Notes under the pieces: model-generated
What the model was told of the DNA's origin: nothing
The model's database searches: none
What the model saw: only the letters and a program-made list of their open reading frames with translations
Part shown: positions 1 through 64,000 of the stretch, in pieces
Layout: each line of letters begins with the position of its first letter
Numbering within the stretch: the stretch's first letter is position 1
Program-made: the position numbers and the translations under genes
Origin: Bacteroidales bacterium
GTDB taxonomy: Bacteria > Bacteroidota > Bacteroidia > Bacteroidales > JAAYJT01
DNA: 64,000 nucleotides
Direction: 5' to 3'
Assembly (NCBI GenBank): GCA_014860575.1
Contig: JACZJK010000039.1
Span: 1 to 64,000 of the forward strand

Positions 1-691
1 TAAATTCTGTTGCCCTGGCTTCGAGCATAAATACTATTTTTTCGATTCTTGCAACCAGGATATTGTAACATACAAAGGCAATGATTCCAACAATAAGCCC
101 GGCAACTGTAGTTACCATGGCCTGGTATATGCCCGATGAGAGCAACGAAATATCAATATTGTTGCCAGCCATTGACATATCGTAAAATGCCCGTACCATG
201 CCCATAACGGTTCCCAAAAAACCAAGCATTGGAGCAACTCCTGCTACGGTAGCCAAACCTGCAATGTTCTTTTCCAGTTTTGCGATCTCAAGTTTGCCAA
301 CGTTTTCAATGGCAGCGTTGATGTCATTTAATGGTTTTCCGAGCCGCAGTATGCCTTTTTCAATCATTCGTGCAATTGGAGAATCATTGTTACGCGCAAG
401 TGTGAGCGCTGACTCAATACGTCCATCATGCATGAAATCGCGGATATTGTTCATGAAATTATGTTCCTCTTTCGAAGCCCTTCGGATCACAATAAACCTT
501 TCAATGAAGATGTAAATGGCAATCAGTGAAAAGAGAACAATAGGCAGCATGATCCAGCCACCTTTGAGGGCAAGTTCAAAAACTGAAAGTTTAATTTCAT
601 CCGGGGTTTCCATTAAGCCCAGGGCAGTGCGGGGGTCTCCTGTTGTGTTCGAAGGAATCTGAAGCAATGTAAATAATAGCGTGCCAGTCAT
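1..691 (-). CDS. MotA/TolQ/ExbB-type proton channel protein (3' end outside window)
   Basis: The reverse strand is open from an ATG at 691 to the window edge (230 codons, no stop). It reads MTGTLLFTLLQIPSN, then a membrane segment near residues 43-65 (GGWIMLPIVLFSLIAIYIF). A cytoplasmic loop follows, and then two further membrane segments containing the family signature GFLGTVMGMVRAF and VAGLIVGIIAFVCYNI. This is the ExbB/TolQ/MotA plan: three helices of a proton-conducting inner-membrane channel that works with an ExbD/TolR partner to energise TonB or Tol. The partner gene would lie to the left, outside the window. ExbB versus TolQ cannot be decided without that context. TonB energisation would serve SusC-type receptors such as the one at 4105, but the gene points away from the glucan locus and is probably a separate housekeeping unit. 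Confidence 0.9.
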   Translation of the reverse strand, partial: MTGTLLFTLLQIPSNTTGDPRTALGLMETPDEIKLSVFELALKGGWIMLPIVLFSLIAIYIFIERFIVIRRASKEEHNFMNNIRDFMHDGRIESALTLARNNDSPIARMIEKGILRLGKPLNDINAAIENVGKLEIAKLEKNIAGLATVAGVAPMLGFLGTVMGMVRAFYDMSMAGNNIDISLLSSGIYQAMVTTVAGLIVGIIAFVCYNILVARIEKIVFMLEARATEF

Positions 692-923
692 AGGATTGTT
701 TTTAACGGCGTAAAATTAGTTAAACAAAAAAAGGTAGATTCAGTAAACCGATGCTTGTTATACACAATTGAATGTTAATACTGATAACTAAAAAGCAGGT
801 TTTTTATTATTCTCTGTTGAAGTATTGACCGTAAACGTCTATTTTGCACGCAATAGATTGTCAATATTAAGATTTTGTTAATTTTACCAACCATAATATT
901 TTTACATTTTAAGACAGACTTCT

Positions 924-3818
924 GTGATCCAGCTTCAGAATATACTCATATTACTACTATTTTTTCTGACGCCGGTTGAGTATTTGCAGGCTGAAGTCAA
1001 GAGTATAGGGTCACCAAAAATCAGAAATTACGAGACCTCAGTCATTAAGATTGGCACCCAAACCTGGATGATTGACATAGGCGCAAACGGCCTGACTTAT
1101 TTTGCCAATAATGACGGTGTACTTGAATTCGACGGATTAACATGGCGTACTTTTCCATTGCCGGCAAAATCTGTGGTTAGAAGTGTGAAAGCTACAAGCG
1201 ATGGCCGTGTTTATGCCGGAGGACACAATGAGTTCGGGTACTTCGAGGCTAACTCCTCCGGCCAACTTGTTTTCACTCCCCTCCACCAGCTTCTGCCCGA
1301 AAAATATCGTGATTTTGATGAAATCTGGAAGATTCATGAAGTGCAAAACAGCATCATCTTCCAAACCTTCCTCCAGATAATGATCTATCGCAATGATAGC
1401 TTAATCGTTGTAGAAGCGCCTGAAATGCTTCATTTTTCATTTGTGATAAACGGTGAGCTTTATGTAAACGATCAAATGAAGGGTTTACATAAACTGGTGG
1501 ATGATAAGCTTGTCAGATTAAGAGGGACTGAGGCTTTAACGGGAAAGCTTATATGGGTGATGCTGCCGTTACAAGACAAGATTTTAATTTCTACTGCCGA
1601 AGAGGGAATGTATGTTTATAATGGCAGCAGTCTGATCCTGTGGGAAAATCCGGCGTCCAGATTGCTACAGGAAAAACAGGTGTATTTTGGGACAACGCTG
1701 GGTGATGCTGCCTATGCTTTTGGCAGCATACAAGATGGCCTTATAATTTGTGATACCGACGGCAATCTGCTTCAGCACATCAATGTTGAAAAGGGACTTC
1801 AAAACAATACGATACTCAGTGTGCGTGCTGATCAATATGCCAATCTCTGGCTGGGGCTGGATAACGGAATTGATTATGTAGCCATTAATTCCCCACTAAC
1901 TTATGTGTCAACCTACAACAACTTAAGCGCCGGTTACTCTGCGGTGATTCACAACGGACTGCTTTACCTGGGAACAAACCGGGGTGTGTTTTATCAAAAT
2001 TGGGAAATGCTCAAAGAGGGTGGAGTTGATCAGAAATTTAATCTGGTAAGTGGCACACAAGGACAAGTTTGGTCGTTGCAGGTGATTGACGGCACTTTGT
2101 TTTGTGGTCATAATTCAGGCATATTTATAATTGATGGAACCAAAGCCGAAATGCTTTCGGGTGTTCAGGGTGGCTGGACGTTTCTTCAACCTGATGAGCA
2201 TAATGACATTGTAATTTGCGGAACCTACACTTCATTGGTAAAATTTGAAAGAATTGGTGGTAAGTGGTCAAAAGGGGTTCAGATAAAAGGGTTTAAAGAA
2301 TCGTCGAGGTATATGGCCAATGCGGATAGCCGGAGCCTGTGGATCAGTCATGGATACAAGGGAGTGTTTCGCGCCCGTTTCAACGAAAGTTGGGACAGCA
2401 TTGTACAGGTAGATTTTTATAATAGCCGGAATGGTTTCCCTTCCGATAAAGACATCAGCGTTTTTGAAGTATTTGATCGTGTGGTTTTTACTACCGGAAT
2501 TGATTTGTACAAATTTGACGAAGAATCGGAAAGTTTTGTACCCGATCCTTTCTTCAAGAATCGCCTGAAGCGAACCGATATGAATATTCTCAAAGAAGAC
2601 AGTCAAGGCAATGTATGGTATTTTACAACCCAAAATGCCGGAGTCTTCAGGTTGAGGGAGGATGGAAACTTTACAGAAGTTGAGATTCCTTTCAGGGAAA
2701 TGAAAGGAGAGTTTATCAAATGGTTTCAGTTTGTTTATCCCTATGACGAAACCCATGTGTTTTTTGCGACCCAAAACGGATTCGCACATTACACTCCCGG
2801 TATTTTTTCAAATTATCAGCAGTCTTTTAATGCCTTTATCCGTAAGATGGAAATCCTTTCAGGCGTTGATTCGGTACTTTTCCGCGGGTCTGCCTCATCT
2901 GAGAATTTTTACGCTGACCTTCCTTACCGTTTCAACAACCTTCAGTTTGAGTTTGCCGCCAATGATTTTACCAATCCGGGCAGTTTGATATTTTTAATTA
3001 AGCTCGAAGATTTTGACCAGGAGTGGGTTGAATGGCAAAATCTCAGCACAAGGCAATTCACCAACCTTCATCATGGCGACTATACCTTGCGGGTGAAAGC
3101 TATTAATCTTTTTGGTGTTGAAAGCACTGAAGCAAGCCTGAAGTTTCGGATCAGACCACCCTGGTACCTGAGCCGCTATGCATATTTTGCCTACGTCATT
3201 TTTGCATTACTAATTATAGTGTTGATCGCAAAATATATCCGTTATCGCATTGAGGCTGTTAAGGTAGCTTTTGAAGAAGAGCAGAAACATAAATTTGCCG
3301 AACTCCAAAAACAACTGCAGATTGAATCACTCACGGCTGAGAAAGAGCTTATGGAATTGCGTAATGAAAAATTGCGTTCTGAAAAAAAACAAAAAGATAA
3401 AGAGCTTGCAAATACAACCATGCAGATCATTCAGAAAAGCAAATCGCTCGTAGCCTTAAAGAACGACCTCAGAAAATTAGCCCGTGAACTTGGAAAACAC
3501 CCCGTTTCCGACAGTTTAAACGCCATTACCAGGAGAATTAACCGCAGCATTGATACCGAAAAGCAATGGGAAGTTTTTGAGAGCCATTTTGAAAATGTGC
3601 ATGAAGAATTTCTCTCCCGCCTCAAAGAAAACTTTCCTGAATTAACACCCCGCGAGTTAAAACTGTGTGCTTACCTGCGCCTGAACATTTCAAGCAAGGA
3701 AATCGCTAACCTGATGAATATTTCGCTAAGAGGAGTTGAGATCAGCCGCTACAGACTCAGAAAAAAACTCCAATTGGATCACGACACCAACCTTACAGAT
3801 TTTATAATCTCATATTGA
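924..3818 (+). CDS. One-component membrane regulator: propeller sensor, Y_Y_Y domain, LuxR-type HTH
   Basis: 964 residues from a GTG codon; the leader MIQLQNILILLLFFLTP fits a signal peptide. Residues ~30-660 are beta-propeller repeats of the two-component-regulator-propeller type (for example LWLGLDNGIDYV). A Y_Y_Y-like domain (~665-745) ends at PPWYLSRYAYF. One membrane helix follows (~752-774), then a charged coiled coil (~775-880). The C-terminus (~905-960) is a LuxR/NarL-type helix-turn-helix (LTPRELKLCAYLRL, SSKEIANLMNIS). No histidine kinase or receiver is present, so periplasmic ligand sensing is coupled directly to DNA binding. The gene lies just upstream of the SusC/D operon in the same orientation and has a paralogue at 35755 with the same architecture. 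Control of the glucan locus is inferred from position. Confidence 0.88.
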   Translation: MIQLQNILILLLFFLTPVEYLQAEVKSIGSPKIRNYETSVIKIGTQTWMIDIGANGLTYFANNDGVLEFDGLTWRTFPLPAKSVVRSVKATSDGRVYAGGHNEFGYFEANSSGQLVFTPLHQLLPEKYRDFDEIWKIHEVQNSIIFQTFLQIMIYRNDSLIVVEAPEMLHFSFVINGELYVNDQMKGLHKLVDDKLVRLRGTEALTGKLIWVMLPLQDKILISTAEEGMYVYNGSSLILWENPASRLLQEKQVYFGTTLGDAAYAFGSIQDGLIICDTDGNLLQHINVEKGLQNNTILSVRADQYANLWLGLDNGIDYVAINSPLTYVSTYNNLSAGYSAVIHNGLLYLGTNRGVFYQNWEMLKEGGVDQKFNLVSGTQGQVWSLQVIDGTLFCGHNSGIFIIDGTKAEMLSGVQGGWTFLQPDEHNDIVICGTYTSLVKFERIGGKWSKGVQIKGFKESSRYMANADSRSLWISHGYKGVFRARFNESWDSIVQVDFYNSRNGFPSDKDISVFEVFDRVVFTTGIDLYKFDEESESFVPDPFFKNRLKRTDMNILKEDSQGNVWYFTTQNAGVFRLREDGNFTEVEIPFREMKGEFIKWFQFVYPYDETHVFFATQNGFAHYTPGIFSNYQQSFNAFIRKMEILSGVDSVLFRGSASSENFYADLPYRFNNLQFEFAANDFTNPGSLIFLIKLEDFDQEWVEWQNLSTRQFTNLHHGDYTLRVKAINLFGVESTEASLKFRIRPPWYLSRYAYFAYVIFALLIIVLIAKYIRYRIEAVKVAFEEEQKHKFAELQKQLQIESLTAEKELMELRNEKLRSEKKQKDKELANTTMQIIQKSKSLVALKNDLRKLARELGKHPVSDSLNAITRRINRSIDTEKQWEVFESHFENVHEEFLSRLKENFPELTPRELKLCAYLRLNISSKEIANLMNISLRGVEISRYRLRKKLQLDHDTNLTDFIISY

Positions 3819-3976
3819 TGGTCAAGTAAATTTGGATTCAGAACCCATGCAGTTTTCTCAAAACCGACTGTTTCTGGATCTTAGCTTACGAAGTAATAGA
3901 AGTGTTGAATATGCGACCCGTAGAATTAGCTTTCACCGTTTATATGTGACTGTTAAACAGGCGTCGGCGTCACTGC

Positions 3977-3995
3977 TGATGTATTATTGATGTAG
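3977..3995 (+). promoter_or_regulatory. Candidate operator: TGATGT direct repeat upstream of susC-like gene
   Basis: TGATGT at 3977-3982 and TGATGTAG at 3988-3995 form a direct repeat with an 11-bp period, about one helical turn. The same arrangement occurs at 16315-16333, upstream of the phosphorylase gene (16 of 19 positions identical by eye). The distance to the putative -7 element is 65 bp here and 66 bp there. That position suits an activator site. Which regulator binds is not known; the two HTH sensors flanking the locus are the obvious candidates. Confidence 0.5.
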
Positions 3996-4036
3996 CGCTG
4001 CTAGCAGGATGATGATGTTATGAGAAAGGTAAATAT

Positions 4037-4067
4037 TTTATTACAACGCATTGGTGAAATACATTTG
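4037..4067 (+). promoter_or_regulatory. Bacteroidota-type promoter of the SusC/D operon
   Basis: TACATTTG at 4060-4067 matches the TAnnTTTG -7 consensus. TTTA at 4037-4040 sits 19 bp upstream, where TTTG (-33) is expected. The transcript would begin near 4074, about 30 nt before the susC-like ATG. The 3819-4104 gap also holds the repeat at 3977-3995 and a short palindrome CTGCTAGCAG at 3998-4007. Confidence 0.45.
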
Positions 4068-4104
4068 ACGTGCAAAACAAAAGCTAAACTTCAAAAAAAG
4101 CCTT

Positions 4105-7100
4105 ATGATTAAACAATTTACAAGTTTTGTGATCATTATGATGATCATAGTAACATCTCTCAGCGCACAACAGCAAAGCCTTAGTGGTGTTGTGAAATCT
4201 GCGAATGATGGAATGCCAATTCCCGGCGTAACTGTATTGATTAAAGGAACGTTTACGGGAACATCAACAAACATTGACGGTGCATTTACACTGAGCAATG
4301 TGCCTCTGGGCTCTACAATTGTTTTTTCTTTTGTAGGAATGACAACCATGGAGGTGGAATACACCGGCCAGGCAATGATGAATGTAGACCTTGAATACGA
4401 ATCAATGGGTCTTGATGAGTTAGTGGTTATCGGGTATGGTGCTGTTAAGAAACGTGATGTCACCGGTTCGGTTTCGACAGTAGGGTCTAACACCATCGGA
4501 AGGCTAAACCCTGTTAAGATCGAGGAAGCGCTGCAAGGAACTATAACAGGTGTGCAAGTTACTCCTCAATCAGGTGCACCGGGTGCAGGCCTCGATATCA
4601 GAATCAGAGGGATCTCTACTAATGGCGATGCTTCCCCTGTTGTGATCATTGACGGTTATCAGGGCGATCTGAATACCCTTAATCCCAACGACATCGAAAC
4701 GATGACCGTACTAAAAGACGCCCAGGCTGCTATTTATGGCACTGTAGGTGCAAACGGTATCATTCTGATTACTACAAAGAGCGGCAAAAGAGACATGCCA
4801 ACCAGGGTGGATGTCAATAGTTCGTTCGGAATGCAGGAAACCACACGAGAGCTTCCGGTGCTCAATGCCACCGAATATGCAGTAATACTTAATGAGAGTT
4901 ACGCAGCCAATGGCCAGGCACTTCCATTCCCAAATATTTCGGGACTTGGTAAAGGAACCGACTGGCAAGGAAAGTTGTTTGAAACAGCTCCTATCATGGA
5001 TAACAACATCAGTGTTTATGGTGGTTCGGGCAATATGAATTACTCCTTCAGTGCATCAGACCTTCGACAGGAAGGTATCATTGGTGCCGACAAATCCGGT
5101 TTTGAGAGGAATACTGCCCGAATGGCAATGGGTGCTGATCTTGCCAAGTGGCTGAAAATGAACACTTCGTTGACATACACCTATATCAATCGTAAATCAT
5201 TCAATGAATTTGGGCTTGGTTCTGTTTTGTTTAATGCTGTAAACATGCCCTCTACAGTGCCGATCTACAAACCTGATGGAGATTTTTTCCTGGCTCCGTC
5301 GAATCTTGGTATTGAAATTATAAATCCCTTGCAGCAGGTGGCCAACACTTTCAACGATTATGACCTGAACAAATGGAACGGAAACGTTGGACTGGATGCA
5401 AGCTTTGCTAAACATTTCACAGCCACCGCACGTGTCGGGTTCAATACTACAACGGCAAAAAACAAGTCCTTTTCCAAGCAGTTAGATTATGGTGGAAAAG
5501 TTTTTGACGTTAGCCGCAGCAGTGTTTTTCAGAGCCGCGACAACTTCAACGATTACACATTTGATGCGTTTGTTACTTATGACAATATAGTTAACAATGT
5601 GCACAGCTTTACCGGCACTGTGGGAACCACGGTTTTTAAATCCTACGGTGACAACCTGAGCGCTACCGGCTGGGATGTTCCCAACAATTCATGGGATTTT
5701 GCTGATATCAGCCTGGCCAACGGATTGGTTGATGTTAAATCTGCCGGATCATATACTTATGATCAGCGAAGGCTTTCCTATTTTGCACGCGGTCTTTACA
5801 GCTATCACGACAAATATCTTGCATCTGTGATTGTCAGGCGTGATGCTTCAACAAAATTCGGCCCTGACAACGCTGTGGCATACTTCCCATCGGCCACTCT
5901 CGGTTGGATTGTATCGGAAGAAAATTTTATGGAAAGATTCAATAATATGAACCTCCTCAAGCTGAGGCTGAGTTATGGATTCCTGGGTTCAGACAAAATT
6001 GGAGATTACCGTTTTATCTCAACACTGGATGGCGAAGGTACTTACATTCTGGACAATCAAATTGTTAATGGCAGGGCAATTGGCCCGCTTTCCAACCCGA
6101 GTATTAAATGGGAGCAATCAGAACAATTTGATTTAGGTGTAGATATGAATTTCTTTAACGACCGGATTGAACTGACTGCCGATTACTTTGTAAAGACTAC
6201 CCAAGATCTGCTGATACCAAACATTCCTGTTTCAGGCATTTTGGGCACATTTGCCCCTGGTGCAGCAGCTCCAACAGCCAACGCCGGAACTGTGCGCAAC
6301 CAAGGATTTGAGTTCGCAGTAGGTTACCGCGGCATGATGGGCTCCGATTTCAGCTACCAGGTAAATTACAATCTCACTATCCTGGATAATGAAGTGCTGA
6401 AAGTGAATAACGGAACCGGGTTTGTAGATGGTGGTAGTTTTGGTGTTGGTCAGCCTTTGCCAGCCCGTATGCAGGTTGGATTCCCGATAGGTTATTTTTA
6501 TGGTTATCAGACCGATGGCATTTTCCAAACCCAGGAAGAAATTGACGCTCACCCTTCGCAGATTGCCCTCGGCGCTATCGCACAGCCGGGTGATATAAGG
6601 TTTGTTGATACCAACAAGGACGGAGCCATCAATTCCGACGACAGAACCATGATTGGAAATCCAATTCCATCAAGCCTCATGGGTCTTAATATAACACTTA
6701 GGTACAAAGACTTCGACTTTACTGCTTACACTTTTGCAAGCATCGGTAATGATATCGTAAGAAACTATGAGCGCACGCAGCCTAATGTTAACCGGATGAG
6801 CTATATCCTTGACAGATGGACAGGTCCGGGCACCAGCAATGACGTTCCCAGGGTAACCACAGCCGCTACTGCCAATAATATTTTCTCCGATTTCTATGTG
6901 GAAGACGGCTCTTATGTAAGATTGCAGCGAATGGTGCTTGGTTATAGTCTTCCTGAAAAGGTGAATTCCAGAATTGGAATACAGGAAGTTCGATTCTTTT
7001 TTGCCATCAACAATTTGTTTACCCTTACAAAATACAGAGGGTATGATCCGGCAGCATCAAGCGGTGTGCCTATTGGCTCAGGCTTTGATAATGGATTCTA

Positions 7101-7146
7101 TCCCGCTTCACGCACTTATATTCTTGGGTTTAATGTAAACATATAA
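4105..7146 (+). CDS. SusC/RagA-type TonB-dependent outer-membrane glycan transporter
   Basis: 1013 residues with a signal peptide ending near SLSAQQQ. A carboxypeptidase-regulatory-like domain (~25-100, LSGVVKSANDGMPIPGVTV) is typical of SusC proteins. The TonB box/plug start follows (DELVVIGYGAVKKRDVTGSV, ~105 onward), then a 22-strand-type barrel to the C-terminus YILGFNVNI. Length and order are normal for the family. It would import oligosaccharides across the outer membrane as a complex with the SusD-like lipoprotein starting 10 bp downstream. Given the GH16, GH17 and GH30 enzymes in the locus, beta-1,3-glucan oligosaccharides are the likely substrate (inference). It is the first gene of the operon behind the promoter at 4037-4067. 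Confidence 0.95.
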   Translation: MIKQFTSFVIIMMIIVTSLSAQQQSLSGVVKSANDGMPIPGVTVLIKGTFTGTSTNIDGAFTLSNVPLGSTIVFSFVGMTTMEVEYTGQAMMNVDLEYESMGLDELVVIGYGAVKKRDVTGSVSTVGSNTIGRLNPVKIEEALQGTITGVQVTPQSGAPGAGLDIRIRGISTNGDASPVVIIDGYQGDLNTLNPNDIETMTVLKDAQAAIYGTVGANGIILITTKSGKRDMPTRVDVNSSFGMQETTRELPVLNATEYAVILNESYAANGQALPFPNISGLGKGTDWQGKLFETAPIMDNNISVYGGSGNMNYSFSASDLRQEGIIGADKSGFERNTARMAMGADLAKWLKMNTSLTYTYINRKSFNEFGLGSVLFNAVNMPSTVPIYKPDGDFFLAPSNLGIEIINPLQQVANTFNDYDLNKWNGNVGLDASFAKHFTATARVGFNTTTAKNKSFSKQLDYGGKVFDVSRSSVFQSRDNFNDYTFDAFVTYDNIVNNVHSFTGTVGTTVFKSYGDNLSATGWDVPNNSWDFADISLANGLVDVKSAGSYTYDQRRLSYFARGLYSYHDKYLASVIVRRDASTKFGPDNAVAYFPSATLGWIVSEENFMERFNNMNLLKLRLSYGFLGSDKIGDYRFISTLDGEGTYILDNQIVNGRAIGPLSNPSIKWEQSEQFDLGVDMNFFNDRIELTADYFVKTTQDLLIPNIPVSGILGTFAPGAAAPTANAGTVRNQGFEFAVGYRGMMGSDFSYQVNYNLTILDNEVLKVNNGTGFVDGGSFGVGQPLPARMQVGFPIGYFYGYQTDGIFQTQEEIDAHPSQIALGAIAQPGDIRFVDTNKDGAINSDDRTMIGNPIPSSLMGLNITLRYKDFDFTAYTFASIGNDIVRNYERTQPNVNRMSYILDRWTGPGTSNDVPRVTTAATANNIFSDFYVEDGSYVRLQRMVLGYSLPEKVNSRIGIQEVRFFFAINNLFTLTKYRGYDPAASSGVPIGSGFDNGFYPASRTYILGFNVNI

Positions 7147-7156
7147 TCAGAAAGTC

Positions 7157-8638
7157 ATGATAAAGAATTTATTCAACAAAACAGTTTTAGGCGGGCTATT
7201 TACTCTTACATTATTATTTTCATGTTCTGATGATTTTGTAAAAATATCCCCGCAGTATTCCGTTGATTCCGAGAACTTTTTTAACGCCCCTGACGACTAT
7301 TATATGGCTTTGGTAGCCACCTACGATTTATTGCAGGCTACCTACCCCAATGTAATACTGGGCGAGATTGCTTCCGATAATTCAGCTTGCGGCGGCGAAA
7401 GCCCCACTGATGTAATTGGCTGGCAACAGGTTGGAGACATGATACATACATCCACCAATAGCAACCTTAAGGATATTTGGAATTGGATGTTTGCAGGTGT
7501 TCAGCGTGCAAATTATTTCATGGAATTTCAGGATAAAATTGATTTCGAAGGTAAAGAGCAAATGATTGGCGAGGTGCGCTTCCTTCGTGCCTACTATTAT
7601 TTTGAACTGGTGAAATGGTTCGGACCTGTACCATTAAAAATTGATGAGCGCTTCAAACTAGGCGACGAAACTAGCATTCCACGCGCGCCGCTAAGCGAAG
7701 TGTATGCCCAGATTGAGGCCGACCTGATCTTTGCTGCCTCGGTGCTGCCGGCAAACCCGGTACAGATCGGAAGAACAAGCAAAGGTGCTGCAAAATCGCT
7801 ACTTGGCAAGGCTTATCTGTACCAGGATAAATTTGCTGATGCCGCCACAGTGCTCGAAGAAGTGATTCTTGATGGCAAATACTCACTTGTACCAAACTTT
7901 TTTGATATCTGGGAAATGCCCGGTGAAAATGGTTCCGAATCAGTATTTGAAGTTCAATACACCGATGTTGAGGGTGCAGGATTTGATTGCCTGCAGTGCA
8001 GTGAAGGAAATGTAGCTGTTGGTTTCCAGGGAGTGCGTGGATATGAAGGTCCAATATTTTCTCCTGGTTTCAGTTTCAATGTGCCTGTACAGAAAGCCGT
8101 TGACGCCTTCGAGCCCGGTGACCTGAGAAAAGGAGCCACCATTCTCGATATCGTAGCGTGGGTCGATACCATGGGCGCTACTTACACAACAGGAAATGCC
8201 CATACCGGCTACTTTAACCGCAAATATTTGCCCCGTAAGAGAACACCCGAGGCGCAAAACGATCTCAACCTTACCAATCCCAACAATTACAGGGCTATCC
8301 GATACGCAGACGTTCTGCTGTTGGCTGCCGAAGCTCTCAACCGGGGTGGTATCAGCGACGGCAGGGCACAGGAATATCTCAACCAGGTTCGGCGCAGGGG
8401 ATTTGGAAACAGTAACCATGACGTTACTTTAACCGGTAATGCACTTACCGATGCCATCTGGCACGAACGCCATGTAGAACTGATGGGAGAAGGACATCGC
8501 TTCTTCGACCTTGTACGTACCGGAAAAGCCGCCCAGGAAATTAATGGGTTTGCCACCGGTAAAAATGAGTTGTTTCCCGTGCCAATTGAAGAGATAAACT
8601 TTTCAAATGGGAACTGGCAACAAAATCCTGGTTACTAA
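7157..8638 (+). CDS. SusD/RagB-family glycan-binding lipoprotein
   Basis: 493 residues. A lipoprotein signal ends LTLLFSC (Cys23), followed by the helical TPR-like SusD fold. RFLRAYYYFELVKWFGPVPL (~145-165) is the diagnostic SusD motif, and the C-terminus has the usual RFFDLVRTGKA and LFPVPIEEI segments. SusD proteins form the lid of the SusC barrel and bind the target glycan at the cell surface. The gene starts 10 bp after the SusC-like stop and is clearly co-transcribed with it. Ligand specificity cannot be read from sequence; beta-1,3-glucan is inferred from neighbouring enzymes. Confidence 0.95.
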   Translation: MIKNLFNKTVLGGLFTLTLLFSCSDDFVKISPQYSVDSENFFNAPDDYYMALVATYDLLQATYPNVILGEIASDNSACGGESPTDVIGWQQVGDMIHTSTNSNLKDIWNWMFAGVQRANYFMEFQDKIDFEGKEQMIGEVRFLRAYYYFELVKWFGPVPLKIDERFKLGDETSIPRAPLSEVYAQIEADLIFAASVLPANPVQIGRTSKGAAKSLLGKAYLYQDKFADAATVLEEVILDGKYSLVPNFFDIWEMPGENGSESVFEVQYTDVEGAGFDCLQCSEGNVAVGFQGVRGYEGPIFSPGFSFNVPVQKAVDAFEPGDLRKGATILDIVAWVDTMGATYTTGNAHTGYFNRKYLPRKRTPEAQNDLNLTNPNNYRAIRYADVLLLAAEALNRGGISDGRAQEYLNQVRRRGFGNSNHDVTLTGNALTDAIWHERHVELMGEGHRFFDLVRTGKAAQEINGFATGKNELFPVPIEEINFSNGNWQQNPGY

Positions 8639-8657
8639 TCAAAAAAATTAGATTAAA

Positions 8658-10739
8658 ATGAACAAGCTGAAAAATTTATTATTGATAGCTGTTGCCCTCT
8701 TTGCCGGCTTAGCCTGTGAAAAGGAAATTGACAACATAGACAAACTGGATAATGTAAATGCGCCAAGTATTACTTCTGTTGTTTTCGATATCAAACAGGA
8801 TAATTCAGGTTTTGTAACCATGATGCCCCAGGCTGAAGGAGTTACCGGTTATATGGTAAAGTTTGGCGACGTTGCAGGTGAAACCCCGACGAAGTATGAG
8901 ATGAACGATAAGATAACACACACTTATGCTGAGGGTGTTTATGCAATTGAGATCGCAGGTATTGGATTAACGGGTCTTACTTCCGCCTACCAGGCAGAAC
9001 TGAATATTTCGTTTAAAGCGCCGGAGAATCTTGTGGTTTCCATCCAGGTTGATGGTGTGAATCCACGAATCATCAATGTTTCTGCAACTGCTACTTATGC
9101 TACAGTTATGGACATATACTTTGGTGACACCATTGATGAAGTGCCTGTTACTGTATTGCCGGGCGAAGTTGCTTCAAATCATTATGATGAGCCTGGTGAC
9201 TATGAAATCAAAGTGGTTGCCAAAAGCGGTGGATCAGCTACCACAGAGTACACACAGGTGATAACCATTTCGGCTGCCAGCGATCCTGTAAATCTGCCTA
9301 TTGGCTTCGAATCATTTACAGTAAACTATGCGTTTGTTGATTTTGGTGGAAACGTGTCCACTGTTATTGATAATCCTGACCCAAGCGGTTTAAATACCAG
9401 TGCAAAAGTTGCGCAGGCTGCAAAAAGCGCAGGTGCAGAAGTCTGGGCCGGAAGCTTGCTGACACTTGGAAATCCGATTAACTTCTCGAACACTAAACTT
9501 TTCAGAATAAAGGTATGGTCGCCTAAAATTGGTGCTGTTGTAAAACTGAAAGTAGAAAACTTGAATGATGGTAACATAGCACACGAGGTGGATGCAACCA
9601 CAACAGTCAGCAATGAGTGGGAAGAGTTGCAATTCGACTTCTCGGCAATCGATGTAAGCCAGGAATATCAAAAAATAGTTTTCTTCTTCGATTTTGGCAA
9701 TGTTGGAGATGGTTCAACCTATTATTTCGATGATGTACGATTAACAGCAGCAGTGCCAGGTACCGGAATAACAGGTACATGGAAAATGGCGCCTGAAGCC
9801 GGTTCAATGGGCGTTGGTCCAAACCAGGGTGATATCTCATGGTGGGCTATTGATGATGCCGGTGTAAGTGAAAGAGCCTGCTATTTCGACGACCTTTATG
9901 TATTTGCTGCCAATGGAACCTTCAGCAATGTTTTAGGTGCTGAAACCTGGGTTGAAGATTGGCAGGGAGTGACCCCTCAGGGATGCCACGCTCCTGTTGC
10001 TCCTCACGATGGATCGGTAGCAGCAACATACGTATATAATGCTGCTGCAGAAACCATCACCCTCAATGGCAAGGGAGCCTACTTGGGACTCCCAAAGGTT
10101 TTCAACGGTGGCGAGCTTACCAATCCCAATGATGCCCCGGAATCCATTACTTACATTGTTGATTTATCAGATGATGGTTCAACCATGATTCTCGACATAA
10201 GTATCGGTGGCGGATGGTGGAGGTTTAAGCTTATAAAAGAAGATGGTGGGATTATTACTCCTCTCACCGGAACCTGGCAGATGGCCGCCGAAGCCGGATC
10301 ACTTGGCGTTGGACCCAATCAGGGCGATATTTCCTGGTGGTCAATTAGCACTGCCGGTGTTACTGAGAGAGCCTGCTATTTCGACGACCTTTATGTTTTT
10401 GGCGCTAATGGCTCATTCAGCAATATTTTAGGTGATCAGACCTGGATTGAACCATGGCAGGGAGCATCTCCTGAGGGATGCAACACACCCGTTGCCCCTC
10501 ATGACGGATCAACCAGTGCCACTTATGTTTATGATGAAGCAGAAGGAACAGTTACACTCAACGGAGTTGGAGCATATCTCGGACTTCCCAAAGTTTTCAA
10601 CGGGGGGGAATTAACCATCCCGGGAGATGCACCCGAAACCATCACGTATATCATCGAATTGTCGGAAGACAACACAGTGATGATTGTTGACATCAGCATT
10701 GGTGGTGGATGGTGGAGATATAAACTTGTAAAAAATTAA
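8658..10739 (+). CDS. Surface glycan-binding lipoprotein with tandemly duplicated C-terminal module
   Basis: 693 residues; lipobox LFAGLAC (Cys20). Two Ig/FN3-like sandwich domains (~35-210) come first. A galactose-binding-like (CBM) domain follows (~215-365, ending STYYFDDVRL). Then come two near-identical modules, residues ~372-528 and ~537-692, offset by 165 residues (495 bp). Each carries GVGPNQGDISWW, ERACYFDDLYVF, a W-rich middle and ISIGGGWWR. It occupies the SusE/F or surface-glycan-binding position right after SusD, so it probably sits outside the cell and captures polysaccharide. The Trp-rich repeats look like carbohydrate-binding faces (inference). The module is distantly echoed in the next gene. 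Confidence 0.85.
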   Translation: MNKLKNLLLIAVALFAGLACEKEIDNIDKLDNVNAPSITSVVFDIKQDNSGFVTMMPQAEGVTGYMVKFGDVAGETPTKYEMNDKITHTYAEGVYAIEIAGIGLTGLTSAYQAELNISFKAPENLVVSIQVDGVNPRIINVSATATYATVMDIYFGDTIDEVPVTVLPGEVASNHYDEPGDYEIKVVAKSGGSATTEYTQVITISAASDPVNLPIGFESFTVNYAFVDFGGNVSTVIDNPDPSGLNTSAKVAQAAKSAGAEVWAGSLLTLGNPINFSNTKLFRIKVWSPKIGAVVKLKVENLNDGNIAHEVDATTTVSNEWEELQFDFSAIDVSQEYQKIVFFFDFGNVGDGSTYYFDDVRLTAAVPGTGITGTWKMAPEAGSMGVGPNQGDISWWAIDDAGVSERACYFDDLYVFAANGTFSNVLGAETWVEDWQGVTPQGCHAPVAPHDGSVAATYVYNAAAETITLNGKGAYLGLPKVFNGGELTNPNDAPESITYIVDLSDDGSTMILDISIGGGWWRFKLIKEDGGIITPLTGTWQMAAEAGSLGVGPNQGDISWWSISTAGVTERACYFDDLYVFGANGSFSNILGDQTWIEPWQGASPEGCNTPVAPHDGSTSATYVYDEAEGTVTLNGVGAYLGLPKVFNGGELTIPGDAPETITYIIELSEDNTVMIVDISIGGGWWRYKLVKN
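9771..10736 (+). repeat. In-frame tandem duplication (~495-bp unit) inside the binding lipoprotein gene
   Basis: Two copies of about 470 bp begin at 9771 and 10266 (TGTWKMA versus TGTWQMA) and stay in register to the stop codon. Long stretches are near identical in DNA as well as protein, for example at GCCTGCTATTTCGACGACCT, which suggests a fairly recent duplication or gene conversion. Confidence 0.85.
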
Positions 10740-10752
10740 AAAACAATACACC

Positions 10753-11688
10753 ATGAAAAGATTAAGTCAATTTTTATTCATTGCAATGGCAGGCTTGCTT
10801 ATGGTTTTTAGTAGCTGCCGGGAAGATCAATACGATATGGGTGAATTGGTGGCTCCGACAAATCTTACCATCACTCACCAAATCGTGGGAGCTGATGCAG
10901 AGAATCCATTCGGAGACGGAACAGGTTTTGTGAATTTCACAGCCACTGCTTCAAACGCCATCACCTACACTTTTGATTTTGGAGATGGTTCAAGTAAAGT
11001 AATCACGGGTAGCGGGAAAGTAACAAAGCGATTCTCCATCACCGGAATAACCGCATACAACGTTACTGTTCAGGCTGTTGGAACCGGTGGAATATTATCG
11101 AGCAAATCTACCCAACTGGAAGTGTTGAGCACTTTCGAGGATCCGCAGGCTGTTGAGTTTCTTACCGGTGGAAGTTCCAAAACCTGGTATTGGGCATCCG
11201 ATCAGCCCGGCCATACTGGTTTGGGACCGACATCAGAAGACAATGGTAACCAAGAGTTTACCTATGCAGCCTGGTGGAGCATTCAACCCAACGATCCTGA
11301 TAAAGCCTGTATGTACACGGCAGAATTTGTGTTTACAAAAACCGAAATGGGAATGAGCTTTGAGCAAACTACCGGACCTGCCTTTGTACCCGGAACCTAT
11401 GCAGGGAAAATCGGTGTTGAAGGCGATGTTTGTCATGATGAAACGGTAGCTACTTCAATTTATGGAGTTAAAAATATCGCCTTGTCTCCATCCTCATCAC
11501 TGGCAGCAGAAGTAGGGCAATATCGAGGTACCACGATGACATTCTCTAATGATGGCTTCATGTGCTGGTGGGTTGGTTCAAGCGAATATGATATAATTGA
11601 AGTTACCGAAAACATATTGAGGGTAAGAATCAAAGAGGACGATACCTTCTCCTGGTACCACACCTTTACTAGTGTTAAACCCGAATAG
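10753..11688 (+). CDS. PKD-domain surface lipoprotein, glycan-binding candidate
   Basis: 311 residues; lipobox MVFSSC (Cys22). A PKD-like domain (~45-125) contains YTFDFGDGSSKVI. The C-terminal module (~135-310) has SSKTWYWASD, then GLGP, AAWWSIQP, KACMYTAEFVF and a final MCWWVGSSEYDII. Its Trp and Cys layout resembles the duplicated module of the preceding gene, so it is probably a divergent copy of the same binding fold. It starts 13 bp after the previous stop and ends the first surface block of the operon. The likely role is an extra cell-surface binder for the same glucan; no catalytic motif was seen. Confidence 0.75.
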   Translation: MKRLSQFLFIAMAGLLMVFSSCREDQYDMGELVAPTNLTITHQIVGADAENPFGDGTGFVNFTATASNAITYTFDFGDGSSKVITGSGKVTKRFSITGITAYNVTVQAVGTGGILSSKSTQLEVLSTFEDPQAVEFLTGGSSKTWYWASDQPGHTGLGPTSEDNGNQEFTYAAWWSIQPNDPDKACMYTAEFVFTKTEMGMSFEQTTGPAFVPGTYAGKIGVEGDVCHDETVATSIYGVKNIALSPSSSLAAEVGQYRGTTMTFSNDGFMCWWVGSSEYDIIEVTENILRVRIKEDDTFSWYHTFTSVKPE

Positions 11689-11757
11689 TTAGCAAATCTA
11701 TAAGTGATATTAAAATGGTTTCTCATAATCATTAAATTTGGTTAACAAAACGTAAGC

Positions 11758-11792
11758 GTTGCAGGCAGGATAAACTTTATCCTGGCTGCAAC
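11758..11792 (+). terminator. Long intercistronic hairpin (attenuator or mRNA-stability element)
   Basis: The two 17-base arms starting GTTGCAGGCAGG and ending CCTGGCTGCAAC pair with a single mismatch around a one-base centre, giving a very stable stem in the 169-bp gap before the GH16 gene. No clean T-run follows (TTCCTTAC), so partial termination or 3'-end protection of the upstream susCD message is more likely than full termination. Confidence 0.5.
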
Positions 11793-11857
11793 TTCCTTAC
11801 AAACACAAACCTGAAAAACCACGCTTTAATGATTTAATTGACTTTAAAGCTCCAAAC

Positions 11858-13186
11858 ATGAAACAAAAAGCCGAAACCATAATAGGCAATGTCGTGTGCC
11901 GGCTCACTCCAGCAATGCTGATTGCCCTCTTATTGCTCAGCATTATCAGTTGTAAGAAAAATGATGAGCCTGACTTTAAAGCAGATTTCAGTTTTGAACC
12001 TCTGAGCGAAAACCTAATCAGGTTCACAAATAAATCCACTGGCGAGTATTACTGGATGGTATGGAACTTCGGTAATGGCGTCATTGATACTATCACTGAT
12101 AAAAATATTCATCCTGAGACTTTTTACTCGCTTGCCGGAAGTTACGATGTAACCCTTCAGCTCACAAACTTTTCTGGCACAAGCAGATCGGTCACAAAAA
12201 AAATCAGCATCGCTAAAGATGAACTGATGGTTGACTTTACCGCGATCGTTGATCCAGCCAATCCAAATTATGTACTGCTCAAAAATACTACACTTGGTCA
12301 ATACAATTCTTTTGAGTGGAGATACCGGGGTTTAGAATTTCAGAACCAGACTGAACACACAGCCTATTTCCCTTATGCAGGCAATTTCAACATCAGTTTG
12401 GTGATTTTTCTCAACAATATTGAATTTTCCACTACCAAATCTGTAACAATTGCATCGGACGACCCAAACTACGATCCTAACCTGATCTGGGCTGAAGAAT
12501 TCAACTACACTGGCTTGCCTGACCCGGCAAAATGGAATTCTGAGATTGGAGGCACCGGATGGGGCAACAATGAACTGCAATACTATACTGATAGGGAAAA
12601 CAATGCCTATGTGGGAGATGGTGTTCTAACCATTACTGCCCGGGAAGAACAGTTTGGCGGTAGAAATTACACATCAGCACGACTCACCACACAAGGCAAA
12701 TTTGATGTAAAGTATGGTAGAATAGAGGCCCGTATTAAACTTCCCTACGGGCAGGGTATCTGGCCGGCTTTCTGGATGCTGGGTGCCAATTTTAACCAGG
12801 TAGGCTGGCCAACTTGCGGCGAAATTGACATCATGGAGATGGTGGGTGGTGCAAATCGCGAAAATACATGCCATGCTACTATTCACTGGAATAACAATGG
12901 TCAGCATGCTAACTATGGTCTTTCACACACCCTGCCTTCCGGGATCTTTGCAGATAATTTCCACATTTTCGGTATAAGGTGGAATTCTCAGGGAATACGA
13001 GCCTATGTTGGCGATATTGAATATTTTACTGCAGATATAAGCCCTGCTGGTTTTAATGCATTTAAAAACAACTTTTTTATGATCTTGAATATAGCTGTGG
13101 GAGGAAACTGGCCGGGATCGCCGGATGAAACCACAGTATTTCCGCAAACCATGCAGGTGGACTGGATACGCGTTTATCAGGAATAA
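11858..13186 (+). CDS. GH16 laminarinase (endo-beta-1,3-glucanase), PKD-containing lipoprotein
   Basis: 442 residues; lipobox LSIISC (Cys32, long N-region; an internal ATG at codon 20 is an alternative start). Two PKD-like domains (~40-195; VWNFGNGVIDT and a second copy) precede the GH16 catalytic domain (~205-442). The diagnostic motif GEIDIMEMVGG gives nucleophile E322, D324 and acid/base E327; WPAFWMLGANF just before it is typical of laminarinase-type GH16. It would cleave internal beta-1,3-glucosidic bonds, probably tethered on the cell surface with the PKD domains as spacers. A second, shorter GH16 lies at 26743. Family assignment is firm; exact bond preference is inferred. Confidence 0.93.
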   Translation: MKQKAETIIGNVVCRLTPAMLIALLLLSIISCKKNDEPDFKADFSFEPLSENLIRFTNKSTGEYYWMVWNFGNGVIDTITDKNIHPETFYSLAGSYDVTLQLTNFSGTSRSVTKKISIAKDELMVDFTAIVDPANPNYVLLKNTTLGQYNSFEWRYRGLEFQNQTEHTAYFPYAGNFNISLVIFLNNIEFSTTKSVTIASDDPNYDPNLIWAEEFNYTGLPDPAKWNSEIGGTGWGNNELQYYTDRENNAYVGDGVLTITAREEQFGGRNYTSARLTTQGKFDVKYGRIEARIKLPYGQGIWPAFWMLGANFNQVGWPTCGEIDIMEMVGGANRENTCHATIHWNNNGQHANYGLSHTLPSGIFADNFHIFGIRWNSQGIRAYVGDIEYFTADISPAGFNAFKNNFFMILNIAVGGNWPGSPDETTVFPQTMQVDWIRVYQE

Positions 13187-13234
13187 TTGAATCAATTCAG
13201 CGGCCATTCAAAAAACCACGCCAATGTAATTAGC

Positions 13235-13248
13235 TTGATGTTAATCAA
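13235..13248 (+). promoter_or_regulatory. Small inverted repeat upstream of sugar porter gene
   Basis: TTGAT-N4-ATCAA forms a perfect palindrome 71 bp before the MFS start. It shares the TTGATG core with the candidate operators at 3977 and 16315 but has inverted rather than direct half-sites. A regulatory role is possible and weakly supported. Confidence 0.25.
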
Positions 13249-13318
13249 ATATCATTAACTGAGTGGGGCAAGTGAATTGTCACAGCAATCTTCTTGCCTG
13301 CGGATATAACAAAACAAG

Positions 13319-14881
13319 ATGAGCAAAGAGCAAAAATATACAGTTAAGATATCCCTTATTGTGGCATTGGGCGGCTTCCTCATGGGATTTGATGCATCGG
13401 TTATATCTGGTGTTATCCGGTTTATTGAACCAGAATTCAATCTGAGCAAACTGCAATTGGGATGGGCTGTAAGCTCTCTTACTCTTACAGCTACTTTGGC
13501 TATGATGATTTCCGGCCCACTAAGCAATACTTATGGGCGAAGGTATGTTTTGAGGTGGGCAGCGGTATTTTTTGCTTTTTCAGCATTGGCTTCTGCATTG
13601 GCTCCTGATTTTATATCACTTGTCATTGCCCGTATGATTGGTGGATTTGGCGTAGGCGCCGCTTTGATTATTGCACCCATGTACATCGCTGAAATTGCAC
13701 CCCCGAAATTGCGTGGCCGCCTCGTATCATTGAATCAGTTGAACATTGTGCTCGGCATTTCAATAGCATTTTTTACCAATTACCTGATCCTGCGTCTGAG
13801 CCAGAGTGATCTGGCCTGGGCAAAATCCTTGGGCATTGACCAGTATCAATGGCGTTGGATGCTAGGCCTTGAAACCCTGCCTGCCGTGATGTATTTCGGC
13901 TTTTTGTTCATTGTACCCCGCAGTCCGCGCTGGCTACTTATGAGAGGCAGAGAAGGTGAAGCGTTGAATGTTTTAAAAAAAGTTAGCACTGCGGATCAGG
14001 CACTCAAAGATCTGGAAGCAGTAAAAGCAAGTTTTATTGCCGCAACTCCAAAAAAGAAGGTACCATTGTCAGCATTGTTTAAACCGGCCATTCGTATCGT
14101 ATTAATTATCGGTGTTGTTGTGGCTGTACTACAGCAAATAACAGGAATTAATTCCGTGTTTTTTTATGCTCCGATGATTTTTGAGCAATCCGGAATTGGT
14201 GCTGATGCATCTTTTTCACAAGCTATTTTGGTTGGGCTTACCAATGTTGTCTTCACTATCCTGGCCATCATGTTTATTGACCGGTTCGGACGAAAAATAC
14301 TCTTAATTGTTGGATTAACGGGCATAGCCATCAGCATGTTTGTATTGTCGTGGGGCTTTCATCAGGCTACTTATTCTTTAAGCCAGGAATCCATTGAAAA
14401 TTTACCCGCCCAAATTGACCGTGTAAATGTTGAAACTCTTGCAGGCAAAACCTTTAACACTGATGTAGTTTTTAAACAGGCGATCAGACAGGCTTTTGGC
14501 CCGGAAGAAGCAAAAAGCGTGGAAGCCGACCTGATGGCAGCAGCTACGCAAATGAATGCATTATTGATTTTGTTAGGAATCATTGGCTTTGTGGCCTCTT
14601 TTGCCATTTCATTGGGACCCGTTATGTGGGTGCTGTTCTCTGAGATATTCCCTAATTATATTCGTGGGATTGCTATTTCTTTTGTCGGGTTTATTAATTC
14701 AGGCGTGAGTTTCCTGGTGCAACTGGTATTTCCCTGGGAACTGGCCACCTTTGGCAGTTCGGTCACTTTCCTCATTTACGGGCTTTTTGCCGCTGTGGGA
14801 CTGGTGATTATTGCTATCACGCTTCCGGAAACCAAAAATAAATCTCTTGAGGAGCTGGAGGGAATTTTGATAAAAAAGTGA
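13319..14881 (+). CDS. Sugar porter (SP) family MFS transporter
   Basis: 520 residues with about 12 membrane segments and no signal peptide. SP-family signatures are present: DASVISGVI in helix 1, GRRYVLRW after helix 2, PRSPRWLLMRG at the end of helix 6, DRFGRKILL between helices 8 and 9, and the C-terminal PETKNKSLEELEG. A hydrophilic insert (~345-405) separates helices 9 and 10. SP transporters move hexoses across the inner membrane, usually with protons. Here glucose released from laminarin by extracellular or periplasmic enzymes is the likely cargo. It lies between the GH16 gene and the GH-A lipoprotein (18-bp gap to the latter). Confidence 0.9.
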   Translation: MSKEQKYTVKISLIVALGGFLMGFDASVISGVIRFIEPEFNLSKLQLGWAVSSLTLTATLAMMISGPLSNTYGRRYVLRWAAVFFAFSALASALAPDFISLVIARMIGGFGVGAALIIAPMYIAEIAPPKLRGRLVSLNQLNIVLGISIAFFTNYLILRLSQSDLAWAKSLGIDQYQWRWMLGLETLPAVMYFGFLFIVPRSPRWLLMRGREGEALNVLKKVSTADQALKDLEAVKASFIAATPKKKVPLSALFKPAIRIVLIIGVVVAVLQQITGINSVFFYAPMIFEQSGIGADASFSQAILVGLTNVVFTILAIMFIDRFGRKILLIVGLTGIAISMFVLSWGFHQATYSLSQESIENLPAQIDRVNVETLAGKTFNTDVVFKQAIRQAFGPEEAKSVEADLMAAATQMNALLILLGIIGFVASFAISLGPVMWVLFSEIFPNYIRGIAISFVGFINSGVSFLVQLVFPWELATFGSSVTFLIYGLFAAVGLVIIAITLPETKNKSLEELEGILIKK

Positions 14882-14932
14882 AAATCTGATTCAGAAGTTG
14901 TGCAAGTGAAAACGAAGAACACAAAAAACGCA

Positions 14933-16252
14933 ATGATGAAAATAGAATTTAAATTATTGATATTTTTTATCTCGCTTACCGGATTGTTTGCTTGTTACAA
15001 TGGCGAACCCGGAACAACAGAAAATGCTCCGGTAAAAGTTGAGCTGATAAAAGAATCTTTTGGTTACCAGGTTTATGTAGATGGTGAGCCATTCTATATT
15101 AATGGGGCAGGTTCATCAGGATATAATATTAATTCTGTTGCCAGTCATGGAGGAAACACGATCAGAACATGGAGCACTGGCAGCGATAGGTTTACCGGGC
15201 AACAGATTCTGGACGAAGCCCAAACAAATGGATTAATGGTGCTGATGGGTCTTGATATAGCAAAGGAAAGGCATGGTTTTGACTACGATGATAAGGAAGC
15301 TGTAAAACTACAATTCGAAACTGTGAAGAAAGAGGTACTAAAGTATAAGGACCATCCCGCTTTGCTGGCATGGGGCATCGGAAACGAACTAAACCTGCAT
15401 TACACCAATCAAAAAGTGTGGGATGCCGTGAACGAGATTTCAGAAATGATCAAGGAGTTGGATCCCAATCATCTCACCACAACCATGTTGGCGGGAGCCA
15501 GGGCAAATGATGTCCGGGCTGTGGTTGAAAGTTGCCCTTCACTTGATTTTCTCAGTATTCAACTATATGGCAGCATTGTTAACCTTCCCGATTATATCGC
15601 CGAAAGCGGATACCAGGGCGCTTATGCCGTTACCGAATGGGGTGCAACAGGCCATTGGGAAGTTCCCCTCACGGCCTGGGGACAGCCCATCGAGGAAAAC
15701 AGTCATGTAAAGGCAAAGGCTTACAAAGAACGTTATGAAAAAGTAATCGCCTCCGATGCATACCATTGCATAGGCTCAACGGTGTTCTTATGGGGCCAGA
15801 AACAGGAACGCACTCCCACATGGTACGGCATGTTCCTTGAAAGCGGCGAAAAAACCGAATCAGTGGATGTTATGCAGTATGTTTGGACCGGGGAATGGCC
15901 TGAAAATCGGGCGCCACAACTACAACAATTTCTGTTAAATGGCCAAACAGCTTACGACAATATTTATCTCACTGCTTCAGAGCAAATTGAAGCCAAAGTG
16001 TATGCTACCGATCCTGATGGCGACAATCTCACTTACCGTTGGGAGATGCTTGCCGAAGTACCTCGTGAAAATCATAGCGATGGAGGCGATTTTGAACCAC
16101 GGCCTGAAACCATTTTTGGCCAGGATACTAAGGAAAATACAATCTCCATTACTGCACCTGCAACACCTAGCGAGTATCGCCTTTTTGTCTATGTTTTCGA
16201 CGGGCACAATAACGCAGCAACGGCCAACATTCCTTTTTGTGTGAAGCCATAG
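14933..16252 (+). CDS. Clan GH-A TIM-barrel glycoside hydrolase lipoprotein, family unresolved
   Basis: The ATG at 14933 is preferred over an in-frame GTG at 14900 because it gives a compact lipoprotein leader, MMKIEFKLLIFF to LFAC (Cys21). The catalytic barrel (~30-325) has WGIGNELN (acid/base candidate E152) and AVTEWGATGHWE (nucleophile candidate E235), the spacing of clan GH-A enzymes. An Ig/cadherin-like domain (~340-438, VYATDPDGDNLTYRW) closes it. The barrel resembles GH2/GH5-like enzymes; GH158 (endo-beta-1,3-glucanase, found in laminarin loci of Bacteroides) also has a barrel plus Ig layout, so it is a real alternative. A beta-glucan substrate is inferred from context. Confidence 0.8.
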   Translation: MMKIEFKLLIFFISLTGLFACYNGEPGTTENAPVKVELIKESFGYQVYVDGEPFYINGAGSSGYNINSVASHGGNTIRTWSTGSDRFTGQQILDEAQTNGLMVLMGLDIAKERHGFDYDDKEAVKLQFETVKKEVLKYKDHPALLAWGIGNELNLHYTNQKVWDAVNEISEMIKELDPNHLTTTMLAGARANDVRAVVESCPSLDFLSIQLYGSIVNLPDYIAESGYQGAYAVTEWGATGHWEVPLTAWGQPIEENSHVKAKAYKERYEKVIASDAYHCIGSTVFLWGQKQERTPTWYGMFLESGEKTESVDVMQYVWTGEWPENRAPQLQQFLLNGQTAYDNIYLTASEQIEAKVYATDPDGDNLTYRWEMLAEVPRENHSDGGDFEPRPETIFGQDTKENTISITAPATPSEYRLFVYVFDGHNNAATANIPFCVKP

Positions 16253-16314
16253 GTTCAACTTAACAGCCATTAAGCACCTTCAATAAGCAGATATACAAGC
16301 ATTTATTGCTTGTT

Positions 16315-16333
16315 TGATGTGCTTTTGATGTAG
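16315..16333 (+). promoter_or_regulatory. Candidate operator: TGATGT direct repeat upstream of phosphorylase gene
   Basis: TGATGT (16315-16320) and TGATGTAG (16326-16333) repeat with an 11-bp period, matching the element upstream of the susC-like gene in sequence, spacing and distance to the promoter. Confidence 0.5.
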
Positions 16334-16373
16334 TATAAAAATCGTAATGCTGCAGCCTTGACGTATATGAAAA

Positions 16374-16406
16374 TTTGGTTTAGCAGTAAATAGGTAGTTA
16401 GCTTTG
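16374..16406 (+). promoter_or_regulatory. Bacteroidota-type promoter of phosphorylase/transporter operon
   Basis: TTTG at 16374-16377, a 21-bp spacer and TAGCTTTG at 16399-16406 fit the -33/-7 consensus. The start codon is about 110 nt downstream of the implied transcription start, leaving a longish leader with no riboswitch recognised. Confidence 0.5.
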
Positions 16407-16522
16407 CTATCGGGTTATTCGCAAGTTCGTTACAAAATTTGCCAGTGGTTTAATAAAGACACTGACAATAACGTAGAACCAGTATATAAGAACCAGCACA
16501 AATTTTCAATCTTTTAACAAAA

Positions 16523-19500
16523 ATGAAAAAGCAAACCATATTCCTCGGAAACAATGAGATCATCACTGAAAAGTCAGGAGTTTCGGGTCAGTTTTTAGAA
16601 ATGGATGGTGAAAAGTTCTATCAGATAAAAAACTACCAGGAAATGCCCGATTTCTTTATCAGCATCGTGAGCGATTCTGACCATTGGATGTTTATATCAA
16701 GCAACGGTTCACTCACAGCGGGTCGCAAAAACCCTGAGCATGCGCTGTTTCCGTATTATACCGTTGACAAAATCCATGACTACAAAGGCAAAACCGGCAG
16801 CCGTTCATATTTCTTAGTAAGACAAGAAGGTAACACATTTTTATGGGAACCATTTACTGATGATTCGCTGAGGTTTTACAACGCCACGCGCAACATCTAT
16901 AAAAATATTTATGGGAACAAGATCATCTTCGAAGAGATCAACTCTGCACTTGGACTCTGTTTCAGATATGGCTGGTACAATAGCGAAAAATACGGGTTTG
17001 TCAAAGAATCCACCCTCATCAATAACTCCGGCAAACCACTTACTGTTGATGTGCTGGATGGTTTATTGAACATACTTCCTTACGGGGTGGGATATCATTT
17101 TCAGAATGAATTCAGCAACCTGGCGGATGCTTACAAAAAGAATGAAAAAGCCGAAGACAGCACACTGGGCCTTTTCATGCTCAGCGCTATCCCGGTTGAC
17201 CGTGCCGAACCCAGCGAGGCCCTTTTTGCCACTACAGTCTGGTCAACCGGCCTGGGAGAAAAGGTCAATATCCTGATTTCAGATCAGCAGCTGAGTAAAT
17301 TTTTGCAGGGTGAAGCTGTAGAAACTGAAGAAAATATCCGGGCAACGCGTGGAGCATACTTTATCAATTCCCGGCTCAACCTAAAAGTAGATGACAAACA
17401 AAAATGGCTCACCATCGCCGAAATTAACCAGAGTACTACCGATGTTGTGAACCTGAACCAGTTCATTATCAACACTAAAAATCCGGTTGAACTCATCTTG
17501 GCCGACATTGAAAAAGGCTCTGAAAACCTCAGGCGCATGGTATCCCTTTCAGATGGATTCCAGGTAACCAACACCGAAATGTGCTCTGCCCGGCATTACA
17601 CCAATACGCTCTTCAACATTATGAGGGGTGGAGTTTTTGTCAATAATTACATGATTGATAAGGCAGATTTCAAGCGCTACCTATGGCAGATCAACCGCTT
17701 GCTGAGTAAAGAATACCAGCATTGGCTCGACAAACTCCCAGCCAACATTTCTTATGCTGATCTGATTGGCCACACAGAAAAAACCAACGATTCCGACCTG
17801 ATTCGAATCACCGGCGAATACCTGCCCCTGACCTTCAGTCGCCGACATGGCGATCCCAGCAGGCCATGGAACAGGTTCTCCATCGAAACCAAAAACCCTG
17901 ACGGTTCGGTAAAATATTATTACGAAGGCAACTGGCGTGACATCTTCCAGAATTGGGAAGCTCTCTGCCATTCATTTCCTGAATTTACCGAAGGCATTAT
18001 CTCCAAATTCGTCAATTCCTCAACCATTGACGGCTACAACCCTTACCGCATCATGCGCGACGGCATGGATTGGGAAGTTCCCGAACCCAATGACCCCTGG
18101 GCGTATATCGGTTACTGGGGTGACCACCAGATCATTTACCTGCAAAAATTGCTTGAACTTTCTTTCAACTTCCATCCCGGCAAAATCGAACACCTGCTTA
18201 CCAGCAATATTTATACCTACGCCAATGTGCCATACCGCATCAAATCTTATGAAGATATTGTACTGAACCCAAAGGACACCGTTGTTTTCGATTTTGAATT
18301 GGATAAGAAAATCAAAACAGAGGCTGCCTACCTTGGCGCCGATGCCTGCATGCTCAAAAGCAAAGAGGATGAACAAATTTACAAAGTGAACCTGACAGAG
18401 AAAATCCTCGTTGCCCTGCTTTCTAAACTCAGCAACTTTATTCCGGAAGCCGGTATTTGGCTCAACACACAGCGTCCCGAATGGAACGACGCCAACAACG
18501 CCCTGGTAGGCAATGGAACCTCTATGGTTACTTTGTATTACATGCGCAGATTCCTGCATTTCTGGGATAATAAGTTCAGCGGCGTCTCTTTCAGTAGCGT
18601 GAGAATTTCGGAAGAAGTGGCCACTTTGCTTGAAAGCATTCACAAATTCCTGGATGAAAATGCTGCATTGCTCAAGTGTAGAATGTCCGATGCTGACCGG
18701 CTCCGTTTTGCCGATTTTCTTGGTAAAGCACATGCCAAATACCGCGACGAAATTTATAAATATTCATTCTCAGGCGTAAAACGCCAGCTACAGGTGAAAA
18801 ACCTGGTTGCATTTTTCAAGCTTTGCCTGAAGTACATTGATCACTCCATCAGGGCTAATAAGCGAAAAGATGCGTTGTATCATGCTTACAACCTGATTGC
18901 TTTGAAGCCTGATGGCATACGGATCCGTCACCTATATGAGATGCTTGAAGGACAGGTAGCAGTGCTGAGTTCGGGTTACCTAAGCAGCGAGGAAAGCCTG
19001 GAGTTGCTTCATGCCCTGAAAAAAAGCAGTATGTACAGGCAAGATCAGTACAGCTACATGCTTTATCCCGACAGGATTTTACCAGGCTTTACAGAGAAAA
19101 ACTGGGTTCCCGAAGAATTGGTCGAAAAATCAACTTTGCTGAAAAAATTACTTGCCGATAAAAACACTACTATCATTCAGCAGGATGCTCTGGGTGAGTA
19201 TCATTTTAACAGCGCATTCCGAAATGCTGACATGCTGGAAAAAGCCCTGGGCGAACTAAAGGTTGGAAGCTACAGCCAGATTGTTGAGGAAGAAAAGGAT
19301 ACCATACTTTCTATTTATGAAGAAGTATTCGACCATCAGTCGTTTACCGGGCGTTCAGGAACCTTTTTCGGGTACGAAGGCCTGGGTTCTATATACTGGC
19401 ACATGGTTTCAAAACTGCTGCTGGCCACGCAAGAATGTTTCTTCAAGGCGGTGGCCGAAGGCGCCCCTTCAGCTATTACCGGTCAATTAAAGGAGCACTA

Positions 19501-19978
19501 TTATGAGATCAAAGCAGGGATCGGGCTTTACAAAAATCCTGAATTGTATGGCGCTTTCCCTACCGACGCTCACTCCCATACGCCTGCCAATGCAGGTGCC
19601 AAACAACCGGGTCTGACAGGCCAGGTAAAGGAAGATGTAATTGCAAGGTTTGGTGAAATGGCAATTACGGTTGTTAACGGCAATATTGTGTTCGAACCGG
19701 CTTTGGTAAACGAAGACGAAATTCTTAAAGAGAGCCAGGTGTTTGAGTTTATTTCAATAACGGGTGAACCAAGGCAGATATCACTCGAAAAAGGACAAAT
19801 GGGATTTACATTCTGCCTGACACCCATTATACTGGATTTCAGCGGCAAGAAAAAGATCAGTGTTTATTATGCTGATGGAAGCACCGAGGAAATCCCCGGA
19901 CGGGTATTGAACCACCGGATCAGCACCCTGATTTTTAGCCGAAATGGTGAAATTGACCGGTTGTTGGTTTCGGTTTAA
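16523..19978 (+). CDS. GH94/GH149-like beta-glucan phosphorylase (probable beta-1,3-oligoglucan phosphorylase)
   Basis: 1151 residues, no signal peptide, so cytosolic. N-terminal beta-sandwich regions precede an (alpha/alpha)6-like helical domain. EGNWRDIFQNWEAL places the predicted catalytic Asp at 473, and AYIGYWGDHQIIY is the downstream conserved segment. The protein is longer than typical cellobiose or laminaribiose phosphorylases of GH94 (about 800 residues) and nearer the ~1100-residue GH149 beta-1,3-oligoglucan phosphorylases. It would cleave imported beta-1,3-glucooligosaccharides with phosphate to glucose 1-phosphate. It has its own promoter and is followed by a GPH symporter. Superfamily placement is solid; GH149 is inferred from length and context. 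Confidence 0.8.
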   Translation: MKKQTIFLGNNEIITEKSGVSGQFLEMDGEKFYQIKNYQEMPDFFISIVSDSDHWMFISSNGSLTAGRKNPEHALFPYYTVDKIHDYKGKTGSRSYFLVRQEGNTFLWEPFTDDSLRFYNATRNIYKNIYGNKIIFEEINSALGLCFRYGWYNSEKYGFVKESTLINNSGKPLTVDVLDGLLNILPYGVGYHFQNEFSNLADAYKKNEKAEDSTLGLFMLSAIPVDRAEPSEALFATTVWSTGLGEKVNILISDQQLSKFLQGEAVETEENIRATRGAYFINSRLNLKVDDKQKWLTIAEINQSTTDVVNLNQFIINTKNPVELILADIEKGSENLRRMVSLSDGFQVTNTEMCSARHYTNTLFNIMRGGVFVNNYMIDKADFKRYLWQINRLLSKEYQHWLDKLPANISYADLIGHTEKTNDSDLIRITGEYLPLTFSRRHGDPSRPWNRFSIETKNPDGSVKYYYEGNWRDIFQNWEALCHSFPEFTEGIISKFVNSSTIDGYNPYRIMRDGMDWEVPEPNDPWAYIGYWGDHQIIYLQKLLELSFNFHPGKIEHLLTSNIYTYANVPYRIKSYEDIVLNPKDTVVFDFELDKKIKTEAAYLGADACMLKSKEDEQIYKVNLTEKILVALLSKLSNFIPEAGIWLNTQRPEWNDANNALVGNGTSMVTLYYMRRFLHFWDNKFSGVSFSSVRISEEVATLLESIHKFLDENAALLKCRMSDADRLRFADFLGKAHAKYRDEIYKYSFSGVKRQLQVKNLVAFFKLCLKYIDHSIRANKRKDALYHAYNLIALKPDGIRIRHLYEMLEGQVAVLSSGYLSSEESLELLHALKKSSMYRQDQYSYMLYPDRILPGFTEKNWVPEELVEKSTLLKKLLADKNTTIIQQDALGEYHFNSAFRNADMLEKALGELKVGSYSQIVEEEKDTILSIYEEVFDHQSFTGRSGTFFGYEGLGSIYWHMVSKLLLATQECFFKAVAEGAPSAITGQLKEHYYEIKAGIGLYKNPELYGAFPTDAHSHTPANAGAKQPGLTGQVKEDVIARFGEMAITVVNGNIVFEPALVNEDEILKESQVFEFISITGEPRQISLEKGQMGFTFCLTPIILDFSGKKKISVYYADGSTEEIPGRVLNHRISTLIFSRNGEIDRLLVSV

Positions 19979-19989
19979 GTTGCATCAGC

Positions 19990-20017
19990 GTAGAGACGCC
20001 ATGCATGGCGTCTCTAC
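19990..20017 (+). repeat. Perfect 28-bp palindrome between phosphorylase and symporter genes
   Basis: GTAGAGACGCCATG is followed directly by its exact reverse complement. In RNA it would fold as a 14-bp hairpin without a usual loop. It sits 12 bp after the phosphorylase stop. It has the look of a dispersed REP-like element and could also act as a 3'-end stabiliser or weak terminator. Confidence 0.7.
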
Positions 20018-20047
20018 CCATGCCAAAAACGATAAACACAGAGATCC

Positions 20048-21400
20048 ATGAATAAAATCGTCACAAAACTATCTATTAAGGAAAAAGTAGGGTATGGCCT
20101 GGGCGATACCGCCTCGCATTTTGTGTGGGACATGGTGGGTTTCTGGATATTGATTTTTTATACCGATACTTTCGGGATTTCTGCAGCAGCAGCCGGCACC
20201 ATTATGCTGATAGCCCGTGTTTGGGATATGATCAGCGATCCGTTGATGGGTGTAATTGCCGATCGCACCAACACCCGTTGGGGGAAATTCAGGCCCTACC
20301 TGCTTTGGATGGCACTGCCATACAGCGTGTTGGCGGTTCTCACATTTACTACACCGGATTTTGGCCCAACCGGAAAAGTAATTTATGCAGGAGTTACATA
20401 CTTCCTGCTGATGACCGTTTTCACAGCCATCAACCTGCCCTACTCCTCCCTGGGCGCTGTGATGACCGCCGATTCCTATGAACGGGCGGGACTGAATTCT
20501 TACCGATTTATTTTTGCCTTTATCGGGCAGTTTATCGTGACAGGTACAGCGCTTTACCTTGCCAATTATTTTGGCAAAGGCGATAATGCCAAAGGTTATC
20601 AATACACCCTGATACTTTTTGCGGTAATCAGTTTTATACTATTCATGATCACATTTAAAACCACCCGCGAAAGGGTGAAACCGCCTCCGACTCAACAGAA
20701 AAATCTGAAGGAAGACATCCGCAATTTGTTTCGGAACCGACCATGGGTGATTCTGTTTTTTGTGGGCATCATTTCTTTTATCATGTTTGCTATGCAAAAC
20801 CTTTCCATTGCCTATTACTTCAAATACTATATCGGCAAAGAGGAAAGCGTACAACTGTTCAATATAATAGGAACCATTGCTCTGATCCTTGGTATACCAT
20901 TGTCAAAACCTTTAGCAAAGCGGTTCGGAAAACGAAACGTATATGTTGCCAGTTCGCTGATATCAGGTTTGTTTTTCATCCTGCTTTACATCCCAGGTAA
21001 CAACAACATTTACAGCATTTACATTCTAAACATCCTCGCTAAATTCACTTACGCACCTGCGGTGCCTTTGCTATGGACCATGCTTGCCGATACCGCCGAC
21101 TTTTCTGAATGGAAATTTGGCCGACGTGCCACCGGGCTTGTGTTCTCGGCTGCCACTTTTGCCCAGAAAGCAGGGTGGGGAATTGGCGGCGCACTTGCAG
21201 GATGGATGCTTGCACTTTTCAGGTTTGTGCCGAATATTGAGCAGACTGCAACTTCGCTCAACGGAATAAAACTGATGATATCAGTTTTCCCGGGGGTTCT
21301 TTATATGTCCTGCGCCATACTTCTTTACTTCTATGCAATTGATCATAAAACCTGCATGCTGATGCAAAATGATTTGGAAAAACGAAGGGAAGAATCATAA
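20048..21400 (+). CDS. GPH-family (MelB-like) sugar:cation symporter
   Basis: 450 residues, about 12 membrane helices. Family marks are YGLGDTASHFVWDM at the N-terminus, ISDPLMGVIADRTNTRWGKF between helices 2 and 3, and ADTADFSEWKFGRRATGLVF in the second half. Glycoside-pentoside-hexuronide symporters import oligosaccharides or glycosides with Na+ or H+. Its place 69 bp after the phosphorylase gene suggests it delivers beta-1,3-glucooligosaccharides to that enzyme. A second member of the family is encoded at 30471. Confidence 0.9.
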   Translation: MNKIVTKLSIKEKVGYGLGDTASHFVWDMVGFWILIFYTDTFGISAAAAGTIMLIARVWDMISDPLMGVIADRTNTRWGKFRPYLLWMALPYSVLAVLTFTTPDFGPTGKVIYAGVTYFLLMTVFTAINLPYSSLGAVMTADSYERAGLNSYRFIFAFIGQFIVTGTALYLANYFGKGDNAKGYQYTLILFAVISFILFMITFKTTRERVKPPPTQQKNLKEDIRNLFRNRPWVILFFVGIISFIMFAMQNLSIAYYFKYYIGKEESVQLFNIIGTIALILGIPLSKPLAKRFGKRNVYVASSLISGLFFILLYIPGNNNIYSIYILNILAKFTYAPAVPLLWTMLADTADFSEWKFGRRATGLVFSAATFAQKAGWGIGGALAGWMLALFRFVPNIEQTATSLNGIKLMISVFPGVLYMSCAILLYFYAIDHKTCMLMQNDLEKRREES

Positions 21401-21692
21401 AGATGTAGTTTTTACAGTATTGATGGTTTAAATAGAAATAGTTTTAAGAATTACAAAACATAGTCTATTAATATAATATATACAGCAACAGGCTCAGTTA
21501 TACTAGTCAGGCGAAAAAAGAATTAAAATAACACTGATAATTAAATAGTTGCAGATAGTTTTTATAGCCAGCAGTTAATTGTCTTTCCTCAGTACATAAA
21601 ATGTATATAAGTGGTTTAGCCAATCTCTTATATACATTTGCTCTACACTTTGAGCCTGGGTCTGATGCACTATTAACTTAACATATATTCTT
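21401..21692. promoter_or_regulatory. Intergenic region with candidate promoter for third PUL segment
   Basis: This 292-bp AT-rich gap holds TACATTTG at 21633-21640, a good -7 element about 50 bp before the next start; no convincing -33 TTTG was found. No exact copy of the TGATGT direct repeat is present, only weakly similar AGATAG/TGATAA words near 21535-21570. Confidence 0.35.
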
Positions 21693-24600
21693 ATGAAACA
21701 AATCGTCCTGTTGCAAATTATCCTGAGCTTCTCCATTTCCCTTTTTGGGCAAGCTGGCAGGGTGGATGTGGAAAAAAAAGCAGATGGATGGAGGCTCCAT
21801 GTTAATGGGGAGGCTTTCATGGTAAATGGTATGAACTGGGACTATTTCCCGATTGGAACCAATTACGCTTATAGTTTGTGGAATCAGCCTGACGATTTCA
21901 TAAAAAAGGCGCTTGATGATGAAATGTCATTGCTACAAAACATGGGTGTGAACACCATTCGCGTTTACACAGGCATCCAGCCCAAATGGATCACTTACAT
22001 TTACGAAACCTATGGTATCCATACCATGCTCAACCATTCATTTGGACGATACGGGCTCACACTGGATGGAGCCTGGGTTGGAAATACGGAATATTCTGAC
22101 CCAAGGGCAAGAGAACTTCTGTTAAGGGAGGTAAAAGAACTGGCAGAGGAATACAAAGATACTCCTGGTTTGCTGTTGTATCTGTTGGGCAATGAAAACA
22201 ACTACGGGCTTTTCTGGGGAGGCGCTGAAACGGAAGATATTCCTATGAAAGACAGGGAATCTACCCACAGAGCCCGCCACATGTACAAATTATTCAATGA
22301 GGCTTCATTAGCAATGAAATCCATTGATCCGAACCATCCGGTATCGTTGTGTAACGGCGACCTGCTATTCCTTGATATTATCGCTGAGGAATGTAAGGAT
22401 GTGGATATTTTCGGGATCAATGTTTATCGCGGTATTTCATTTACTGATTTATTCGATAAGGCCAAAAGAGATTATGATAAACCACTATTATTAACTGAGT
22501 TTGGTTCGGATGCATTCAATGCCATCACTAAGGAGGAAGCCCAGCGTGAACAAGCAATTTATAATGTAGCCAACTGGAGAGAGATTTATGAAAACGCTGC
22601 CGGCCTCGGAAAAGCGGGTAATTCAATTGGTGGCTTTACTTTTCAATTCAGTGATGGTTGGTGGAAATATGGCCAGACCAAGGACCTGGATGTACATAAC
22701 ACCAATGCTTCCTGGGCAAATGGCGGATATTTGTTCGACTACGCTCCAGGCGAAAACAACATGAATGAGGAGTGGTTTGGTATTTGCGCCAAAGGGCCCA
22801 CTGATGAAGCGGGATTCTATCAATTATTTCCCAGGGCTTCATATTATTCCTTAAAAGAGGTCCATCAGTTTGATCCATATGCATCGGGTACTTCATTAAG
22901 AACCATTCAGCAACATTTTGATGGCATTCGCATTGTTGATGCCGCTTTAAAAGCCAGGGGGGATAAGGCAGCCCTCGAAGGCGAAAAGCTTAAAAAAATC
23001 AGCCTTAGCCGGTTGGGTGCAGAACTAACAACTTTTAACACAGGTGGCAGTTTAATTACCACTCCTGATGATCCCATCCCTGGCAGTAATAAATATCCCG
23101 ATCAGCTGGGTTTTGATCACATGCAGTCATTTTTTATCGGCGTTCAGGCCAATCCGGCGCCCAACTTCAGTGCCAATGTTGAGATAAACGCATTGGGAAA
23201 TGTAGCACAAAACCCGATAGATGAGATTTTTTATGAAAACCGAGGCCGACGCGTAGAATTAGGCGGAGATAATGGCAATGTGAGTTTAGAATCGTTAAAC
23301 AGGGTGCAGGTTTACCAGGCCAGTTACGATTGGAACCACAAATGGTTTAATGCAAAAGGCTTTTATCGAACCGGTCATTATCACTGGGGCTATGAAGGAG
23401 ATTTCTTCGGCTTGTACCCCGAAGCCAATTATGGCCCTCAGATTGACATTTATAACGGTATCGCACCTTTTGGTATGGAGGTGGAAGGCAAAAGGCAATT
23501 TAAAAATTTCACCCTGGCTTTTGGCCCTCAACTGTGGTGGGGAGCCAACCCGGCAGTTTTACTCAAGTATAACAAGAAATTCGGAAACAATACTTTCACC
23601 GGTATTTTCCATGAAGACCTCGATCAATTAGGACTCACTGAAAGTTCTTTTGCGATCCCGCAACCCAAAACCAGGAGGCTGACACTGCATATGAACAGAG
23701 AGTTTGGAAAGTTTGAAGTTGATTTAGGAGGTATCTGGGCAGGACAGCCACTCCAGGGAAGAGAATTTCAGGTGGTGAGAGGAGAAGAGGGTAACTATAG
23801 TGTTTACAAAGATGAAATTAAGCCGGAAGATAATTTTGGTGGTAAAATCAAACTTAGCTATGCCAGCGGCAGGTTCAATTGGTACGGACAATCTGCTATT
23901 ATGGGGCTGGTTGCGCAAGGCGGCGTTGATCAAACCCTTACTTTTACCGGATGGAGATTGAAAGATAGCGGCAGCGGCAACCAGTATAATGTTCTTTCCG
24001 GATTCACCTACATGATTGGTGATCTGCAGATTGGACCAAATTTTCTATGGCAAAAGCCAATTGAAGGCCCAATTCCGGCAGCAGTTGCATCTCCCGGAAG
24101 ACCAAGAAATATTCTTGATGACCCCTTCGTGGTAAGAGCCAACAGGGAACAACTGGCTGCTGAAATTCTATTTACCTACGACCCGACTCCCGGTTCATGG
24201 ATGTATAACTGGGACAGCGATAAAAGCGAGGATGCAGAATTAGCTGTTAGCCTGGGCTTCGTATATCGTCATTTGCCCACTACCCAGGATGCTGCCATCG
24301 GCATTCTGCCTGATGGGCGCACACCATTTGCTTTCCCGGGTGCGCCACCGGCAAAAGATTTGTGGGAGGTTCACGCAAGGCTGGTTTCCAAACCAACCAA
24401 AGATTTTGGGCTTATTGCCAATTTGTATGCCGGCGATGCACAGGCCAACGGTAGCGACGACCGCACCATCAGCCGTTATGGCGTGGATTTAAGGATGATC
24501 TTTAAAAATATTAAACTCACTTCATTTGCCAGGATCAACGACTGGGGTCCGTATGATTATCACCGCGATTATAATTTAACTTTCCCGCTGCAACTTATGG

Positions 24601-24827
24601 CTGACATCTCAACTTCATTGGGAAAACCCGATTGGTTCGCGCTGCCGGCAACCAGCATCGGTATCCGGGCAACCTATCGTACACTCGATAAATATTCCCC
24701 TCGCTATGCTCCAACCTGGACAGTGGATGCTGCCGGAAACCGGGTTCCTGATCCTATGGCCATTGGTTTTGACAATGGTAACGAATGGGAAATCAGAACT
24801 TACGTGATCATAAATATTGGTAAATAA
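21693..24827 (+). CDS. GH-A TIM-barrel glycosidase fused to a C-terminal outer-membrane beta-barrel-like domain
   Basis: 1044 residues; cleavable-type signal MKQIVLLQIILSF to SLFGQ, no lipobox. Residues ~20-410 are a clan GH-A barrel: LLGNENNYGL (acid/base candidate E168) and LLTEFGSDAF (nucleophile candidate E269), related to the catalytic domain at 14933. Residues ~450-1044 lack any enzyme motif. They alternate polar and aromatic residues in short strands (FTLAFGPQLWWG, LELAVSLGFVYRH-like segments) and end EWEIRTYVIINIGK, as in porin-like barrels. The enzyme would thus be anchored in the outer membrane by its own barrel. The barrel assignment is by pattern only. Position favours action on laminarin or a related beta-glucan. 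Confidence 0.72.
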   Translation: MKQIVLLQIILSFSISLFGQAGRVDVEKKADGWRLHVNGEAFMVNGMNWDYFPIGTNYAYSLWNQPDDFIKKALDDEMSLLQNMGVNTIRVYTGIQPKWITYIYETYGIHTMLNHSFGRYGLTLDGAWVGNTEYSDPRARELLLREVKELAEEYKDTPGLLLYLLGNENNYGLFWGGAETEDIPMKDRESTHRARHMYKLFNEASLAMKSIDPNHPVSLCNGDLLFLDIIAEECKDVDIFGINVYRGISFTDLFDKAKRDYDKPLLLTEFGSDAFNAITKEEAQREQAIYNVANWREIYENAAGLGKAGNSIGGFTFQFSDGWWKYGQTKDLDVHNTNASWANGGYLFDYAPGENNMNEEWFGICAKGPTDEAGFYQLFPRASYYSLKEVHQFDPYASGTSLRTIQQHFDGIRIVDAALKARGDKAALEGEKLKKISLSRLGAELTTFNTGGSLITTPDDPIPGSNKYPDQLGFDHMQSFFIGVQANPAPNFSANVEINALGNVAQNPIDEIFYENRGRRVELGGDNGNVSLESLNRVQVYQASYDWNHKWFNAKGFYRTGHYHWGYEGDFFGLYPEANYGPQIDIYNGIAPFGMEVEGKRQFKNFTLAFGPQLWWGANPAVLLKYNKKFGNNTFTGIFHEDLDQLGLTESSFAIPQPKTRRLTLHMNREFGKFEVDLGGIWAGQPLQGREFQVVRGEEGNYSVYKDEIKPEDNFGGKIKLSYASGRFNWYGQSAIMGLVAQGGVDQTLTFTGWRLKDSGSGNQYNVLSGFTYMIGDLQIGPNFLWQKPIEGPIPAAVASPGRPRNILDDPFVVRANREQLAAEILFTYDPTPGSWMYNWDSDKSEDAELAVSLGFVYRHLPTTQDAAIGILPDGRTPFAFPGAPPAKDLWEVHARLVSKPTKDFGLIANLYAGDAQANGSDDRTISRYGVDLRMIFKNIKLTSFARINDWGPYDYHRDYNLTFPLQLMADISTSLGKPDWFALPATSIGIRATYRTLDKYSPRYAPTWTVDAAGNRVPDPMAIGFDNGNEWEIRTYVIINIGK

Positions 24828-24841
24828 AAAATCTTAACAAT

Positions 24842-26704
24842 ATGAACACAAATATTCTTATTCGTTTTCTAAATTATATCCCCATTGGGATGCTTGCATT
24901 GCTTTTGATGGGCTGCGAGCGCGATCTCGAAGATTTATCTCCGGTTACCAATTCTACCAATCCGTTGGTGTTTATTGACGATTTCAGCGCAGGCTTGAAT
25001 TATGCAGCTTTTGGAGGCTCGATTCCCACAGCTTTTGATGTTGACAACAAAGTAACCTACAACAATTCTTCCGCTTCTATGAGATTTGATGTGCCCAATG
25101 CCAACGACCCCAATGGATTATACGCCGGCGGAGTGTTTTTTACGGAATCGGGCAGGGATTTGTCAGGCTTCACTGCCTTGACATTCTGGGCCAAAGCTTC
25201 ACAATCAGCCATACTTAATGTTGTTGGTTTTGGGAACGATCTCGGAGCGTCAAAATATCAGACTTCGATTTCGGACCTGGCCATAAGTACCGCCTGGCAG
25301 AAATATTACATTCCAGTTCCTGATCCCTCACGGCTCACAAATGAGCGAGGCATGTTTTTCTACTCTGTTGCTCCTATTGAGGGCAAAGGTTTTTCTTTCT
25401 GGATTGATGAGTTGAAATTCGAAAATCCTGGAACCATTGCGCATCCTCAGTTTACCATTCTGAATGGTGAGGATCAGACCGAGACTGCTTTTATTGGAGT
25501 CGAAAAAGCAATTGGTGGCCTGACTTCAATTTTTAATTTGCCAAACGGGATAAACCAGGCAGTGAATATTACACCAGCATATTTTGAGTTCACATCTTCC
25601 GATACAACCATTGCAAAGGTTGATGCAACAGGGAGAGTAATGGTTACCGGAGGCCCCGGAAATGCTGAAATCACAGCAAGTGTTAGGGATGTTATTGCCG
25701 AAGGTTCGCTCATGGTTCAATCGGAAGGCGCTTTTGAAAATGCTCCGGTTCCCACTTTAGATCCTTCAAATGTTATTTCAATATTCAGTGATATTTATCC
25801 TAACGTACCGGTGGAATACTACAATGGTTATTGGGCACCATACCAAACTACACTTTCTGCTGACTTTGAAGTAGGCGGTGACCATATCCTCCATTACACC
25901 GATTTCAATTTTGTAGGTATCGAGTTTAGCGCTCCTACAATTGATGCTACTTCTATGACACATTTGTACATGGACATCTTTATACCGAACCAACTATCGG
26001 CAAATGCAAAAATGAAATTTGAGATAGTAGATGATGCGGGTGGCGGAACGGGTGCTTTCTTTAAGGACATTCCAGTTTCAATGTCGCAGCAATGGGTAAG
26101 AATTGACATGCCATTCGAGGACATTGCCGGGTTGAATAGCAGAGCAGCCCTCATGCAAATCATCTTTGTGAATGAAAGTGGCAATATTTCGAACTTCTAT
26201 GCTGATAATATCCTGTTCTACAACGACGGCACTCCGCCTCCCCCGCTTGAAGAACCTGAGACCCAGGCGCCCACACCCACACATCCTGCTGCCAATGTGA
26301 TTGCAATTTATAGTGATTCTTACGAGGTCCTTCCCGGAACGGATTATCCCGATTGGGGTCAACTAACAGTAGTTTCTGAAGTACAAATTCAGGGAAACAA
26401 CACATTAAAATTTGCCGGCCTCAATTACCAGGGAATTCAATTGGGAAGCAGTCAGAATGTTTCAGCGATGAATTTTTTACATCTGGATTTCTGGACGGCT
26501 AATTCCACGCTACTTAAAGTGTGGCTCATCAGCCCGGGGCCAGTGGAAAAAGAATTTTCATTAACGGTTCCAACCACAGGCTGGGCAAGTATTGATATTC
26601 CAATGTCAGCCTTCGCACCAGTCAATTTGAGTGATGTAATTCAACTTAAGTTCGACGGTAACGGCGACATCTGGTTAGACAATATTTATTTCCGTAAGAA
26701 TTAA
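24842..26704 (+). CDS. Multidomain carbohydrate-binding surface lipoprotein
   Basis: 620 residues; lipobox LLLMGC (Cys25). In order: a galactose-binding-like domain (~40-195, FSFWIDELKFENPG), a bacterial Ig-like (Big_2) domain (~200-290, DATGRVMVTGGPGNAEITAS), then two jelly-roll modules (~305-465 and ~475-620). The last ends LDNIYFRKN and is clearly related to the central module of the exported protein at 33848 (shared IQLKF and WLDNIYF-type ends, AVISIFS-like starts). No catalytic motif. It begins 14 bp after the fusion glycosidase and precedes a GH16 gene, so a surface glucan binder co-expressed with those enzymes is the best reading. Confidence 0.8.
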   Translation: MNTNILIRFLNYIPIGMLALLLMGCERDLEDLSPVTNSTNPLVFIDDFSAGLNYAAFGGSIPTAFDVDNKVTYNNSSASMRFDVPNANDPNGLYAGGVFFTESGRDLSGFTALTFWAKASQSAILNVVGFGNDLGASKYQTSISDLAISTAWQKYYIPVPDPSRLTNERGMFFYSVAPIEGKGFSFWIDELKFENPGTIAHPQFTILNGEDQTETAFIGVEKAIGGLTSIFNLPNGINQAVNITPAYFEFTSSDTTIAKVDATGRVMVTGGPGNAEITASVRDVIAEGSLMVQSEGAFENAPVPTLDPSNVISIFSDIYPNVPVEYYNGYWAPYQTTLSADFEVGGDHILHYTDFNFVGIEFSAPTIDATSMTHLYMDIFIPNQLSANAKMKFEIVDDAGGGTGAFFKDIPVSMSQQWVRIDMPFEDIAGLNSRAALMQIIFVNESGNISNFYADNILFYNDGTPPPPLEEPETQAPTPTHPAANVIAIYSDSYEVLPGTDYPDWGQLTVVSEVQIQGNNTLKFAGLNYQGIQLGSSQNVSAMNFLHLDFWTANSTLLKVWLISPGPVEKEFSLTVPTTGWASIDIPMSAFAPVNLSDVIQLKFDGNGDIWLDNIYFRKN

Positions 26705-26742
26705 AATGTCAGGCTCTAAGTTGTAAATTTAAAATAGAAGAT

Positions 26743-27576
26743 ATGAATACGATAAATAAATTCAGGAAAATGCAATTCAGTTATCTACTGCTCCTTTCAT
26801 TTCTTGCATTCCCAAGCTGCGAACGCGACGATTTTCAGAAACTGGACGAACGCAAGTGGGAACTCGTTTGGAGCGATGATTTTAACGGCACTGCCGGAGA
26901 ATTGCCCGATGCCTCTAAATGGGGTTTTGATCTGGGAACCGGGCAAGATGGCTGGGGGAACCAGGAATTGCAGAATTATACCAACGATCCGGCCAACGTA
27001 TCGCTTGATGGTGAAGGCAAACTTGTAATCACAGCAATAAAAAGTGGCAACAGTTTTACATCGGCCAGAATTAAAACACAAGGTTTGTTTTCGCAACAAT
27101 ATGGCCGTTTTGAAGCCAGGTTGAAAACCCCCTATGGCCCTGGTTTGTGGCCTGCATTCTGGATGCTTGGCAACAACATTGAAACCGTTGGCTGGCCCCA
27201 ATGTGGTGAAATAGACATCATGGAACTCAGGGGGCAGCAGCCTCATATCGTTCATGGTACTATTCACGGTCCTGGATATTCAGGTGGGAATCCGGTAACA
27301 AAGAATTACACGTTGAACAATGCTCGCTTTGATACCGACTTCAACATTTTCGCCATTGAATGGGATGAAAATAAAATAGACTTTTTCGTAAATGATTATT
27401 TGTATCAACGCATCACACCAGATGATGTACCAGGTGAATGGGTGTATGACCAGCCTTTCTTTATTCTCCTGAATGTGGCAGTTGGAGGTAATTATGTTGG
27501 ATTTCCGCTTCCACAAACACCTTTCCCGCAAAAAATGATAATTGATTATGTAAGAGTTTATAAAAAAGCAAGCTGA
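26743..27576 (+). CDS. GH16 laminarinase-type endo-beta-1,3-glucanase lipoprotein
   Basis: 277 residues; lipobox LAFPSC (Cys26). An internal ATG at codon 10 (26770) would also give a valid lipoprotein leader. It is a single GH16 domain: WGNQELQNYTND near the start, LWPAFWMLGNN, and the catalytic GEIDIMELRG (nucleophile E156, D158, acid/base E161). It lacks the PKD spacers of the GH16 at 11858, so it may act closer to the membrane or in the periplasm. It would cut internal beta-1,3 bonds in laminarin-like glucans. It lies between the binding lipoprotein and the GH17 gene in a tight same-strand run. Confidence 0.93.
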   Translation: MNTINKFRKMQFSYLLLLSFLAFPSCERDDFQKLDERKWELVWSDDFNGTAGELPDASKWGFDLGTGQDGWGNQELQNYTNDPANVSLDGEGKLVITAIKSGNSFTSARIKTQGLFSQQYGRFEARLKTPYGPGLWPAFWMLGNNIETVGWPQCGEIDIMELRGQQPHIVHGTIHGPGYSGGNPVTKNYTLNNARFDTDFNIFAIEWDENKIDFFVNDYLYQRITPDDVPGEWVYDQPFFILLNVAVGGNYVGFPLPQTPFPQKMIIDYVRVYKKAS

Positions 27577-27649
27577 CAGTGTCAAAGCAACTGTAATCAA
27601 TTTATGTTATTACTTATTCCGGACGAACCAACAAAACGAGAAATACAAT

Positions 27650-28927
27650 ATGAAAAGAATTTTACCCTTTCTGATTTCACTATTAGCAGCTCTGCTGGTG
27701 ATCTCCTGCACTCAAAGCCCGGATCACACAGGTAAAACGGCAGCTGAGATATTAGGTAATCCCGGGTACCAGGCAATTTCTTATGGTGGTTATCGTGAGA
27801 TCACCAGGGACATTCAGCCCACTATTCCTCAGCTAAAAGAAGACATGAAAATTTTGTCAGCGCTGGGAATTAAGCTTTTGCGAACCTATAATGTGTATTA
27901 TGATGAAACAGCCAATCTGCTGGATGCAATCAGCCAACTTAAGCAGCAAGACCCTGAATTTGAGATGTATCTGATGCTGGGCGTCTGGATTGATTGCAAA
28001 AACGCCTTTACCGATCTGCCGGATCGTATCCGTCATGAAGAAAGCGAAGAGAATGCCGGCGAAATTGCCCGCGCTGTTGAGTTGGCAAAGAAATATCCTG
28101 ACATCGTTAAAATCATTGCGGTAGGCAACGAGGCCATGGTGCACTGGGCCTGGAATTATTATGTTGAACCCGGTATCATACTGAAATGGGTGAATCATTT
28201 GCAGGAACTGAAAAAAGCTGGCGACTTGCCGGAAACTCTGTGGATCACAAGCTCCGACAATTTTGCATCCTGGGGCGGTGGCGGCAGCGAGTACCATAAT
28301 GAAGACCTCAAAGAACTCATCAAGGCGGTGGACTTTATCTCCATGCACACCTATCCCATGCACGATACGCATTACAATCCTGATTTCTGGGGAGTGCGGG
28401 ACGAAGAAGAAAATCTTCCGGATCTGGAAAAAACCCATGCAGCCATGCAGCGTGCGCATGATTACGCTAAAACTCAATACCAAAGTGTAGTGGACTATAT
28501 GCAAAGTCTTGGCATAAACAAACCGGTGCATATCGGCGAAACCGGCTGGTCAACACAATCCAATGAGCATTATGGCGATGAAGGTTCCCGGGCAACAGAT
28601 GAGTATAAATCAGCTCTGTATCACCAGCTCACACGCGAATGGACGGATAAAGCGGGTATTACTTGTTTCTATTTCATTGGTTTTGACGAACAATGGAAGG
28701 ATGCCGCCAATCCCCTGGGTTCGGAAAATCATTTTGGGCTGATCAACCTGCAGGCACAAGCAAAATATGCTTTGTGGGATTTGGTAGATGCCGGAATATT
28801 CGAAGGTTTGACCCGCGATGGGCAGCCCATCACCAAAACATTTAACGGCGACAAGCAAGCGATGATGAAAACCGTGAAGGTTCCACCAACCGACATAGAA
28901 ATTCAGGCGCGCAAAACACAAAACTAA
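27650..28927 (+). CDS. GH17 beta-1,3-glucan-active lipoprotein
   Basis: 425 residues; lipobox LLVISC (Cys20). The TIM barrel starts ISYGGYREITRD with the ILSALGIKLLRTYNVYY strand usual in GH17. AVGNEAMVHW gives acid/base E161 and HIGETGWSTQ gives nucleophile E297. GH17 enzymes cleave or transglycosylate beta-1,3-glucans. As a lipoprotein beside GH16 and GH30 it probably works on laminarin fragments at the surface or in the periplasm. Two further GH17 proteins without export signals are encoded at 31937 and 32838. Confidence 0.9.
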   Translation: MKRILPFLISLLAALLVISCTQSPDHTGKTAAEILGNPGYQAISYGGYREITRDIQPTIPQLKEDMKILSALGIKLLRTYNVYYDETANLLDAISQLKQQDPEFEMYLMLGVWIDCKNAFTDLPDRIRHEESEENAGEIARAVELAKKYPDIVKIIAVGNEAMVHWAWNYYVEPGIILKWVNHLQELKKAGDLPETLWITSSDNFASWGGGGSEYHNEDLKELIKAVDFISMHTYPMHDTHYNPDFWGVRDEEENLPDLEKTHAAMQRAHDYAKTQYQSVVDYMQSLGINKPVHIGETGWSTQSNEHYGDEGSRATDEYKSALYHQLTREWTDKAGITCFYFIGFDEQWKDAANPLGSENHFGLINLQAQAKYALWDLVDAGIFEGLTRDGQPITKTFNGDKQAMMKTVKVPPTDIEIQARKTQN

Positions 28928-28933
28928 AACACG

Positions 28934-30436
28934 ATGAAAATAAACTTTAAAATCCCGGCAGTACTTTTTCTCTTACTAATCCTGATAAGCAGTTGTATGA
29001 GCCAGAAAAAAATGGACGCAGATATTTTTGAAACTTCCGAAAGCGGGAACAAACTCACCAAAATGACCGAATTCCCGGAAACAGAAGCGAAAGCTGAAAT
29101 CTCGCTATTACCTGACGAAAAATTCCAGACCATCACCGGATTTGGCGGTTCCTTTACTGAAGCTTCCGCCTACCTGCTCAATCAGTTGAGTCTAGAAAAC
29201 CGCAACATAATCCTTGAAGCCTATTTTGGCGAATCGGGCGCCAGGTATTCGCTTACCCGAACCCATATGAACTCAAGCGATTTTTCATTAGGCAACTATT
29301 CTTATGCATCGGTGGAAAATGATATGGAACTAAAACATTTCTCCATTGAGGAAGATATGGACGACATCATTCCCATGATCAAAGATGCCATGGCCATTTC
29401 AAAAGATGGGTTCAAAATTATTTCATCACCCTGGTCTGCCCCGCCCTGGATGAAGGATAACAAAGACTGGAAGGGTGGGAAATTACTACCTGAATATTAC
29501 GACACCTGGGCTTTGTTTTTCTCCAAATACCTTGATGCCTACCGCACACAAGGCATTGAAATCTGGGCTATTACGGTTGAGAACGAACCCCTGGGCAACG
29601 ACAGCAATTGGGAAAGCATGCATTTTACACCTCAGGAGCAAAATGATTTTGTGATAAACCATTTAGGCCCAAAACTCAGGGCTGACGGGCAAGAGGTAAA
29701 GATCTTCGGTTTCGATCAGAACCGCGATGATGAAATGATAAAGTGGGTGGATGTGATGTATGACGATGAAATAGCACGGGATTTCTACGATGGCACTGCC
29801 GTACATTGGTATGCCAGTACTTATGATTTCTTTCCTGATGCGCTGCAGTATGCTCATCAAAAAGCTCCTGACAAACACCTGATAAACACCGAAGCTTGTG
29901 TGGATGCTGAAGTTCCCAAATGGCAGGACGATGCCTGGTACTGGTCCAAAGAAGCTACCGACTGGGGCTGGGACTGGGCACCGGAACAACACAAATACCG
30001 CCACCCAAAGTATGTACCTGTATTCAGGTATGCCCGCGATATAATCGGATGCCTCAACAATTGGGTTGATGGCTGGGTTGACTGGAACATGGTACTTAAC
30101 AGGCAGGGTGGCCCCAATTGGGCCAACAATTGGTGCGTAGCCCCTGTGATTGTGGACCCTGATCAGGATGAAGTGTATTTCACGCCCTTGTATTACACAC
30201 TGGCACATTTCAGCAGGTTTATAAGACCAGGCGCCGTCAGGATTGGGTTCGAAAATCCGGATGAAGACCTGATGGTAACTGCCGCTCAGAATCCTGATGG
30301 CAGTATTGCGGTCGTCATTTTTAATCCTAACGAAGAAGAAAAAGGAATTAAACTATCGCTGCAGGAAAAATCAATGGATTTTGCCATCAGCGGAAAAGCA
30401 GTTCAAACTATTTTAATTCCGGGATCACAAAAATAA
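28934..30436 (+). CDS. GH30-family beta-glucosidase/beta-1,6-glucanase lipoprotein
   Basis: 500 residues; lipobox ILISSC (Cys21). TITGFGGSFTEASAYLLNQL and YSLTRTHMNSSDFSLGNY are classic GH30 segments. ITVENEPLG contains acid/base E218 and LINTEACVDAE the nucleophile E320; a C-terminal beta-sandwich wraps the barrel (~430-500). Starts 6 bp after the GH17 stop. GH30 members of Bacteroidota glucan loci commonly hydrolyse beta-1,6-linked glucose; removal of laminarin side branches is the likely task. Glucosylceramidase-type annotation reflects the family, not this context. Confidence 0.9.
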   Translation: MKINFKIPAVLFLLLILISSCMSQKKMDADIFETSESGNKLTKMTEFPETEAKAEISLLPDEKFQTITGFGGSFTEASAYLLNQLSLENRNIILEAYFGESGARYSLTRTHMNSSDFSLGNYSYASVENDMELKHFSIEEDMDDIIPMIKDAMAISKDGFKIISSPWSAPPWMKDNKDWKGGKLLPEYYDTWALFFSKYLDAYRTQGIEIWAITVENEPLGNDSNWESMHFTPQEQNDFVINHLGPKLRADGQEVKIFGFDQNRDDEMIKWVDVMYDDEIARDFYDGTAVHWYASTYDFFPDALQYAHQKAPDKHLINTEACVDAEVPKWQDDAWYWSKEATDWGWDWAPEQHKYRHPKYVPVFRYARDIIGCLNNWVDGWVDWNMVLNRQGGPNWANNWCVAPVIVDPDQDEVYFTPLYYTLAHFSRFIRPGAVRIGFENPDEDLMVTAAQNPDGSIAVVIFNPNEEEKGIKLSLQEKSMDFAISGKAVQTILIPGSQK

Positions 30437-30470
30437 ACCAGCCATTATTTACTCACGAAAACTACTAGCC

Positions 30471-31901
30471 ATGTCAGCTTACGCTACACCCTTAAAAGAC
30501 AAAGTCCCATTGGGACAAAAAGCCGCCTTTGGGGCTGGCCACTTAGTCAACAACTTACTACCAGGTTCTTTAGGCGTTTTCGCTTTCTTTTTGCTAACGG
30601 CCTTTGGAATGGATCCCTTCCTGGCCGGTTTGCTTGGCGGTTTGCCGCGATTTTTTGATGCCATTACTGACCCTATCATGGGCTATATTTCGGATAATAC
30701 CAAATCGAGATTTGGTCGCAGGAAACCATATATTTTTATCGGAGCTATTCTCAGCGGTATTTTGTTTGCCGTTTTATGGCAACTCTATCCGGACAATTCA
30801 CAGCTATACAATTTCTGGTATTTCCTGATTTTTTCAATGATATACCTGATTGGCAACACCATGTTTTCCACCCCGCTCATTGGATTGGGCTATGAAATGA
30901 CCTTTGATTACAATGAAAGAACCCGTTTGATGGGTTTTTCACAAACCCTTGGGCAAGTAGCCTGGATGATCGTTCCCTGGTTTTGGGTATTGATCGCTAA
31001 TCCTGATTTATTTGAAACCCAGGCAATAGGTGTACGAAGGCTTTCGGTCATTGTCGGAGCCGCCTGCATGATCCTCGGTTTAATGCCGGCTTTATTCTGC
31101 AAAGAAATTGACCAGGCCAACCTGACAAACCGCGACGATCTTACCTTAAAAAATATTGCCCGGAATTTCAAGGGCTTGTTGAAGGGAATGAAGCAGGTGT
31201 TCAGGAATGCTCCTTTTGTGAAGCTTTGCGGAGCAACATTTTTGGTCTTCAACGGATTCCAGATGGTGGCATCATTCAGCTACTTCATCATTGTTTTTTA
31301 TATGTTCAAGGGCGATTACGGCCTGGCAGGAACATGGCCGGCATGGTTCTCAACAATCAGCGCTGTAACAACTGCCTTTTTGATCATCCCGCTTATCACA
31401 TGGATGTCGAACCGCTGGGGTAAAAGAAATGCATTTATAATTTCAACAGCCATCTCGATGGTAGGTTATGCCCTGAAATGGTGGGGCTTCAATCCTGAAA
31501 ACCCATGGATGATCTTCATGCCCATTCCTTTGATGGTGTTTGGTATTGGCGGCCTTTTTACCCTGATGATGAGCATGACCGCAGATGTTTGCGATCTGGA
31601 TGAGCTTACTAATGGAATGCCAAGAAAAGAAGGAACATTTGGTGCTATTTACTGGTGGATGGTGAAGTTGGGCCAGGGCCTGGCACTTGTATTGGGTGGT
31701 CTGGTTCTCAAGCTGGTTGGCTTTGACCAAAATGCTGCACAACAAACAGCCGATACCATCACCAACCTCAGACTCGCTGATATTATTGTTCCGGCATTCA
31801 CCGCCGGGCTTGCCATTATAGTAATGTGGAAATATGATATGACCGAAGAAAAGGCAAGAGGTATCAAAGATGAGTTGGTGAAAAGAAGAGGAGAGTTGTA
31901 A
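30471..31901 (+). CDS. Second GPH-family (MelB-like) symporter
   Basis: 476 residues, about 12 membrane segments. RFFDAITDPIMGYISDNTKS followed by RFGRRKPYIF is the GPH/MelB loop 2-3 signature, and ADVCDLDELTNGMPRKEGTF is the matching helix-10/11 motif. It starts 34 bp after the GH30 stop and is followed by two leaderless GH17 genes, which suggests it imports short beta-glucans for those cytosolic enzymes. By eye it is only distantly similar to the symporter at 20048, so the two may have different chain-length or linkage preference. Confidence 0.9.
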   Translation: MSAYATPLKDKVPLGQKAAFGAGHLVNNLLPGSLGVFAFFLLTAFGMDPFLAGLLGGLPRFFDAITDPIMGYISDNTKSRFGRRKPYIFIGAILSGILFAVLWQLYPDNSQLYNFWYFLIFSMIYLIGNTMFSTPLIGLGYEMTFDYNERTRLMGFSQTLGQVAWMIVPWFWVLIANPDLFETQAIGVRRLSVIVGAACMILGLMPALFCKEIDQANLTNRDDLTLKNIARNFKGLLKGMKQVFRNAPFVKLCGATFLVFNGFQMVASFSYFIIVFYMFKGDYGLAGTWPAWFSTISAVTTAFLIIPLITWMSNRWGKRNAFIISTAISMVGYALKWWGFNPENPWMIFMPIPLMVFGIGGLFTLMMSMTADVCDLDELTNGMPRKEGTFGAIYWWMVKLGQGLALVLGGLVLKLVGFDQNAAQQTADTITNLRLADIIVPAFTAGLAIIVMWKYDMTEEKARGIKDELVKRRGEL

Positions 31902-31936
31902 TACTTAGATAATCATAAATTCAACAATTAACGAAT

Positions 31937-32872
31937 ATGTCGTACAGAGCAGAAAGGTATTTGAAATTCAGGGAATCCGGGTTGATTCCGAAAGAAAGCT
32001 TTTTTGATGATAAAACCGGTGATGAGGTCAGGGATTTATTCCTTGAGATCCTTTACGGTGGTGTGCATGGCTTCTGCTTCAGTCTTTACGAAGACGGCCA
32101 GAAACCCGGAGATATAATCCCGGAAGAACAGATAAGACGCAGGATGAAAATTCTGCAGCCCTACACCAAGTGGATCCGTTCATTCTCATGCATCGAGGGA
32201 AATGAAAAGATTCCCAGGATTGCCAAAGAATTTGGGATCAAAACACTGGTAGGCGCCTGGCTGGGAAAAGAAGAGGATAAAAACCAACAGGAAATCGAGA
32301 ATCTGATTCAACTGGCCAAAGATGGTTTTGTTGATATAGCCGCTGTTGGCAATGAAGTGCTGTACCGGCATGATCTATCAGAAGAAGAATTGCTGGATTA
32401 CATCCATAGGGTAAAAAAAGAAATCCCCGAAATCCCGGTAGGTTATGTTGATGCTTACTATGAATTTGCCCAGCGTCCAGCTTTGGCCGATGCCTGCGAT
32501 GTGATTTTAAGCAATTGCTATCCTTTCTGGGAAGGTACCGATTTCAAATATTCGTTGGAGCACATGAGGCAAATGTTTCATCAAGCTACACTGGCCGGAA
32601 AAGGCAAAAAGGTCATCATCACCGAAACAGGTTGGCCAAGTAAAGGTGAGAGCCTTGGTAGTTCAATCCCAACTCAACTGAATGCCATTAAATATTTCAT
32701 CAACACCCAGTTATGGGCGATTGATGAAAATATTGAAGTGTTCTATTTTTCCTCATTTGATGAATCGTGGAAAATTGGAAATGAAGGAGAGGTTGGCGCT
32801 TATTGGGGAGTTTGGGATCGCTATGAGAAATTAAAATATGCCAATGAAAGCTTTTCAAAAATTGAAAATTGA
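31937..32872 (+). CDS. Cytosolic GH17-family protein
   Basis: 311 residues with no signal peptide or lipobox. The barrel has AAVGNEVLYR (acid/base candidate E140) and IITETGWPSKG (nucleophile candidate E230), both GH17 hallmarks, with FYFSSFDESWK near the end. GH17 enzymes are usually exported, so the lack of a leader here and in the next, overlapping gene is notable. A role in trimming or transglycosylating imported beta-1,3-glucooligosaccharides ahead of phosphorolysis is the simplest idea. The last 35 bp overlap the next gene's start, implying translational coupling. Confidence 0.85.
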   Translation: MSYRAERYLKFRESGLIPKESFFDDKTGDEVRDLFLEILYGGVHGFCFSLYEDGQKPGDIIPEEQIRRRMKILQPYTKWIRSFSCIEGNEKIPRIAKEFGIKTLVGAWLGKEEDKNQQEIENLIQLAKDGFVDIAAVGNEVLYRHDLSEEELLDYIHRVKKEIPEIPVGYVDAYYEFAQRPALADACDVILSNCYPFWEGTDFKYSLEHMRQMFHQATLAGKGKKVIITETGWPSKGESLGSSIPTQLNAIKYFINTQLWAIDENIEVFYFSSFDESWKIGNEGEVGAYWGVWDRYEKLKYANESFSKIEN

Positions 32873-33776
32873 TCCCGGAAGGGCAATTTGTTATTCAGGT
32901 TTCAGGCAGGGCCAGCATCCTGGCGGAATTTATCCGTCCTATGAGCAAGTAAAGGAAGATTTGTTACTCCTTCATGGGCACTGGAAGTATTTACGCCTTT
33001 TTGACTGCGATCAGCATGCTGAAACTGTACTGGATGTGATCAACAAAGAAAAGCTGGATTTCCGGCTGATGTTGGGAGCCTATATTGGCGCTGAAATGAA
33101 CAACTTTAATTGCCCCTGGAATGGCGGCGTCTATTCAGAGGAACGACTGGAATTAAACAGGGTTCACAACCAAAACAGCATCAACAGGCTGATTGAACTC
33201 GCAAATCAATACCCGGATTTAATTTTTTCTGCGTCAGTCGGAAATGAGGCATGTGTGGAGTGGACTGACCATTTCGTTCCAGAAAGAAAAGTTCTTAATT
33301 TTGTAAAACAAGTAAAAGGAAAAATTCAGCAGCCTGTTACATTTTGTGAGAATTATGTTGCCTGGCTCGTAAAACTTGGAAAAGTAGCAGCAGAAGTAGA
33401 TTTCATTTCTATACATACTTATCCGGTTTGGGAATACAAGCACATTAATGATGCACTGGATTACACAAAGGAAAATTATTACTCAGTAGTAAAAAAGTAC
33501 CCCGATAAACCGGTGGTGATTACTGAGGCAGGTTGGGCAACCAGTTCAAACGGAAGAGGCATCCATCCCGAAAATGTTAATGAAGAATACCAGAAGATGT
33601 ACTTTGAAATGTTGATGGATTGGACGGAGAAAGAAGGTATCCCAACCTTTTTCTTTGAAGCCTTCGATGAAACATGGAAAGGTTCTCCTGAACCCCTGGA
33701 GCCTGAAAAACATTGGGGTTTGTTTAAAATTGACCGAACACAAAAACTAGCTATCAAGCATTTGCTTCCAATATAA
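32838..33776 (+). CDS. Second cytosolic GH17-family protein, overlapping its neighbour
   Basis: 312 residues from ATG 32838 (ATG 32844 is also in frame), no export signal. ASVGNEACVEW (acid/base candidate E137) and VITEAGWATSS (nucleophile candidate E230) match GH17, and FFFEAFDETWKGSPEPLEPE matches the end of the lipoprotein GH17. The overlap with the preceding GH17 gene and equal length suggest an old tandem duplication and perhaps a two-subunit or sequential pair. The substrate is inferred to be imported beta-1,3-glucan fragments. Confidence 0.83.
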   Translation: MPMKAFQKLKIDPGRAICYSGFRQGQHPGGIYPSYEQVKEDLLLLHGHWKYLRLFDCDQHAETVLDVINKEKLDFRLMLGAYIGAEMNNFNCPWNGGVYSEERLELNRVHNQNSINRLIELANQYPDLIFSASVGNEACVEWTDHFVPERKVLNFVKQVKGKIQQPVTFCENYVAWLVKLGKVAAEVDFISIHTYPVWEYKHINDALDYTKENYYSVVKKYPDKPVVITEAGWATSSNGRGIHPENVNEEYQKMYFEMLMDWTEKEGIPTFFFEAFDETWKGSPEPLEPEKHWGLFKIDRTQKLAIKHLLPI

Positions 33777-33847
33777 AAACAATAAAATGTCTATTGAAAG
33801 GAGTAGGCAAAAAATTCAAATATTTATTAACTACTAATTCAATCATT

Positions 33848-35662
33848 ATGAAAAAGTTTACAATTATTTTTTTGATGCTATCTGCATCAGTAAGTTTCGC
33901 TCAAAATGCACCCATCAATTTCGAACCGGGTGGTCAGGGAGCCGATTGGACATGGACTGTTTTTGAAAACGCCACCAATCCTCCGGTTGAAATCATTGCA
34001 AATCCAAATCCAGCCGGAATTAACACTTCGGCAACAGTTGCCAAATTTACTGCATTGCAAATTGGACAACCCTGGGCGGGTTGCGAATCAGCACATGGCA
34101 ATGACGATCTTGGCCCATTTGTGTTGGACGCTACAAATTCCCTTATCAAGATCATGGTTTGGAAACCTGTAATCAGCGATGTTGGAATCAAGTTGGTTGC
34201 AGCCTCCGGATGGGCTCAACCAGAAATAAAAGTTGCCAACACATTGGTTAACCAGTGGGAAGAGCTTACCTTTAATTTTTCTGCTTATCCAAATCCTCCT
34301 GGCTCAGAGGGACAATATGATCAGATCGTAATATTCCCGGATTTTGATTTATCGGGCAGAACCCAGGACAATGTATGTTATTTCGATAACATTTCATTTA
34401 ATCCAGCCGGAACTTCACCTGATGAACCAACCGTTGCAGCCCCAACACCTCCGGCTCGTGATCCCGGTGATGTGATTTCAATTTTCAGCCATGCATACAC
34501 CAATGTTTCCGGAACCGATTTTAATCCAGGCTGGGGGCAATCAACAATTGTAAGTTTCCCCCTGATCCAAGGTAATGAAACTATGAAATATGCTAATTTC
34601 AACTACCAGGGTACCCAGTTTGCCAATGCGTTAGATGTAACAGCAATGGAAACTCTACACCTTGATATGTGGACAGCAGATGCGACACTTGTTGAAATCT
34701 ACTGCATCAGCACCGGACCTGTTGAAACTGCTTATGTATTGCCCATTACACCAAGTCAATGGGTGAGTTACGACATTCCCTTATCGGCATTTACGAATGT
34801 AGACATGGCCGATCTCATCCAACTTAAATTTGCTGGTGGAAATGGTTCGCAAACCATTTACCTTGACAATCTCTACTTTTACAAATCCGGTTCAGGGCCC
34901 GGAGTCACTCCAAGGAATCCTATTGATTTTGAATCCGGTGGATATGGAGCCAATTGGACATGGACAGTTTTTGAAAACAACACCAATCCACCATTGCAAA
35001 TCATTCCAAATCCGGATCAGACAGGAAACAATACTTCTGCCACAGTTGCGAAATTTACGGCTTTGCAAGCAGGAAATCCCTGGGCGGGCGTTGAATCGGC
35101 CCATGGAGATAGCGACCTCGGACCATTTGTGCTGAATAACACGAATTCCATTATCAAGATTATGGTATGGAAACCTGTAATCAGCGATGTAGGAATCAAG
35201 TTGGTAGCTGCCACCGGTTGGGCACAACCCGAAATCAAAATAGCCAACACCCTGACCAACCAATGGGAAGAGCTTAGTTTTGATTTTTCCAGTTTTCCGA
35301 ATCCTCCGGCTTCCGAAGGTATGTATGATCAGATTGTTGTCTTCCCTGATTTTGATATGGCAGGAAGAATCCAGGACAATGTTATTTATTTCGATAACAT
35401 AACATTCAACCAGGTGGTAGGTATCAGTGATTTACGTCTCCCCAACCGTATTAATATTTATCCAAATCCTGTTAAACTAGGCGAACAGGTTTATCTCGGT
35501 TCTGAAGACGAACAGTTTGAAGTACTTGATCTGAGCGGCAGGGTGCTGATTTCAGCCAGCGCTTCTGTTATTGAGACAGATAGACTTACACAGGGAGTAT
35601 ATATCTTAAGAATTCTCAGCAAAGATGGTGAAATTCAAACACAAAAGTTAGTTGTAAACTAA
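33848..35662 (+). CDS. T9SS-exported carbohydrate-binding protein (no catalytic domain seen)
   Basis: ATG 33848 is chosen because it yields a clean signal peptide, MKKFTIIFLMLSASVSFAQ; an in-frame TTG at 33794 would add 18 residues. Mature order: jelly-roll module A (~20-190), module B (~200-350), a second module A (336 residues after the first), then a type IX secretion C-terminal sorting domain (INIYPNPV, YILRILSKDG, QKLVVN). Module A is homologous to the CBM-like domain in the lipoprotein at 8658 and module B to that at 24842. The protein would be released or anchored outside the cell to bind glucan. It is the last gene before the terminator at 35683. Confidence 0.85.
   Translation: MKKFTIIFLMLSASVSFAQNAPINFEPGGQGADWTWTVFENATNPPVEIIANPNPAGINTSATVAKFTALQIGQPWAGCESAHGNDDLGPFVLDATNSLIKIMVWKPVISDVGIKLVAASGWAQPEIKVANTLVNQWEELTFNFSAYPNPPGSEGQYDQIVIFPDFDLSGRTQDNVCYFDNISFNPAGTSPDEPTVAAPTPPARDPGDVISIFSHAYTNVSGTDFNPGWGQSTIVSFPLIQGNETMKYANFNYQGTQFANALDVTAMETLHLDMWTADATLVEIYCISTGPVETAYVLPITPSQWVSYDIPLSAFTNVDMADLIQLKFAGGNGSQTIYLDNLYFYKSGSGPGVTPRNPIDFESGGYGANWTWTVFENNTNPPLQIIPNPDQTGNNTSATVAKFTALQAGNPWAGVESAHGDSDLGPFVLNNTNSIIKIMVWKPVISDVGIKLVAATGWAQPEIKIANTLTNQWEELSFDFSSFPNPPASEGMYDQIVVFPDFDMAGRIQDNVIYFDNITFNQVVGISDLRLPNRINIYPNPVKLGEQVYLGSEDEQFEVLDLSGRVLISASASVIETDRLTQGVYILRILSKDGEIQTQKLVVN
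33909..35418 (+). repeat. Two copies of module A separated by 1008 bp (A-B-A arrangement)
   Basis: Module A copies span about 33909-34410 and 34917-35418, in register and visibly similar at DNA level (for example TGGACATGGACTGTTTTTG versus TGGACATGGACAGTTTTTG). Module B lies between them, so the duplication was not a simple tandem event or B was inserted later. Confidence 0.8.
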
Positions 35663-35682
35663 ATTAAAAACTTATAAACTTA

Positions 35683-35717
35683 ATGAGCCGTCTGTTTTAC
35701 CGACGGCTCATTTTTTT
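35683..35717 (+). terminator. Rho-independent terminator at the end of the glucan operon
   Basis: Arms ATGAGCCGTC and GACGGCTCAT pair perfectly over 10 bp around a 9-base loop and are followed by a run of seven T. It lies 20 bp after the stop of the T9SS-exported protein and separates the catabolic genes from the downstream regulator. Confidence 0.9.
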
Positions 35718-35754
35718 ACTTTCGCATGATTGAACCAGGAACAAGCGCCCCAAA

Positions 35755-38451
35755 TTGAAAAAGCAGATACTATATCTCATTGTATTAATTTCCGGAACGC
35801 TTATGTCTTATGCGAAAACGTTCCCGGAAAAGGGTGTGCCGCTGCTTAAAAATTTCACACCATCACAATATCAGAACCAGGGGAAAATCTGGGATATTCG
35901 TTCCGCTCCTAATAGCATGATTTATATGGCTGCCGATAAAGGCTTGCTTGAGTTCGACGGGAAAACATGGAACAGCTTCAAAGGCAGCGATGGTTTTACC
36001 CGATCGGTTCTGGTGCCTAGCGATTCGCTTATTTATACCGGCTCAGATCTCGATTTTGGAGTCTGGACGAAGAACAAATTTCAGGCCTTTGAATACACCT
36101 CCCTGTACCCGTTCAGGAAAGATGTTCAGGATATCAGCGAGGAGTTTTGGGATGTTCATTCCATTGATGATAAGATCATCTTTATTTCGTCGCAGAGTAT
36201 TTATGTATATACAAACCAGCAGCTAACCCGAATAACTGCGCCAAATAAGTTTACAGGTAGTTTTGTTGTGAGTAATTCCTTTTATCTGGCGGATGCAAAA
36301 AACGGATTATATCTCTATGATAAAACCTCATTAAAACACCTGTTCAGCTATCCTGAGGATAAAGCATTTGAAATTTCAGGTATCTATCATAGAAACAATG
36401 AGGTTGTGATAGTCTCGAAAAATGCCGGTTTGTATTTTTATTCCTCCGGCCAGCTCAGTCAAATAAAAAGCACCTTATCAGAAACCCTGAAAGCGGCAAA
36501 CGTTTTTAGCTTTGAACCTGTCAATGAATCCCATCTGGCATATGGCACAGTACTGAAAGGCCTGTTCATCACTGATTTGGATGGAAACATCATCCATCAT
36601 ATAAACAGATATAAAGGCCTGCTAAGCAATACAATTTTGTGTTTGCATTATAGTCCATCAGGAAAATTGTGGGTTGGAACCGATTATGGAGTTACTTCGC
36701 TTTTCTTGAAAAATGACATCACCTTTTTTTACGATTATCGGGGGGATTTTGGAACCGGTTACACAGCCCAGGTAATGGATGGAGTATTTTACCTGGGAAC
36801 CAACCAGGGATTATACAGCACCGGATGGGATGATCTGAACAACGATAAGGAGTTTAGTCATTTCGATCTTTTTCCCGGCACCGAAGGCCAGGTTTGGGCT
36901 CTGGAAAAAATTGATAACACTTTGTTCATGGGCCATGATAATGGTTTGTTCGTGCTCAAAAATGGAAAGTTTGAAAAATTTGATCAACACTCAGGAGTAT
37001 GGACCATTTTACAATACAAAGACTATCTGTTAACAGGCAATTATAATGGTATATCAATTTTCAGGAAATCCGGCAGCGAATGGATTTTCCTTAAAAAAAT
37101 GGATTTAATCCTGGGTTCATGCAATCAGTTGATCATTGAAATGGAAAATGTTTTGTGGGTCAACATCCCAAACTTTGGAATAATCAGGGCAGTACTTGAT
37201 AATAATTTACATCCTGCCGAAAGGCTGATTTTTCCTGATAGTATTTTTTTTGGAAATGATCCTTGGCTCATTCAGGACGAAAACGGGATACAGGTATTTA
37301 CTGATACTTACCAATACTCTTACATTGCCGGAAATGAAAAGTTCATTCAGAAACCAGAGACGATATCTTTTCCAATGACCGAAAACGTGTTGTCAGGGAT
37401 ATATCAGGCTGTTTCTTTACAACCCGATTATGACTTTTATCCGGTTTATAATGGGTTCGCACTAAAACACTTACTTTACGCTGAAGACAAGGATTCTGCA
37501 AAATTCAATTTGGTTTTCAGAAAAGCCGAAGCATTCAATAATGATGAGAGGGTGGCACTTTACGCGGATGCAAGATTGCCCTATAGACTCAATAATTTCA
37601 GGATCGAATATATTGTTCCAAACCAGGATGATGTGTTGTATCAGCACAAATTAAACGAATCAGGAGAGTGGAGTGATTGGTCAGCAACAAATACAGCGGA
37701 ATTTATTGGATTGAAAGAAGGTGAGTTTATTATTTTTGTGAACGCAACGATAAATGGAAGGATTATAGGAACAAATACCATGACAATCCGTATTGATCCC
37801 CCCTGGTATCGTTCATGGTATGTATACGCAACGTATTTTTTGTTGTTTCTGCTGACGGTGTATTTTATCCGCCGCTGGCAAATAATTGCCCTGAAAAAAC
37901 AAAAGAAACATTTACTGCTTAAGGAGCAAAGTTCATTGCGACAGCAAGCCCAAAAGCATAGCGAGAAAGTCCTGTTGCTTGAGCAGGAGTTCCTGAAAGC
38001 TGAATATGATAAGATAAAACAGCAGTTGCGGCACAAAACAGTCGAACTGGCAAATAAAGCAAAAGACAGTGAGGATAAAAATCGCTTGTTGCTCTTGCTA
38101 AAAGAAAAATTTGATCTTATCCATGATAGCGACCCGGCTGTATCCAGATTGAGATTTGGTGAGGCAAGGAGAATGCTTGATGCCTATCTTAAAATTGATG
38201 ACAAAACCTTCGAAATTCAAATGGATGAGTTGCATCAGGAGTTTTTCAAAAAGCTGAAAGACCAATTCCCAACGCTTTCAAACAATGATCTGCGTTTATG
38301 CGCATACTTGCGGGTTGGGCTGAATTCAAAGGAAATTGCTGATATCCTGAACATCCAGCCATCGAGTTCATACATCAGCCGTTCGCGCCTGAGAAAGAAA
38401 CTCAATCTAAAGCCCGAAGAAGATTTGTATGATTTTCTCAGTGCAATTTGA
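35755..38451 (+). CDS. Second one-component membrane regulator: propeller sensor, Y_Y_Y domain, LuxR-type HTH
   Basis: 898 residues from a TTG codon that starts a good signal peptide (MKKQILYLIVLISGTLMSYA). Residues ~25-595 are propeller repeats (GKLWVGTDYGVTSL). A Y_Y_Y-like domain (~605-680) and a membrane helix (~688-708, YFLLFLLTVYF) lead to a long coiled coil and a C-terminal HTH (~840-895; LSNNDLRLCAYLRV, NSKEIADILNI). It is a full-length paralogue of the regulator at 924, again without kinase or receiver domains. It stands alone after a terminator; TACTTTCG at 35717-35724 is a possible imperfect -7 element. With its paralogue it brackets the glucan locus, so sensing of a different glucan fragment is plausible. 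Confidence 0.87.
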   Translation: MKKQILYLIVLISGTLMSYAKTFPEKGVPLLKNFTPSQYQNQGKIWDIRSAPNSMIYMAADKGLLEFDGKTWNSFKGSDGFTRSVLVPSDSLIYTGSDLDFGVWTKNKFQAFEYTSLYPFRKDVQDISEEFWDVHSIDDKIIFISSQSIYVYTNQQLTRITAPNKFTGSFVVSNSFYLADAKNGLYLYDKTSLKHLFSYPEDKAFEISGIYHRNNEVVIVSKNAGLYFYSSGQLSQIKSTLSETLKAANVFSFEPVNESHLAYGTVLKGLFITDLDGNIIHHINRYKGLLSNTILCLHYSPSGKLWVGTDYGVTSLFLKNDITFFYDYRGDFGTGYTAQVMDGVFYLGTNQGLYSTGWDDLNNDKEFSHFDLFPGTEGQVWALEKIDNTLFMGHDNGLFVLKNGKFEKFDQHSGVWTILQYKDYLLTGNYNGISIFRKSGSEWIFLKKMDLILGSCNQLIIEMENVLWVNIPNFGIIRAVLDNNLHPAERLIFPDSIFFGNDPWLIQDENGIQVFTDTYQYSYIAGNEKFIQKPETISFPMTENVLSGIYQAVSLQPDYDFYPVYNGFALKHLLYAEDKDSAKFNLVFRKAEAFNNDERVALYADARLPYRLNNFRIEYIVPNQDDVLYQHKLNESGEWSDWSATNTAEFIGLKEGEFIIFVNATINGRIIGTNTMTIRIDPPWYRSWYVYATYFLLFLLTVYFIRRWQIIALKKQKKHLLLKEQSSLRQQAQKHSEKVLLLEQEFLKAEYDKIKQQLRHKTVELANKAKDSEDKNRLLLLLKEKFDLIHDSDPAVSRLRFGEARRMLDAYLKIDDKTFEIQMDELHQEFFKKLKDQFPTLSNNDLRLCAYLRVGLNSKEIADILNIQPSSSYISRSRLRKKLNLKPEEDLYDFLSAI

Positions 38452-38604
38452 ATATACTTCTGGATTTGAGAAATCAGGTTTCATCATGTTAACCTCATTG
38501 GCGAAGAAATTATTATTTTTAAGGACTTGATTTGTTGCAGTACTTATGCAAGTTTGCTGTTCATCAAGTGTCAAAAATGGTATTGTGCTAACTCAGCCTG
38601 ATCA

Positions 38605-39186
38605 ATGAACGACCACGAACTGATTGATGGATTGATGCGAAACAGCCAGGCAGCTTTCCGCTTGCTGGTGGAACAACACCAGCAAACGGTGGTCTCAACG
38701 TGTTACAATTTTTTACACAATAGTGATGATGCACACGATATAGCCCAGGAAGTTTTCATTGAAGTGTACAAATCCATTCACCGCTTCAGACAGGATGCGT
38801 CCATCTCAACCTGGTTATACAGGATAGCAGTAAACAAATCGCTGAATTACCTGCGCAAACAAAAAAACAGGGGTTTATTTTTCCCGATTGAGAAATTATT
38901 TGGCGGCGAGGCCAGCATAAAAAACCTGTCAGAACCAGATTTTACCAAACCTTTGGAAAAAGAAGCTGAATACACAGCCCGCGCCAAAATGTTGCACAAT
39001 GCCATTGATACCTTACCTGCGAAACAGAAAACCGCATTCACCTTACATAAGTTCAGCAATCTTCCTTACAAGGAAATTGCTGAAGTAATGGATGTTTCCT
39101 TATCAGCTGTTGAGTCCCTGATTCACCGGGCAAAAACAAATCTGCAGTCAACATTGATCAAAGCCATTGAAAAACAACAAATATAA
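38605..39186 (+). CDS. ECF-type RNA polymerase sigma factor
   Basis: 193 residues. Region 2 is clear (LVEQHQQTVVSTCYNFL, DDAHDIAQEVFIEVYKSI), with SISTWLYRIAVNKSLNYLRK. After a linker comes region 4 (LPAKQKTAFTLHKFSNL, YKEIAEVMDVSLSAVESLIH). ECF sigmas redirect RNA polymerase to a small regulon, usually for envelope or metal stress. It heads a four-gene same-strand set with a zinc-finger-like anti-sigma and two Spy-like proteins, the usual layout of a cell-envelope stress unit. The 153-bp upstream gap shows no clear consensus promoter, compatible with autoregulation by a non-housekeeping sigma. Confidence 0.93.
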   Translation: MNDHELIDGLMRNSQAAFRLLVEQHQQTVVSTCYNFLHNSDDAHDIAQEVFIEVYKSIHRFRQDASISTWLYRIAVNKSLNYLRKQKNRGLFFPIEKLFGGEASIKNLSEPDFTKPLEKEAEYTARAKMLHNAIDTLPAKQKTAFTLHKFSNLPYKEIAEVMDVSLSAVESLIHRAKTNLQSTLIKAIEKQQI

Positions 39187-39235
39187 AACGCAAGTTTCAT
39201 GAAACCTCATTGTCTAACATCTAAATTAACCGCAC

Positions 39236-39697
39236 ATGAACTGTAACAAAACCAGACAAAACCTGATCTTCCTGGCAGAGGGAAATCTCAGTCCTGAGCT
39301 GGCATCGGTTGCAAATGCGCATCTGGTACATTGCGAAAAATGCAGTCACATGTACCAGGAAATCCTTCAAACGCTCGCTGTTATAGAAACAGACAAATTG
39401 CTTAAGATTGATCCGTGGTTTGCCGGCAGAGTGGAACAGCAATTTATCAACCTTCGAACCAAAAGAAAAAGCGGAATATTTGAGTTGAAGCCGGTTTTTC
39501 ATCTTATCAGAATTCTACCTGTTGCTGCTTCCCTGGCAATCGCTCTGTGGGTCGGTATTCTCATCGGAACCGAATTGTCGCCACAGTTGTCTTTCGGTGA
39601 GGATGAAATTGATGCAGGCGTATATTACGATCTTGTAGCAGAAGATATCTACGATGGATCATTTGAAGAATTTTTCTTAACCAACGGAGACAATTAA
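39236..39697 (+). CDS. Putative anti-sigma factor, zf-HC2-like
   Basis: 153 residues. The N-terminal cytosolic part holds HLVHCEKCSHMY, the H-x3-C-x2-C half of a zinc-finger anti-sigma domain. One membrane segment follows (~88-108, ILPVAASLAIALWVGILIG) and a short acidic periplasmic tail (EDEIDAGVYYDLVAEDIYD). It lies 49 bp after the sigma gene, whose product it probably holds inactive until an envelope signal arrives. The acidic tail could sense metal or contact the Spy-like proteins encoded next. Confidence 0.8.
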   Translation: MNCNKTRQNLIFLAEGNLSPELASVANAHLVHCEKCSHMYQEILQTLAVIETDKLLKIDPWFAGRVEQQFINLRTKRKSGIFELKPVFHLIRILPVAASLAIALWVGILIGTELSPQLSFGEDEIDAGVYYDLVAEDIYDGSFEEFFLTNGDN

Positions 39698-39699
39698 GC

Positions 39700-40254
39700 A
39701 TGAAAATATTCACAAACAAGGAAGTATGGATATGGGCATTGGCTTCACTGCTGGTAATCACCATAGCAATTCTGGGAACCATGTTGTGGCAACGCTACAG
39801 TGATGATAACCACAAAAATCCCAGTCCGGATTTAATAGAGTTCTCTGAGAAAAAAGAGTCTGAAAAAGGCTATGGCACATGGCGGGAAAAAATGGGGTGT
39901 ACTCCTGAGCAAAACATTCAATTAAAAGAGTTGAGGGATGAATTTCGTGAAGCTTCGTCAGGAATTTTAAACAAGCTGAGCGAAAACCAACAGCAAATAT
40001 TTGAAGAACTGGATCATGAAAATCCGGATCACGAAAAATTAGACAGGCTTGCCACTGAAACCGGACAACTACATGCTGATCTTCGGAAAGAAACAATACG
40101 CCATATGCTTGCAATAAAAGCTGTCACTGCACCTGAACAATACGATAAAATGGCCGAAATGATACAACAGTGGATATTTCCGCCACGCTTTGGCCATCAG
40201 CAAAAGTGGCAGCACCGTCACAGGAAGATGGCTCCACATGATACCTGCGAATAG
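39700..40254 (+). CDS. Membrane-anchored Spy/CpxP-like periplasmic sensor protein
   Basis: 184 residues. A single N-terminal membrane helix (~10-30, ALASLLVITIAILGTMLW) anchors an all-helical periplasmic part: MGCTPEQNIQLKELRDEF, a middle helix and HADLRKETIRHMLAIKAVTA. The C-terminus is His-rich (FGHQQKWQHRHRKMAPH). This is the CnrX/heavy-metal-sensor or Spy-like helical hairpin type. It starts 2 bp after the anti-sigma stop, so it is tightly co-translated. Sensing of metal or misfolded envelope protein and relay to the anti-sigma is inferred, in analogy to the cnrYXH arrangement. Confidence 0.75.
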   Translation: MKIFTNKEVWIWALASLLVITIAILGTMLWQRYSDDNHKNPSPDLIEFSEKKESEKGYGTWREKMGCTPEQNIQLKELRDEFREASSGILNKLSENQQQIFEELDHENPDHEKLDRLATETGQLHADLRKETIRHMLAIKAVTAPEQYDKMAEMIQQWIFPPRFGHQQKWQHRHRKMAPHDTCE

Positions 40255-40292
40255 ATGAATAAATAATTATTAATAACTTAAATGCAACAAAA

Positions 40293-40832
40293 ATGAAAAC
40301 ACAGAATTTAAGCAAATTGCTGCCGGCAATCGTACTGGCAATTGTAATACTCTTCACTACTGACGCATTTGCGCAACGTGGCAGAGGATATCGCGGACAA
40401 GGTGCGTGCAGGGCATTTGAAGAAATGCCAGATCGGGCAGCACAGAATCAGGGCTTTTGCATCAATCTTCCCGGCCTCACAGAGGAACAATCGGAAAAGA
40501 TGGATGCCCTCAGGCTCAAAAACATAAAAGAAAACCAGGAGTTGCGAAACCAGCTCGGTGAAAAGCAAGCGCAGTTGCGTACACTTAAAACAGCCGATCA
40601 GCCTGATATGAACGCCATCAATAATACCATTGATGAAATGGCAGTTTTACGTGGCGGCATGCATAAAAATCAGGCGGCTACGCATCAGGAAATCAGAAAA
40701 CTGCTTACGGAAGAACAAAAGATACTATTTGATTCGCGTGGCCCTGTAAGAAGAGGGTTTGCCTCTGCTGATATGGGCGAACCCAGAGGAAAAGGCCGTG
40801 GATACAGAGCTGATTGTCCCTATAGAAAATAA
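40293..40832 (+). CDS. Soluble periplasmic Spy/CpxP-like protein
   Basis: 179 residues; cleavable signal peptide ending ATDAFAQ-type (TTDAFAQ). Mature helices carry two LTxxQ-like motifs, LTEEQSEKMDAL and LTEEQKILF, the marks of Spy/CpxP chaperones. Ends are Gly/Arg-rich (RGRGYRGQG and GKGRGYRAD), with Cys residues near both ends. Such proteins buffer envelope stress and bind metals or unfolded proteins. It is the last gene of the sigma operon, 38 bp after the anchored sensor and just before a terminator. Confidence 0.82.
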   Translation: MKTQNLSKLLPAIVLAIVILFTTDAFAQRGRGYRGQGACRAFEEMPDRAAQNQGFCINLPGLTEEQSEKMDALRLKNIKENQELRNQLGEKQAQLRTLKTADQPDMNAINNTIDEMAVLRGGMHKNQAATHQEIRKLLTEEQKILFDSRGPVRRGFASADMGEPRGKGRGYRADCPYRK

Positions 40833-40861
40833 TTCTCTGTTTGATTTTGGTTGGTTAAACA

Positions 40862-40895
40862 AAATAAGCCCGGCACTTTCGCGCCGGGCTTATTT
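40862..40895. terminator. Bidirectional terminator between Spy-like gene and rnpB
   Basis: A perfect 13-bp stem, AAATAAGCCCGGC with GCCGGGCTTATTT, encloses an 8-base loop. T-rich tails exist on both sides (TATTTATTTAG on plus; TTATTTTGTTT on minus). It can end the sigma operon from the left and the RNase P RNA from the right. Confidence 0.9.
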
Positions 40896-40904
40896 ATTTA
40901 GTGG

Positions 40905-41324
40905 ATAGCAATTCTATAAGCGGGATTCTGTTATCCGCCCGAAGGCGGAAATTCTATCATTTATCTAGGCCTGCCGTTGCCGGGAGGCTCTTACGACCTA
41001 CCCCTCAGGCCCGGGCGAGCAGCCCTTCATCCGCCGTAGCGGAATCCCTGATGTATTTGGTCTTTCAGCCCATAAGGTTTACCCCCGCAGTGTGTCGCCA
41101 CACCGAGGCGTGAGCTCTTACCTCACGTTTTCACCATCGCCCGCCGTAGCTTTAGCGAAGGCGGGCCTCATCTAAAACTCCGGCGTCGGCAGTTATTTTC
41201 TGTGGCACTTGCTGTTTCCACTCCACCAGAATGGAACCTTCCGGTTAGGAAGTATGGTGCTCTGTGCTGCCCCGACTTTCCTCTTCCCGCTTTGGCGGAA
41301 AGCGATAGAACGAATTACTTATTC
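40905..41324 (-). ncRNA. rnpB: RNase P RNA (bacterial type A)
   Basis: On the minus strand the 5' part reads GAGGAAAGTCGGGGCAGCAC, the universal P4/CR-I region. The 3' part contains the CR-V partner around ACAGAATCCCGCTTATAGAA. Conserved blocks such as GGTAAACCTTATGGGC-like and AGGTAAGAGCTCACG-like sequences lie between. It is the catalytic RNA that matures tRNA 5' ends. Ends are estimated: the 5' end from the promoter at 41331, the 3' end from the terminator at 40862. Variable arms carry GC-rich hairpins, including CCGCCGTAGC twice (41031-41040, 41141-41150) and a 28-bp palindrome at 41139-41166. Confidence 0.93.
41139..41166 (-). repeat. GC-rich palindromic insert in a variable arm of rnpB
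   Basis: GCCCGCC and GGCGGGC enclose a 14-base centre with AGCT/AGCG symmetry. It resembles a dispersed REP-like hairpin that has become part of a peripheral stem of the RNase P RNA. Confidence 0.55.
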
Positions 41325-41330
41325 AGTTTG

Positions 41331-41353
41331 CAAAGATACCATGAATTTCATGG
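41331..41353 (-). promoter_or_regulatory. Putative rnpB promoter and adjacent palindrome
   Basis: On the minus strand TATCTTTG (41331-41338) fits the -7 consensus, about 10 bp before the estimated rnpB 5' end. A 15-bp palindrome CCATGAATTTCATGG (41339-41353) sits where the spacer would be. Divergently, TATTTTTG at 41362-41369 may serve the gene at 41393. Confidence 0.45.
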
Positions 41354-41392
41354 ATTTATGATATTTTTGCTACCTACATAAATTATAAGCAC

Positions 41393-41923
41393 ATGGAAGA
41401 TATTTCATTAGGCATTGGATCGCGGGTAAGCCACCCTGAATTTGGCAAAGGCGTGGTAATTCAGGCTTATACCGATTCATACGAAATCACATTTCTGGAT
41501 TACGGCACAAAAACCATCATGAAAACCTTTAAAGGGTTGGAAGTACTTGATTTTGCCGGCGGCGATATTGATTATATCAGCTTCGAAAAAGTGGAGCGGG
41601 TGTTTGCAAAACTGCTTCGCCGCATTACCGACATCCAGGAAATTGTTCCGCTTGGCAGCCGCTGGCAAGGTGGCAAAATGATACTCCAACCTGGTGATCG
41701 CAACCTGCAAAGCAAGGAAATACCCATCGAAGCTTTTTTCCACAAAATTGTGATGGTTCGCGATAGGTTACGTGTAATGGAACAACGGGTAAACAGCTCA
41801 GATCTTACCGATGATGAGAAAGTGAACATTCAGCAATACATCACCCGTATTTACGGCAGTCTCACCACTTTTAACATCCTCTTTGCCGAGAAGGATGATT
41901 ACTTCGTTGGCGAATCGAAGTAA
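41393..41923 (+). CDS. Conserved hypothetical protein with UvrD-tail-like N-terminal domain
   Basis: 176 residues, soluble, no leader. The N-terminus GIGSRVSHPEFGKGVV followed by YEITFLDYGTK resembles the small Tudor-like fold found at the tail of UvrD/PcrA helicases and in CarD-like proteins, which contacts RNA polymerase or nucleic acid. The rest is helical with LRRITDIQEIVPLGSRW and a charged C-terminus. Function is unknown; a nucleic-acid or polymerase contact is only suggested by the N-terminal pattern. It is transcribed divergently from rnpB and has its own possible -7 element at 41362. Confidence 0.7.
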   Translation: MEDISLGIGSRVSHPEFGKGVVIQAYTDSYEITFLDYGTKTIMKTFKGLEVLDFAGGDIDYISFEKVERVFAKLLRRITDIQEIVPLGSRWQGGKMILQPGDRNLQSKEIPIEAFFHKIVMVRDRLRVMEQRVNSSDLTDDEKVNIQQYITRIYGSLTTFNILFAEKDDYFVGESK

Positions 41924-42245
41924 CCCTAAGATCGTTTGGCGTTCGGCGTTTGACGTTCCGGGTTCAAGGTTCCAGGTTTCAGGTTCAAGGGTTCAAATTC
42001 CTAGGTTCAAATTCAAAACTCATAGAAAAGTGGATTTAAGCAATCAGGGATGCCATCCCCTCGTGCCTCGGGGATTGCATCCCTTCAAAAACTTATGATC
42101 GTTTGGGGTTCTTGTTACTGGTTGCTGGTTTCGCATTACTGGTTACTTGTCCTTTCGACTATTACTCCAGTCTCTTGTTTCTTGACTCTTGGCTCTTGGT
42201 ATTGGCTCTAGGTTCTTGCTACTGCCTACTGCAACTGCCTCCTGC
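41924..42245. repeat. Gene-free stretch with GGTTCAA-type minisatellite, palindromic element and TTACTGG repeats
   Basis: About 41957-42012 has degenerate 7-8 bp repeats of GGTTCAAG/GGTTCCAGG. 42038-42089 is a ~50-bp palindromic element that recurs inverted at 60402. 42110-42240 has GTTACTGGTTGCTGG and TCTTGGCTCTTGG-type repeats. No credible gene was seen. Confidence 0.75.
42038..42089 (+). repeat. Dispersed ~50-bp palindromic element, copy 1
   Basis: GGGATGCCATCCCCTCG followed by CCTCGGGGATTGCATCCC forms a hairpin-capable unit between flanks AAGCAATCA and TTCAAA. The reverse complement, flanks included, is found at 60402-60451 with about two differences. Confidence 0.8.
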
Positions 42246-43469
42246 CTACTCACCCCCCGGATCCATTACCTTGCCGATAAACAGCATTGAGTTGGTAAAT
42301 TTTTCTTTCAGTGCGAACACGAAGGGACGATCCACATAAAATCTTAAAGGTTCGCGGATGCTTGTTTCCCTGAATTCAATTGATGTTACTGCAGCCGCTT
42401 CGGTTCCTTCTTCGTTCACTTCAACAAACGATTTATGTCGTACGCGAGATATAAAAATCTCCTGGTCAGTGATTCCGCTGAAATCAGCAAGTCCGTCAAT
42501 GAAAGCATCATTGATGCCTAAACTCATCAGCGGATCTTTCAGTTCGGTTTCGAATGAGAAGCCAAAACGAGGCAAACGCAGATCAATTTCAGGTTGAAAA
42601 CTCATTTCCGAAGGCAATGCATTCCATTCTTCAATATCCAGGTTTTCGAGCAGCGTATTTACGTCTGAACCGTTATCAGGGAGAAACACCAGCATGCTGA
42701 AATTACCACGGCCATAAGGTAACTCAATTACATGATAACCTTCGCGTTCAGCATACGCAAAACCGGAACTCATTTCCATGGTCATGACCTCTTTCTGATC
42801 CCCTCCGGCAAGGCTGAATGCACGGTTGCGGGTATCTTTTGGTTCGAACTCTTTTTCCCACATTCCTTTGAAATAAATGGCATTGATCAGGAACATCACA
42901 TGGGTTGAGGTGATTTCATCAACAATCTGTTTGATTTTGTCGTGGGTTTTGTCGGCAACCCAGGTATTGATAATGTCTTTGGATTTCGGATTGGCAAAAT
43001 CAAGTTCGCTGACTTCAGCGTTGAAATAATCGCGATTCACGCTCAAAAAGCTGTCTTTTACCTGAAATCCTTCGCGATACCAGACTGAATTGGCAATTTC
43101 CATTTTCACTTTTTCGTCAACCGAAAGCAAATCGGCCATGAGCCGCTGAAAGCCTTCATTGATTTTGGGTTCGGAAACATGAGGAAAATACATGGTTTCG
43201 GTCATCTGGTCGCGGGTAGGACCATCAGCCCCATTCCAGGCCATGGCCAGCGCCATGTGCACACTCAGAGGCGAAATGAAAACATTTTCGGCAGGGTTTT
43301 CGCGGTTCAGAATTTCACGGAATAAATCGAAACCGAAACGGTTTCCACCGTCAACAATCTGAACCTGTTCAACTGACAGCTTGATTTCTTTGGGTTCAAG
43401 CTTAACTTCTTCGCTTTTGCCACAGGATATGAACGAGAACAAAAGCGCTGATAAAATAATATGTTTCAT
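42246..43469 (-). CDS. Serpin-family serine protease inhibitor lipoprotein
   Basis: 407 residues; lipobox FSFISC (Cys16). The full serpin fold is visible: SPLSVHMALAMAWNGADG, NAIYFKGMWEKEFEPKDT, FVEVNEEGTEAAAVTSIEF (hinge and reactive-centre loop) and YVDRPFVFALKEK near the end. Counting from the hinge puts P1-P1' near Thr-Ser, which does not point to trypsin-like targets. As a lipoprotein it would inhibit proteases at the cell envelope, protecting surface proteins. Monocistronic by position, with repeat-rich DNA on its 3' side. Confidence 0.93.
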   Translation of the reverse strand: MKHIILSALLFSFISCGKSEEVKLEPKEIKLSVEQVQIVDGGNRFGFDLFREILNRENPAENVFISPLSVHMALAMAWNGADGPTRDQMTETMYFPHVSEPKINEGFQRLMADLLSVDEKVKMEIANSVWYREGFQVKDSFLSVNRDYFNAEVSELDFANPKSKDIINTWVADKTHDKIKQIVDEITSTHVMFLINAIYFKGMWEKEFEPKDTRNRAFSLAGGDQKEVMTMEMSSGFAYAEREGYHVIELPYGRGNFSMLVFLPDNGSDVNTLLENLDIEEWNALPSEMSFQPEIDLRLPRFGFSFETELKDPLMSLGINDAFIDGLADFSGITDQEIFISRVRHKSFVEVNEEGTEAAAVTSIEFRETSIREPLRFYVDRPFVFALKEKFTNSMLFIGKVMDPGGE

Positions 43470-43574
43470 GGTAATTGGATTTTGATTGTGCTGGGATAAT
43501 GCAAAAAACGAGCCAGTGTGAATGGAACGCGGATTACGCGGGTTAAGCAGATTTGCACGGATTTAGTTGTGATA

Positions 43575-43604
43575 CAGTTATACAGTAATGCAGTTATGCA
43601 GTGA
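43575..43604. repeat. Octamer minisatellite (CAGTTATG-type)
   Basis: Four successive 8-bp units, CAGTTATA CAGTAATG CAGTTATG CAGTGATA, lie in the gap between the serpin and VOC genes. A related array in the opposite orientation is present near 63215-63240. Confidence 0.7.
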
Positions 43605-43645
43605 TAGAGTGAAGTTGTAAATCGGTGCATGAGTGCAAGACGCAG

Positions 43646-44026
43646 TTATCCGTTTTCGTTTTCGGCGAAGGTGAGCACGTAAGCGTTATTATCTAGGATA
43701 GAGAATTCGGTGGCGCCATAGAATGTTTTTTCAAGGCCTTTCAGTACTGTTACCTTGTTTTTGATGTTTTCAAAGAAACTTCTGATATTTTCAATCTTGA
43801 TATAAAAAATTAGTGAGCCGCCGTTTTGCCGGCTGATTTCGGGCAGTTCGCTTCCAAGGCTTTCAAAAGTCTGGAACATAAAAGAAACACTGCCGCTGGA
43901 CATCATGACCCAGACGTAATCGCCTTCTTCTGGCACAGTCATTACAACTTCAAAGCCCAGTTGCTCGTAAAATGCAATGGTTTGTTTGATATCAGTTACA
44001 AAAATGTTGGGAGTCAGGGATTGCAT
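43646..44026 (-). CDS. VOC-superfamily (glyoxalase/bleomycin-resistance-like) protein
   Basis: 126 residues, cytosolic. One pair of beta-alpha-beta-beta-beta modules: PNIFVTDIKQTIAFYEQLGF is the classic first strand-helix, SVSFMFQTFESL the strand end, FYIKIENIRSFFENIKNK the second module, and YGATEFSILDNNAYVLTF the last. VOC proteins bind a metal or small hydrophobic ligand; members include glyoxalases, dioxygenases and antibiotic-binding proteins. Substrate not deducible. It stands alone between unrelated genes. Confidence 0.88.
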   Translation of the reverse strand: MQSLTPNIFVTDIKQTIAFYEQLGFEVVMTVPEEGDYVWVMMSSGSVSFMFQTFESLGSELPEISRQNGGSLIFYIKIENIRSFFENIKNKVTVLKGLEKTFYGATEFSILDNNAYVLTFAENENG

Positions 44027-44162
44027 AATGAAAGAATTTTAGTGATCAGAATATTTTGTAATTATTCAGGCAAAATAACACAAATTCGCATTAAGTATAG
44101 CAGCACTAAAATTCCTTCCGAAATCAGGAAGCTTCAAAAAGGAATTAAAATCAGAGATCCAA

Positions 44163-44888
44163 TCAGTTTGTCAGAAGTTTACTCACCCTGGCTTCCTCAA
44201 TAATAAGGCTATAAAAGTAGCCTGATCCGAAATCCTTATCCAGCGTGAGCTTGCCTTCCACGATCACCTGATCGCCGACATTCACAAAATCTGCGGTTGT
44301 AGCGGTGAGATCGAAATTGCCATTGTGGTCAGAACCATCCTGAATGTGTATCCAGTTACGGCTCAGAATCCCGGAGTTGAAGCGGGTTACTTCACCAACT
44401 AGTTTTACATCTTTGCTGCCGTATTTCTCACGGTTCGCATACAATTCGGCAATTTTAACGCTGCCTTCATGGTTGGGAAGATTGATGTCAATTTTCGTGT
44501 CCTTAGCTGCCTTATCTTTTTGATCCGACATAGGACCACCCATTTCGCTCCCACCATTGCGCAATGAAATTGGGTTTTTGCTGATTTCACTTACAAACCA
44601 GATTTTCTCAAAATTCCTTTCAAGTTCCTTGCTGTAGAAATTATCCATTTCCAATAATCCTGCAATATGGTACTCCTCCCCTTCCCGGGCTTCCATTGAT
44701 CTGACGGCTATCCAGTAATCAGCGGTGTTATTGTTTACATACAGGTAGGTGTATGCGCTGGTTTGAACCACATCCAACACCTTTACCTTTTGGTTGTCCA
44801 TGCCGGCCTCAGACTTTGCATTGCCGCTGTTGCCCTGACACGAGAAGAGGAATAAAGAAACGATTGTTGATATCAGAATGAATTTCAT
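44163..44888 (-). CDS. Lipoprotein with OB-fold-like domain
   Basis: 241 residues; lipobox FLFSC (Cys17). The first part (~30-115) has VVQTSAYTYLYVNNN and YWIAVRSMEAREGEEYHIAG. The second (~140-235) contains KDVKLVGEVTRFNSGILSRN, WIHIQDGSDHNGNFDLTAT and VGDQVIVEGKLTLDKDFGSG, a strand order typical of small OB-folds in exported proteins. Both halves look like copies of the same fold. Function unknown; ligand binding at the envelope is a guess. No operon partner. Confidence 0.72.
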   Translation of the reverse strand: MKFILISTIVSLFLFSCQGNSGNAKSEAGMDNQKVKVLDVVQTSAYTYLYVNNNTADYWIAVRSMEAREGEEYHIAGLLEMDNFYSKELERNFEKIWFVSEISKNPISLRNGGSEMGGPMSDQKDKAAKDTKIDINLPNHEGSVKIAELYANREKYGSKDVKLVGEVTRFNSGILSRNWIHIQDGSDHNGNFDLTATTADFVNVGDQVIVEGKLTLDKDFGSGYFYSLIIEEARVSKLLTN

Positions 44889-45198
44889 AGTTTTTGGTTT
44901 TAAGATGAATATAAGATTAACAAGCCCGGAAATATTTTGTTTTCCGGGAGTAAGAGATAATTCTGGTTTGTTTTTGTAATTGCGAGCCAGGAAAGTATAA
45001 GTACTCCGAAAATCACTAAAGTTTAAAATCAGAAAAGATGGCTAAGCTTACGCTTACTGGCAGCGGTAAATTATATGAGTAGTGGCAGATTGCATGGTAG
45101 TTTCCTATCATACCGCTACACAGTTTAAGCGGGCTATTACGCTTGAATACCCACTAAAACCCTTATGACATATACACTTTATTAGCGTTTCGTGCTTT
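44889..45198. other. Gene-free intergenic stretch
   Basis: 310 bp between the OB-fold lipoprotein (whose promoter must lie here, on the minus strand) and the 3' end of the ABC permease. No ORF with coding character, no clear hairpin with T-run, and no repeat was found. Confidence 0.6.
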
Positions 45199-46383
45199 TT
45201 ATTTCATTTTCATAAATTTATATACTTCTGCCCAGCCTGGTTCTTTCCCTGTCATTAAAATTGAAACTCTGAATATTTTGGCTGCTATTTTTCGCAGAGA
45301 ATAAAAAGTCAACAGTAATAGCATAAATGAACCTGATAATTGCCACATACCGACTTCTGTAATTGCCCACCGCATTGGCATTGAGGTGGCAGAAGTTAGT
45401 GGGAACCACGATAGAAATACTGACATGCCGCTATCAGGATCGCGTATTACTAAAAAAGAGGCTATTACAAAGACAATTGGAAGCATCATCATCGAGCTTT
45501 TGCCGGAATTATTGGGGTCGGTAATTATTGAGGCTATAGCAGCAAGTATGGCATTCCAGATTAACACACCAATCAAGGCAAAAGGTAAATACAAGGCTAT
45601 TGAAGGAAAATATAAATAATCGAGTATTGCGGAAATTGGCAAACCTGAAAACTGGAAGAAAAGAACTCCTCCAATAATGCTTAAAAACGAATAAGTAATC
45701 ATTGAGGATATACCTGTTAAAGTAATGCCTAATATTTTCCCGTCCATCCAAACCTGTGGACTTATGGCTGATACAATCTGCTCGGTAATTTTTAATTGTT
45801 TCTCACCTGTAATTGCTGTAAACTGATAAGCGAAACTTAAAAAAACTGCCATTATCATCAAGCCGGCAAAAAACCAGGCAAGAATGACCCTGTTTCTCGA
45901 ATTGTCGGTGTAGATATAGGTTTCTTCAATTGGTGCAGACGATAAGACCAAAGAAAGCTGCCCGGGACTTAATCCCAGCTTCTGCATTTCGTTCTGCTTG
46001 TGATAAATATCAATAGAGCTTTTAACCTTTTTGATGTCCCTGTTGTTTTTGTATGCGTGTAAGGCTAATGCATCTTCATTTATGTCAATCAAAACCCAAT
46101 TTTTATTAACACCTGTTTCCCTTATAATGCTATCTTTCTGTTCAGAAGGCAGATGCTGTATATCAAAATCCTTTTTTAGAACTTCCGTCAAAGTTCCGTT
46201 AGTATCATTATGCACAAAAATTTCAATTTCCGGACTTTTGTCAGAAAAGGCGTACTTGCTGCCAAAGTAAAATACAGTTGATACAATCAGCATTACAACA
46301 ATACCAATTGCCTCATTTTTTGGTTTAAAGAAACGACCATATTCCCAGCGGGTAACGGTAATAACCTGCTTTATGTAACTCAT
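45199..46383 (-). CDS. ABC-2 type transporter permease (NatB-like)
   Basis: 394 residues. One N-terminal membrane helix (~25-45) precedes a large extracytoplasmic domain (~50-165). Five more helices follow (~165-380; VILAWFFAGLMIMAVFLSFA, SFLSIIGGVLFF, LPFALIGVLIW, MMMLPIVFVIASFLVI). This layout is that of NatB/YhaP-type ABC-2 exporter permeases, often for Na+ or small drugs. The ATPase gene lies 2 bp upstream in the operon order. Base composition is AT-richer than the flanking DNA. Confidence 0.87.
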   Translation of the reverse strand: MSYIKQVITVTRWEYGRFFKPKNEAIGIVVMLIVSTVFYFGSKYAFSDKSPEIEIFVHNDTNGTLTEVLKKDFDIQHLPSEQKDSIIRETGVNKNWVLIDINEDALALHAYKNNRDIKKVKSSIDIYHKQNEMQKLGLSPGQLSLVLSSAPIEETYIYTDNSRNRVILAWFFAGLMIMAVFLSFAYQFTAITGEKQLKITEQIVSAISPQVWMDGKILGITLTGISSMITYSFLSIIGGVLFFQFSGLPISAILDYLYFPSIALYLPFALIGVLIWNAILAAIASIITDPNNSGKSSMMMLPIVFVIASFLVIRDPDSGMSVFLSWFPLTSATSMPMRWAITEVGMWQLSGSFMLLLLTFYSLRKIAAKIFRVSILMTGKEPGWAEVYKFMKMK

Positions 46384-46385
46384 TA

Positions 46386-47306
46386 TTAATGACTTTTTAC
46401 AAGGTTAAGAAAAATATCGTGCAATGAGGGTTTGTGACTGGAAACATCAAAAATACCCTCCAGTTTTGACAAATCAGATAATATAGTTTTCATATCAGCG
46501 TCTTGTTCAAAAGTCATTCTAACTAAAGCATTATCAATGATTTCAATACTTTCCACTCCGCCAATATATTTCAACGAATTTTCAGTTAAACCTGATTTAT
46601 AATGTAATTCGATAATGTGCCTGTTTCCATAGGTTTCGTAAATTCCGGTTAAGCTCCCATTATATAATTCTTCGCCCTTATTGATAAGAAATATTTTATG
46701 AGCAGTCTTTTCTACCAATTGCATCTGATGAGCGCTTAGTAAAATTGTGGTTCCCTGTTTATTAATTTCCCTGATAAATTCAATGAAAATTTCCTGGTTC
46801 AAGGGGTCTAAGCCGGAGAATGGTTCATCAAGAATGGCGAAAGCAGGCTTGTGAAGAATAGAAGCTACAAATTGTATTTTCTGCTGATTCCCCTTTGAAA
46901 GCACCTGCAACTTTTCCTTTGCCCTATCTGCAAGTTCAAGTCTTTCTAACCATTCCAAAGCAGCTTTTTTCGCTTCTGTCTTATCCATGCCCCTGATTGA
47001 GGCAAGATAAACCAATGATTTTAAAATTGGAATATCAGGATAAAGTCCTCGTTCTTCAGGAAGATATCCAATCTGACTGGCATGAATTGAGTGATTGGAA
47101 CTCCCTTTAATATTCCACTCTATGTGGCCATCATCTGCTTTAATGATGTCAAGTAAAATTCGTAAGGTTGTTGTTTTCCCTGCTCCGTTCGGACCCAGAA
47201 AAGCAAAAATATCTCCTTGTTCTACCGAAAACGAGATGTTTTTAACTGCTTTAACCTTTGAGAAATTTTTGCTTATTGATTTTACTTTTAGAACTGTGTT
47301 TTGCAT
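46386..47306 (-). CDS. ABC transporter ATP-binding protein (NatA-like)
   Basis: ATG 47306 is preferred to the in-frame TTG at 47318; it gives 306 residues starting MQNTVLKVKSISKNFS. Walker A is GPNGAGKTTTLR, the signature LSKGNQQKI, Walker B FAILDEPFSGLD, and the switch His is in LLSAHQMQLVE. The C-terminal ~80 residues form the extra domain found in NatA-type exporters. It drives the permease encoded immediately downstream. Substrate unknown; Na+ or a peptide/drug is typical for the family. Confidence 0.92.
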   Translation of the reverse strand: MQNTVLKVKSISKNFSKVKAVKNISFSVEQGDIFAFLGPNGAGKTTTLRILLDIIKADDGHIEWNIKGSSNHSIHASQIGYLPEERGLYPDIPILKSLVYLASIRGMDKTEAKKAALEWLERLELADRAKEKLQVLSKGNQQKIQFVASILHKPAFAILDEPFSGLDPLNQEIFIEFIREINKQGTTILLSAHQMQLVEKTAHKIFLINKGEELYNGSLTGIYETYGNRHIIELHYKSGLTENSLKYIGGVESIEIIDNALVRMTFEQDADMKTILSDLSKLEGIFDVSSHKPSLHDIFLNLVKSH

Positions 47307-47453
47307 TTTGTCAATCAATTTTTGATTCTCTCAGCATGAACGGTTTCGGGCTTTGCTTTCGGGCGGGTTTCGGAGCACAAGCTGTAAACCAGCACTAAAC
47401 TTGATACGAAGCACAAAGCTATAAGTTGCCACGTCACCCCGCCTGACGAAAAA

Positions 47454-47463
47454 CCCGTGTTAT
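47454..47463 (+). repeat. Direct repeat CCCGTGTTAT flanking DUF2130 gene (left copy)
   Basis: The decamer occurs here and at 48923-48932 in the same orientation, 1469 bp apart, with only the DUF2130 gene and its leader between. The left flank (47335-47460) is GC-richer than the genes around it. Confidence 0.45.
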
Positions 47464-47484
47464 CACTCGTTTTTCTGTCTATAT

Positions 47485-48756
47485 TCATTGGTTATTCAGT
47501 TCGTTAAATTTCGCTTTCATTGTCGGGTTTTCGTGGGTCAATTTCTTAATAGTTAAATCTTCGGCTTTTTGCTTTGCAAGTCGAAGATTATTGTCAGAGG
47601 ATAATAATGCGTCTTTTGTCTTTTGCAAATGGTCAATAGTTTTATCTATTTCTTCAATAGCAGTTTTAAATTTCCGACTTGCCAATTCGTAATTTCTTGC
47701 AAACCCTTCTTTGAATGTATTTATTTTCTCTTCAAAATTGGTAATGTCCACATTTTGATTTCTTACCAAGGCAAGTTCCGCTTTGTATTGTACGGAGTTC
47801 ATAGCTGCGTTACGAAGTAGTGTAATAATTGGAATAAAAAATTGAGGTCGAACAACATACATTTTTGAATATTTATGCGAAACGTCAACAATTCCAGAAT
47901 TATAATACTCACTGTCAGCTTCTAGAAGAGAAACAAGAACTGCATATTCACATTTTTTTTCGTTTCTATCTCTGTCAAGTTCTTTTAAAAAATCTTCATT
48001 CCTTTTCTTTGTTGCAGTTTCGTCTCCTTCGTTTTTCATTTCAAACATTATTGAAATGATTTCATTTCCTGCATCGTCATTTTCTCTATAAATAAAATCC
48101 CCTTTACTTCCTGTCTTTGAGTCGTTGTCCTTTTCGAAATAAGCCTTTTGAAAAGCAGTCGCACGAAGTTTATTGAATTCTGTCTCACAATGTTGTTCAA
48201 GCGTTTCACCTATCATTTTTGTTGATAGTTTTAACTTCATATCCTTTCTAAGTGCAATTTCTTCGTCTTTATGTTTGATTATTGCATCCTTCTCTTTCAG
48301 TTCTGACAGATATTGTTCGGTTAAAGACTTTTTAAGTAGTTCTTTTTCTGTCTCCTTCATTTTTAGAGAATTAGCTAACTCGTCACGTTCCTTTTCAATT
48401 ATTTTGGTAGCTTCAGTAACGGCTAATTTTTTCTCAACTTCTGCATTGTCAATTTTGGCTTTAAGTTGCAACAGTTCATTTTCCTTTTGAGATAATTTCT
48501 GCGACAACTCAATTTCCTTTTTGGCTTTGAGGTCGGCTAATTCTTGGTCTTTTTTAGAAAGTTTTTCTTGAAAGGCATTTTTAATAATTGCTTCCGCTAA
48601 TTTTACAGCACTTTCCTTTTCTTTTTCTGCCAATGCAAGTCGGTTAAGAATTTCTTCTTCAAACTGGTGGTCACGAACTTGTTTAAGTATGTCAGCAAAA
48701 CCAGCTTCGTCTACTTTAAATGCTTTCTTGCAATGAGGGCAAATTATTTCGTTCAT
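47485..48756 (-). CDS. DUF2130 domain-containing coiled-coil protein
   Basis: 423 residues. An N-terminal zinc-ribbon-like start, IICPHCKKAFKVDEAGF, precedes a long charged coiled coil (~25-175). The DUF2130 core (~180-340) holds SKTGSKGDFIYRE and SIMFEMKNEGDET, segments reminiscent of nuclease-like D...ExK arrangements, and CEYAVLVSLLEADS. A second helical part ends the protein. The family is widespread and uncharacterised; it is often found in accessory regions. Here it is AT-rich and bracketed by a 10-bp direct repeat, which hints at acquisition as a unit. Confidence 0.88.
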   Translation of the reverse strand: MNEIICPHCKKAFKVDEAGFADILKQVRDHQFEEEILNRLALAEKEKESAVKLAEAIIKNAFQEKLSKKDQELADLKAKKEIELSQKLSQKENELLQLKAKIDNAEVEKKLAVTEATKIIEKERDELANSLKMKETEKELLKKSLTEQYLSELKEKDAIIKHKDEEIALRKDMKLKLSTKMIGETLEQHCETEFNKLRATAFQKAYFEKDNDSKTGSKGDFIYRENDDAGNEIISIMFEMKNEGDETATKKRNEDFLKELDRDRNEKKCEYAVLVSLLEADSEYYNSGIVDVSHKYSKMYVVRPQFFIPIITLLRNAAMNSVQYKAELALVRNQNVDITNFEEKINTFKEGFARNYELASRKFKTAIEEIDKTIDHLQKTKDALLSSDNNLRLAKQKAEDLTIKKLTHENPTMKAKFNELNNQ

Positions 48757-48922
48757 ATCTTATATTTTGATTGTGTCGTGTCGTTTTAGAATGAGTGCTA
48801 ACTCGTTTACAACCAAACCCACAGGTACGGCTATGCAAAATCCTGAGAATTGGATAACCATAATTCATGGTACGGTTTTTTCGCCTCGCTAATATAAAAA
48901 TAAATTGCTTGTAATGATTTGG

Positions 48923-48932
48923 CCCGTGTTAT
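48923..48932 (+). repeat. Direct repeat CCCGTGTTAT flanking DUF2130 gene (right copy)
   Basis: Identical to the decamer at 47454-47463. It overlaps the start of the gap before the DUF2027 gene's stop codon at 48939. Confidence 0.45.
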
Positions 48933-48938
48933 AACATA

Positions 48939-50030
48939 CTATTCCGGCTTCTCATTCACTACCTCAATCGCCCCATAGCCATAATTTTTGAAGGAGGCAT
49001 TCTGTACTTTGAGTTCAGTATATTGCTTAAGCATTTCAAGAAGGGTGTTGCGGAGTGTGCCGTTGCCAATGCCATGTATAAAAATTACTTTGCGATACTG
49101 GGATTCCAGGGCGCTTTCGAGGCATTTGGTAAAGTAATCGGTCTGGATTTTCAGGATTTCGTGGTTAGCAAGCTTCGTATAATTATCCTGCAAGGCGGAG
49201 ATATGAAGGTCAACTTCAGCTTCAAAGGCCGCAATGCGGTGTTTGTCAATCAATGCCTTTGGTTTTTCGGTTTTTACCCGGGAATCAAATAATAAATCGC
49301 TGCCTTCAAGGCTCTCGGGTGTGGATTCAACGCCTTTCACCATCGTGAGGTTCACCAGCAAGGCTTTTTCACTTACGAAAGCATTGGAAATGTAATTGTC
49401 TTCTTTCTGGAACCGCGATGGTTTTAACCTAAAGGAGGCGTTTACAGGCATCACCAGCCGGGGCTGCAGCTCTTTTTGGAAAAGCATTTGCACGCTGCCT
49501 TCGAGCCATACATTTAGTTCATCGCGGGTGATCGTTGCCACCGTAATGCCCGATTCCGGCGGAAGCACATCATAATCCATTCCTTTCCACTGCATATCGG
49601 CTTGCAGGAGCATAAAGGAATAGAAAACGTCATAATCCGTTGGGTTCAGCAAGCAAACATCAAGTGTGCCTGTGATCAGCCATTTCTGGTCTTGCGGGCG
49701 AAACGCAAGCCATATGGTTTCCGAGTCCGAGCCCTTTGTTTTTCTAAGCTGGAATATTCTCTCAAAAACTTCTTCTTCTGGTTGCGGTGTTTTACCATAG
49801 TGTACAGAGTCCTCTGATTCCCTGGCCTCCATCACCACTCTGTAATTTTTATCGAAAATGCGCGATCCGCTATCCTGGGTTTCAATTTTTAGCAAATCGC
49901 TGGTGAGTGTTGGGATATCAAAACCTTCTTCAATGGCCACGCTGACCATTTGCGGACTGATGATCTTTGTAACAATTCCTCCTCCACTGCTGTTGAGGAA
50001 CCTGACTTTATCTCCGGGTTGAAATTTCAT
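48939..50030 (-). CDS. DUF2027 protein with C-terminal Smr domain
   Basis: ATG 50030 is chosen over an in-frame TTG two codons earlier; the product is 363 residues starting MKFQPGDKVRFL. The N-terminal small barrel (KVRFLNSSGGGIV, VSVAIEEGFDIP) and middle beta domains match DUF2027. The last ~85 residues are an Smr domain: EVDLHISALQ, FIHGIGNGTLRNTLL and YGYGAIEVV. Smr domains bind or cut branched nucleic acids or RNA. The HGIGNG loop is intact. The role of this Bacteroidota family is unknown; a link to RNA or ribosome quality control is conceivable. Confidence 0.88.
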   Translation of the reverse strand: MKFQPGDKVRFLNSSGGGIVTKIISPQMVSVAIEEGFDIPTLTSDLLKIETQDSGSRIFDKNYRVVMEARESEDSVHYGKTPQPEEEVFERIFQLRKTKGSDSETIWLAFRPQDQKWLITGTLDVCLLNPTDYDVFYSFMLLQADMQWKGMDYDVLPPESGITVATITRDELNVWLEGSVQMLFQKELQPRLVMPVNASFRLKPSRFQKEDNYISNAFVSEKALLVNLTMVKGVESTPESLEGSDLLFDSRVKTEKPKALIDKHRIAAFEAEVDLHISALQDNYTKLANHEILKIQTDYFTKCLESALESQYRKVIFIHGIGNGTLRNTLLEMLKQYTELKVQNASFKNYGYGAIEVVNEKPE

Positions 50031-50227
50031 GATCAATTATTTTAGATGCCATTGATGCACGCATAATTGGCGGTTGCTTTTGCAACCATTGCAAACGTGC
50101 TGATTGGCTCTGCAAAATTACACCAATCCGGGGGATTAATTTGAAATAAGTGATCAGACCAATACTCTTACTGATGTGGGAAAACCAAGATTGAAGCCAC
50201 TGAAGTGCTAACTCCAGGGCATGGGAG

Positions 50228-51076
50228 TTAGTTCAATGTATCGGTTAATTGATCCAGGGTGGCTTTTGTCAACGGTCCTTCAAAAAGCAATAAAGCGCCA
50301 TCTTCAGTGCGGAATGTAGTAAATTTTTCGTCCGAACCTGTAAAGCCAGAAACCTCTGCTAAAACCAATGCATTTTTTTCTACGAACCGTTGCAGTTGGT
50401 TCTCATCATCAAACCTGATCCATGCCATTGTGAACTTGTTTTCGGGACTGGCAACCGGTAAAATCCATGCCTCATAATTATCAAAGCCTGTAAAAAGGCG
50501 ATCCCAATGGATGAAGCCGTTTTGCAGGCCCAGGGGTCCATGCACCATTTTTAGGCCATCCCTGCTTTCGTTTAAGATCTTATTCTCAAAAATACCTGGG
50601 CGCTGAAGCACCACATGGTCAATTTTGTTAAGAAAGGCTTTCCCGATTTTGAGGGTTTTTTCCTGATCTAAAGGTTCTCCGCTCGTATTGGAAACCGAAA
50701 TGTAATAGTTGCCTTTCGCAGCAATATACTGATAGGGTGTGAGGCAATCGTGATAGTAATGCAAACCCGCAGCCATGCAACGAAAACGTGAAACGCTGAA
50801 AATCCCGAAAGCCGCTTCGGCGGAAACCATGCGATAAATGTCGGCTTTAAATTCCGAACCTTCCAGCCTGATATCCTGCACGGCCAGCTGTTTGAACCCA
50901 TACTCAAGATAAAGATCGGCACCACCATTGATATAGCCCCACAATCCATTTTGATCAAAATTCCGGGTTGTGATATTTTCGATGCCAGCCAAAGAATTAT
51001 CAGTTAGTATCGGTGCTTCCTGCGCGTAAACCACCGTAAAAAAGACACTTAAAATGATTAATAATGTCAGTTTCAT
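50228..51076 (-). CDS. Secreted DUF6599-like protein
   Basis: ATG 51076 is used; an in-frame TTG at 51097 adds seven polar residues before the signal peptide MKLTLLIILSVFFTVVYAQ. The 282-residue product begins with the segment GLWGYINGGADLYLEYGFKQ, which I associate with DUF6599, and has a second similar half (MVHGPLGLQNGFIHWDRLF). No catalytic motif. It is located downstream of, and in the same orientation as, the Tat-exported DUF362 gene (about 117-bp gap), and the two are likely functional partners in the periplasm. Function unknown. Confidence 0.72.
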   Translation of the reverse strand: MKLTLLIILSVFFTVVYAQEAPILTDNSLAGIENITTRNFDQNGLWGYINGGADLYLEYGFKQLAVQDIRLEGSEFKADIYRMVSAEAAFGIFSVSRFRCMAAGLHYYHDCLTPYQYIAAKGNYYISVSNTSGEPLDQEKTLKIGKAFLNKIDHVVLQRPGIFENKILNESRDGLKMVHGPLGLQNGFIHWDRLFTGFDNYEAWILPVASPENKFTMAWIRFDDENQLQRFVEKNALVLAEVSGFTGSDEKFTTFRTEDGALLLFEGPLTKATLDQLTDTLN

Positions 51077-51192
51077 AAAATTGATTTTTTGATTCAAAAT
51101 TCCACCAAATTCAAGATTCCAGATTCTTGATTCAAGATTGCCAGTTCTTTCGTTGCATTAATATTGAATCTGGAATTTTAAATTTTGAATAT

Positions 51193-52374
51193 TCACCCTA
51201 AAACAACTTTCTTCAGTTCGATATTCTCCTGATTTGCTTCGCCAAGCCCAAGTTCCGCTGCATATTCCATGAAAGCACGCCCGCGTGGGGTGTCCTCCTG
51301 CTGTATTCCTTCCTCAATTCGTTTCTGCAAAACAATTCCATAGCCGATGCGATCCACTGCAACCGGGTCGGTTCCTACAAGAAGTGTATTGTAATTGCAA
51401 ATAAACTGAGGGTTTGCGCCTGGTCCGCCCTGGTAGCAACCGCGTAACCCATCCACAATGTTTAGCACCACTTTATCCCGAACCGGTGGAAAGCAGCAGA
51501 CTTCGGCGCTGGTTTCTCCCCAAAGTTGTGCATGCAGACGGCCAGTGTTTGTGATCACGCCATAGCCCAGGTTCTTGAGACACAACGTGATAGATGCGCC
51601 TGCATTTTTCAAAATAGGTATGTTAATGATCTTGTCCAATTCCTGGGTGCAGATTTTCGTGAAATAAGAATACTTACCTCCATTTACCATGTATGGCAAA
51701 GTGTAATCGTCGTATTCGCCCTCCACTTCAGCAAAATAATACCAGTCGCGGTCAATCATTTCCTCGCTGTATAGCTTGCCTTCCTTGTTATAGTACGAAC
51801 CGTCCGCATCCTTCTTTTCGGTTCCGGTGATGGCGATTCCGGGATATGCTTCCGGTGTGAACCCAGCTTCATGAAGTTGGAATTCGCGCCTGTCCCACAG
51901 CACAATGTTTTCTTTAGGAATTCCGGCTTCGAGCATTTGTTCGATCACACTCTCAACTACTTCATGGCTCGTAGATAAAAGCTTGCCACCAATAGGATTG
52001 AGTTTCAAACCGATCTTTTCATGCGGTTGCACAAACATCACCCAGGCCTCAGCGAGGGTGGCAGCACCGGTAAGTTGCAGCATGGATTCGGAAAGCATTT
52101 CGTAGACTACTGATTTCACAGGTTTTTCGTTAACCACCGATTTTTCATTAAGAACTTGTACGACCCTGCCGGGAAACCTGCCGGGCATAGAATTTTCCGT
52201 TTTGGGGAATTTTAACGCTTCGGCAATATTGGTAGCGGGTTTTTCATTGGCTTGCGCTTGCGCCAGCACGTTCTTGAGAGGCGATGGAGCCATTAATGCG
52301 CCCAGACTTCCGGCAGCAGCCAGTTTGAAGAAATTGCGGCGGTCGAGGCCGGTGGGGTTGTGTTTTTTACTCAT
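51193..52374 (-). CDS. Tat-exported DUF362 domain-containing protein
   Basis: 393 residues. The leader LDRRNFFKLAAAGSLGALM has the twin-arginine pair (R12-R13) and a hydrophobic stretch, so export is folded, probably with a cofactor. The body shows DUF362 features: GLKLNPIGGKLLSTSHEVVE, IINIPILKNAGASITLCLKN, NTLLVGTDPVAVDRIGYGI. DUF362 proteins are often linked to iron-sulfur or redox functions, yet no CxxCxxC cluster is seen here. Its partner is the DUF6599-like gene downstream. Confidence 0.87.
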   Translation of the reverse strand: MSKKHNPTGLDRRNFFKLAAAGSLGALMAPSPLKNVLAQAQANEKPATNIAEALKFPKTENSMPGRFPGRVVQVLNEKSVVNEKPVKSVVYEMLSESMLQLTGAATLAEAWVMFVQPHEKIGLKLNPIGGKLLSTSHEVVESVIEQMLEAGIPKENIVLWDRREFQLHEAGFTPEAYPGIAITGTEKKDADGSYYNKEGKLYSEEMIDRDWYYFAEVEGEYDDYTLPYMVNGGKYSYFTKICTQELDKIINIPILKNAGASITLCLKNLGYGVITNTGRLHAQLWGETSAEVCCFPPVRDKVVLNIVDGLRGCYQGGPGANPQFICNYNTLLVGTDPVAVDRIGYGIVLQKRIEEGIQQEDTPRGRAFMEYAAELGLGEANQENIELKKVVLG

Positions 52375-52389
52375 GGTGGAAGGGGGTTA

Positions 52390-52440
52390 TGTGAGGATTC
52401 GGGTTCAAGGTTTCGGGTTCAAGGTTAAAAGTTCCGTGTT
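52390..52440. repeat. GGTTCAAG-type minisatellite
   Basis: A short array of degenerate 8-bp units (GGTTCAAG GTTTCGG GTTCAAGG) lies upstream of the DUF362 gene. It belongs to the same family as the array near 41957-42012. Confidence 0.6.
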
Positions 52441-52711
52441 AAGAGAGATTTAACTTAATATTAGGCTGCCACTGCCAACTGCCGCTTTTCCAGGTTCAGG
52501 GGTTTGTCAAAATTACAATTTTTGATTTATTCTCATTCTTCTTTCTGGTATTTTTTAACTTTTCAACTTTTGTTAATCTTAGCTACATAATGATCTGCAA
52601 GAGTTTGGGCAAACGCAGGCAAGCAACAGTGTATTTCTATTTTAACCCCTTTCGGAGCGCAATAATTCAGAAGATATTTATAAAGCGAAAGCGCTGCCCG
52701 CCCTTTTTTAC

Positions 52712-52719
52712 TAAATTTG
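52712..52719 (+). promoter_or_regulatory. Putative -7 element (TAAATTTG) of the TPR gene
   Basis: TAAATTTG matches TAnnTTTG, 30 bp before ATG 52749. It lies inside the longer reading frame that starts at 52590 and so supports 52749 as the true start. No good -33 box was found. Confidence 0.4.
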
Positions 52720-52748
52720 CAGCATTATTTGAGGAGAGAATACAGCAT

Positions 52749-54185
52749 ATGCACGAAGAATTTGATGATTTTGATTTTGATGAAGTTCTTGAACTGGTGC
52801 GCCAGTTTGAGAAGATGATTGATGAAGGCTCCTATTTTTTTTTCGACCTCGAAGAACTCGAAGATATTATTGACCATTATTTTCAGCTCAACGATAAAGC
52901 CCGCTCAAAACAGGCATTGAATTTTGCCGCTGTCCAGCATCCCAGTTCTGCCGGCATTAAGCTCAGGCAGGCACAATTGCTTATCTCTGAAGACCAACAC
53001 GATCAGGCCATGAAAGTGCTTGAAGAAGTGGAAAGTCTCGATCCAAACAATATTGATGTTTATATGACCAGGGGCATCATCTTCAGCCAGAAAAAGATGT
53101 TTGGTAAAGCCATAGAGGAGTTCGATAAAGCACTGGAAGAAGCAGATGATCCAGGAGAAGTGTGCATGAACATCGCCTTTGAGTTCGAAAACCAGGGACA
53201 TTATGACAAGGCCATTGACTACCTTAAAAAAGCCCTGCATATTAATCCCGAAAACGAAGCAGCAATCTACGAAATATCGTTTTGCTATGAGTTCTCAAAC
53301 AAATATGATGATGCTGTAGTGTTTTTTAACAGCTTTCTCGATAAAAACCCTTACTCTGTAACAACCTGGTTTAACCTTGGGCTTACCTACAACTCTCTTG
53401 AGCTTTACGAAAAAGCCATTGAAGCCTATGATTTTGTGATCGCAATTGACGAAAGTTTTGCCTCGGCTTATTTCAACAAGGCCAATTCCTACGCCAACAT
53501 GGGCATGTACCGTGAAGCCATTGAAGCTTACAGGCAAACATTTATATTTGAAGATCCGGAAGCTACCACCTATTATTACCTGGGCGAATGCTATCAGAAA
53601 CTTTCACGTTTTCCCGAAGCCATTGACAGCTATATGAAAGCCCTTGAAGTTGATCCGAACCTTCCGGATGCCTGGCTGGAAATGGGTATTGCCTATGATG
53701 AACTGGGCCAGGTTCAAAACGCCATCCGTAGCGTGGAGAAAGCCGTTGCACTGGAAAAAGACAACATGGAATTCCTGTATGTGCTGGCAGAATTGTTCTC
53801 CAAAGCCAACCGCTATGCCGATGCTGTTGCCGCGTTTGAAAAGGTGATCCATAGCGATTATAACAATTCGGATGCGTGGCTCGATTATGCGGAACTGCTT
53901 GCAGTAAATAAAGATATTGACAGCGCCCTGGCAGTTCTCAATAAAGCGATCAGGGCCTATCCAAAAGATACTCTACTTATGTACCGCCTGGCTGCTTACC
54001 GCTTCAATGGCGGATGGATTAAAGAATCTATTCGTACACTGGAAAAAGCGTTGCTGCTGGATTATGAAATGCGCTCAGAAATTGACAGGTATGCACCGGC
54101 AATGCTTGAAATCCCCGAGGTATTGAACATGATTGAAGCTATGAAGTCACTGGTTGTGAAAAAACAACGCAAACGCCAGCAATAA
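52749..54185 (+). CDS. Tetratricopeptide repeat protein
   Basis: ATG 52749 (MHEEFDDFDFDEVLELV) is preferred; the frame is open from an ATG at 52590, but that extension is basic, unlike the acidic body, and contains the putative -7 element. The ~478-residue product has at least ten TPR units, for example AIEEFDKALEEADDPGEV, AIDYLKKALHINPENEAA, AIEAYDFVIAIDESFASA and AIDSYMKALEVDPNLPDA. No signal peptide or membrane segment, so a cytosolic scaffold. The next gene starts 7 bp after its stop, suggesting co-transcription with the DUF368 membrane protein and aroE. Confidence 0.88.
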   Translation: MHEEFDDFDFDEVLELVRQFEKMIDEGSYFFFDLEELEDIIDHYFQLNDKARSKQALNFAAVQHPSSAGIKLRQAQLLISEDQHDQAMKVLEEVESLDPNNIDVYMTRGIIFSQKKMFGKAIEEFDKALEEADDPGEVCMNIAFEFENQGHYDKAIDYLKKALHINPENEAAIYEISFCYEFSNKYDDAVVFFNSFLDKNPYSVTTWFNLGLTYNSLELYEKAIEAYDFVIAIDESFASAYFNKANSYANMGMYREAIEAYRQTFIFEDPEATTYYYLGECYQKLSRFPEAIDSYMKALEVDPNLPDAWLEMGIAYDELGQVQNAIRSVEKAVALEKDNMEFLYVLAELFSKANRYADAVAAFEKVIHSDYNNSDAWLDYAELLAVNKDIDSALAVLNKAIRAYPKDTLLMYRLAAYRFNGGWIKESIRTLEKALLLDYEMRSEIDRYAPAMLEIPEVLNMIEAMKSLVVKKQRKRQQ

Positions 54186-54192
54186 ATCCCTG

Positions 54193-55119
54193 ATGAGAGA
54201 GTATGTAACCATTTTCCTGAAAGGCATTGGTATGGGTGCAGCCAATGTGATACCCGGCGTTTCAGGAGGAACAATCGCACTGATTACCGGCATCTTTGAA
54301 CGCCTGATCAATGCCATCAAGTCTTTTAATATCACGGCTGTAAAGCTCCTTTTTAGTGGTAAAATCAAACAATTTGTACAGCATACTGATCTTTATTTTC
54401 TGCTTGCGCTCGGACTTGGCATTCTGTTAGCCCTGATAAGCCTGGCGCGCATATTCGATTTCCTTTTTACAAAATATCCCGTGTATATCTGGTCATACTT
54501 TTTCGGTCTGATCTTGGCTTCAGTGTATTTCGTAGGGCAAACTATTGAAAAATGGAATACCGCCGTGGTAATAAGTTTTATCGCTGGCGCTGTTATTGCC
54601 ATTGGAATTTCATTCCTGAACCCGGCAGTGGGCAATGAGAATTTCTTTTACCTGATCCTTTGCGGTGTTGCTGGTATTTGTAGCATGGTACTTCCCGGCC
54701 TTTCAGGTTCATTTGTACTGATTTTGATGGGAAATTACCACCTTATTTTCATCGAAGCCATCAACGAAGTCCGAATAGATATTCTGTTTCCTGTTGCCAT
54801 TGGCATGGTGGTTGGGCTCATTGGGTTCTCGCATTTACTTTCATGGGTTTTCCGCAAGTTCCGGAACCAAACCATTGCATTGCTGACTGGTTTTATACTT
54901 GGTTCGCTCATAATTATCTGGCCATGGAAAGAAAAAATAATGGCAATGAACCCAATGGGTGAAGTGCTGTTAAAAGACAACGAACCGGTGATAGCTAGAT
55001 ATCAGCCGGTACTTCCTGAGAGTTTTTCAACAGAAGTGTTTATTGCCATTTTGCTTATCATTGCCGGGATTGCCAGCATTTGGCTGATTGAACTGGCTGC
55101 CCGGAAAAAATCAAACTAA
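54193..55119 (+). CDS. DUF368 (PopT-like) polyprenyl-phosphate translocase candidate
   Basis: 308 residues, about eight membrane segments. GMGAANVIPGVSGGTIALIT and its internal repeat SMVLPGLSGSFVLILMGNYH are the duplicated PGxSGG motifs that define DUF368. Members of this family were shown to act in recycling undecaprenyl phosphate across the cytoplasmic membrane (PopT), a step in cell-wall and surface-glycan synthesis. Assignment to the family is firm; the transport role is taken from the family. Placed between the TPR gene and aroE in a tight run (11 bp to aroE). Confidence 0.88.
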   Translation: MREYVTIFLKGIGMGAANVIPGVSGGTIALITGIFERLINAIKSFNITAVKLLFSGKIKQFVQHTDLYFLLALGLGILLALISLARIFDFLFTKYPVYIWSYFFGLILASVYFVGQTIEKWNTAVVISFIAGAVIAIGISFLNPAVGNENFFYLILCGVAGICSMVLPGLSGSFVLILMGNYHLIFIEAINEVRIDILFPVAIGMVVGLIGFSHLLSWVFRKFRNQTIALLTGFILGSLIIIWPWKEKIMAMNPMGEVLLKDNEPVIARYQPVLPESFSTEVFIAILLIIAGIASIWLIELAARKKSN

Positions 55120-55130
55120 TCTCTGTATTT

Positions 55131-55880
55131 GTGAACCGCTTGTTTGGACTTATCGGCTACCCGCTGGGGCATTCGTGGTCAAAAAAATACTTTGAAAATA
55201 AGTTTGAAAGTGAAAACATAACTGATGCCAGCTACCAGGTATTCCCGATTGAAAAAGCCGTAGCCATCGTCGGCTTGCTGAAAACTTATCCAAACCTCGC
55301 CGGACTGAATGTGACTATACCACACAAAACTTCCATAATCACATTGCTTGACAGCCTTGATCCGGTGGCGAGAGAGATCAATGCTGTAAACACTATCAGG
55401 ATTGAACATAAAGTAAACCAAACAATATTGCTAGGCTACAATACCGATGTGCATGGGTTTGAGCAATCCATTGCACCGCTGCTCAGGCCACACCATCGTT
55501 CGGCAATGATTTTGGGAACCGGCGGAGCAGCCAAAGCTGCGGCATGGGTTTTTGAGAAGCTGGGAATTGATTTTGTCATGGTTTCCAGAAACCCGGAACT
55601 AAACCATCAGCTTGGTTATCATGAACTCAGCGAAGATCTTTTTGAAAAATATACGATAATCGTCAATGCAACACCAATGGGAATGGCGCCTGATGCTGAC
55701 ACTTTCCCGCCACTGCCCTATCATTTCCTGAGTTCGCACCACCTCTTGTTTGATATGGTTTACAATCCGGAAGAAACTATTTTCCTGAAGGAAGGATTGA
55801 AACAAGGCGCTATCACTAAAAACGGCTTTGAAATGTTGCAAGTGCAGGCCGAAAAAGCCTGGGAAATCTGGTGCCGGTAA
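55131..55880 (+). CDS. aroE: Shikimate dehydrogenase
   Basis: 249 residues from a GTG codon (MNRLFGLIGYPLGHSWSKKY). Substrate-binding Ser residues lie in GHSWSKKY, the catalytic Lys in LNVTIPHKTS (K66), the catalytic Asp in GYNTDVHGF (D106), and the NADP loop in LGTGGAAKAAAWVF. It reduces 3-dehydroshikimate to shikimate in the aromatic amino acid pathway. The length is slightly short for AroE but complete. It converges with the response regulator gene, whose stop is only 4 bp away, so any terminator must lie within coding sequence. Confidence 0.95.
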   Translation: MNRLFGLIGYPLGHSWSKKYFENKFESENITDASYQVFPIEKAVAIVGLLKTYPNLAGLNVTIPHKTSIITLLDSLDPVAREINAVNTIRIEHKVNQTILLGYNTDVHGFEQSIAPLLRPHHRSAMILGTGGAAKAAAWVFEKLGIDFVMVSRNPELNHQLGYHELSEDLFEKYTIIVNATPMGMAPDADTFPPLPYHFLSSHHLLFDMVYNPEETIFLKEGLKQGAITKNGFEMLQVQAEKAWEIWCR

Positions 55881-55884
55881 AGCA

Positions 55885-56580
55885 TTAGGAAGCAAGCGTA
55901 TAACAATAGCCAACACCTTTGATGGTTCGGATCGCATCAATACCAATTTTCTCGCGGATCTTGTGAATGTGTACATCAATAGTGCGCTCGCCAACAATCA
56001 CATCGTTGCCCCAAACCTGCTCAAAAATTTCATCTCGGGTAAAAACCTTATCGGGGCGGGATGTAAGCATAAAAAGCAAATCAAACTCTTTGCGCGACAT
56101 GCTGATGTTTTTGCCGGTTTTTTCAACCACAAAACGCTCCCTGTCCATCATCAAATCATTCAAATGAATGATGAGGCGTTTATCTGATTTTTGGCTCTGC
56201 TCAAAGCGCTTCAGCAAGGCTTTAATCCTTGCAACAAGCACCCTGGGACTTATGGGCTTCCTGATATAATCATCGGCGCCTGCATCAAAACCTTCAATTT
56301 GTTTATAATCCTCTCCACGGGCGGTGAGAAAAGTGATGATGGTATGTTTCAACGAGTCAACGGATCGGATCGCACGACAGGCTTCAATTCCATCAATGCC
56401 AGGCATCATAATGTCGAGTATGATTAAATGAGGCAAATGCTCAATGGCTGAATCTATGGCATCCTTACCATTGTTGCATGTATGAACCGTAAATCCATCG
56501 CGGCGCAGGTTATAGCCTAAAAATTCAACAATATCAGGTTCGTCATCAACCAGTAAAATAGAATAATTATTGTTTTCCAT
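55885..56580 (-). CDS. OmpR/PhoB-type response regulator
   Basis: 231 residues. The receiver domain (~6-122) has acidic pocket DDE at 12-14, phospho-acceptor D56 in LIILDIMMPG, and K108 in YIRKPIS. The C-terminal winged helix (~130-231) contains LTSRPDKVFTRDEIFEQVWG and RTIDVHIHKIREKIG, with IRTIKGVGYCY at the end. A DNA-binding two-component output. No cognate histidine kinase is visible next to it. It diverges from the cyclase-like gene across a 205-bp gap. Confidence 0.95.
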   Translation of the reverse strand: MENNNYSILLVDDEPDIVEFLGYNLRRDGFTVHTCNNGKDAIDSAIEHLPHLIILDIMMPGIDGIEACRAIRSVDSLKHTIITFLTARGEDYKQIEGFDAGADDYIRKPISPRVLVARIKALLKRFEQSQKSDKRLIIHLNDLMMDRERFVVEKTGKNISMSRKEFDLLFMLTSRPDKVFTRDEIFEQVWGNDVIVGERTIDVHIHKIREKIGIDAIRTIKGVGYCYTLAS

Positions 56581-56725
56581 TTGGGTAATTATTTTGTCGC
56601 CAAAAATAACTGCTCATTATTAAGTGCCTGTAAAGCGAATATTAAATAATTGTAGTCATTTCCGGTTCGGTAAAGACATTAATACGGTTCGAAGCCGATA
56701 GCTAAAAAGCACTAGTGGGTTACAA

Positions 56726-56756
56726 TTTCAGAGAGTCAAAGGAAATCCTACCTTTG
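56726..56756 (+). promoter_or_regulatory. Bacteroidota-type promoter of the cyclase-like gene
   Basis: TACCTTTG (56749-56756) is an exact TAnnTTTG match, with TTTC at 56726-56729 and a 19-bp spacer. The start codon is 30 bp downstream of the -7 box. Confidence 0.5.
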
Positions 56757-56785
56757 CAGCGTTAAACAATAGCTGAATAATTGAC

Positions 56786-57724
56786 ATGTCAAAACCTATC
56801 AAAGTTCTGGATCACAACGAAATCAGAAGCATTTTACATAAATATGACCAACGGGTCATCTTTGAAAAAACCAATATTATACCCCAGGAATGCGAACTCT
56901 ACAAGCACCTGAAAGAGTATGTTGAAGTCAGGAAAATTACCAACAAATCAGTGTTGGGCATTGATATCTATCAATACAGCTCTTACGGAGAGTTCGAACA
57001 AACCCTGATTCCTTTCCTTTTCAAGAAAATGCTGCACACCACCATTGAGCTTTGTCTTGAACATCATCCGTTCATATTTCAAAAATATTCCCGTGATATT
57101 ATTGAGCAGAATTTCATCAGCACGGGCGATGGTGGTTTCATCATTTTCGATAATCCCATGCACGCCCTCCTGTTTGCCTGCAATTTCGCCGTGGTACTAA
57201 GGGTTTATAATGCGTTTCATTTTTTTCCGCGATTAAGAAAAATCATTGGTGGAATTAGCATCCGCTATGCCATCACCTACGATAAAATTTATAAATACGC
57301 CGATAACTTTTTTGGCCGCGCCATCATCAACAATGCCCGGATACTTGCCAAAGACAGCCTAAACCGCTGCCTCATTGACCAGTACACGCATATGTGGTTC
57401 ACCACAAATATCGAGGGAATGGAAAACCTCCAGGTAATGACAATAGATGATATTGCCAATATCCATGAGTTCAGTCTTGATGATTATGATAAGAGTCTTC
57501 TTGAAACGAGTGATGACAAGATTTTTGGCAGGGATTCGTCGCGAAGAGAAGGCATCATTAATTCCGACATTTTAAAAATAGGCATGATCAAATCCAAGGA
57601 AACCGAGTTGAATATCTATAATCTTCATCTGCAGGTTAGTTTGAAGTTAACAAATGATGATGACCCAAAACAACAAAAGGTTGTTACAGTAAGCCTGGGA
57701 AACCTGAATACTTCTGGAATTTAA
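56786..57724 (+). CDS. Class III nucleotidyl cyclase-like protein with altered catalytic site
   Basis: 312 residues, soluble. The central part (~55-210) follows a class III cyclase: LGIDIYQYSSY (metal Asp D60), ISTGDGGFIIFD (second metal Asp D115), RYAITYDKIY, and FFGRAIINNARILAKDS in place of the usual G-x-x-V-N-x-A-A-R. Aligned by eye, the transition-state Asn is Ile and the Arg is kept. N- and C-terminal regions match nothing I know; the C-terminal ~90 residues look like a beta-rich partner domain. It may make a cyclic nucleotide, bind one, or be inactive. The next gene, 11 bp on, encodes a thiamine-binding protein. Confidence 0.65.
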   Translation: MSKPIKVLDHNEIRSILHKYDQRVIFEKTNIIPQECELYKHLKEYVEVRKITNKSVLGIDIYQYSSYGEFEQTLIPFLFKKMLHTTIELCLEHHPFIFQKYSRDIIEQNFISTGDGGFIIFDNPMHALLFACNFAVVLRVYNAFHFFPRLRKIIGGISIRYAITYDKIYKYADNFFGRAIINNARILAKDSLNRCLIDQYTHMWFTTNIEGMENLQVMTIDDIANIHEFSLDDYDKSLLETSDDKIFGRDSSRREGIINSDILKIGMIKSKETELNIYNLHLQVSLKLTNDDDPKQQKVVTVSLGNLNTSGI

Positions 57725-57735
57725 CAATCAAGACA

Positions 57736-58047
57736 ATGTCAGTACTTTTTGAATTTGCAATGTTCCCAACCGATAAAGGCGAAAGCGTAAGCCCTTATGT
57801 GAGCCGCATAATTAAGATGATCAGGGAAACTGGTGCGGCATATAGGCTTACTCCTATGGGAACCGTGGTAGAAACGGAAACCATGGAAGAAGCGCTGGAG
57901 CTAATTAACAAAGCATACGCTGAACTTGAGCCAGATTGCAAGCGCGTTTATTCAACCGTAAAATTCGATATCCGCAAAGGGCCGAAAGGCAGAATGGAAC
58001 AGAAGGTTCGTTCCATTGAAAATATTATCGGAGAAGTAAATCAGTAG
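57736..58047 (+). CDS. MTH1187-family thiamine-binding protein
   Basis: 103 residues, one ferredoxin-like domain. SVLFEFAMFPTDKGESVSPY and YRLTPMGTVVETETMEEALE are characteristic of the MTH1187/YkoF-like group, which bind thiamine or its pyrimidine moiety as tetramers. It starts 11 bp after the cyclase-like gene and converges exactly with the DUF4342 gene (stops adjoin at 58047/58048). A role in thiamine handling is known for relatives; the link to the cyclase-like protein is unexplained. Confidence 0.88.
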   Translation: MSVLFEFAMFPTDKGESVSPYVSRIIKMIRETGAAYRLTPMGTVVETETMEEALELINKAYAELEPDCKRVYSTVKFDIRKGPKGRMEQKVRSIENIIGEVNQ

Positions 58048-58287
58048 TTATTCTTTCCTGATCACCTCAATAGTGTAGTTGACTGCCAGTGCTGCCAATG
58101 CACCAACTGCAGCAAGCACCGGTGCGAAAATCGCACCTACAACTCCTATTGTTACAGGAATTTCAAGAAACGTGCGCCCATCATCATCTTTAATAATAAT
58201 GCGACTCACGTTGCCTTCGTGTATAAGCTCTTTGATCTTCTTCAGCAGTTCTTCGCCTTTTACTTTGAATTCGTTGGTTGTGCTCAT
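58048..58287 (-). CDS. DUF4342 small membrane-associated protein
   Basis: 79 residues. A helical N-terminus (KGEELLKKIKELIHEGN), a short beta part (RIIIKDDDGRTFLEIPVTIG) and one hydrophobic segment (VGAIFAPVLAAVGALAALAV) form the DUF4342 pattern. Function unknown. Its stop codon abuts that of the thiamine-binding protein gene on the opposite strand. Confidence 0.85.
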   Translation of the reverse strand: MSTTNEFKVKGEELLKKIKELIHEGNVSRIIIKDDDGRTFLEIPVTIGVVGAIFAPVLAAVGALAALAVNYTIEVIRKE

Positions 58288-58402
58288 GATTGTATATTTT
58301 CCGCAAAGCTATTGATTATGGCAGAACTTATACAAAGTTCCCAGTAAAATTAAATCAGTGTACACGTTTATGATTTCAATGCAGAAGGAGGCGTTGGCAC
58401 AT

Positions 58403-59593
58403 TCAGGCAAGGCAACCTTCAATCATCTTCCAGGTATTTTCAATATTATGATCCAAACCCACCGAAAAACGGACCAAACCATCGCTCATACCCATTTCGC
58501 GTTGTGCTTCTTCCGGAACCTCGCTTGATGTACTTCTACCCGAATTACTGAAAAGGGTTTTGAAATATCCCAAACTAACTGCGAGATAACCAACGCCGGC
58601 AACTTCCATTTTCTCCATCAGGTCAGAAGCTTTTTCAAACGTGCCCATATCAATGGCCAAAACGCCTCCGAAACCAAAATCGGGGTGCATGAGTTTTTTC
58701 ATTAACTCATGATCAGGGTGATTGGGTAAACCGGGATAACTGACATTGATGCCTGCAGCCTTGAATTTTTCAGCCAGATACATGGCATTGTGGCTGTGCT
58801 GCTTCATACGGATATGCAGTGTGTGAAGGTTTTTCAAAATACTTGAAGAACGGTAAGGATCAAGCACAGGGCCCAACAGCATCGCAGTGCCATCATTCAC
58901 ATCAATGAGTGAAGCAATATATTCCTGCGAACCGCAAATAGCGCCGGCAACACAATCGTTTTTACCATTGATGAATTTGGTCATGCTGTAAACCGTAACA
59001 TGCGCGCCGAGCTGATTGGGCGCGATGATCATTGGCGTAAATGTATTATCAACCATCAGTTGACAGTTGTTCTTATTGGCAATGGCCGCCAGCGCCGGGA
59101 TATCCGAAACCTGAAGCAGTGGATTTGTAACTGATTCGGTGTAAATAATCCTGGTATTGGGTGTGATGGCATTTTTTACAGCATCAAGATCAGTGATGTC
59201 AACGAAAGTTACGTCAATGTTGAATTTTGGAAGATAATTTTTAAAGAAAGCAAAAGTGCCGCCGTATGTTGTCCGGCTTGAAATAATATGATCGCCGCTG
59301 TTAACAAGCTGCAGGATCGCACAGGTAATAGCTCCCATTCCCGATGCTGTGACCCAGGCCGCTTCAGTACCTTCCATGGCTGCCAGTGCATCGGCGAGGT
59401 ATTTATTGCTGGGGTTCCAGTGTCGTGAATAAAGGAAACATCCTTCGGCTTCGCCTTTGAAGGTTTCAAGCATGGTTTTAGCCTGCATAAAAGTAAAAGT
59501 GGCTGAATCGGTTACCGAAGGGTTCACATCACCATATTCGCCAAATTGCTTTAACGCTTGTATTCTGGTAGCGGGGTCTTTTATTGTGTTCAT
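58403..59593 (-). CDS. Methionine gamma-lyase-like Cys/Met-metabolism PLP enzyme
   Basis: 396 residues of the trans-sulfuration family. The phosphate-binding YSRHWNPS (Y55, R57) comes from the neighbouring subunit, TASGMGAI binds PLP phosphate, VDNTF holds the PLP-pyridine Asp (D182), and VYSMTKFINGKND has the Schiff-base Lys K206. Relatives split methionine into methanethiol, ammonia and 2-oxobutyrate, or make or cleave cystathionine. The divergent Lrp regulator favours an amino-acid catabolic role. TAACTTTG (minus, 59684-59691) is a likely -7 box, placing a minisatellite in the 5' leader. Confidence 0.88.
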   Translation of the reverse strand: MNTIKDPATRIQALKQFGEYGDVNPSVTDSATFTFMQAKTMLETFKGEAEGCFLYSRHWNPSNKYLADALAAMEGTEAAWVTASGMGAITCAILQLVNSGDHIISSRTTYGGTFAFFKNYLPKFNIDVTFVDITDLDAVKNAITPNTRIIYTESVTNPLLQVSDIPALAAIANKNNCQLMVDNTFTPMIIAPNQLGAHVTVYSMTKFINGKNDCVAGAICGSQEYIASLIDVNDGTAMLLGPVLDPYRSSSILKNLHTLHIRMKQHSHNAMYLAEKFKAAGINVSYPGLPNHPDHELMKKLMHPDFGFGGVLAIDMGTFEKASDLMEKMEVAGVGYLAVSLGYFKTLFSNSGRSTSSEVPEEAQREMGMSDGLVRFSVGLDHNIENTWKMIEGCLA

Positions 59594-59599
59594 GTCTTA

Positions 59600-59670
59600 G
59601 GGTGTTAGTGTTCTATTATTCAATTGTTCTATTGTTCAAATGTTCTATTGTCCTATTGTTCTATTGTTAA
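59600..59670. repeat. TGTTCTAT-type minisatellite in the lyase leader
   Basis: Degenerate 8-10 bp units of TGTTCTATTG, TGTTCAAATG and TCCTATTG repeat about seven times between the lyase start codon and its putative promoter. Confidence 0.7.
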
Positions 59671-59813
59671 TAAATCAGAAGTGCAAAGTTACAAAATGTA
59701 ATTATAACCATTCATTAGTGAGATTGATTGTTGAAATTATTTTGTGATTTAATTACTAACTGAAATAATATTTTTCTATTATTGCACAAATTGTAATTAA
59801 AACATCTGAAAAT

Positions 59814-60284
59814 ATGCAGCCGAACTTACAAATTGACCAAACAGACAAGAAAATACTTTCTTCTCTCATGAATGATGCCCGTGTTTCTTACCTTGAAATT
59901 GCCAGGGAGTGCGGAATATCAGGCCCGGCAGTGCATCAGCGTATCGCACGATTAAAGGAAGCAGGAATGATCAGTGGTTCCCAACTCTTGCTGAGCCCAA
60001 AAGGAATGGGATACATGACCTGTGCATTTATCGGCATACAGGTAAACCTCACAAGCAATAGTACCCATGAAGAGGTTTTTGAGAAAATCCGTCAGATACC
60101 AGAGATAGTTGAATGCCATCACATTTCCGGAAAATACTCATTGCTTGTAAAAGTCTTCACCCGCAACAACGAGCATCTTAAAAGGGTCATTGTTGAAAAA
60201 ATCCAATCCATTCCTGAAATCACTTACACAGAATCCTTTATCTCGCTGGAGTTGGGTTTTGAGAGGCAGATACCGGTGGAGTAA
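59814..60284 (+). CDS. Lrp/AsnC-family transcriptional regulator
   Basis: 156 residues. The N-terminal HTH (~10-60) has TDKKILSSLMNDARVSYLEI and SGPAVHQRIARLKEAGMI. The C-terminal RAM domain (~70-150) carries YMTCAFIGIQV and VECHHISGKYSLLVKV. Lrp-type proteins sense amino acids and often control the adjacent divergent gene, here the methionine gamma-lyase-like enzyme across a 220-bp AT-rich gap. No exact operator palindrome was identified. Confidence 0.93.
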   Translation: MQPNLQIDQTDKKILSSLMNDARVSYLEIARECGISGPAVHQRIARLKEAGMISGSQLLLSPKGMGYMTCAFIGIQVNLTSNSTHEEVFEKIRQIPEIVECHHISGKYSLLVKVFTRNNEHLKRVIVEKIQSIPEITYTESFISLELGFERQIPVE

Positions 60285-60401
60285 TCGCGTAGTAGTTGGT
60301 TAAGTGGTTAATTGGTAAATTGGTTTAATGTTGGAGTTTGGAGTAATGGAGTAATGGAGTGTTGGAGTGTTTCGGCACTTAGTGGTAATTTGTCAATTAT
60401 G

Positions 60402-60451
60402 TTTGAAGGGATGCAATCCCCGAGGCACAAGGGGATGGCATCCCTGATTGC
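60402..60451 (-). repeat. Dispersed ~50-bp palindromic element, copy 2 (inverted)
   Basis: GAAGGGATGCAATCCCCGAG to CATCCCTGATTGCT is the reverse complement of the element at 42038-42089, flanks included, with about two substitutions. It sits in the 217-bp gap between the Lrp and SDR genes, next to further TGGAGT-type repeats (60325-60370). Confidence 0.8.
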
Positions 60452-60501
60452 TAAAGTCTGCTTTCCTTTGAATTTTGAATTTGGAGCTTTGAACTTGGGA
60501 C

Positions 60502-61266
60502 TTAACTCCTTAAGTATGACGCCCCATTCACATCAACAATACACCCGGTCATATAAGCCGGTGCATCCGAAGCAAGGTAAGCAACAAGGTTGGCGATTTC
60601 TTCAGGTTGGGCGGCACGGTTCAAAGGGCTTTGGGCTTTGATCTCTTCACCGCGCGGGCCTTCAAGTACTTCACGGGCCATATCGGTTTCCACAAAACCG
60701 GGAGCAACTGTGAAAACCAATACATTCTTCGGAGCCAGGGCTTTTGCCAGCGATTGCCCGAAAGAATTCAGGCCGGCCTTGCTGGCGCCGTAAGCCAGGG
60801 CATCGGGTTCGCCACGGAAAGCGCCACGCGAGGTGATATTGATAATCCGGCCTCCACTTTGCTCCACCATTTTCCTGGAAACGAGATAAGATAAATGAGC
60901 CGGTCCGGTGAGGTTCAAACCAATTGTTTTTTCCCAAACCGATTGCCATTCATCAAAATCCATTTCCAGCATTGGTTTCTCAATATAAACCCCGGCATTG
61001 TTGACGAGGATATCCAAACATTCATTTGCAACTTTCTCAAACAATTGCCTTGCCCCATGAACATCGCCAAGATCAGCTTGTACAATCCTATGGCCTGATC
61101 CTGGCAGTTCCAACATCAATGTGCTGGCAGCTTCTGAATCTTTATGATATTGTGCAATCACTTTTGAGCCAAGCCTGGCCAGTGCAATTGAGATTGCCCG
61201 TCCTATGCCACGGGAAGCGCCCGTGACCAGAGATGTTCTGCCTTGTAAAACCTGTATATCAGCCAT
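60502..61266 (-). CDS. SDR-family oxidoreductase (FabG-like)
   Basis: 254 residues, Rossmann fold. The cofactor loop is VTGASRGIGRA, followed by LVNNAGVY, catalytic Ser146 in NITSRGAF, Tyr159 and Lys163 in YGASKAG, and the C-terminal APAYMTGCIVDVNGAS. Classical SDR that reduces or oxidises a hydroxyl/keto group with NAD(P)H. FabG-like, but a housekeeping FabG would sit in a fatty-acid cluster, so a different substrate is likely. It shares a strand and a 12-bp gap with the secreted unknown upstream. Confidence 0.9.
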   Translation of the reverse strand: MADIQVLQGRTSLVTGASRGIGRAISIALARLGSKVIAQYHKDSEAASTLMLELPGSGHRIVQADLGDVHGARQLFEKVANECLDILVNNAGVYIEKPMLEMDFDEWQSVWEKTIGLNLTGPAHLSYLVSRKMVEQSGGRIINITSRGAFRGEPDALAYGASKAGLNSFGQSLAKALAPKNVLVFTVAPGFVETDMAREVLEGPRGEEIKAQSPLNRAAQPEEIANLVAYLASDAPAYMTGCIVDVNGASYLRS

Positions 61267-61278
61267 AATAGAATACGG

Positions 61279-61785
61279 TTATTGTTTTTCAACGGTAGTA
61301 TCCCAATATATAAGGAGTGATTGCAGAATAAGACTGGGTTGTTCCGACCTCAGGCTCATATTGCATCTGATACGGAATTCATAACTCCTGGCGAGCATGG
61401 AAGGGAAAATTCGCTTTTGGTTCTCATGCGGATAAATTGGTTCTGCAAAAACCTGGTAGTTAAACCTGTCCATACTCCAACCTTCAAACATACCTGAAAT
61501 AACCTGACCTTCCCATTCAAAAGACAATCTGACCTCAATGATTGCGGTGTTTGGAGTAATGAAAGGCAATTCCACGCTCACCTGCTGCCCGGGAGGTATT
61601 TTCCACCCATCGGATTGCACGCTTACACCACTGCTCATCACTGGTTTTATATCAATAACAAAGTCGGAAACGGCTGGTACTTCACTGTAAAATTCAATAA
61701 GGGTGCTTCCCTGACTGAATGAATTCAGAGCCATAAAGAAAAATGGCAGGAACAGGAACCAATATTTCCATCTTATAACTGGCAT
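61279..61785 (-). CDS. Secreted hypothetical protein
   Basis: 168 residues; signal peptide MPVIRWKYWFLFLPFFFMAL to NSFSQ. The mature part is beta-rich (VSVELPFITPNTAIIEVRLS, YEFRIRCNMSLRSEQPSLI) and has no motif I recognise. It lies between the phosphoglycerate-mutase-like gene and the SDR gene, all on the minus strand. Function unknown; probably periplasmic or surface. Confidence 0.6.
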   Translation of the reverse strand: MPVIRWKYWFLFLPFFFMALNSFSQGSTLIEFYSEVPAVSDFVIDIKPVMSSGVSVQSDGWKIPPGQQVSVELPFITPNTAIIEVRLSFEWEGQVISGMFEGWSMDRFNYQVFAEPIYPHENQKRIFPSMLARSYEFRIRCNMSLRSEQPSLILQSLLIYWDTTVEKQ

Positions 61786-61830
61786 AACCTATTGATTCAA
61801 TTTAACTCAGGTTTAATATCCTGATTATTC

Positions 61831-63039
61831 CTAAAGTTGGAGCAAGGCCTTGATAAATCCATCGCCTTTCAATAGACCATAATGTCCGTTTAGCACACTT
61901 TGTTCATTATACTCCTGAACATCATCTGGTTCAGCACCGGGGTGATAAATCATAAATGGAACCGGGTCATGTACATGGGTTCGCAAAGCACAGGGCGTTG
62001 GGTGATCGGGCAAGATAGCAATTGCAACCGGCTCTTCCATTTTTTGAGTTTCTTCCACAATATATTTTATGACCCTTTGATCCAGGTATTCCAATGTGCG
62101 AACCTTCAGATCCACATTGCCTTCATGACCGGCTTCATCACTGGCTTCGATGTGCAGGTAAACCAGGTCAACATCTTTGAGCGCCTCTACCGCAGCTTTT
62201 GCCTTCCCTTCATAGTTGGTATCATAAAGACCTGTAGAACCAGGCACTTTGATAGCCTTAAAACCGGCGTACGCTCCAATACCATAAATTAAATCTACAG
62301 CCGAAATCACAGCCCCGGTTTTTCCATATTGCTCCATGAAGGTTTTCATTTTTGGCCTGTATCCCGGCGACCAGAACCAAACTGAATTGGCCGGATCCTT
62401 GCCCGCTGATACCCTTGCCTTATTTACCGGATGATTTGAAAGTAAAGTCTGGGATTTCAGGATCAGACCGTTAAGGAGATCAGCAGTCTTTTTGCCTTCA
62501 TCGTTAGTTTCCTTAATCATAACCTCCCTGAAAGGTGTTCCGGGCACATCGTGTGGAGGTGTGCACTGTATCTGGTTCGAACCTTTTTTTAATACAAATA
62601 AATGGCGGTAACTTACTCCGGGGTGAAACCTGTAATTATCAGCAGCAAGTTTTTCATTCAGGTAATTGATCAGTTCATGCGATTCGGGCGTTGTTATATG
62701 CCCAGCACTGTGATTTTTAATCACGCCCTCCTCATCAATGCAGATCAGGTTGCAGCGCATGGCGAGATCATCGTTTTTAAGGTCAACGCCCATGCTGGCC
62801 GCCTCAAGTACTCCCCTGCCCTGGTATACTTCATGCACATCATAGCCTAACACAGCCATGTTGGCAATCTCGCTGCCGGGAGGCATATCGGAAGGAACTG
62901 TTGTGAGCAAGCCACACCGGCTTTTTGAACACAAAGCATCAATATTAAGCGTCTTCGCCGCCATCAGCGGAGTTTTATTCCCGAGTTTCTCAATCGGATA
63001 ATCCGAACAGCCATCGGCAAGGATGATGATGTATTTCAT
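61831..63039 (-). CDS. ApgM-type phosphoglycerate mutase-like protein, proposed homoserine kinase
   Basis: 402 residues of the alkaline-phosphatase superfamily. Metal ligands are D9 (ILADGCSDYP) and the nucleophile Ser56 (MPPGSEIANMAVLGYD). Later ligands lie in HIEASDEAGHEG and LPDHPTPC. The sequence matches archaeal-type cofactor-independent phosphoglycerate mutase (ApgM). In Bacteroidota this gene typically sits with threonine genes, and a TIGR family proposes it acts as homoserine kinase. Here it is directly followed in operon order by threonine synthase's 3' end upstream at 63252, supporting that reading. Both roles remain possible. Confidence 0.85.
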   Translation of the reverse strand: MKYIIILADGCSDYPIEKLGNKTPLMAAKTLNIDALCSKSRCGLLTTVPSDMPPGSEIANMAVLGYDVHEVYQGRGVLEAASMGVDLKNDDLAMRCNLICIDEEGVIKNHSAGHITTPESHELINYLNEKLAADNYRFHPGVSYRHLFVLKKGSNQIQCTPPHDVPGTPFREVMIKETNDEGKKTADLLNGLILKSQTLLSNHPVNKARVSAGKDPANSVWFWSPGYRPKMKTFMEQYGKTGAVISAVDLIYGIGAYAGFKAIKVPGSTGLYDTNYEGKAKAAVEALKDVDLVYLHIEASDEAGHEGNVDLKVRTLEYLDQRVIKYIVEETQKMEEPVAIAILPDHPTPCALRTHVHDPVPFMIYHPGAEPDDVQEYNEQSVLNGHYGLLKGDGFIKALLQL

Positions 63040-63041
63040 GG

Positions 63042-63251
63042 TTGATTTATCTGTTACTGGTTGCTGGTTACTGGTTACTGGCTGCTGGTTGCTGGTTGCT
63101 GGTTACTGGTTGCTGGCTGCTGGTTTGTCAGTGCCTGAATAACGCTGACCTGTTATTAATACTGATTACCGATTACCAATTACCAATTACCAATCCCCGA
63201 TTACTGCAACCTTACTGTATCACTGCATCACTGCATTACAATAAAACTGCT
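63042..63251. repeat. Heptamer/octamer minisatellites between thrC and the ApgM-like gene
   Basis: About ten CTGGTTR-type 7-bp units run from 63056 to 63126 (TTGCTGGTTACTGG). TTACCAA-type units follow at 63160-63205 and TGCATCAC-type 8-bp units at 63215-63240. The first two arrays are roughly reverse-complementary in sequence, so they could pair. Confidence 0.8.
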
Positions 63252-64000
63252 TCACAATCCCCTGACAAGATATGACTTGAAATGCTTGTATCCATTCTCA
63301 AGCAGCTCATAATCCTCCTGCTTTTCTTCTAAACCCTGTAAGCTGGGAGGAAGTTTGGGGTCGAACCCTAATATCTCTTGTATTTTTTCCGGAAATTTGG
63401 CTGGGTGAGCTGTCTCAAGCACAACAAAGAGTTCATCTTGCCCGGCATTTGCTTTACTGTTCACATACTGTTGCAGCGCTGCCCAGCCAACCGCACCATG
63501 CGGTTCCAGAAGCAATTGGTATTTACCCCAGGCGTCAGCTATTGATTTTTTGGTTTCTGAATCAGAAATTGAAACTGCCGATATATCCTTACGCATATTC
63601 TCCATATCCGGAACTTTATGAATCCCCCCTTTTTCATCCATCACTCCGCCATACAGCGCAACCAGGCGCGAAAGATTGCTGGGGTGGCCGACATTCATAG
63701 CGCTTGAAATGCAATTCAACGATGGTTCAATCTTATTGTATTTGCCTGTTTCTAAGAATGATGGAAATTCATCGTTCTCATTTACAGCTATTACCATCTG
63801 TTTAACTAGCAATCCCATGTGCCGGGCAATCATTCCACCCATCATATCACCAAAGTTTCCTGATGGGATCACAAACACAGGTTTGTCATCATTGCTGTTG
63901 CGTAATTTCGCCCATGCATAAAAATAATAAACCGACTGCGGCAATAAGCGACCGATGTTTATTGAGTTCGCCGACGACAGATTTAGTCCGCTAAGGTCAG
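63252..64000 (-). CDS. thrC: Threonine synthase (5' end outside window)
   Basis: The minus-strand frame is open from the window edge to a stop at 63252 (249 codons visible). SSANSINIGRLLPQSVYYFY, VFVIPSGNFGDMMGGMIARH and SNLSRLVALYGG are diagnostic of the threonine synthase C-terminal two thirds. The end LEPHGAVGWAAL and VVLETAHPAKFPEKI completes the fold; the PLP-binding Lys lies beyond the window. It converts O-phosphohomoserine to threonine. The ApgM-like gene downstream on the same strand is its probable pathway neighbour. Confidence 0.95.
   Translation of the reverse strand, partial: DLSGLNLSSANSINIGRLLPQSVYYFYAWAKLRNSNDDKPVFVIPSGNFGDMMGGMIARHMGLLVKQMVIAVNENDEFPSFLETGKYNKIEPSLNCISSAMNVGHPSNLSRLVALYGGVMDEKGGIHKVPDMENMRKDISAVSISDSETKKSIADAWGKYQLLLEPHGAVGWAALQQYVNSKANAGQDELFVVLETAHPAKFPEKIQEILGFDPKLPPSLQGLEEKQEDYELLENGYKHFKSYLVRGL

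Follow-up and report, generated by a model that had tools for sequence, protein, structure and literature searches.

A widespread fusion of a glucanase-like domain with a predicted outer-membrane beta-barrel in Bacteroidota

Known systems and the fusion described here

Textbook accounts of how Bacteroidota take up polymers rest on SusCD and TonB, SusC being a TonB-dependent barrel with a plug. LamB and chitoporin are sugar-specific porins, smaller trimeric barrels that carry no fused enzyme. The type Va and Vd autotransporter enzymes EstA and PlpD have barrels of 12 or 16 strands, and their passenger is secreted. In the SusCD utilisome, as outlined in the accessible text of PMC7618045, an outer-membrane barrel, surface lipoproteins and a glycanase form one uptake machine. 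For the laminarin PUL of Formosa, the accessible text of PMC6246565 presents an MFS-GH17 fusion, an inner-membrane carrier with a C-terminal GH17 domain.

Here we describe a fusion gene from a Bacteroidales bacterium, encoded in a stretch of 64,000 nucleotides that we call the window. EstA and PlpD share its order of N-terminal enzyme and C-terminal barrel, but the barrel here is predicted to have 24 strands. LamB and chitoporin exemplify the mode that we propose for it, and chitoporin (7vu2) matches the fold of the full-length model. Whereas the enzyme of the SusCD utilisome is separate, the one here is covalently attached and probably periplasmic, on a barrel with no plug or TIGR04056 match. 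As in the Formosa protein (as outlined in PMC6246565), a putative laminarin enzyme and a putative transporter are one protein, encoded among laminarin genes; unlike it, the fusion has its GH-A domain at the N-terminus and a predicted barrel of the outer membrane behind it. By sequence, the closest solved catalytic domains are the laminarinase BuGH158 (PDB 6pal, PMC7157763) and 9oro, which have the same NE and E pair. Structural alignments with BuGH158 give about 14-21% identity, and that enzyme appears in the accessible text of PMC7157763 as a separate lipoprotein, expected at the surface and with no barrel.

Architecture of the fusion protein

The open reading frame lies at 21693-24827 on the forward strand, as do all features below. 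It starts with ATG and encodes 1044 amino acids, its boundaries being exactly as first described. The frame, its alignment and AlphaFold2 models give a GH-A glucanase-like domain followed by a predicted outer-membrane beta-barrel. The signal peptide, delimited by eye at residues ~1-20 (21693-21752), has no lipobox, so that the fusion has no lipoprotein anchor, as originally predicted; its Q20 is invariant and residues 2-18 are helical in the AlphaFold2 model.

Judged by sequence and model, residues ~24-395 (21762-22877) are a GH-A TIM barrel with both catalytic glutamates, and activity is predicted. E168 (22194-22196), within GNEN, is the predicted acid/base and E269 (22497-22499), within TEFG, the predicted nucleophile. 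Both align with GH158 by profile comparison and are unchanged in 49 of 49 aligned sequences. Pfam returns GH2_C and Glyco_hydro_cc, both below cut-off, and PDB sequences return a GH158 match (1.2e-5 with phmmer, 2.5e-7 with a profile). The domain is nearest to GH158 by sequence; by fold, GH157, GH158, GH2 and GH5 are tied, the AlphaFold2 model matching GH157 and GH158 at Z 25.8-27.6 (VIA), level with GH2 and GH5 barrels, and the VIA matches listed spanning Z 25.3-27.6. These matches and the invariant glutamates uphold the initial assignment of the N-terminal part to clan GH-A. A helical linker follows in the AlphaFold2 models (residues 402-429; 22896-22979) and is present in most barrel-less relatives too.

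Residues 436-1042 (22998-24818) are predicted to form a 24-stranded outer-membrane beta-barrel, based on AlphaFold2 models, strand alternation and fold searches. The two models, built from alignments with 54-86% identity, have pLDDT of 78.4 and 80.4 and pTM of 0.61 and 0.76, and agree on the 24 main strands. The modelled barrel is closed, even-stranded and amphipathic, its short connections facing one side and its long ones the other. Amphipathic alternation over the 24 strands reaches z 5.9, a value attained in 0 of 5000 shuffles; two strands (436-453 and 905-917) show no alternation. Membrane beta-barrels make up 50 of the 50 Foldseek matches and 50 of the 50 VIA matches listed for the C-terminal model, and the nearest folds among those listed are the 24-stranded ushers PapC and FimD (best Z 14.0, rmsd 5.4, 364 residues aligned; VIA). 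The alternative named in advance, a soluble sandwich or CBM, is ruled out by the two models as well as by the fold matches, and the porin-type barrel first proposed from sequence stands.

The barrel profile has no match among PDB sequences, and Pfam gives no convincing match (weak ones only, best E 0.013, in at most 4 of 37 members). In NCBIfam, TonB-dependent hemin receptors weakly match residues 706-768 (E 0.043, well short of the cut-off), a hint of TonB-receptor-like strands. The fusion has no TIGR04056 match and no Pfam plug match, in the same scan that gives 801.9 bits for the window's own SusC. Type Va autotransporters are defined by a 12-stranded barrel and a Pfam Autotransporter match; the barrel here has 24 predicted strands and no Pfam match. 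Fimbrial ushers are defined by the usher Pfam family, a plug and periplasmic domains, and the barrel lacks an usher Pfam match, although ushers are its nearest fold.

Mean conservation is 0.795 at lumen-facing positions, 0.770 in long loops and 0.663 at lipid-facing positions, against 0.781 in the catalytic domain. Since the lumen and long loops are conserved like the catalytic domain, the barrel seems to be more than an anchor. Strand analysis places three conserved loops: residues 559-592 (23367-23468), long, highly conserved and rich in Y, G, D and E; the almost invariant LWWGANP at 614-620 (23532-23552); and the highly conserved WGPYDYHRDYNLT at 951-963 (24543-24581). We consider the fusion, the barrel and this conservation well supported.

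The strand number of the barrel is even, the turns at one end are short and the loops at the opposite end long, and the first strand begins on the short-turn side. In solved bacterial outer-membrane barrels, the topology rule places such an N-terminal domain in the periplasm. By this rule the enzyme would be periplasmic, and the barrel would then feed the enzyme rather than the reverse. The last enzyme helix is 3-6 residues from the first barrel strand in the two models. Barrel-less relatives look periplasmic too, and on both grounds the enzyme is likely to be on the periplasmic side, which runs against the original prediction that it feeds its product through the barrel.

Distribution, gene neighbourhood and barrel-less relatives

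A scan of genome contigs recovered at least 584 relatives, and both domains are covered in 80 of the 80 matches kept, 78 of them without an internal stop. The fusion occurs in 28 of 296 phylum genomes, broken off at a contig end in one (G263), and in 17 of 395 class genomes, an overlapping set in which all 17 copies are open frames of 1041-1093 amino acids. Because both domains recur together in this way, the fusion is not due to chance. It is widespread and conserved in many Bacteroidota and neighbours. A one-off or assembly artefact is ruled out by the relatives in many genomes. Searches of open-access literature, read mostly as titles and abstract openings, show no report of such a fusion. 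Two copies with a stop inside the match (L068, L079) are left out of the full-length alignments. The motif-filtered set has 94 rows, the filter having missed L068, L069, L075, L078, L101, L104 and L109, with L021 and L111 left out as short. Alignment A5 combines 90 of these rows (omitting L046, L047, L050 and L093) with the window copy, and retains the barrel half of L079.

No free-standing barrel occurs in the 296 phylum or 395 class genomes, which are partly the same. A barrel match occurs in 30 phylum genomes: 28 have the fusion, G294 has a broken copy and G178 has a stretch behind a stop. Partial barrel-bearing copies (G382, G394, G427) end at contig ends. With no stand-alone copy among these, we reject the barrel as a free-standing family.

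Immediately downstream of the fusion lies a partner lipoprotein gene (24842-26704). Its CBM_11 and Big_2 matches are just below the Pfam cut-off, and a lipobox followed by acidic residues predicts surface exposure. The partner has no match among PDB sequences and no SusD match in Pfam, and so does not qualify as a SusD family member. Next come a GH16 glucanase lipoprotein (26743-27576; Pfam), predicted at the surface from its export signature, a GH17-like lipoprotein (27650-28927; just below the Pfam cut-off) and a GH30 lipoprotein (28934-30436; Pfam), the latter two without that signature, and an inner-membrane MFS sugar transporter (30471-31901; Pfam). Upstream are a beta-1,3-oligosaccharide phosphorylase without evident signal peptide (16523-19978; PDB 6hq6, 1260.3 bits), which we take to be of GH149 type, and another MFS sugar transporter (20048-21400; domain scan). 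The neighbourhood also contains a Reg_prop/Y_Y_Y/LuxR-type regulator.

In nearly all fused loci the partner gene comes next, and it is often followed by GH16, GH149-type phosphorylase, GH17, GH30 and MFS genes. The partner adjoins the fusion in all 78 named loci that could be evaluated and in 36 of 38 genomes of a second set, two counts that are not independent because the sets share identical rows. This second set excludes G391 and G453 (short contigs) and further fused genomes. Around one fused copy (G448), neither the partner nor any glucan gene lies within 9.3 kb upstream and 2.4 kb downstream. The surface-export signature (at least two acidic residues at +2 to +5, by script) occurs in 39 of 85 partners, 43 of 67 GH16, 1 of 49 GH17 and 0 of 22 GH30 proteins; it is a statistical cue only, positive in under half of partner copies.

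SusC and SusD are absent from most fused loci within the 8-19 kb examined. Of 27 fused loci flanked by 8 kb or more in each direction, 24 have no SusCD in the stretch examined; the same is true of 52 of the 53 named loci whose flanks measure about 7-8 kb each way. In the window, a neighbouring upstream module encodes SusC (4105-7146; TIGR04056, 801.9 bits) and a SusD-like lipoprotein (7157-8638; NCBIfam SusD and NanU matches below cut-off), and the remaining 3 of the 27 well-flanked loci also have SusCD upstream. There, consequently, the fusion unit is not simply a SusCD replacement. The initial framing as a feature of SusCD loci gives way, across other loci, to a fusion mostly without nearby SusCD. 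SusC occurs elsewhere in 10 of 10 genomes tested, with at most about 35 candidates scored per genome, below the first-look count in 7 of the 10. Shorter TonB-receptor-like matches lie within about 20 kb in fused loci G190, G093, G250, G379 and G392, and were excluded from the SusC count.

The barrel-less set comprises 25 relatives, with G388 (a copy with stops) and G502 outside it. By eye, about 11 have a signal peptide only and 14 are lipoprotein-like, 2 of the 14 with at least two acidic residues at +2 to +5. None of the 25 has a partner within 3 kb; 14 of them are flanked by 2 kb or more in each direction. Within one family, SusC and/or SusD share the contig with 4 of 5 barrel-less copies, none of these 4 having the partner, and the remaining copy is on a 6-kb contig; fused copies of that family have the partner in 4 of 4 cases and SusCD in 0 of 4 in the stretch examined. 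A general rule that the barrel replaces SusCD, true in this family, is broken by six or more reasonably well flanked barrel-less loci (G301, G393, G430, G421, G369, G504) that have neither SusCD nor partner; the exchange is therefore not general. G178 and G392 retain about 55 residues of barrel homology downstream of a stop, which indicates that the barrel was lost there. In the family tree, both outgroup rows sit on branches of length 10, and the 57-row version has no outgroup and also omits L166 (the G301 copy), L068, L070, L079, L111 and many near-copies; consequently, the tree does not decide between gain and loss, and the stretch behind the stop is the better evidence for loss.

A proposed glucan uptake unit and its alternatives

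We think it fairly probable that the fusion is a self-contained unit taking up beta-1,3(/1,6)-glucan oligosaccharides: a porin that lacks a plug and bears a glucanase at its inner mouth, working with a surface lipoprotein. The 24-stranded barrel would lie in the outer membrane and act as this porin, its lumen conserved and lined by loops, and the GH158-like domain would sit directly beneath its periplasmic mouth. Glucan would be bound by the surface lipoprotein from the next gene, while surface GH16 would generate fragments. These would pass into the barrel and be cleaved by the GH158-like domain as they emerge, and cleavage, by taking fragments out of the gradient, would make entry one-way. 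Periplasmic GH17 and GH30 may trim further, MFS would carry products inward, and the cytosolic GH149-type phosphorylase would act last. The unit stands without neighbouring SusCD in most sampled lineages, and downstream of a SusCD pair in the window.

The strongest competitor, though an unlikely one, is that the barrel is a minor add-on keeping the enzyme near the outer membrane while SusCD elsewhere performs import. SusCD upstream in the window and in 3 of 27 well-flanked loci, SusC genes elsewhere in all 10 genomes tested, and barrel-less forms, some without any local SusCD, fit this reading; the enzyme-level conservation of lumen and long loops, the absence of local SusCD at 24 of 27 fused loci, and tight pairing with a lipoprotein that is absent beside barrel-less forms do not. 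Slightly less probable again is a barrel that serves mainly as an anchor, with the enzyme displayed outside, as originally suggested, after threading through the pore as in type V secretion. The domain order is that of autotransporters, a helix precedes the barrel, and the relative BuGH158 is expected at the cell surface (as stated in the accessible text of PMC7157763). However, type V barrels have 12 or 16 strands against the 24 predicted here, the Pfam scan gives no autotransporter or POTRA match, a gap of 3-6 residues separates helix and barrel, lumen residues are strongly conserved, and the helix is retained in most barrel-less relatives and is therefore part of the enzyme. Export of a polysaccharide trimmed by a periplasmic hydrolase, through an AlgE/BcsC/PgaA-like porin, is highly improbable: cellulose and alginate exporters with a periplasmic glycosidase exist and AlgE is among the fold matches listed, but no glycosyltransferase occurs among the scanned window genes between 924 and 35662, and the surroundings (GH16, GH17, GH30, phosphorylase, MFS and the regulator) are catabolic.

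Returning to the uptake unit, we consider it almost as likely as not that it represents a second glycan route in Bacteroidota and Balneolota, plug-less, SusCD-independent and probably TonB-free, in which the porin's covalent periplasmic glucanase pulls chains in by cutting and a dedicated non-SusD lipoprotein serves at the surface. If so, the porin-enzyme fusion would be another answer to polymer uptake, often in beta-glucan loci without local SusCD, and would account for loci now labelled incomplete. It would also give metagenome studies a marker gene for the use of laminarin and fungal glucan, and would open enzyme-driven import without TonB to testing. The fusion may couple enzyme and transporter at the outer membrane, as a mirror of the MFS-GH17 fusion at the inner membrane.

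Architecture of the fused protein

The reading frame at 21693-24827 (+) encodes a protein of 1044 aa that opens with a lipobox-free signal peptide, continues into a GH-A domain and ends in a long strand-rich C-terminus. Pfam matches to its front half (GH2_C, Glyco_hydro_cc and Glyco_hydro_72) all lie below cut-off. The back half has no Pfam match, even below cut-off, and in NCBIfam residues 706-768 weakly match TonB hemin receptors (E 0.043). Sequence searches of the PDB match the fusion to GH158 (9oro, 1.2e-5; 6pal, 8e-4), as does a profile of 37 sequences (6pal, 2.5e-7). In a profile alignment, E168 and E269 fall on the NE and E of GH158, which are catalytic there according to an excerpt of PMC7157763. 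Fold comparison places the front half with GH157, GH158, GH2 and GH5 barrels alike (Z 25.3-27.6), without separating these families. The GH-A barrel of the original prediction was modelled as a TIM barrel, and every one of the 49 aligned sequences keeps both of its glutamates.

AlphaFold2 modelling of the full-length protein (62 sequences; pLDDT 78.4, pTM 0.61) gave this TIM barrel, helices at 402-429 and a succession of long strands spanning 436-1042. Modelling the C-terminal part alone (91 sequences; pLDDT 80.4, pTM 0.76) returned the identical 24 main strands. All 50 matches listed by Foldseek, and all 50 listed by VIA, are membrane beta-barrels. The ushers PapC and FimD, with 24 strands each, rank best (Z 14.0, rmsd 5.4 and 364 residues for the top match). 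Family-averaged hydrophobicity alternates along the strands beyond all 5000 shuffles used as reference, on a scale in which we raised the values of W and Y; strands 436-453 and 905-917 show no alternation. Short polar hairpins at 521-532 and 691-708 are interpreted as loop hairpins, and the strand number stays even whether one or both count as strands. Structure prediction, the check proposed for the C-terminal half, yields 24 main strands within residues 436-1042, and modelled strands, fold matches and alternation point to a predicted outer-membrane barrel.

Orientation and role of the barrel

Read strand by strand, the barrel connections switch between short and long. Those on the short side span 2-3 residues in 8 of 11 cases (the others 6, 12 and 21), and those on the long side 7-36 residues (n=12). 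Strand 1 starts and the last strand ends on the short-connection side; in bacterial outer-membrane barrels of solved structure, this is the side facing the periplasm. Because only 3-6 residues separate the last helix from strand 1 in both models, the enzyme is expected directly at the barrel's periplasmic opening. This modelled topology would reverse the flow of the original prediction, in which a barrel-tethered enzyme feeds its product through the outer membrane.

The barrel had also been proposed to stand in for a lipoprotein anchor. The missing lipobox supports the lack of a lipoprotein anchor, but conservation speaks against the barrel being a plain anchor. Across 62 sequences, with faces assigned from hydrophobicity, lumen-facing residues and long loops, with means of 0.795 and 0.770, are conserved on par with the catalytic domain (0.781), and lipid-facing residues less so (0.663). 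Mean conservation is 0.94 in loop 559-592, 0.99 in loop 614-620 and 0.95 in loop 951-963, all rich in aromatic and charged residues. This pattern points to a functional pore. G453 (locus L223), a distant relative that is also fused (a 940 aa open frame, 37% over 898 columns), differs at other conserved residues (e.g. E515, Y575, R1004). It keeps both glutamates and many loop residues (e.g. H564, W565, W616, W754, W951, H957), so the family extends beyond the set of 54-86% identity used for analysis.

Distribution and gene neighbourhood

A scan of genome contigs for the same fusion recovered at least 584 relatives; the best 80 all span both domains (64-86% identity), with the match free of internal stops in 78. 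Record names are mostly Bacteroidota or Balneolota, with single ones from Calditrichia, KSB1 and Thermoanaerobaculia. The Thermoanaerobaculia copy (L058, a 5.8 kb MAG contig labelled Acidobacteriota) groups among Saprospiraceae copies, and the contig is probably mis-binned. The fusion occurs in 28 of 296 phylum genomes, once (G263) ending at a contig edge; a barrel profile found the same 28 plus two incomplete cases, a broken copy (G294) and a segment that follows a stop (G178). In 395 class genomes, overlapping in part with the 296, 17 of 17 barrel matches sit in open frames of 1041-1093 aa. Three partial matches elsewhere end at contig edges. Of 60 genomes chosen as relatives, the window's own alone carries the fusion, and three more give weak matches to the catalytic part, so the gene is patchy in distribution.

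The partner lipoprotein (24842-26704, +) is the next gene in 78 of 78 named loci whose downstream flank reaches 400 bases or more. It adjoins the fusion (8-291 bases) in 36 of 38 fused genomes, some identical to named loci; in G203 a homologue lies farther upstream within the locus, and in G448 none was found in the examined stretch. Where 7.9 kb or more follows the fusion (66 named loci), GH16 lies downstream in 66, and the examined stretch of the locus contains a phosphorylase in 53, GH17 in 48 and GH30 in 33. In the window, the best-supported match of the phosphorylase is PDB 6hq6 (1260.3 bits).

SusC and SusD occur together in 1 of 53 named fused loci (about 7-8 kb examined on both sides; L065, with a short SusC piece, is outside this set) and in 3 of 27 fused genome loci examined over 8 kb or more on each side, all three in one family. 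Shorter or weaker TonB-receptor-like matches (G190, G093, G250, G379, G392) were left out of these counts. The SusC family model found above-cut-off genes in 10 of 10 genomes tested; with at most about 35 candidates scored per genome, SusC lay no more than 20 kb from the fusion in just two of them, G285 and G162. The window resembles these two, with a SusC-SusD module upstream of the fusion at 4105-8638. Its regulator, encoded at 924-3818, combines Reg_prop, Y_Y_Y and LuxR-type domains. A second GH-A protein (14900-16252; lipobox-like N-terminus) weakly resembles the fusion's catalytic domain (E 0.024). Two GH17-family proteins after an MFS gene (31937-32872 and 32838-33776), with N-termini lacking a signal peptide by eye, are possibly cytosolic glucan enzymes. 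A type IX secretion sorting domain protein (33794-35662) shares stretches with the partner lipoprotein, and stretches of this kind reappear close to several fused loci.

Relatives without the barrel and a model of uptake

Catalytic-only copies occur in families clustering with named Balneolota records, plus one further order. By eye, among the 25 read, many on short contigs, 14 are lipoprotein-like and about 11 have a signal peptide only (G369 ambiguous). A rough surface-export signature, two or more acidic residues at +2 to +5 (after an excerpt of PMC5080379), is visible in just 2 of the 14. By script, in copies with a lipobox, it occurs in 39/85 partner lipoproteins, 43/67 GH16, 5/7 SusD, 1/49 GH17 and 0/22 GH30 proteins. 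The enzyme without a barrel therefore looks periplasmic from its N-terminus, in agreement with the topology reading.

No partner lipoprotein lies within 3 kb of any of the 25, of which 14 have flanks of 2 kb or more on each side. Within one family of 11 genomes, all four fused copies have the partner and lack SusCD in the examined stretch (one with flanks of just 8.3 and 0.7 kb). SusC and/or SusD share the contig in four of its five barrel-less copies (in G182 at 12-15 kb; the fifth is on a 6-kb contig). Outside this family, barrel-less G439 has a partial SusC about 9 kb away. A general exchange of barrel for SusCD fails, since at least six other barrel-less loci with fair flanks have neither SusCD nor partner. 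In a catalytic-domain tree of 57 rows, the family's five barrel-less copies group as a single clade (99/97). Next to it stand fused copies, most of which carry a Balneolota label or come from this same family. Some 55 residues of barrel homology persist behind a stop in G178 and G392, so the barrel was lost there; G392 holds both an intact fusion and the barrel-less copy with its short remnant (L228, L251).

The best reading is a porin-glucanase: beta-glucan oligosaccharides would enter through the barrel and be cut by the glucanase domain at its inner mouth, with the partner lipoprotein, predicted at the surface, assisting uptake. Flow direction, substrate and TonB independence are what we infer. 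The closest published idea found, in an excerpt of PMC6246565, is the MFS-GH17 fusion of Formosa, which is at the other membrane. The fusion would represent a variant within known outer-membrane glycan uptake; if the proposed transport is true, it would be a new kind, beyond it.
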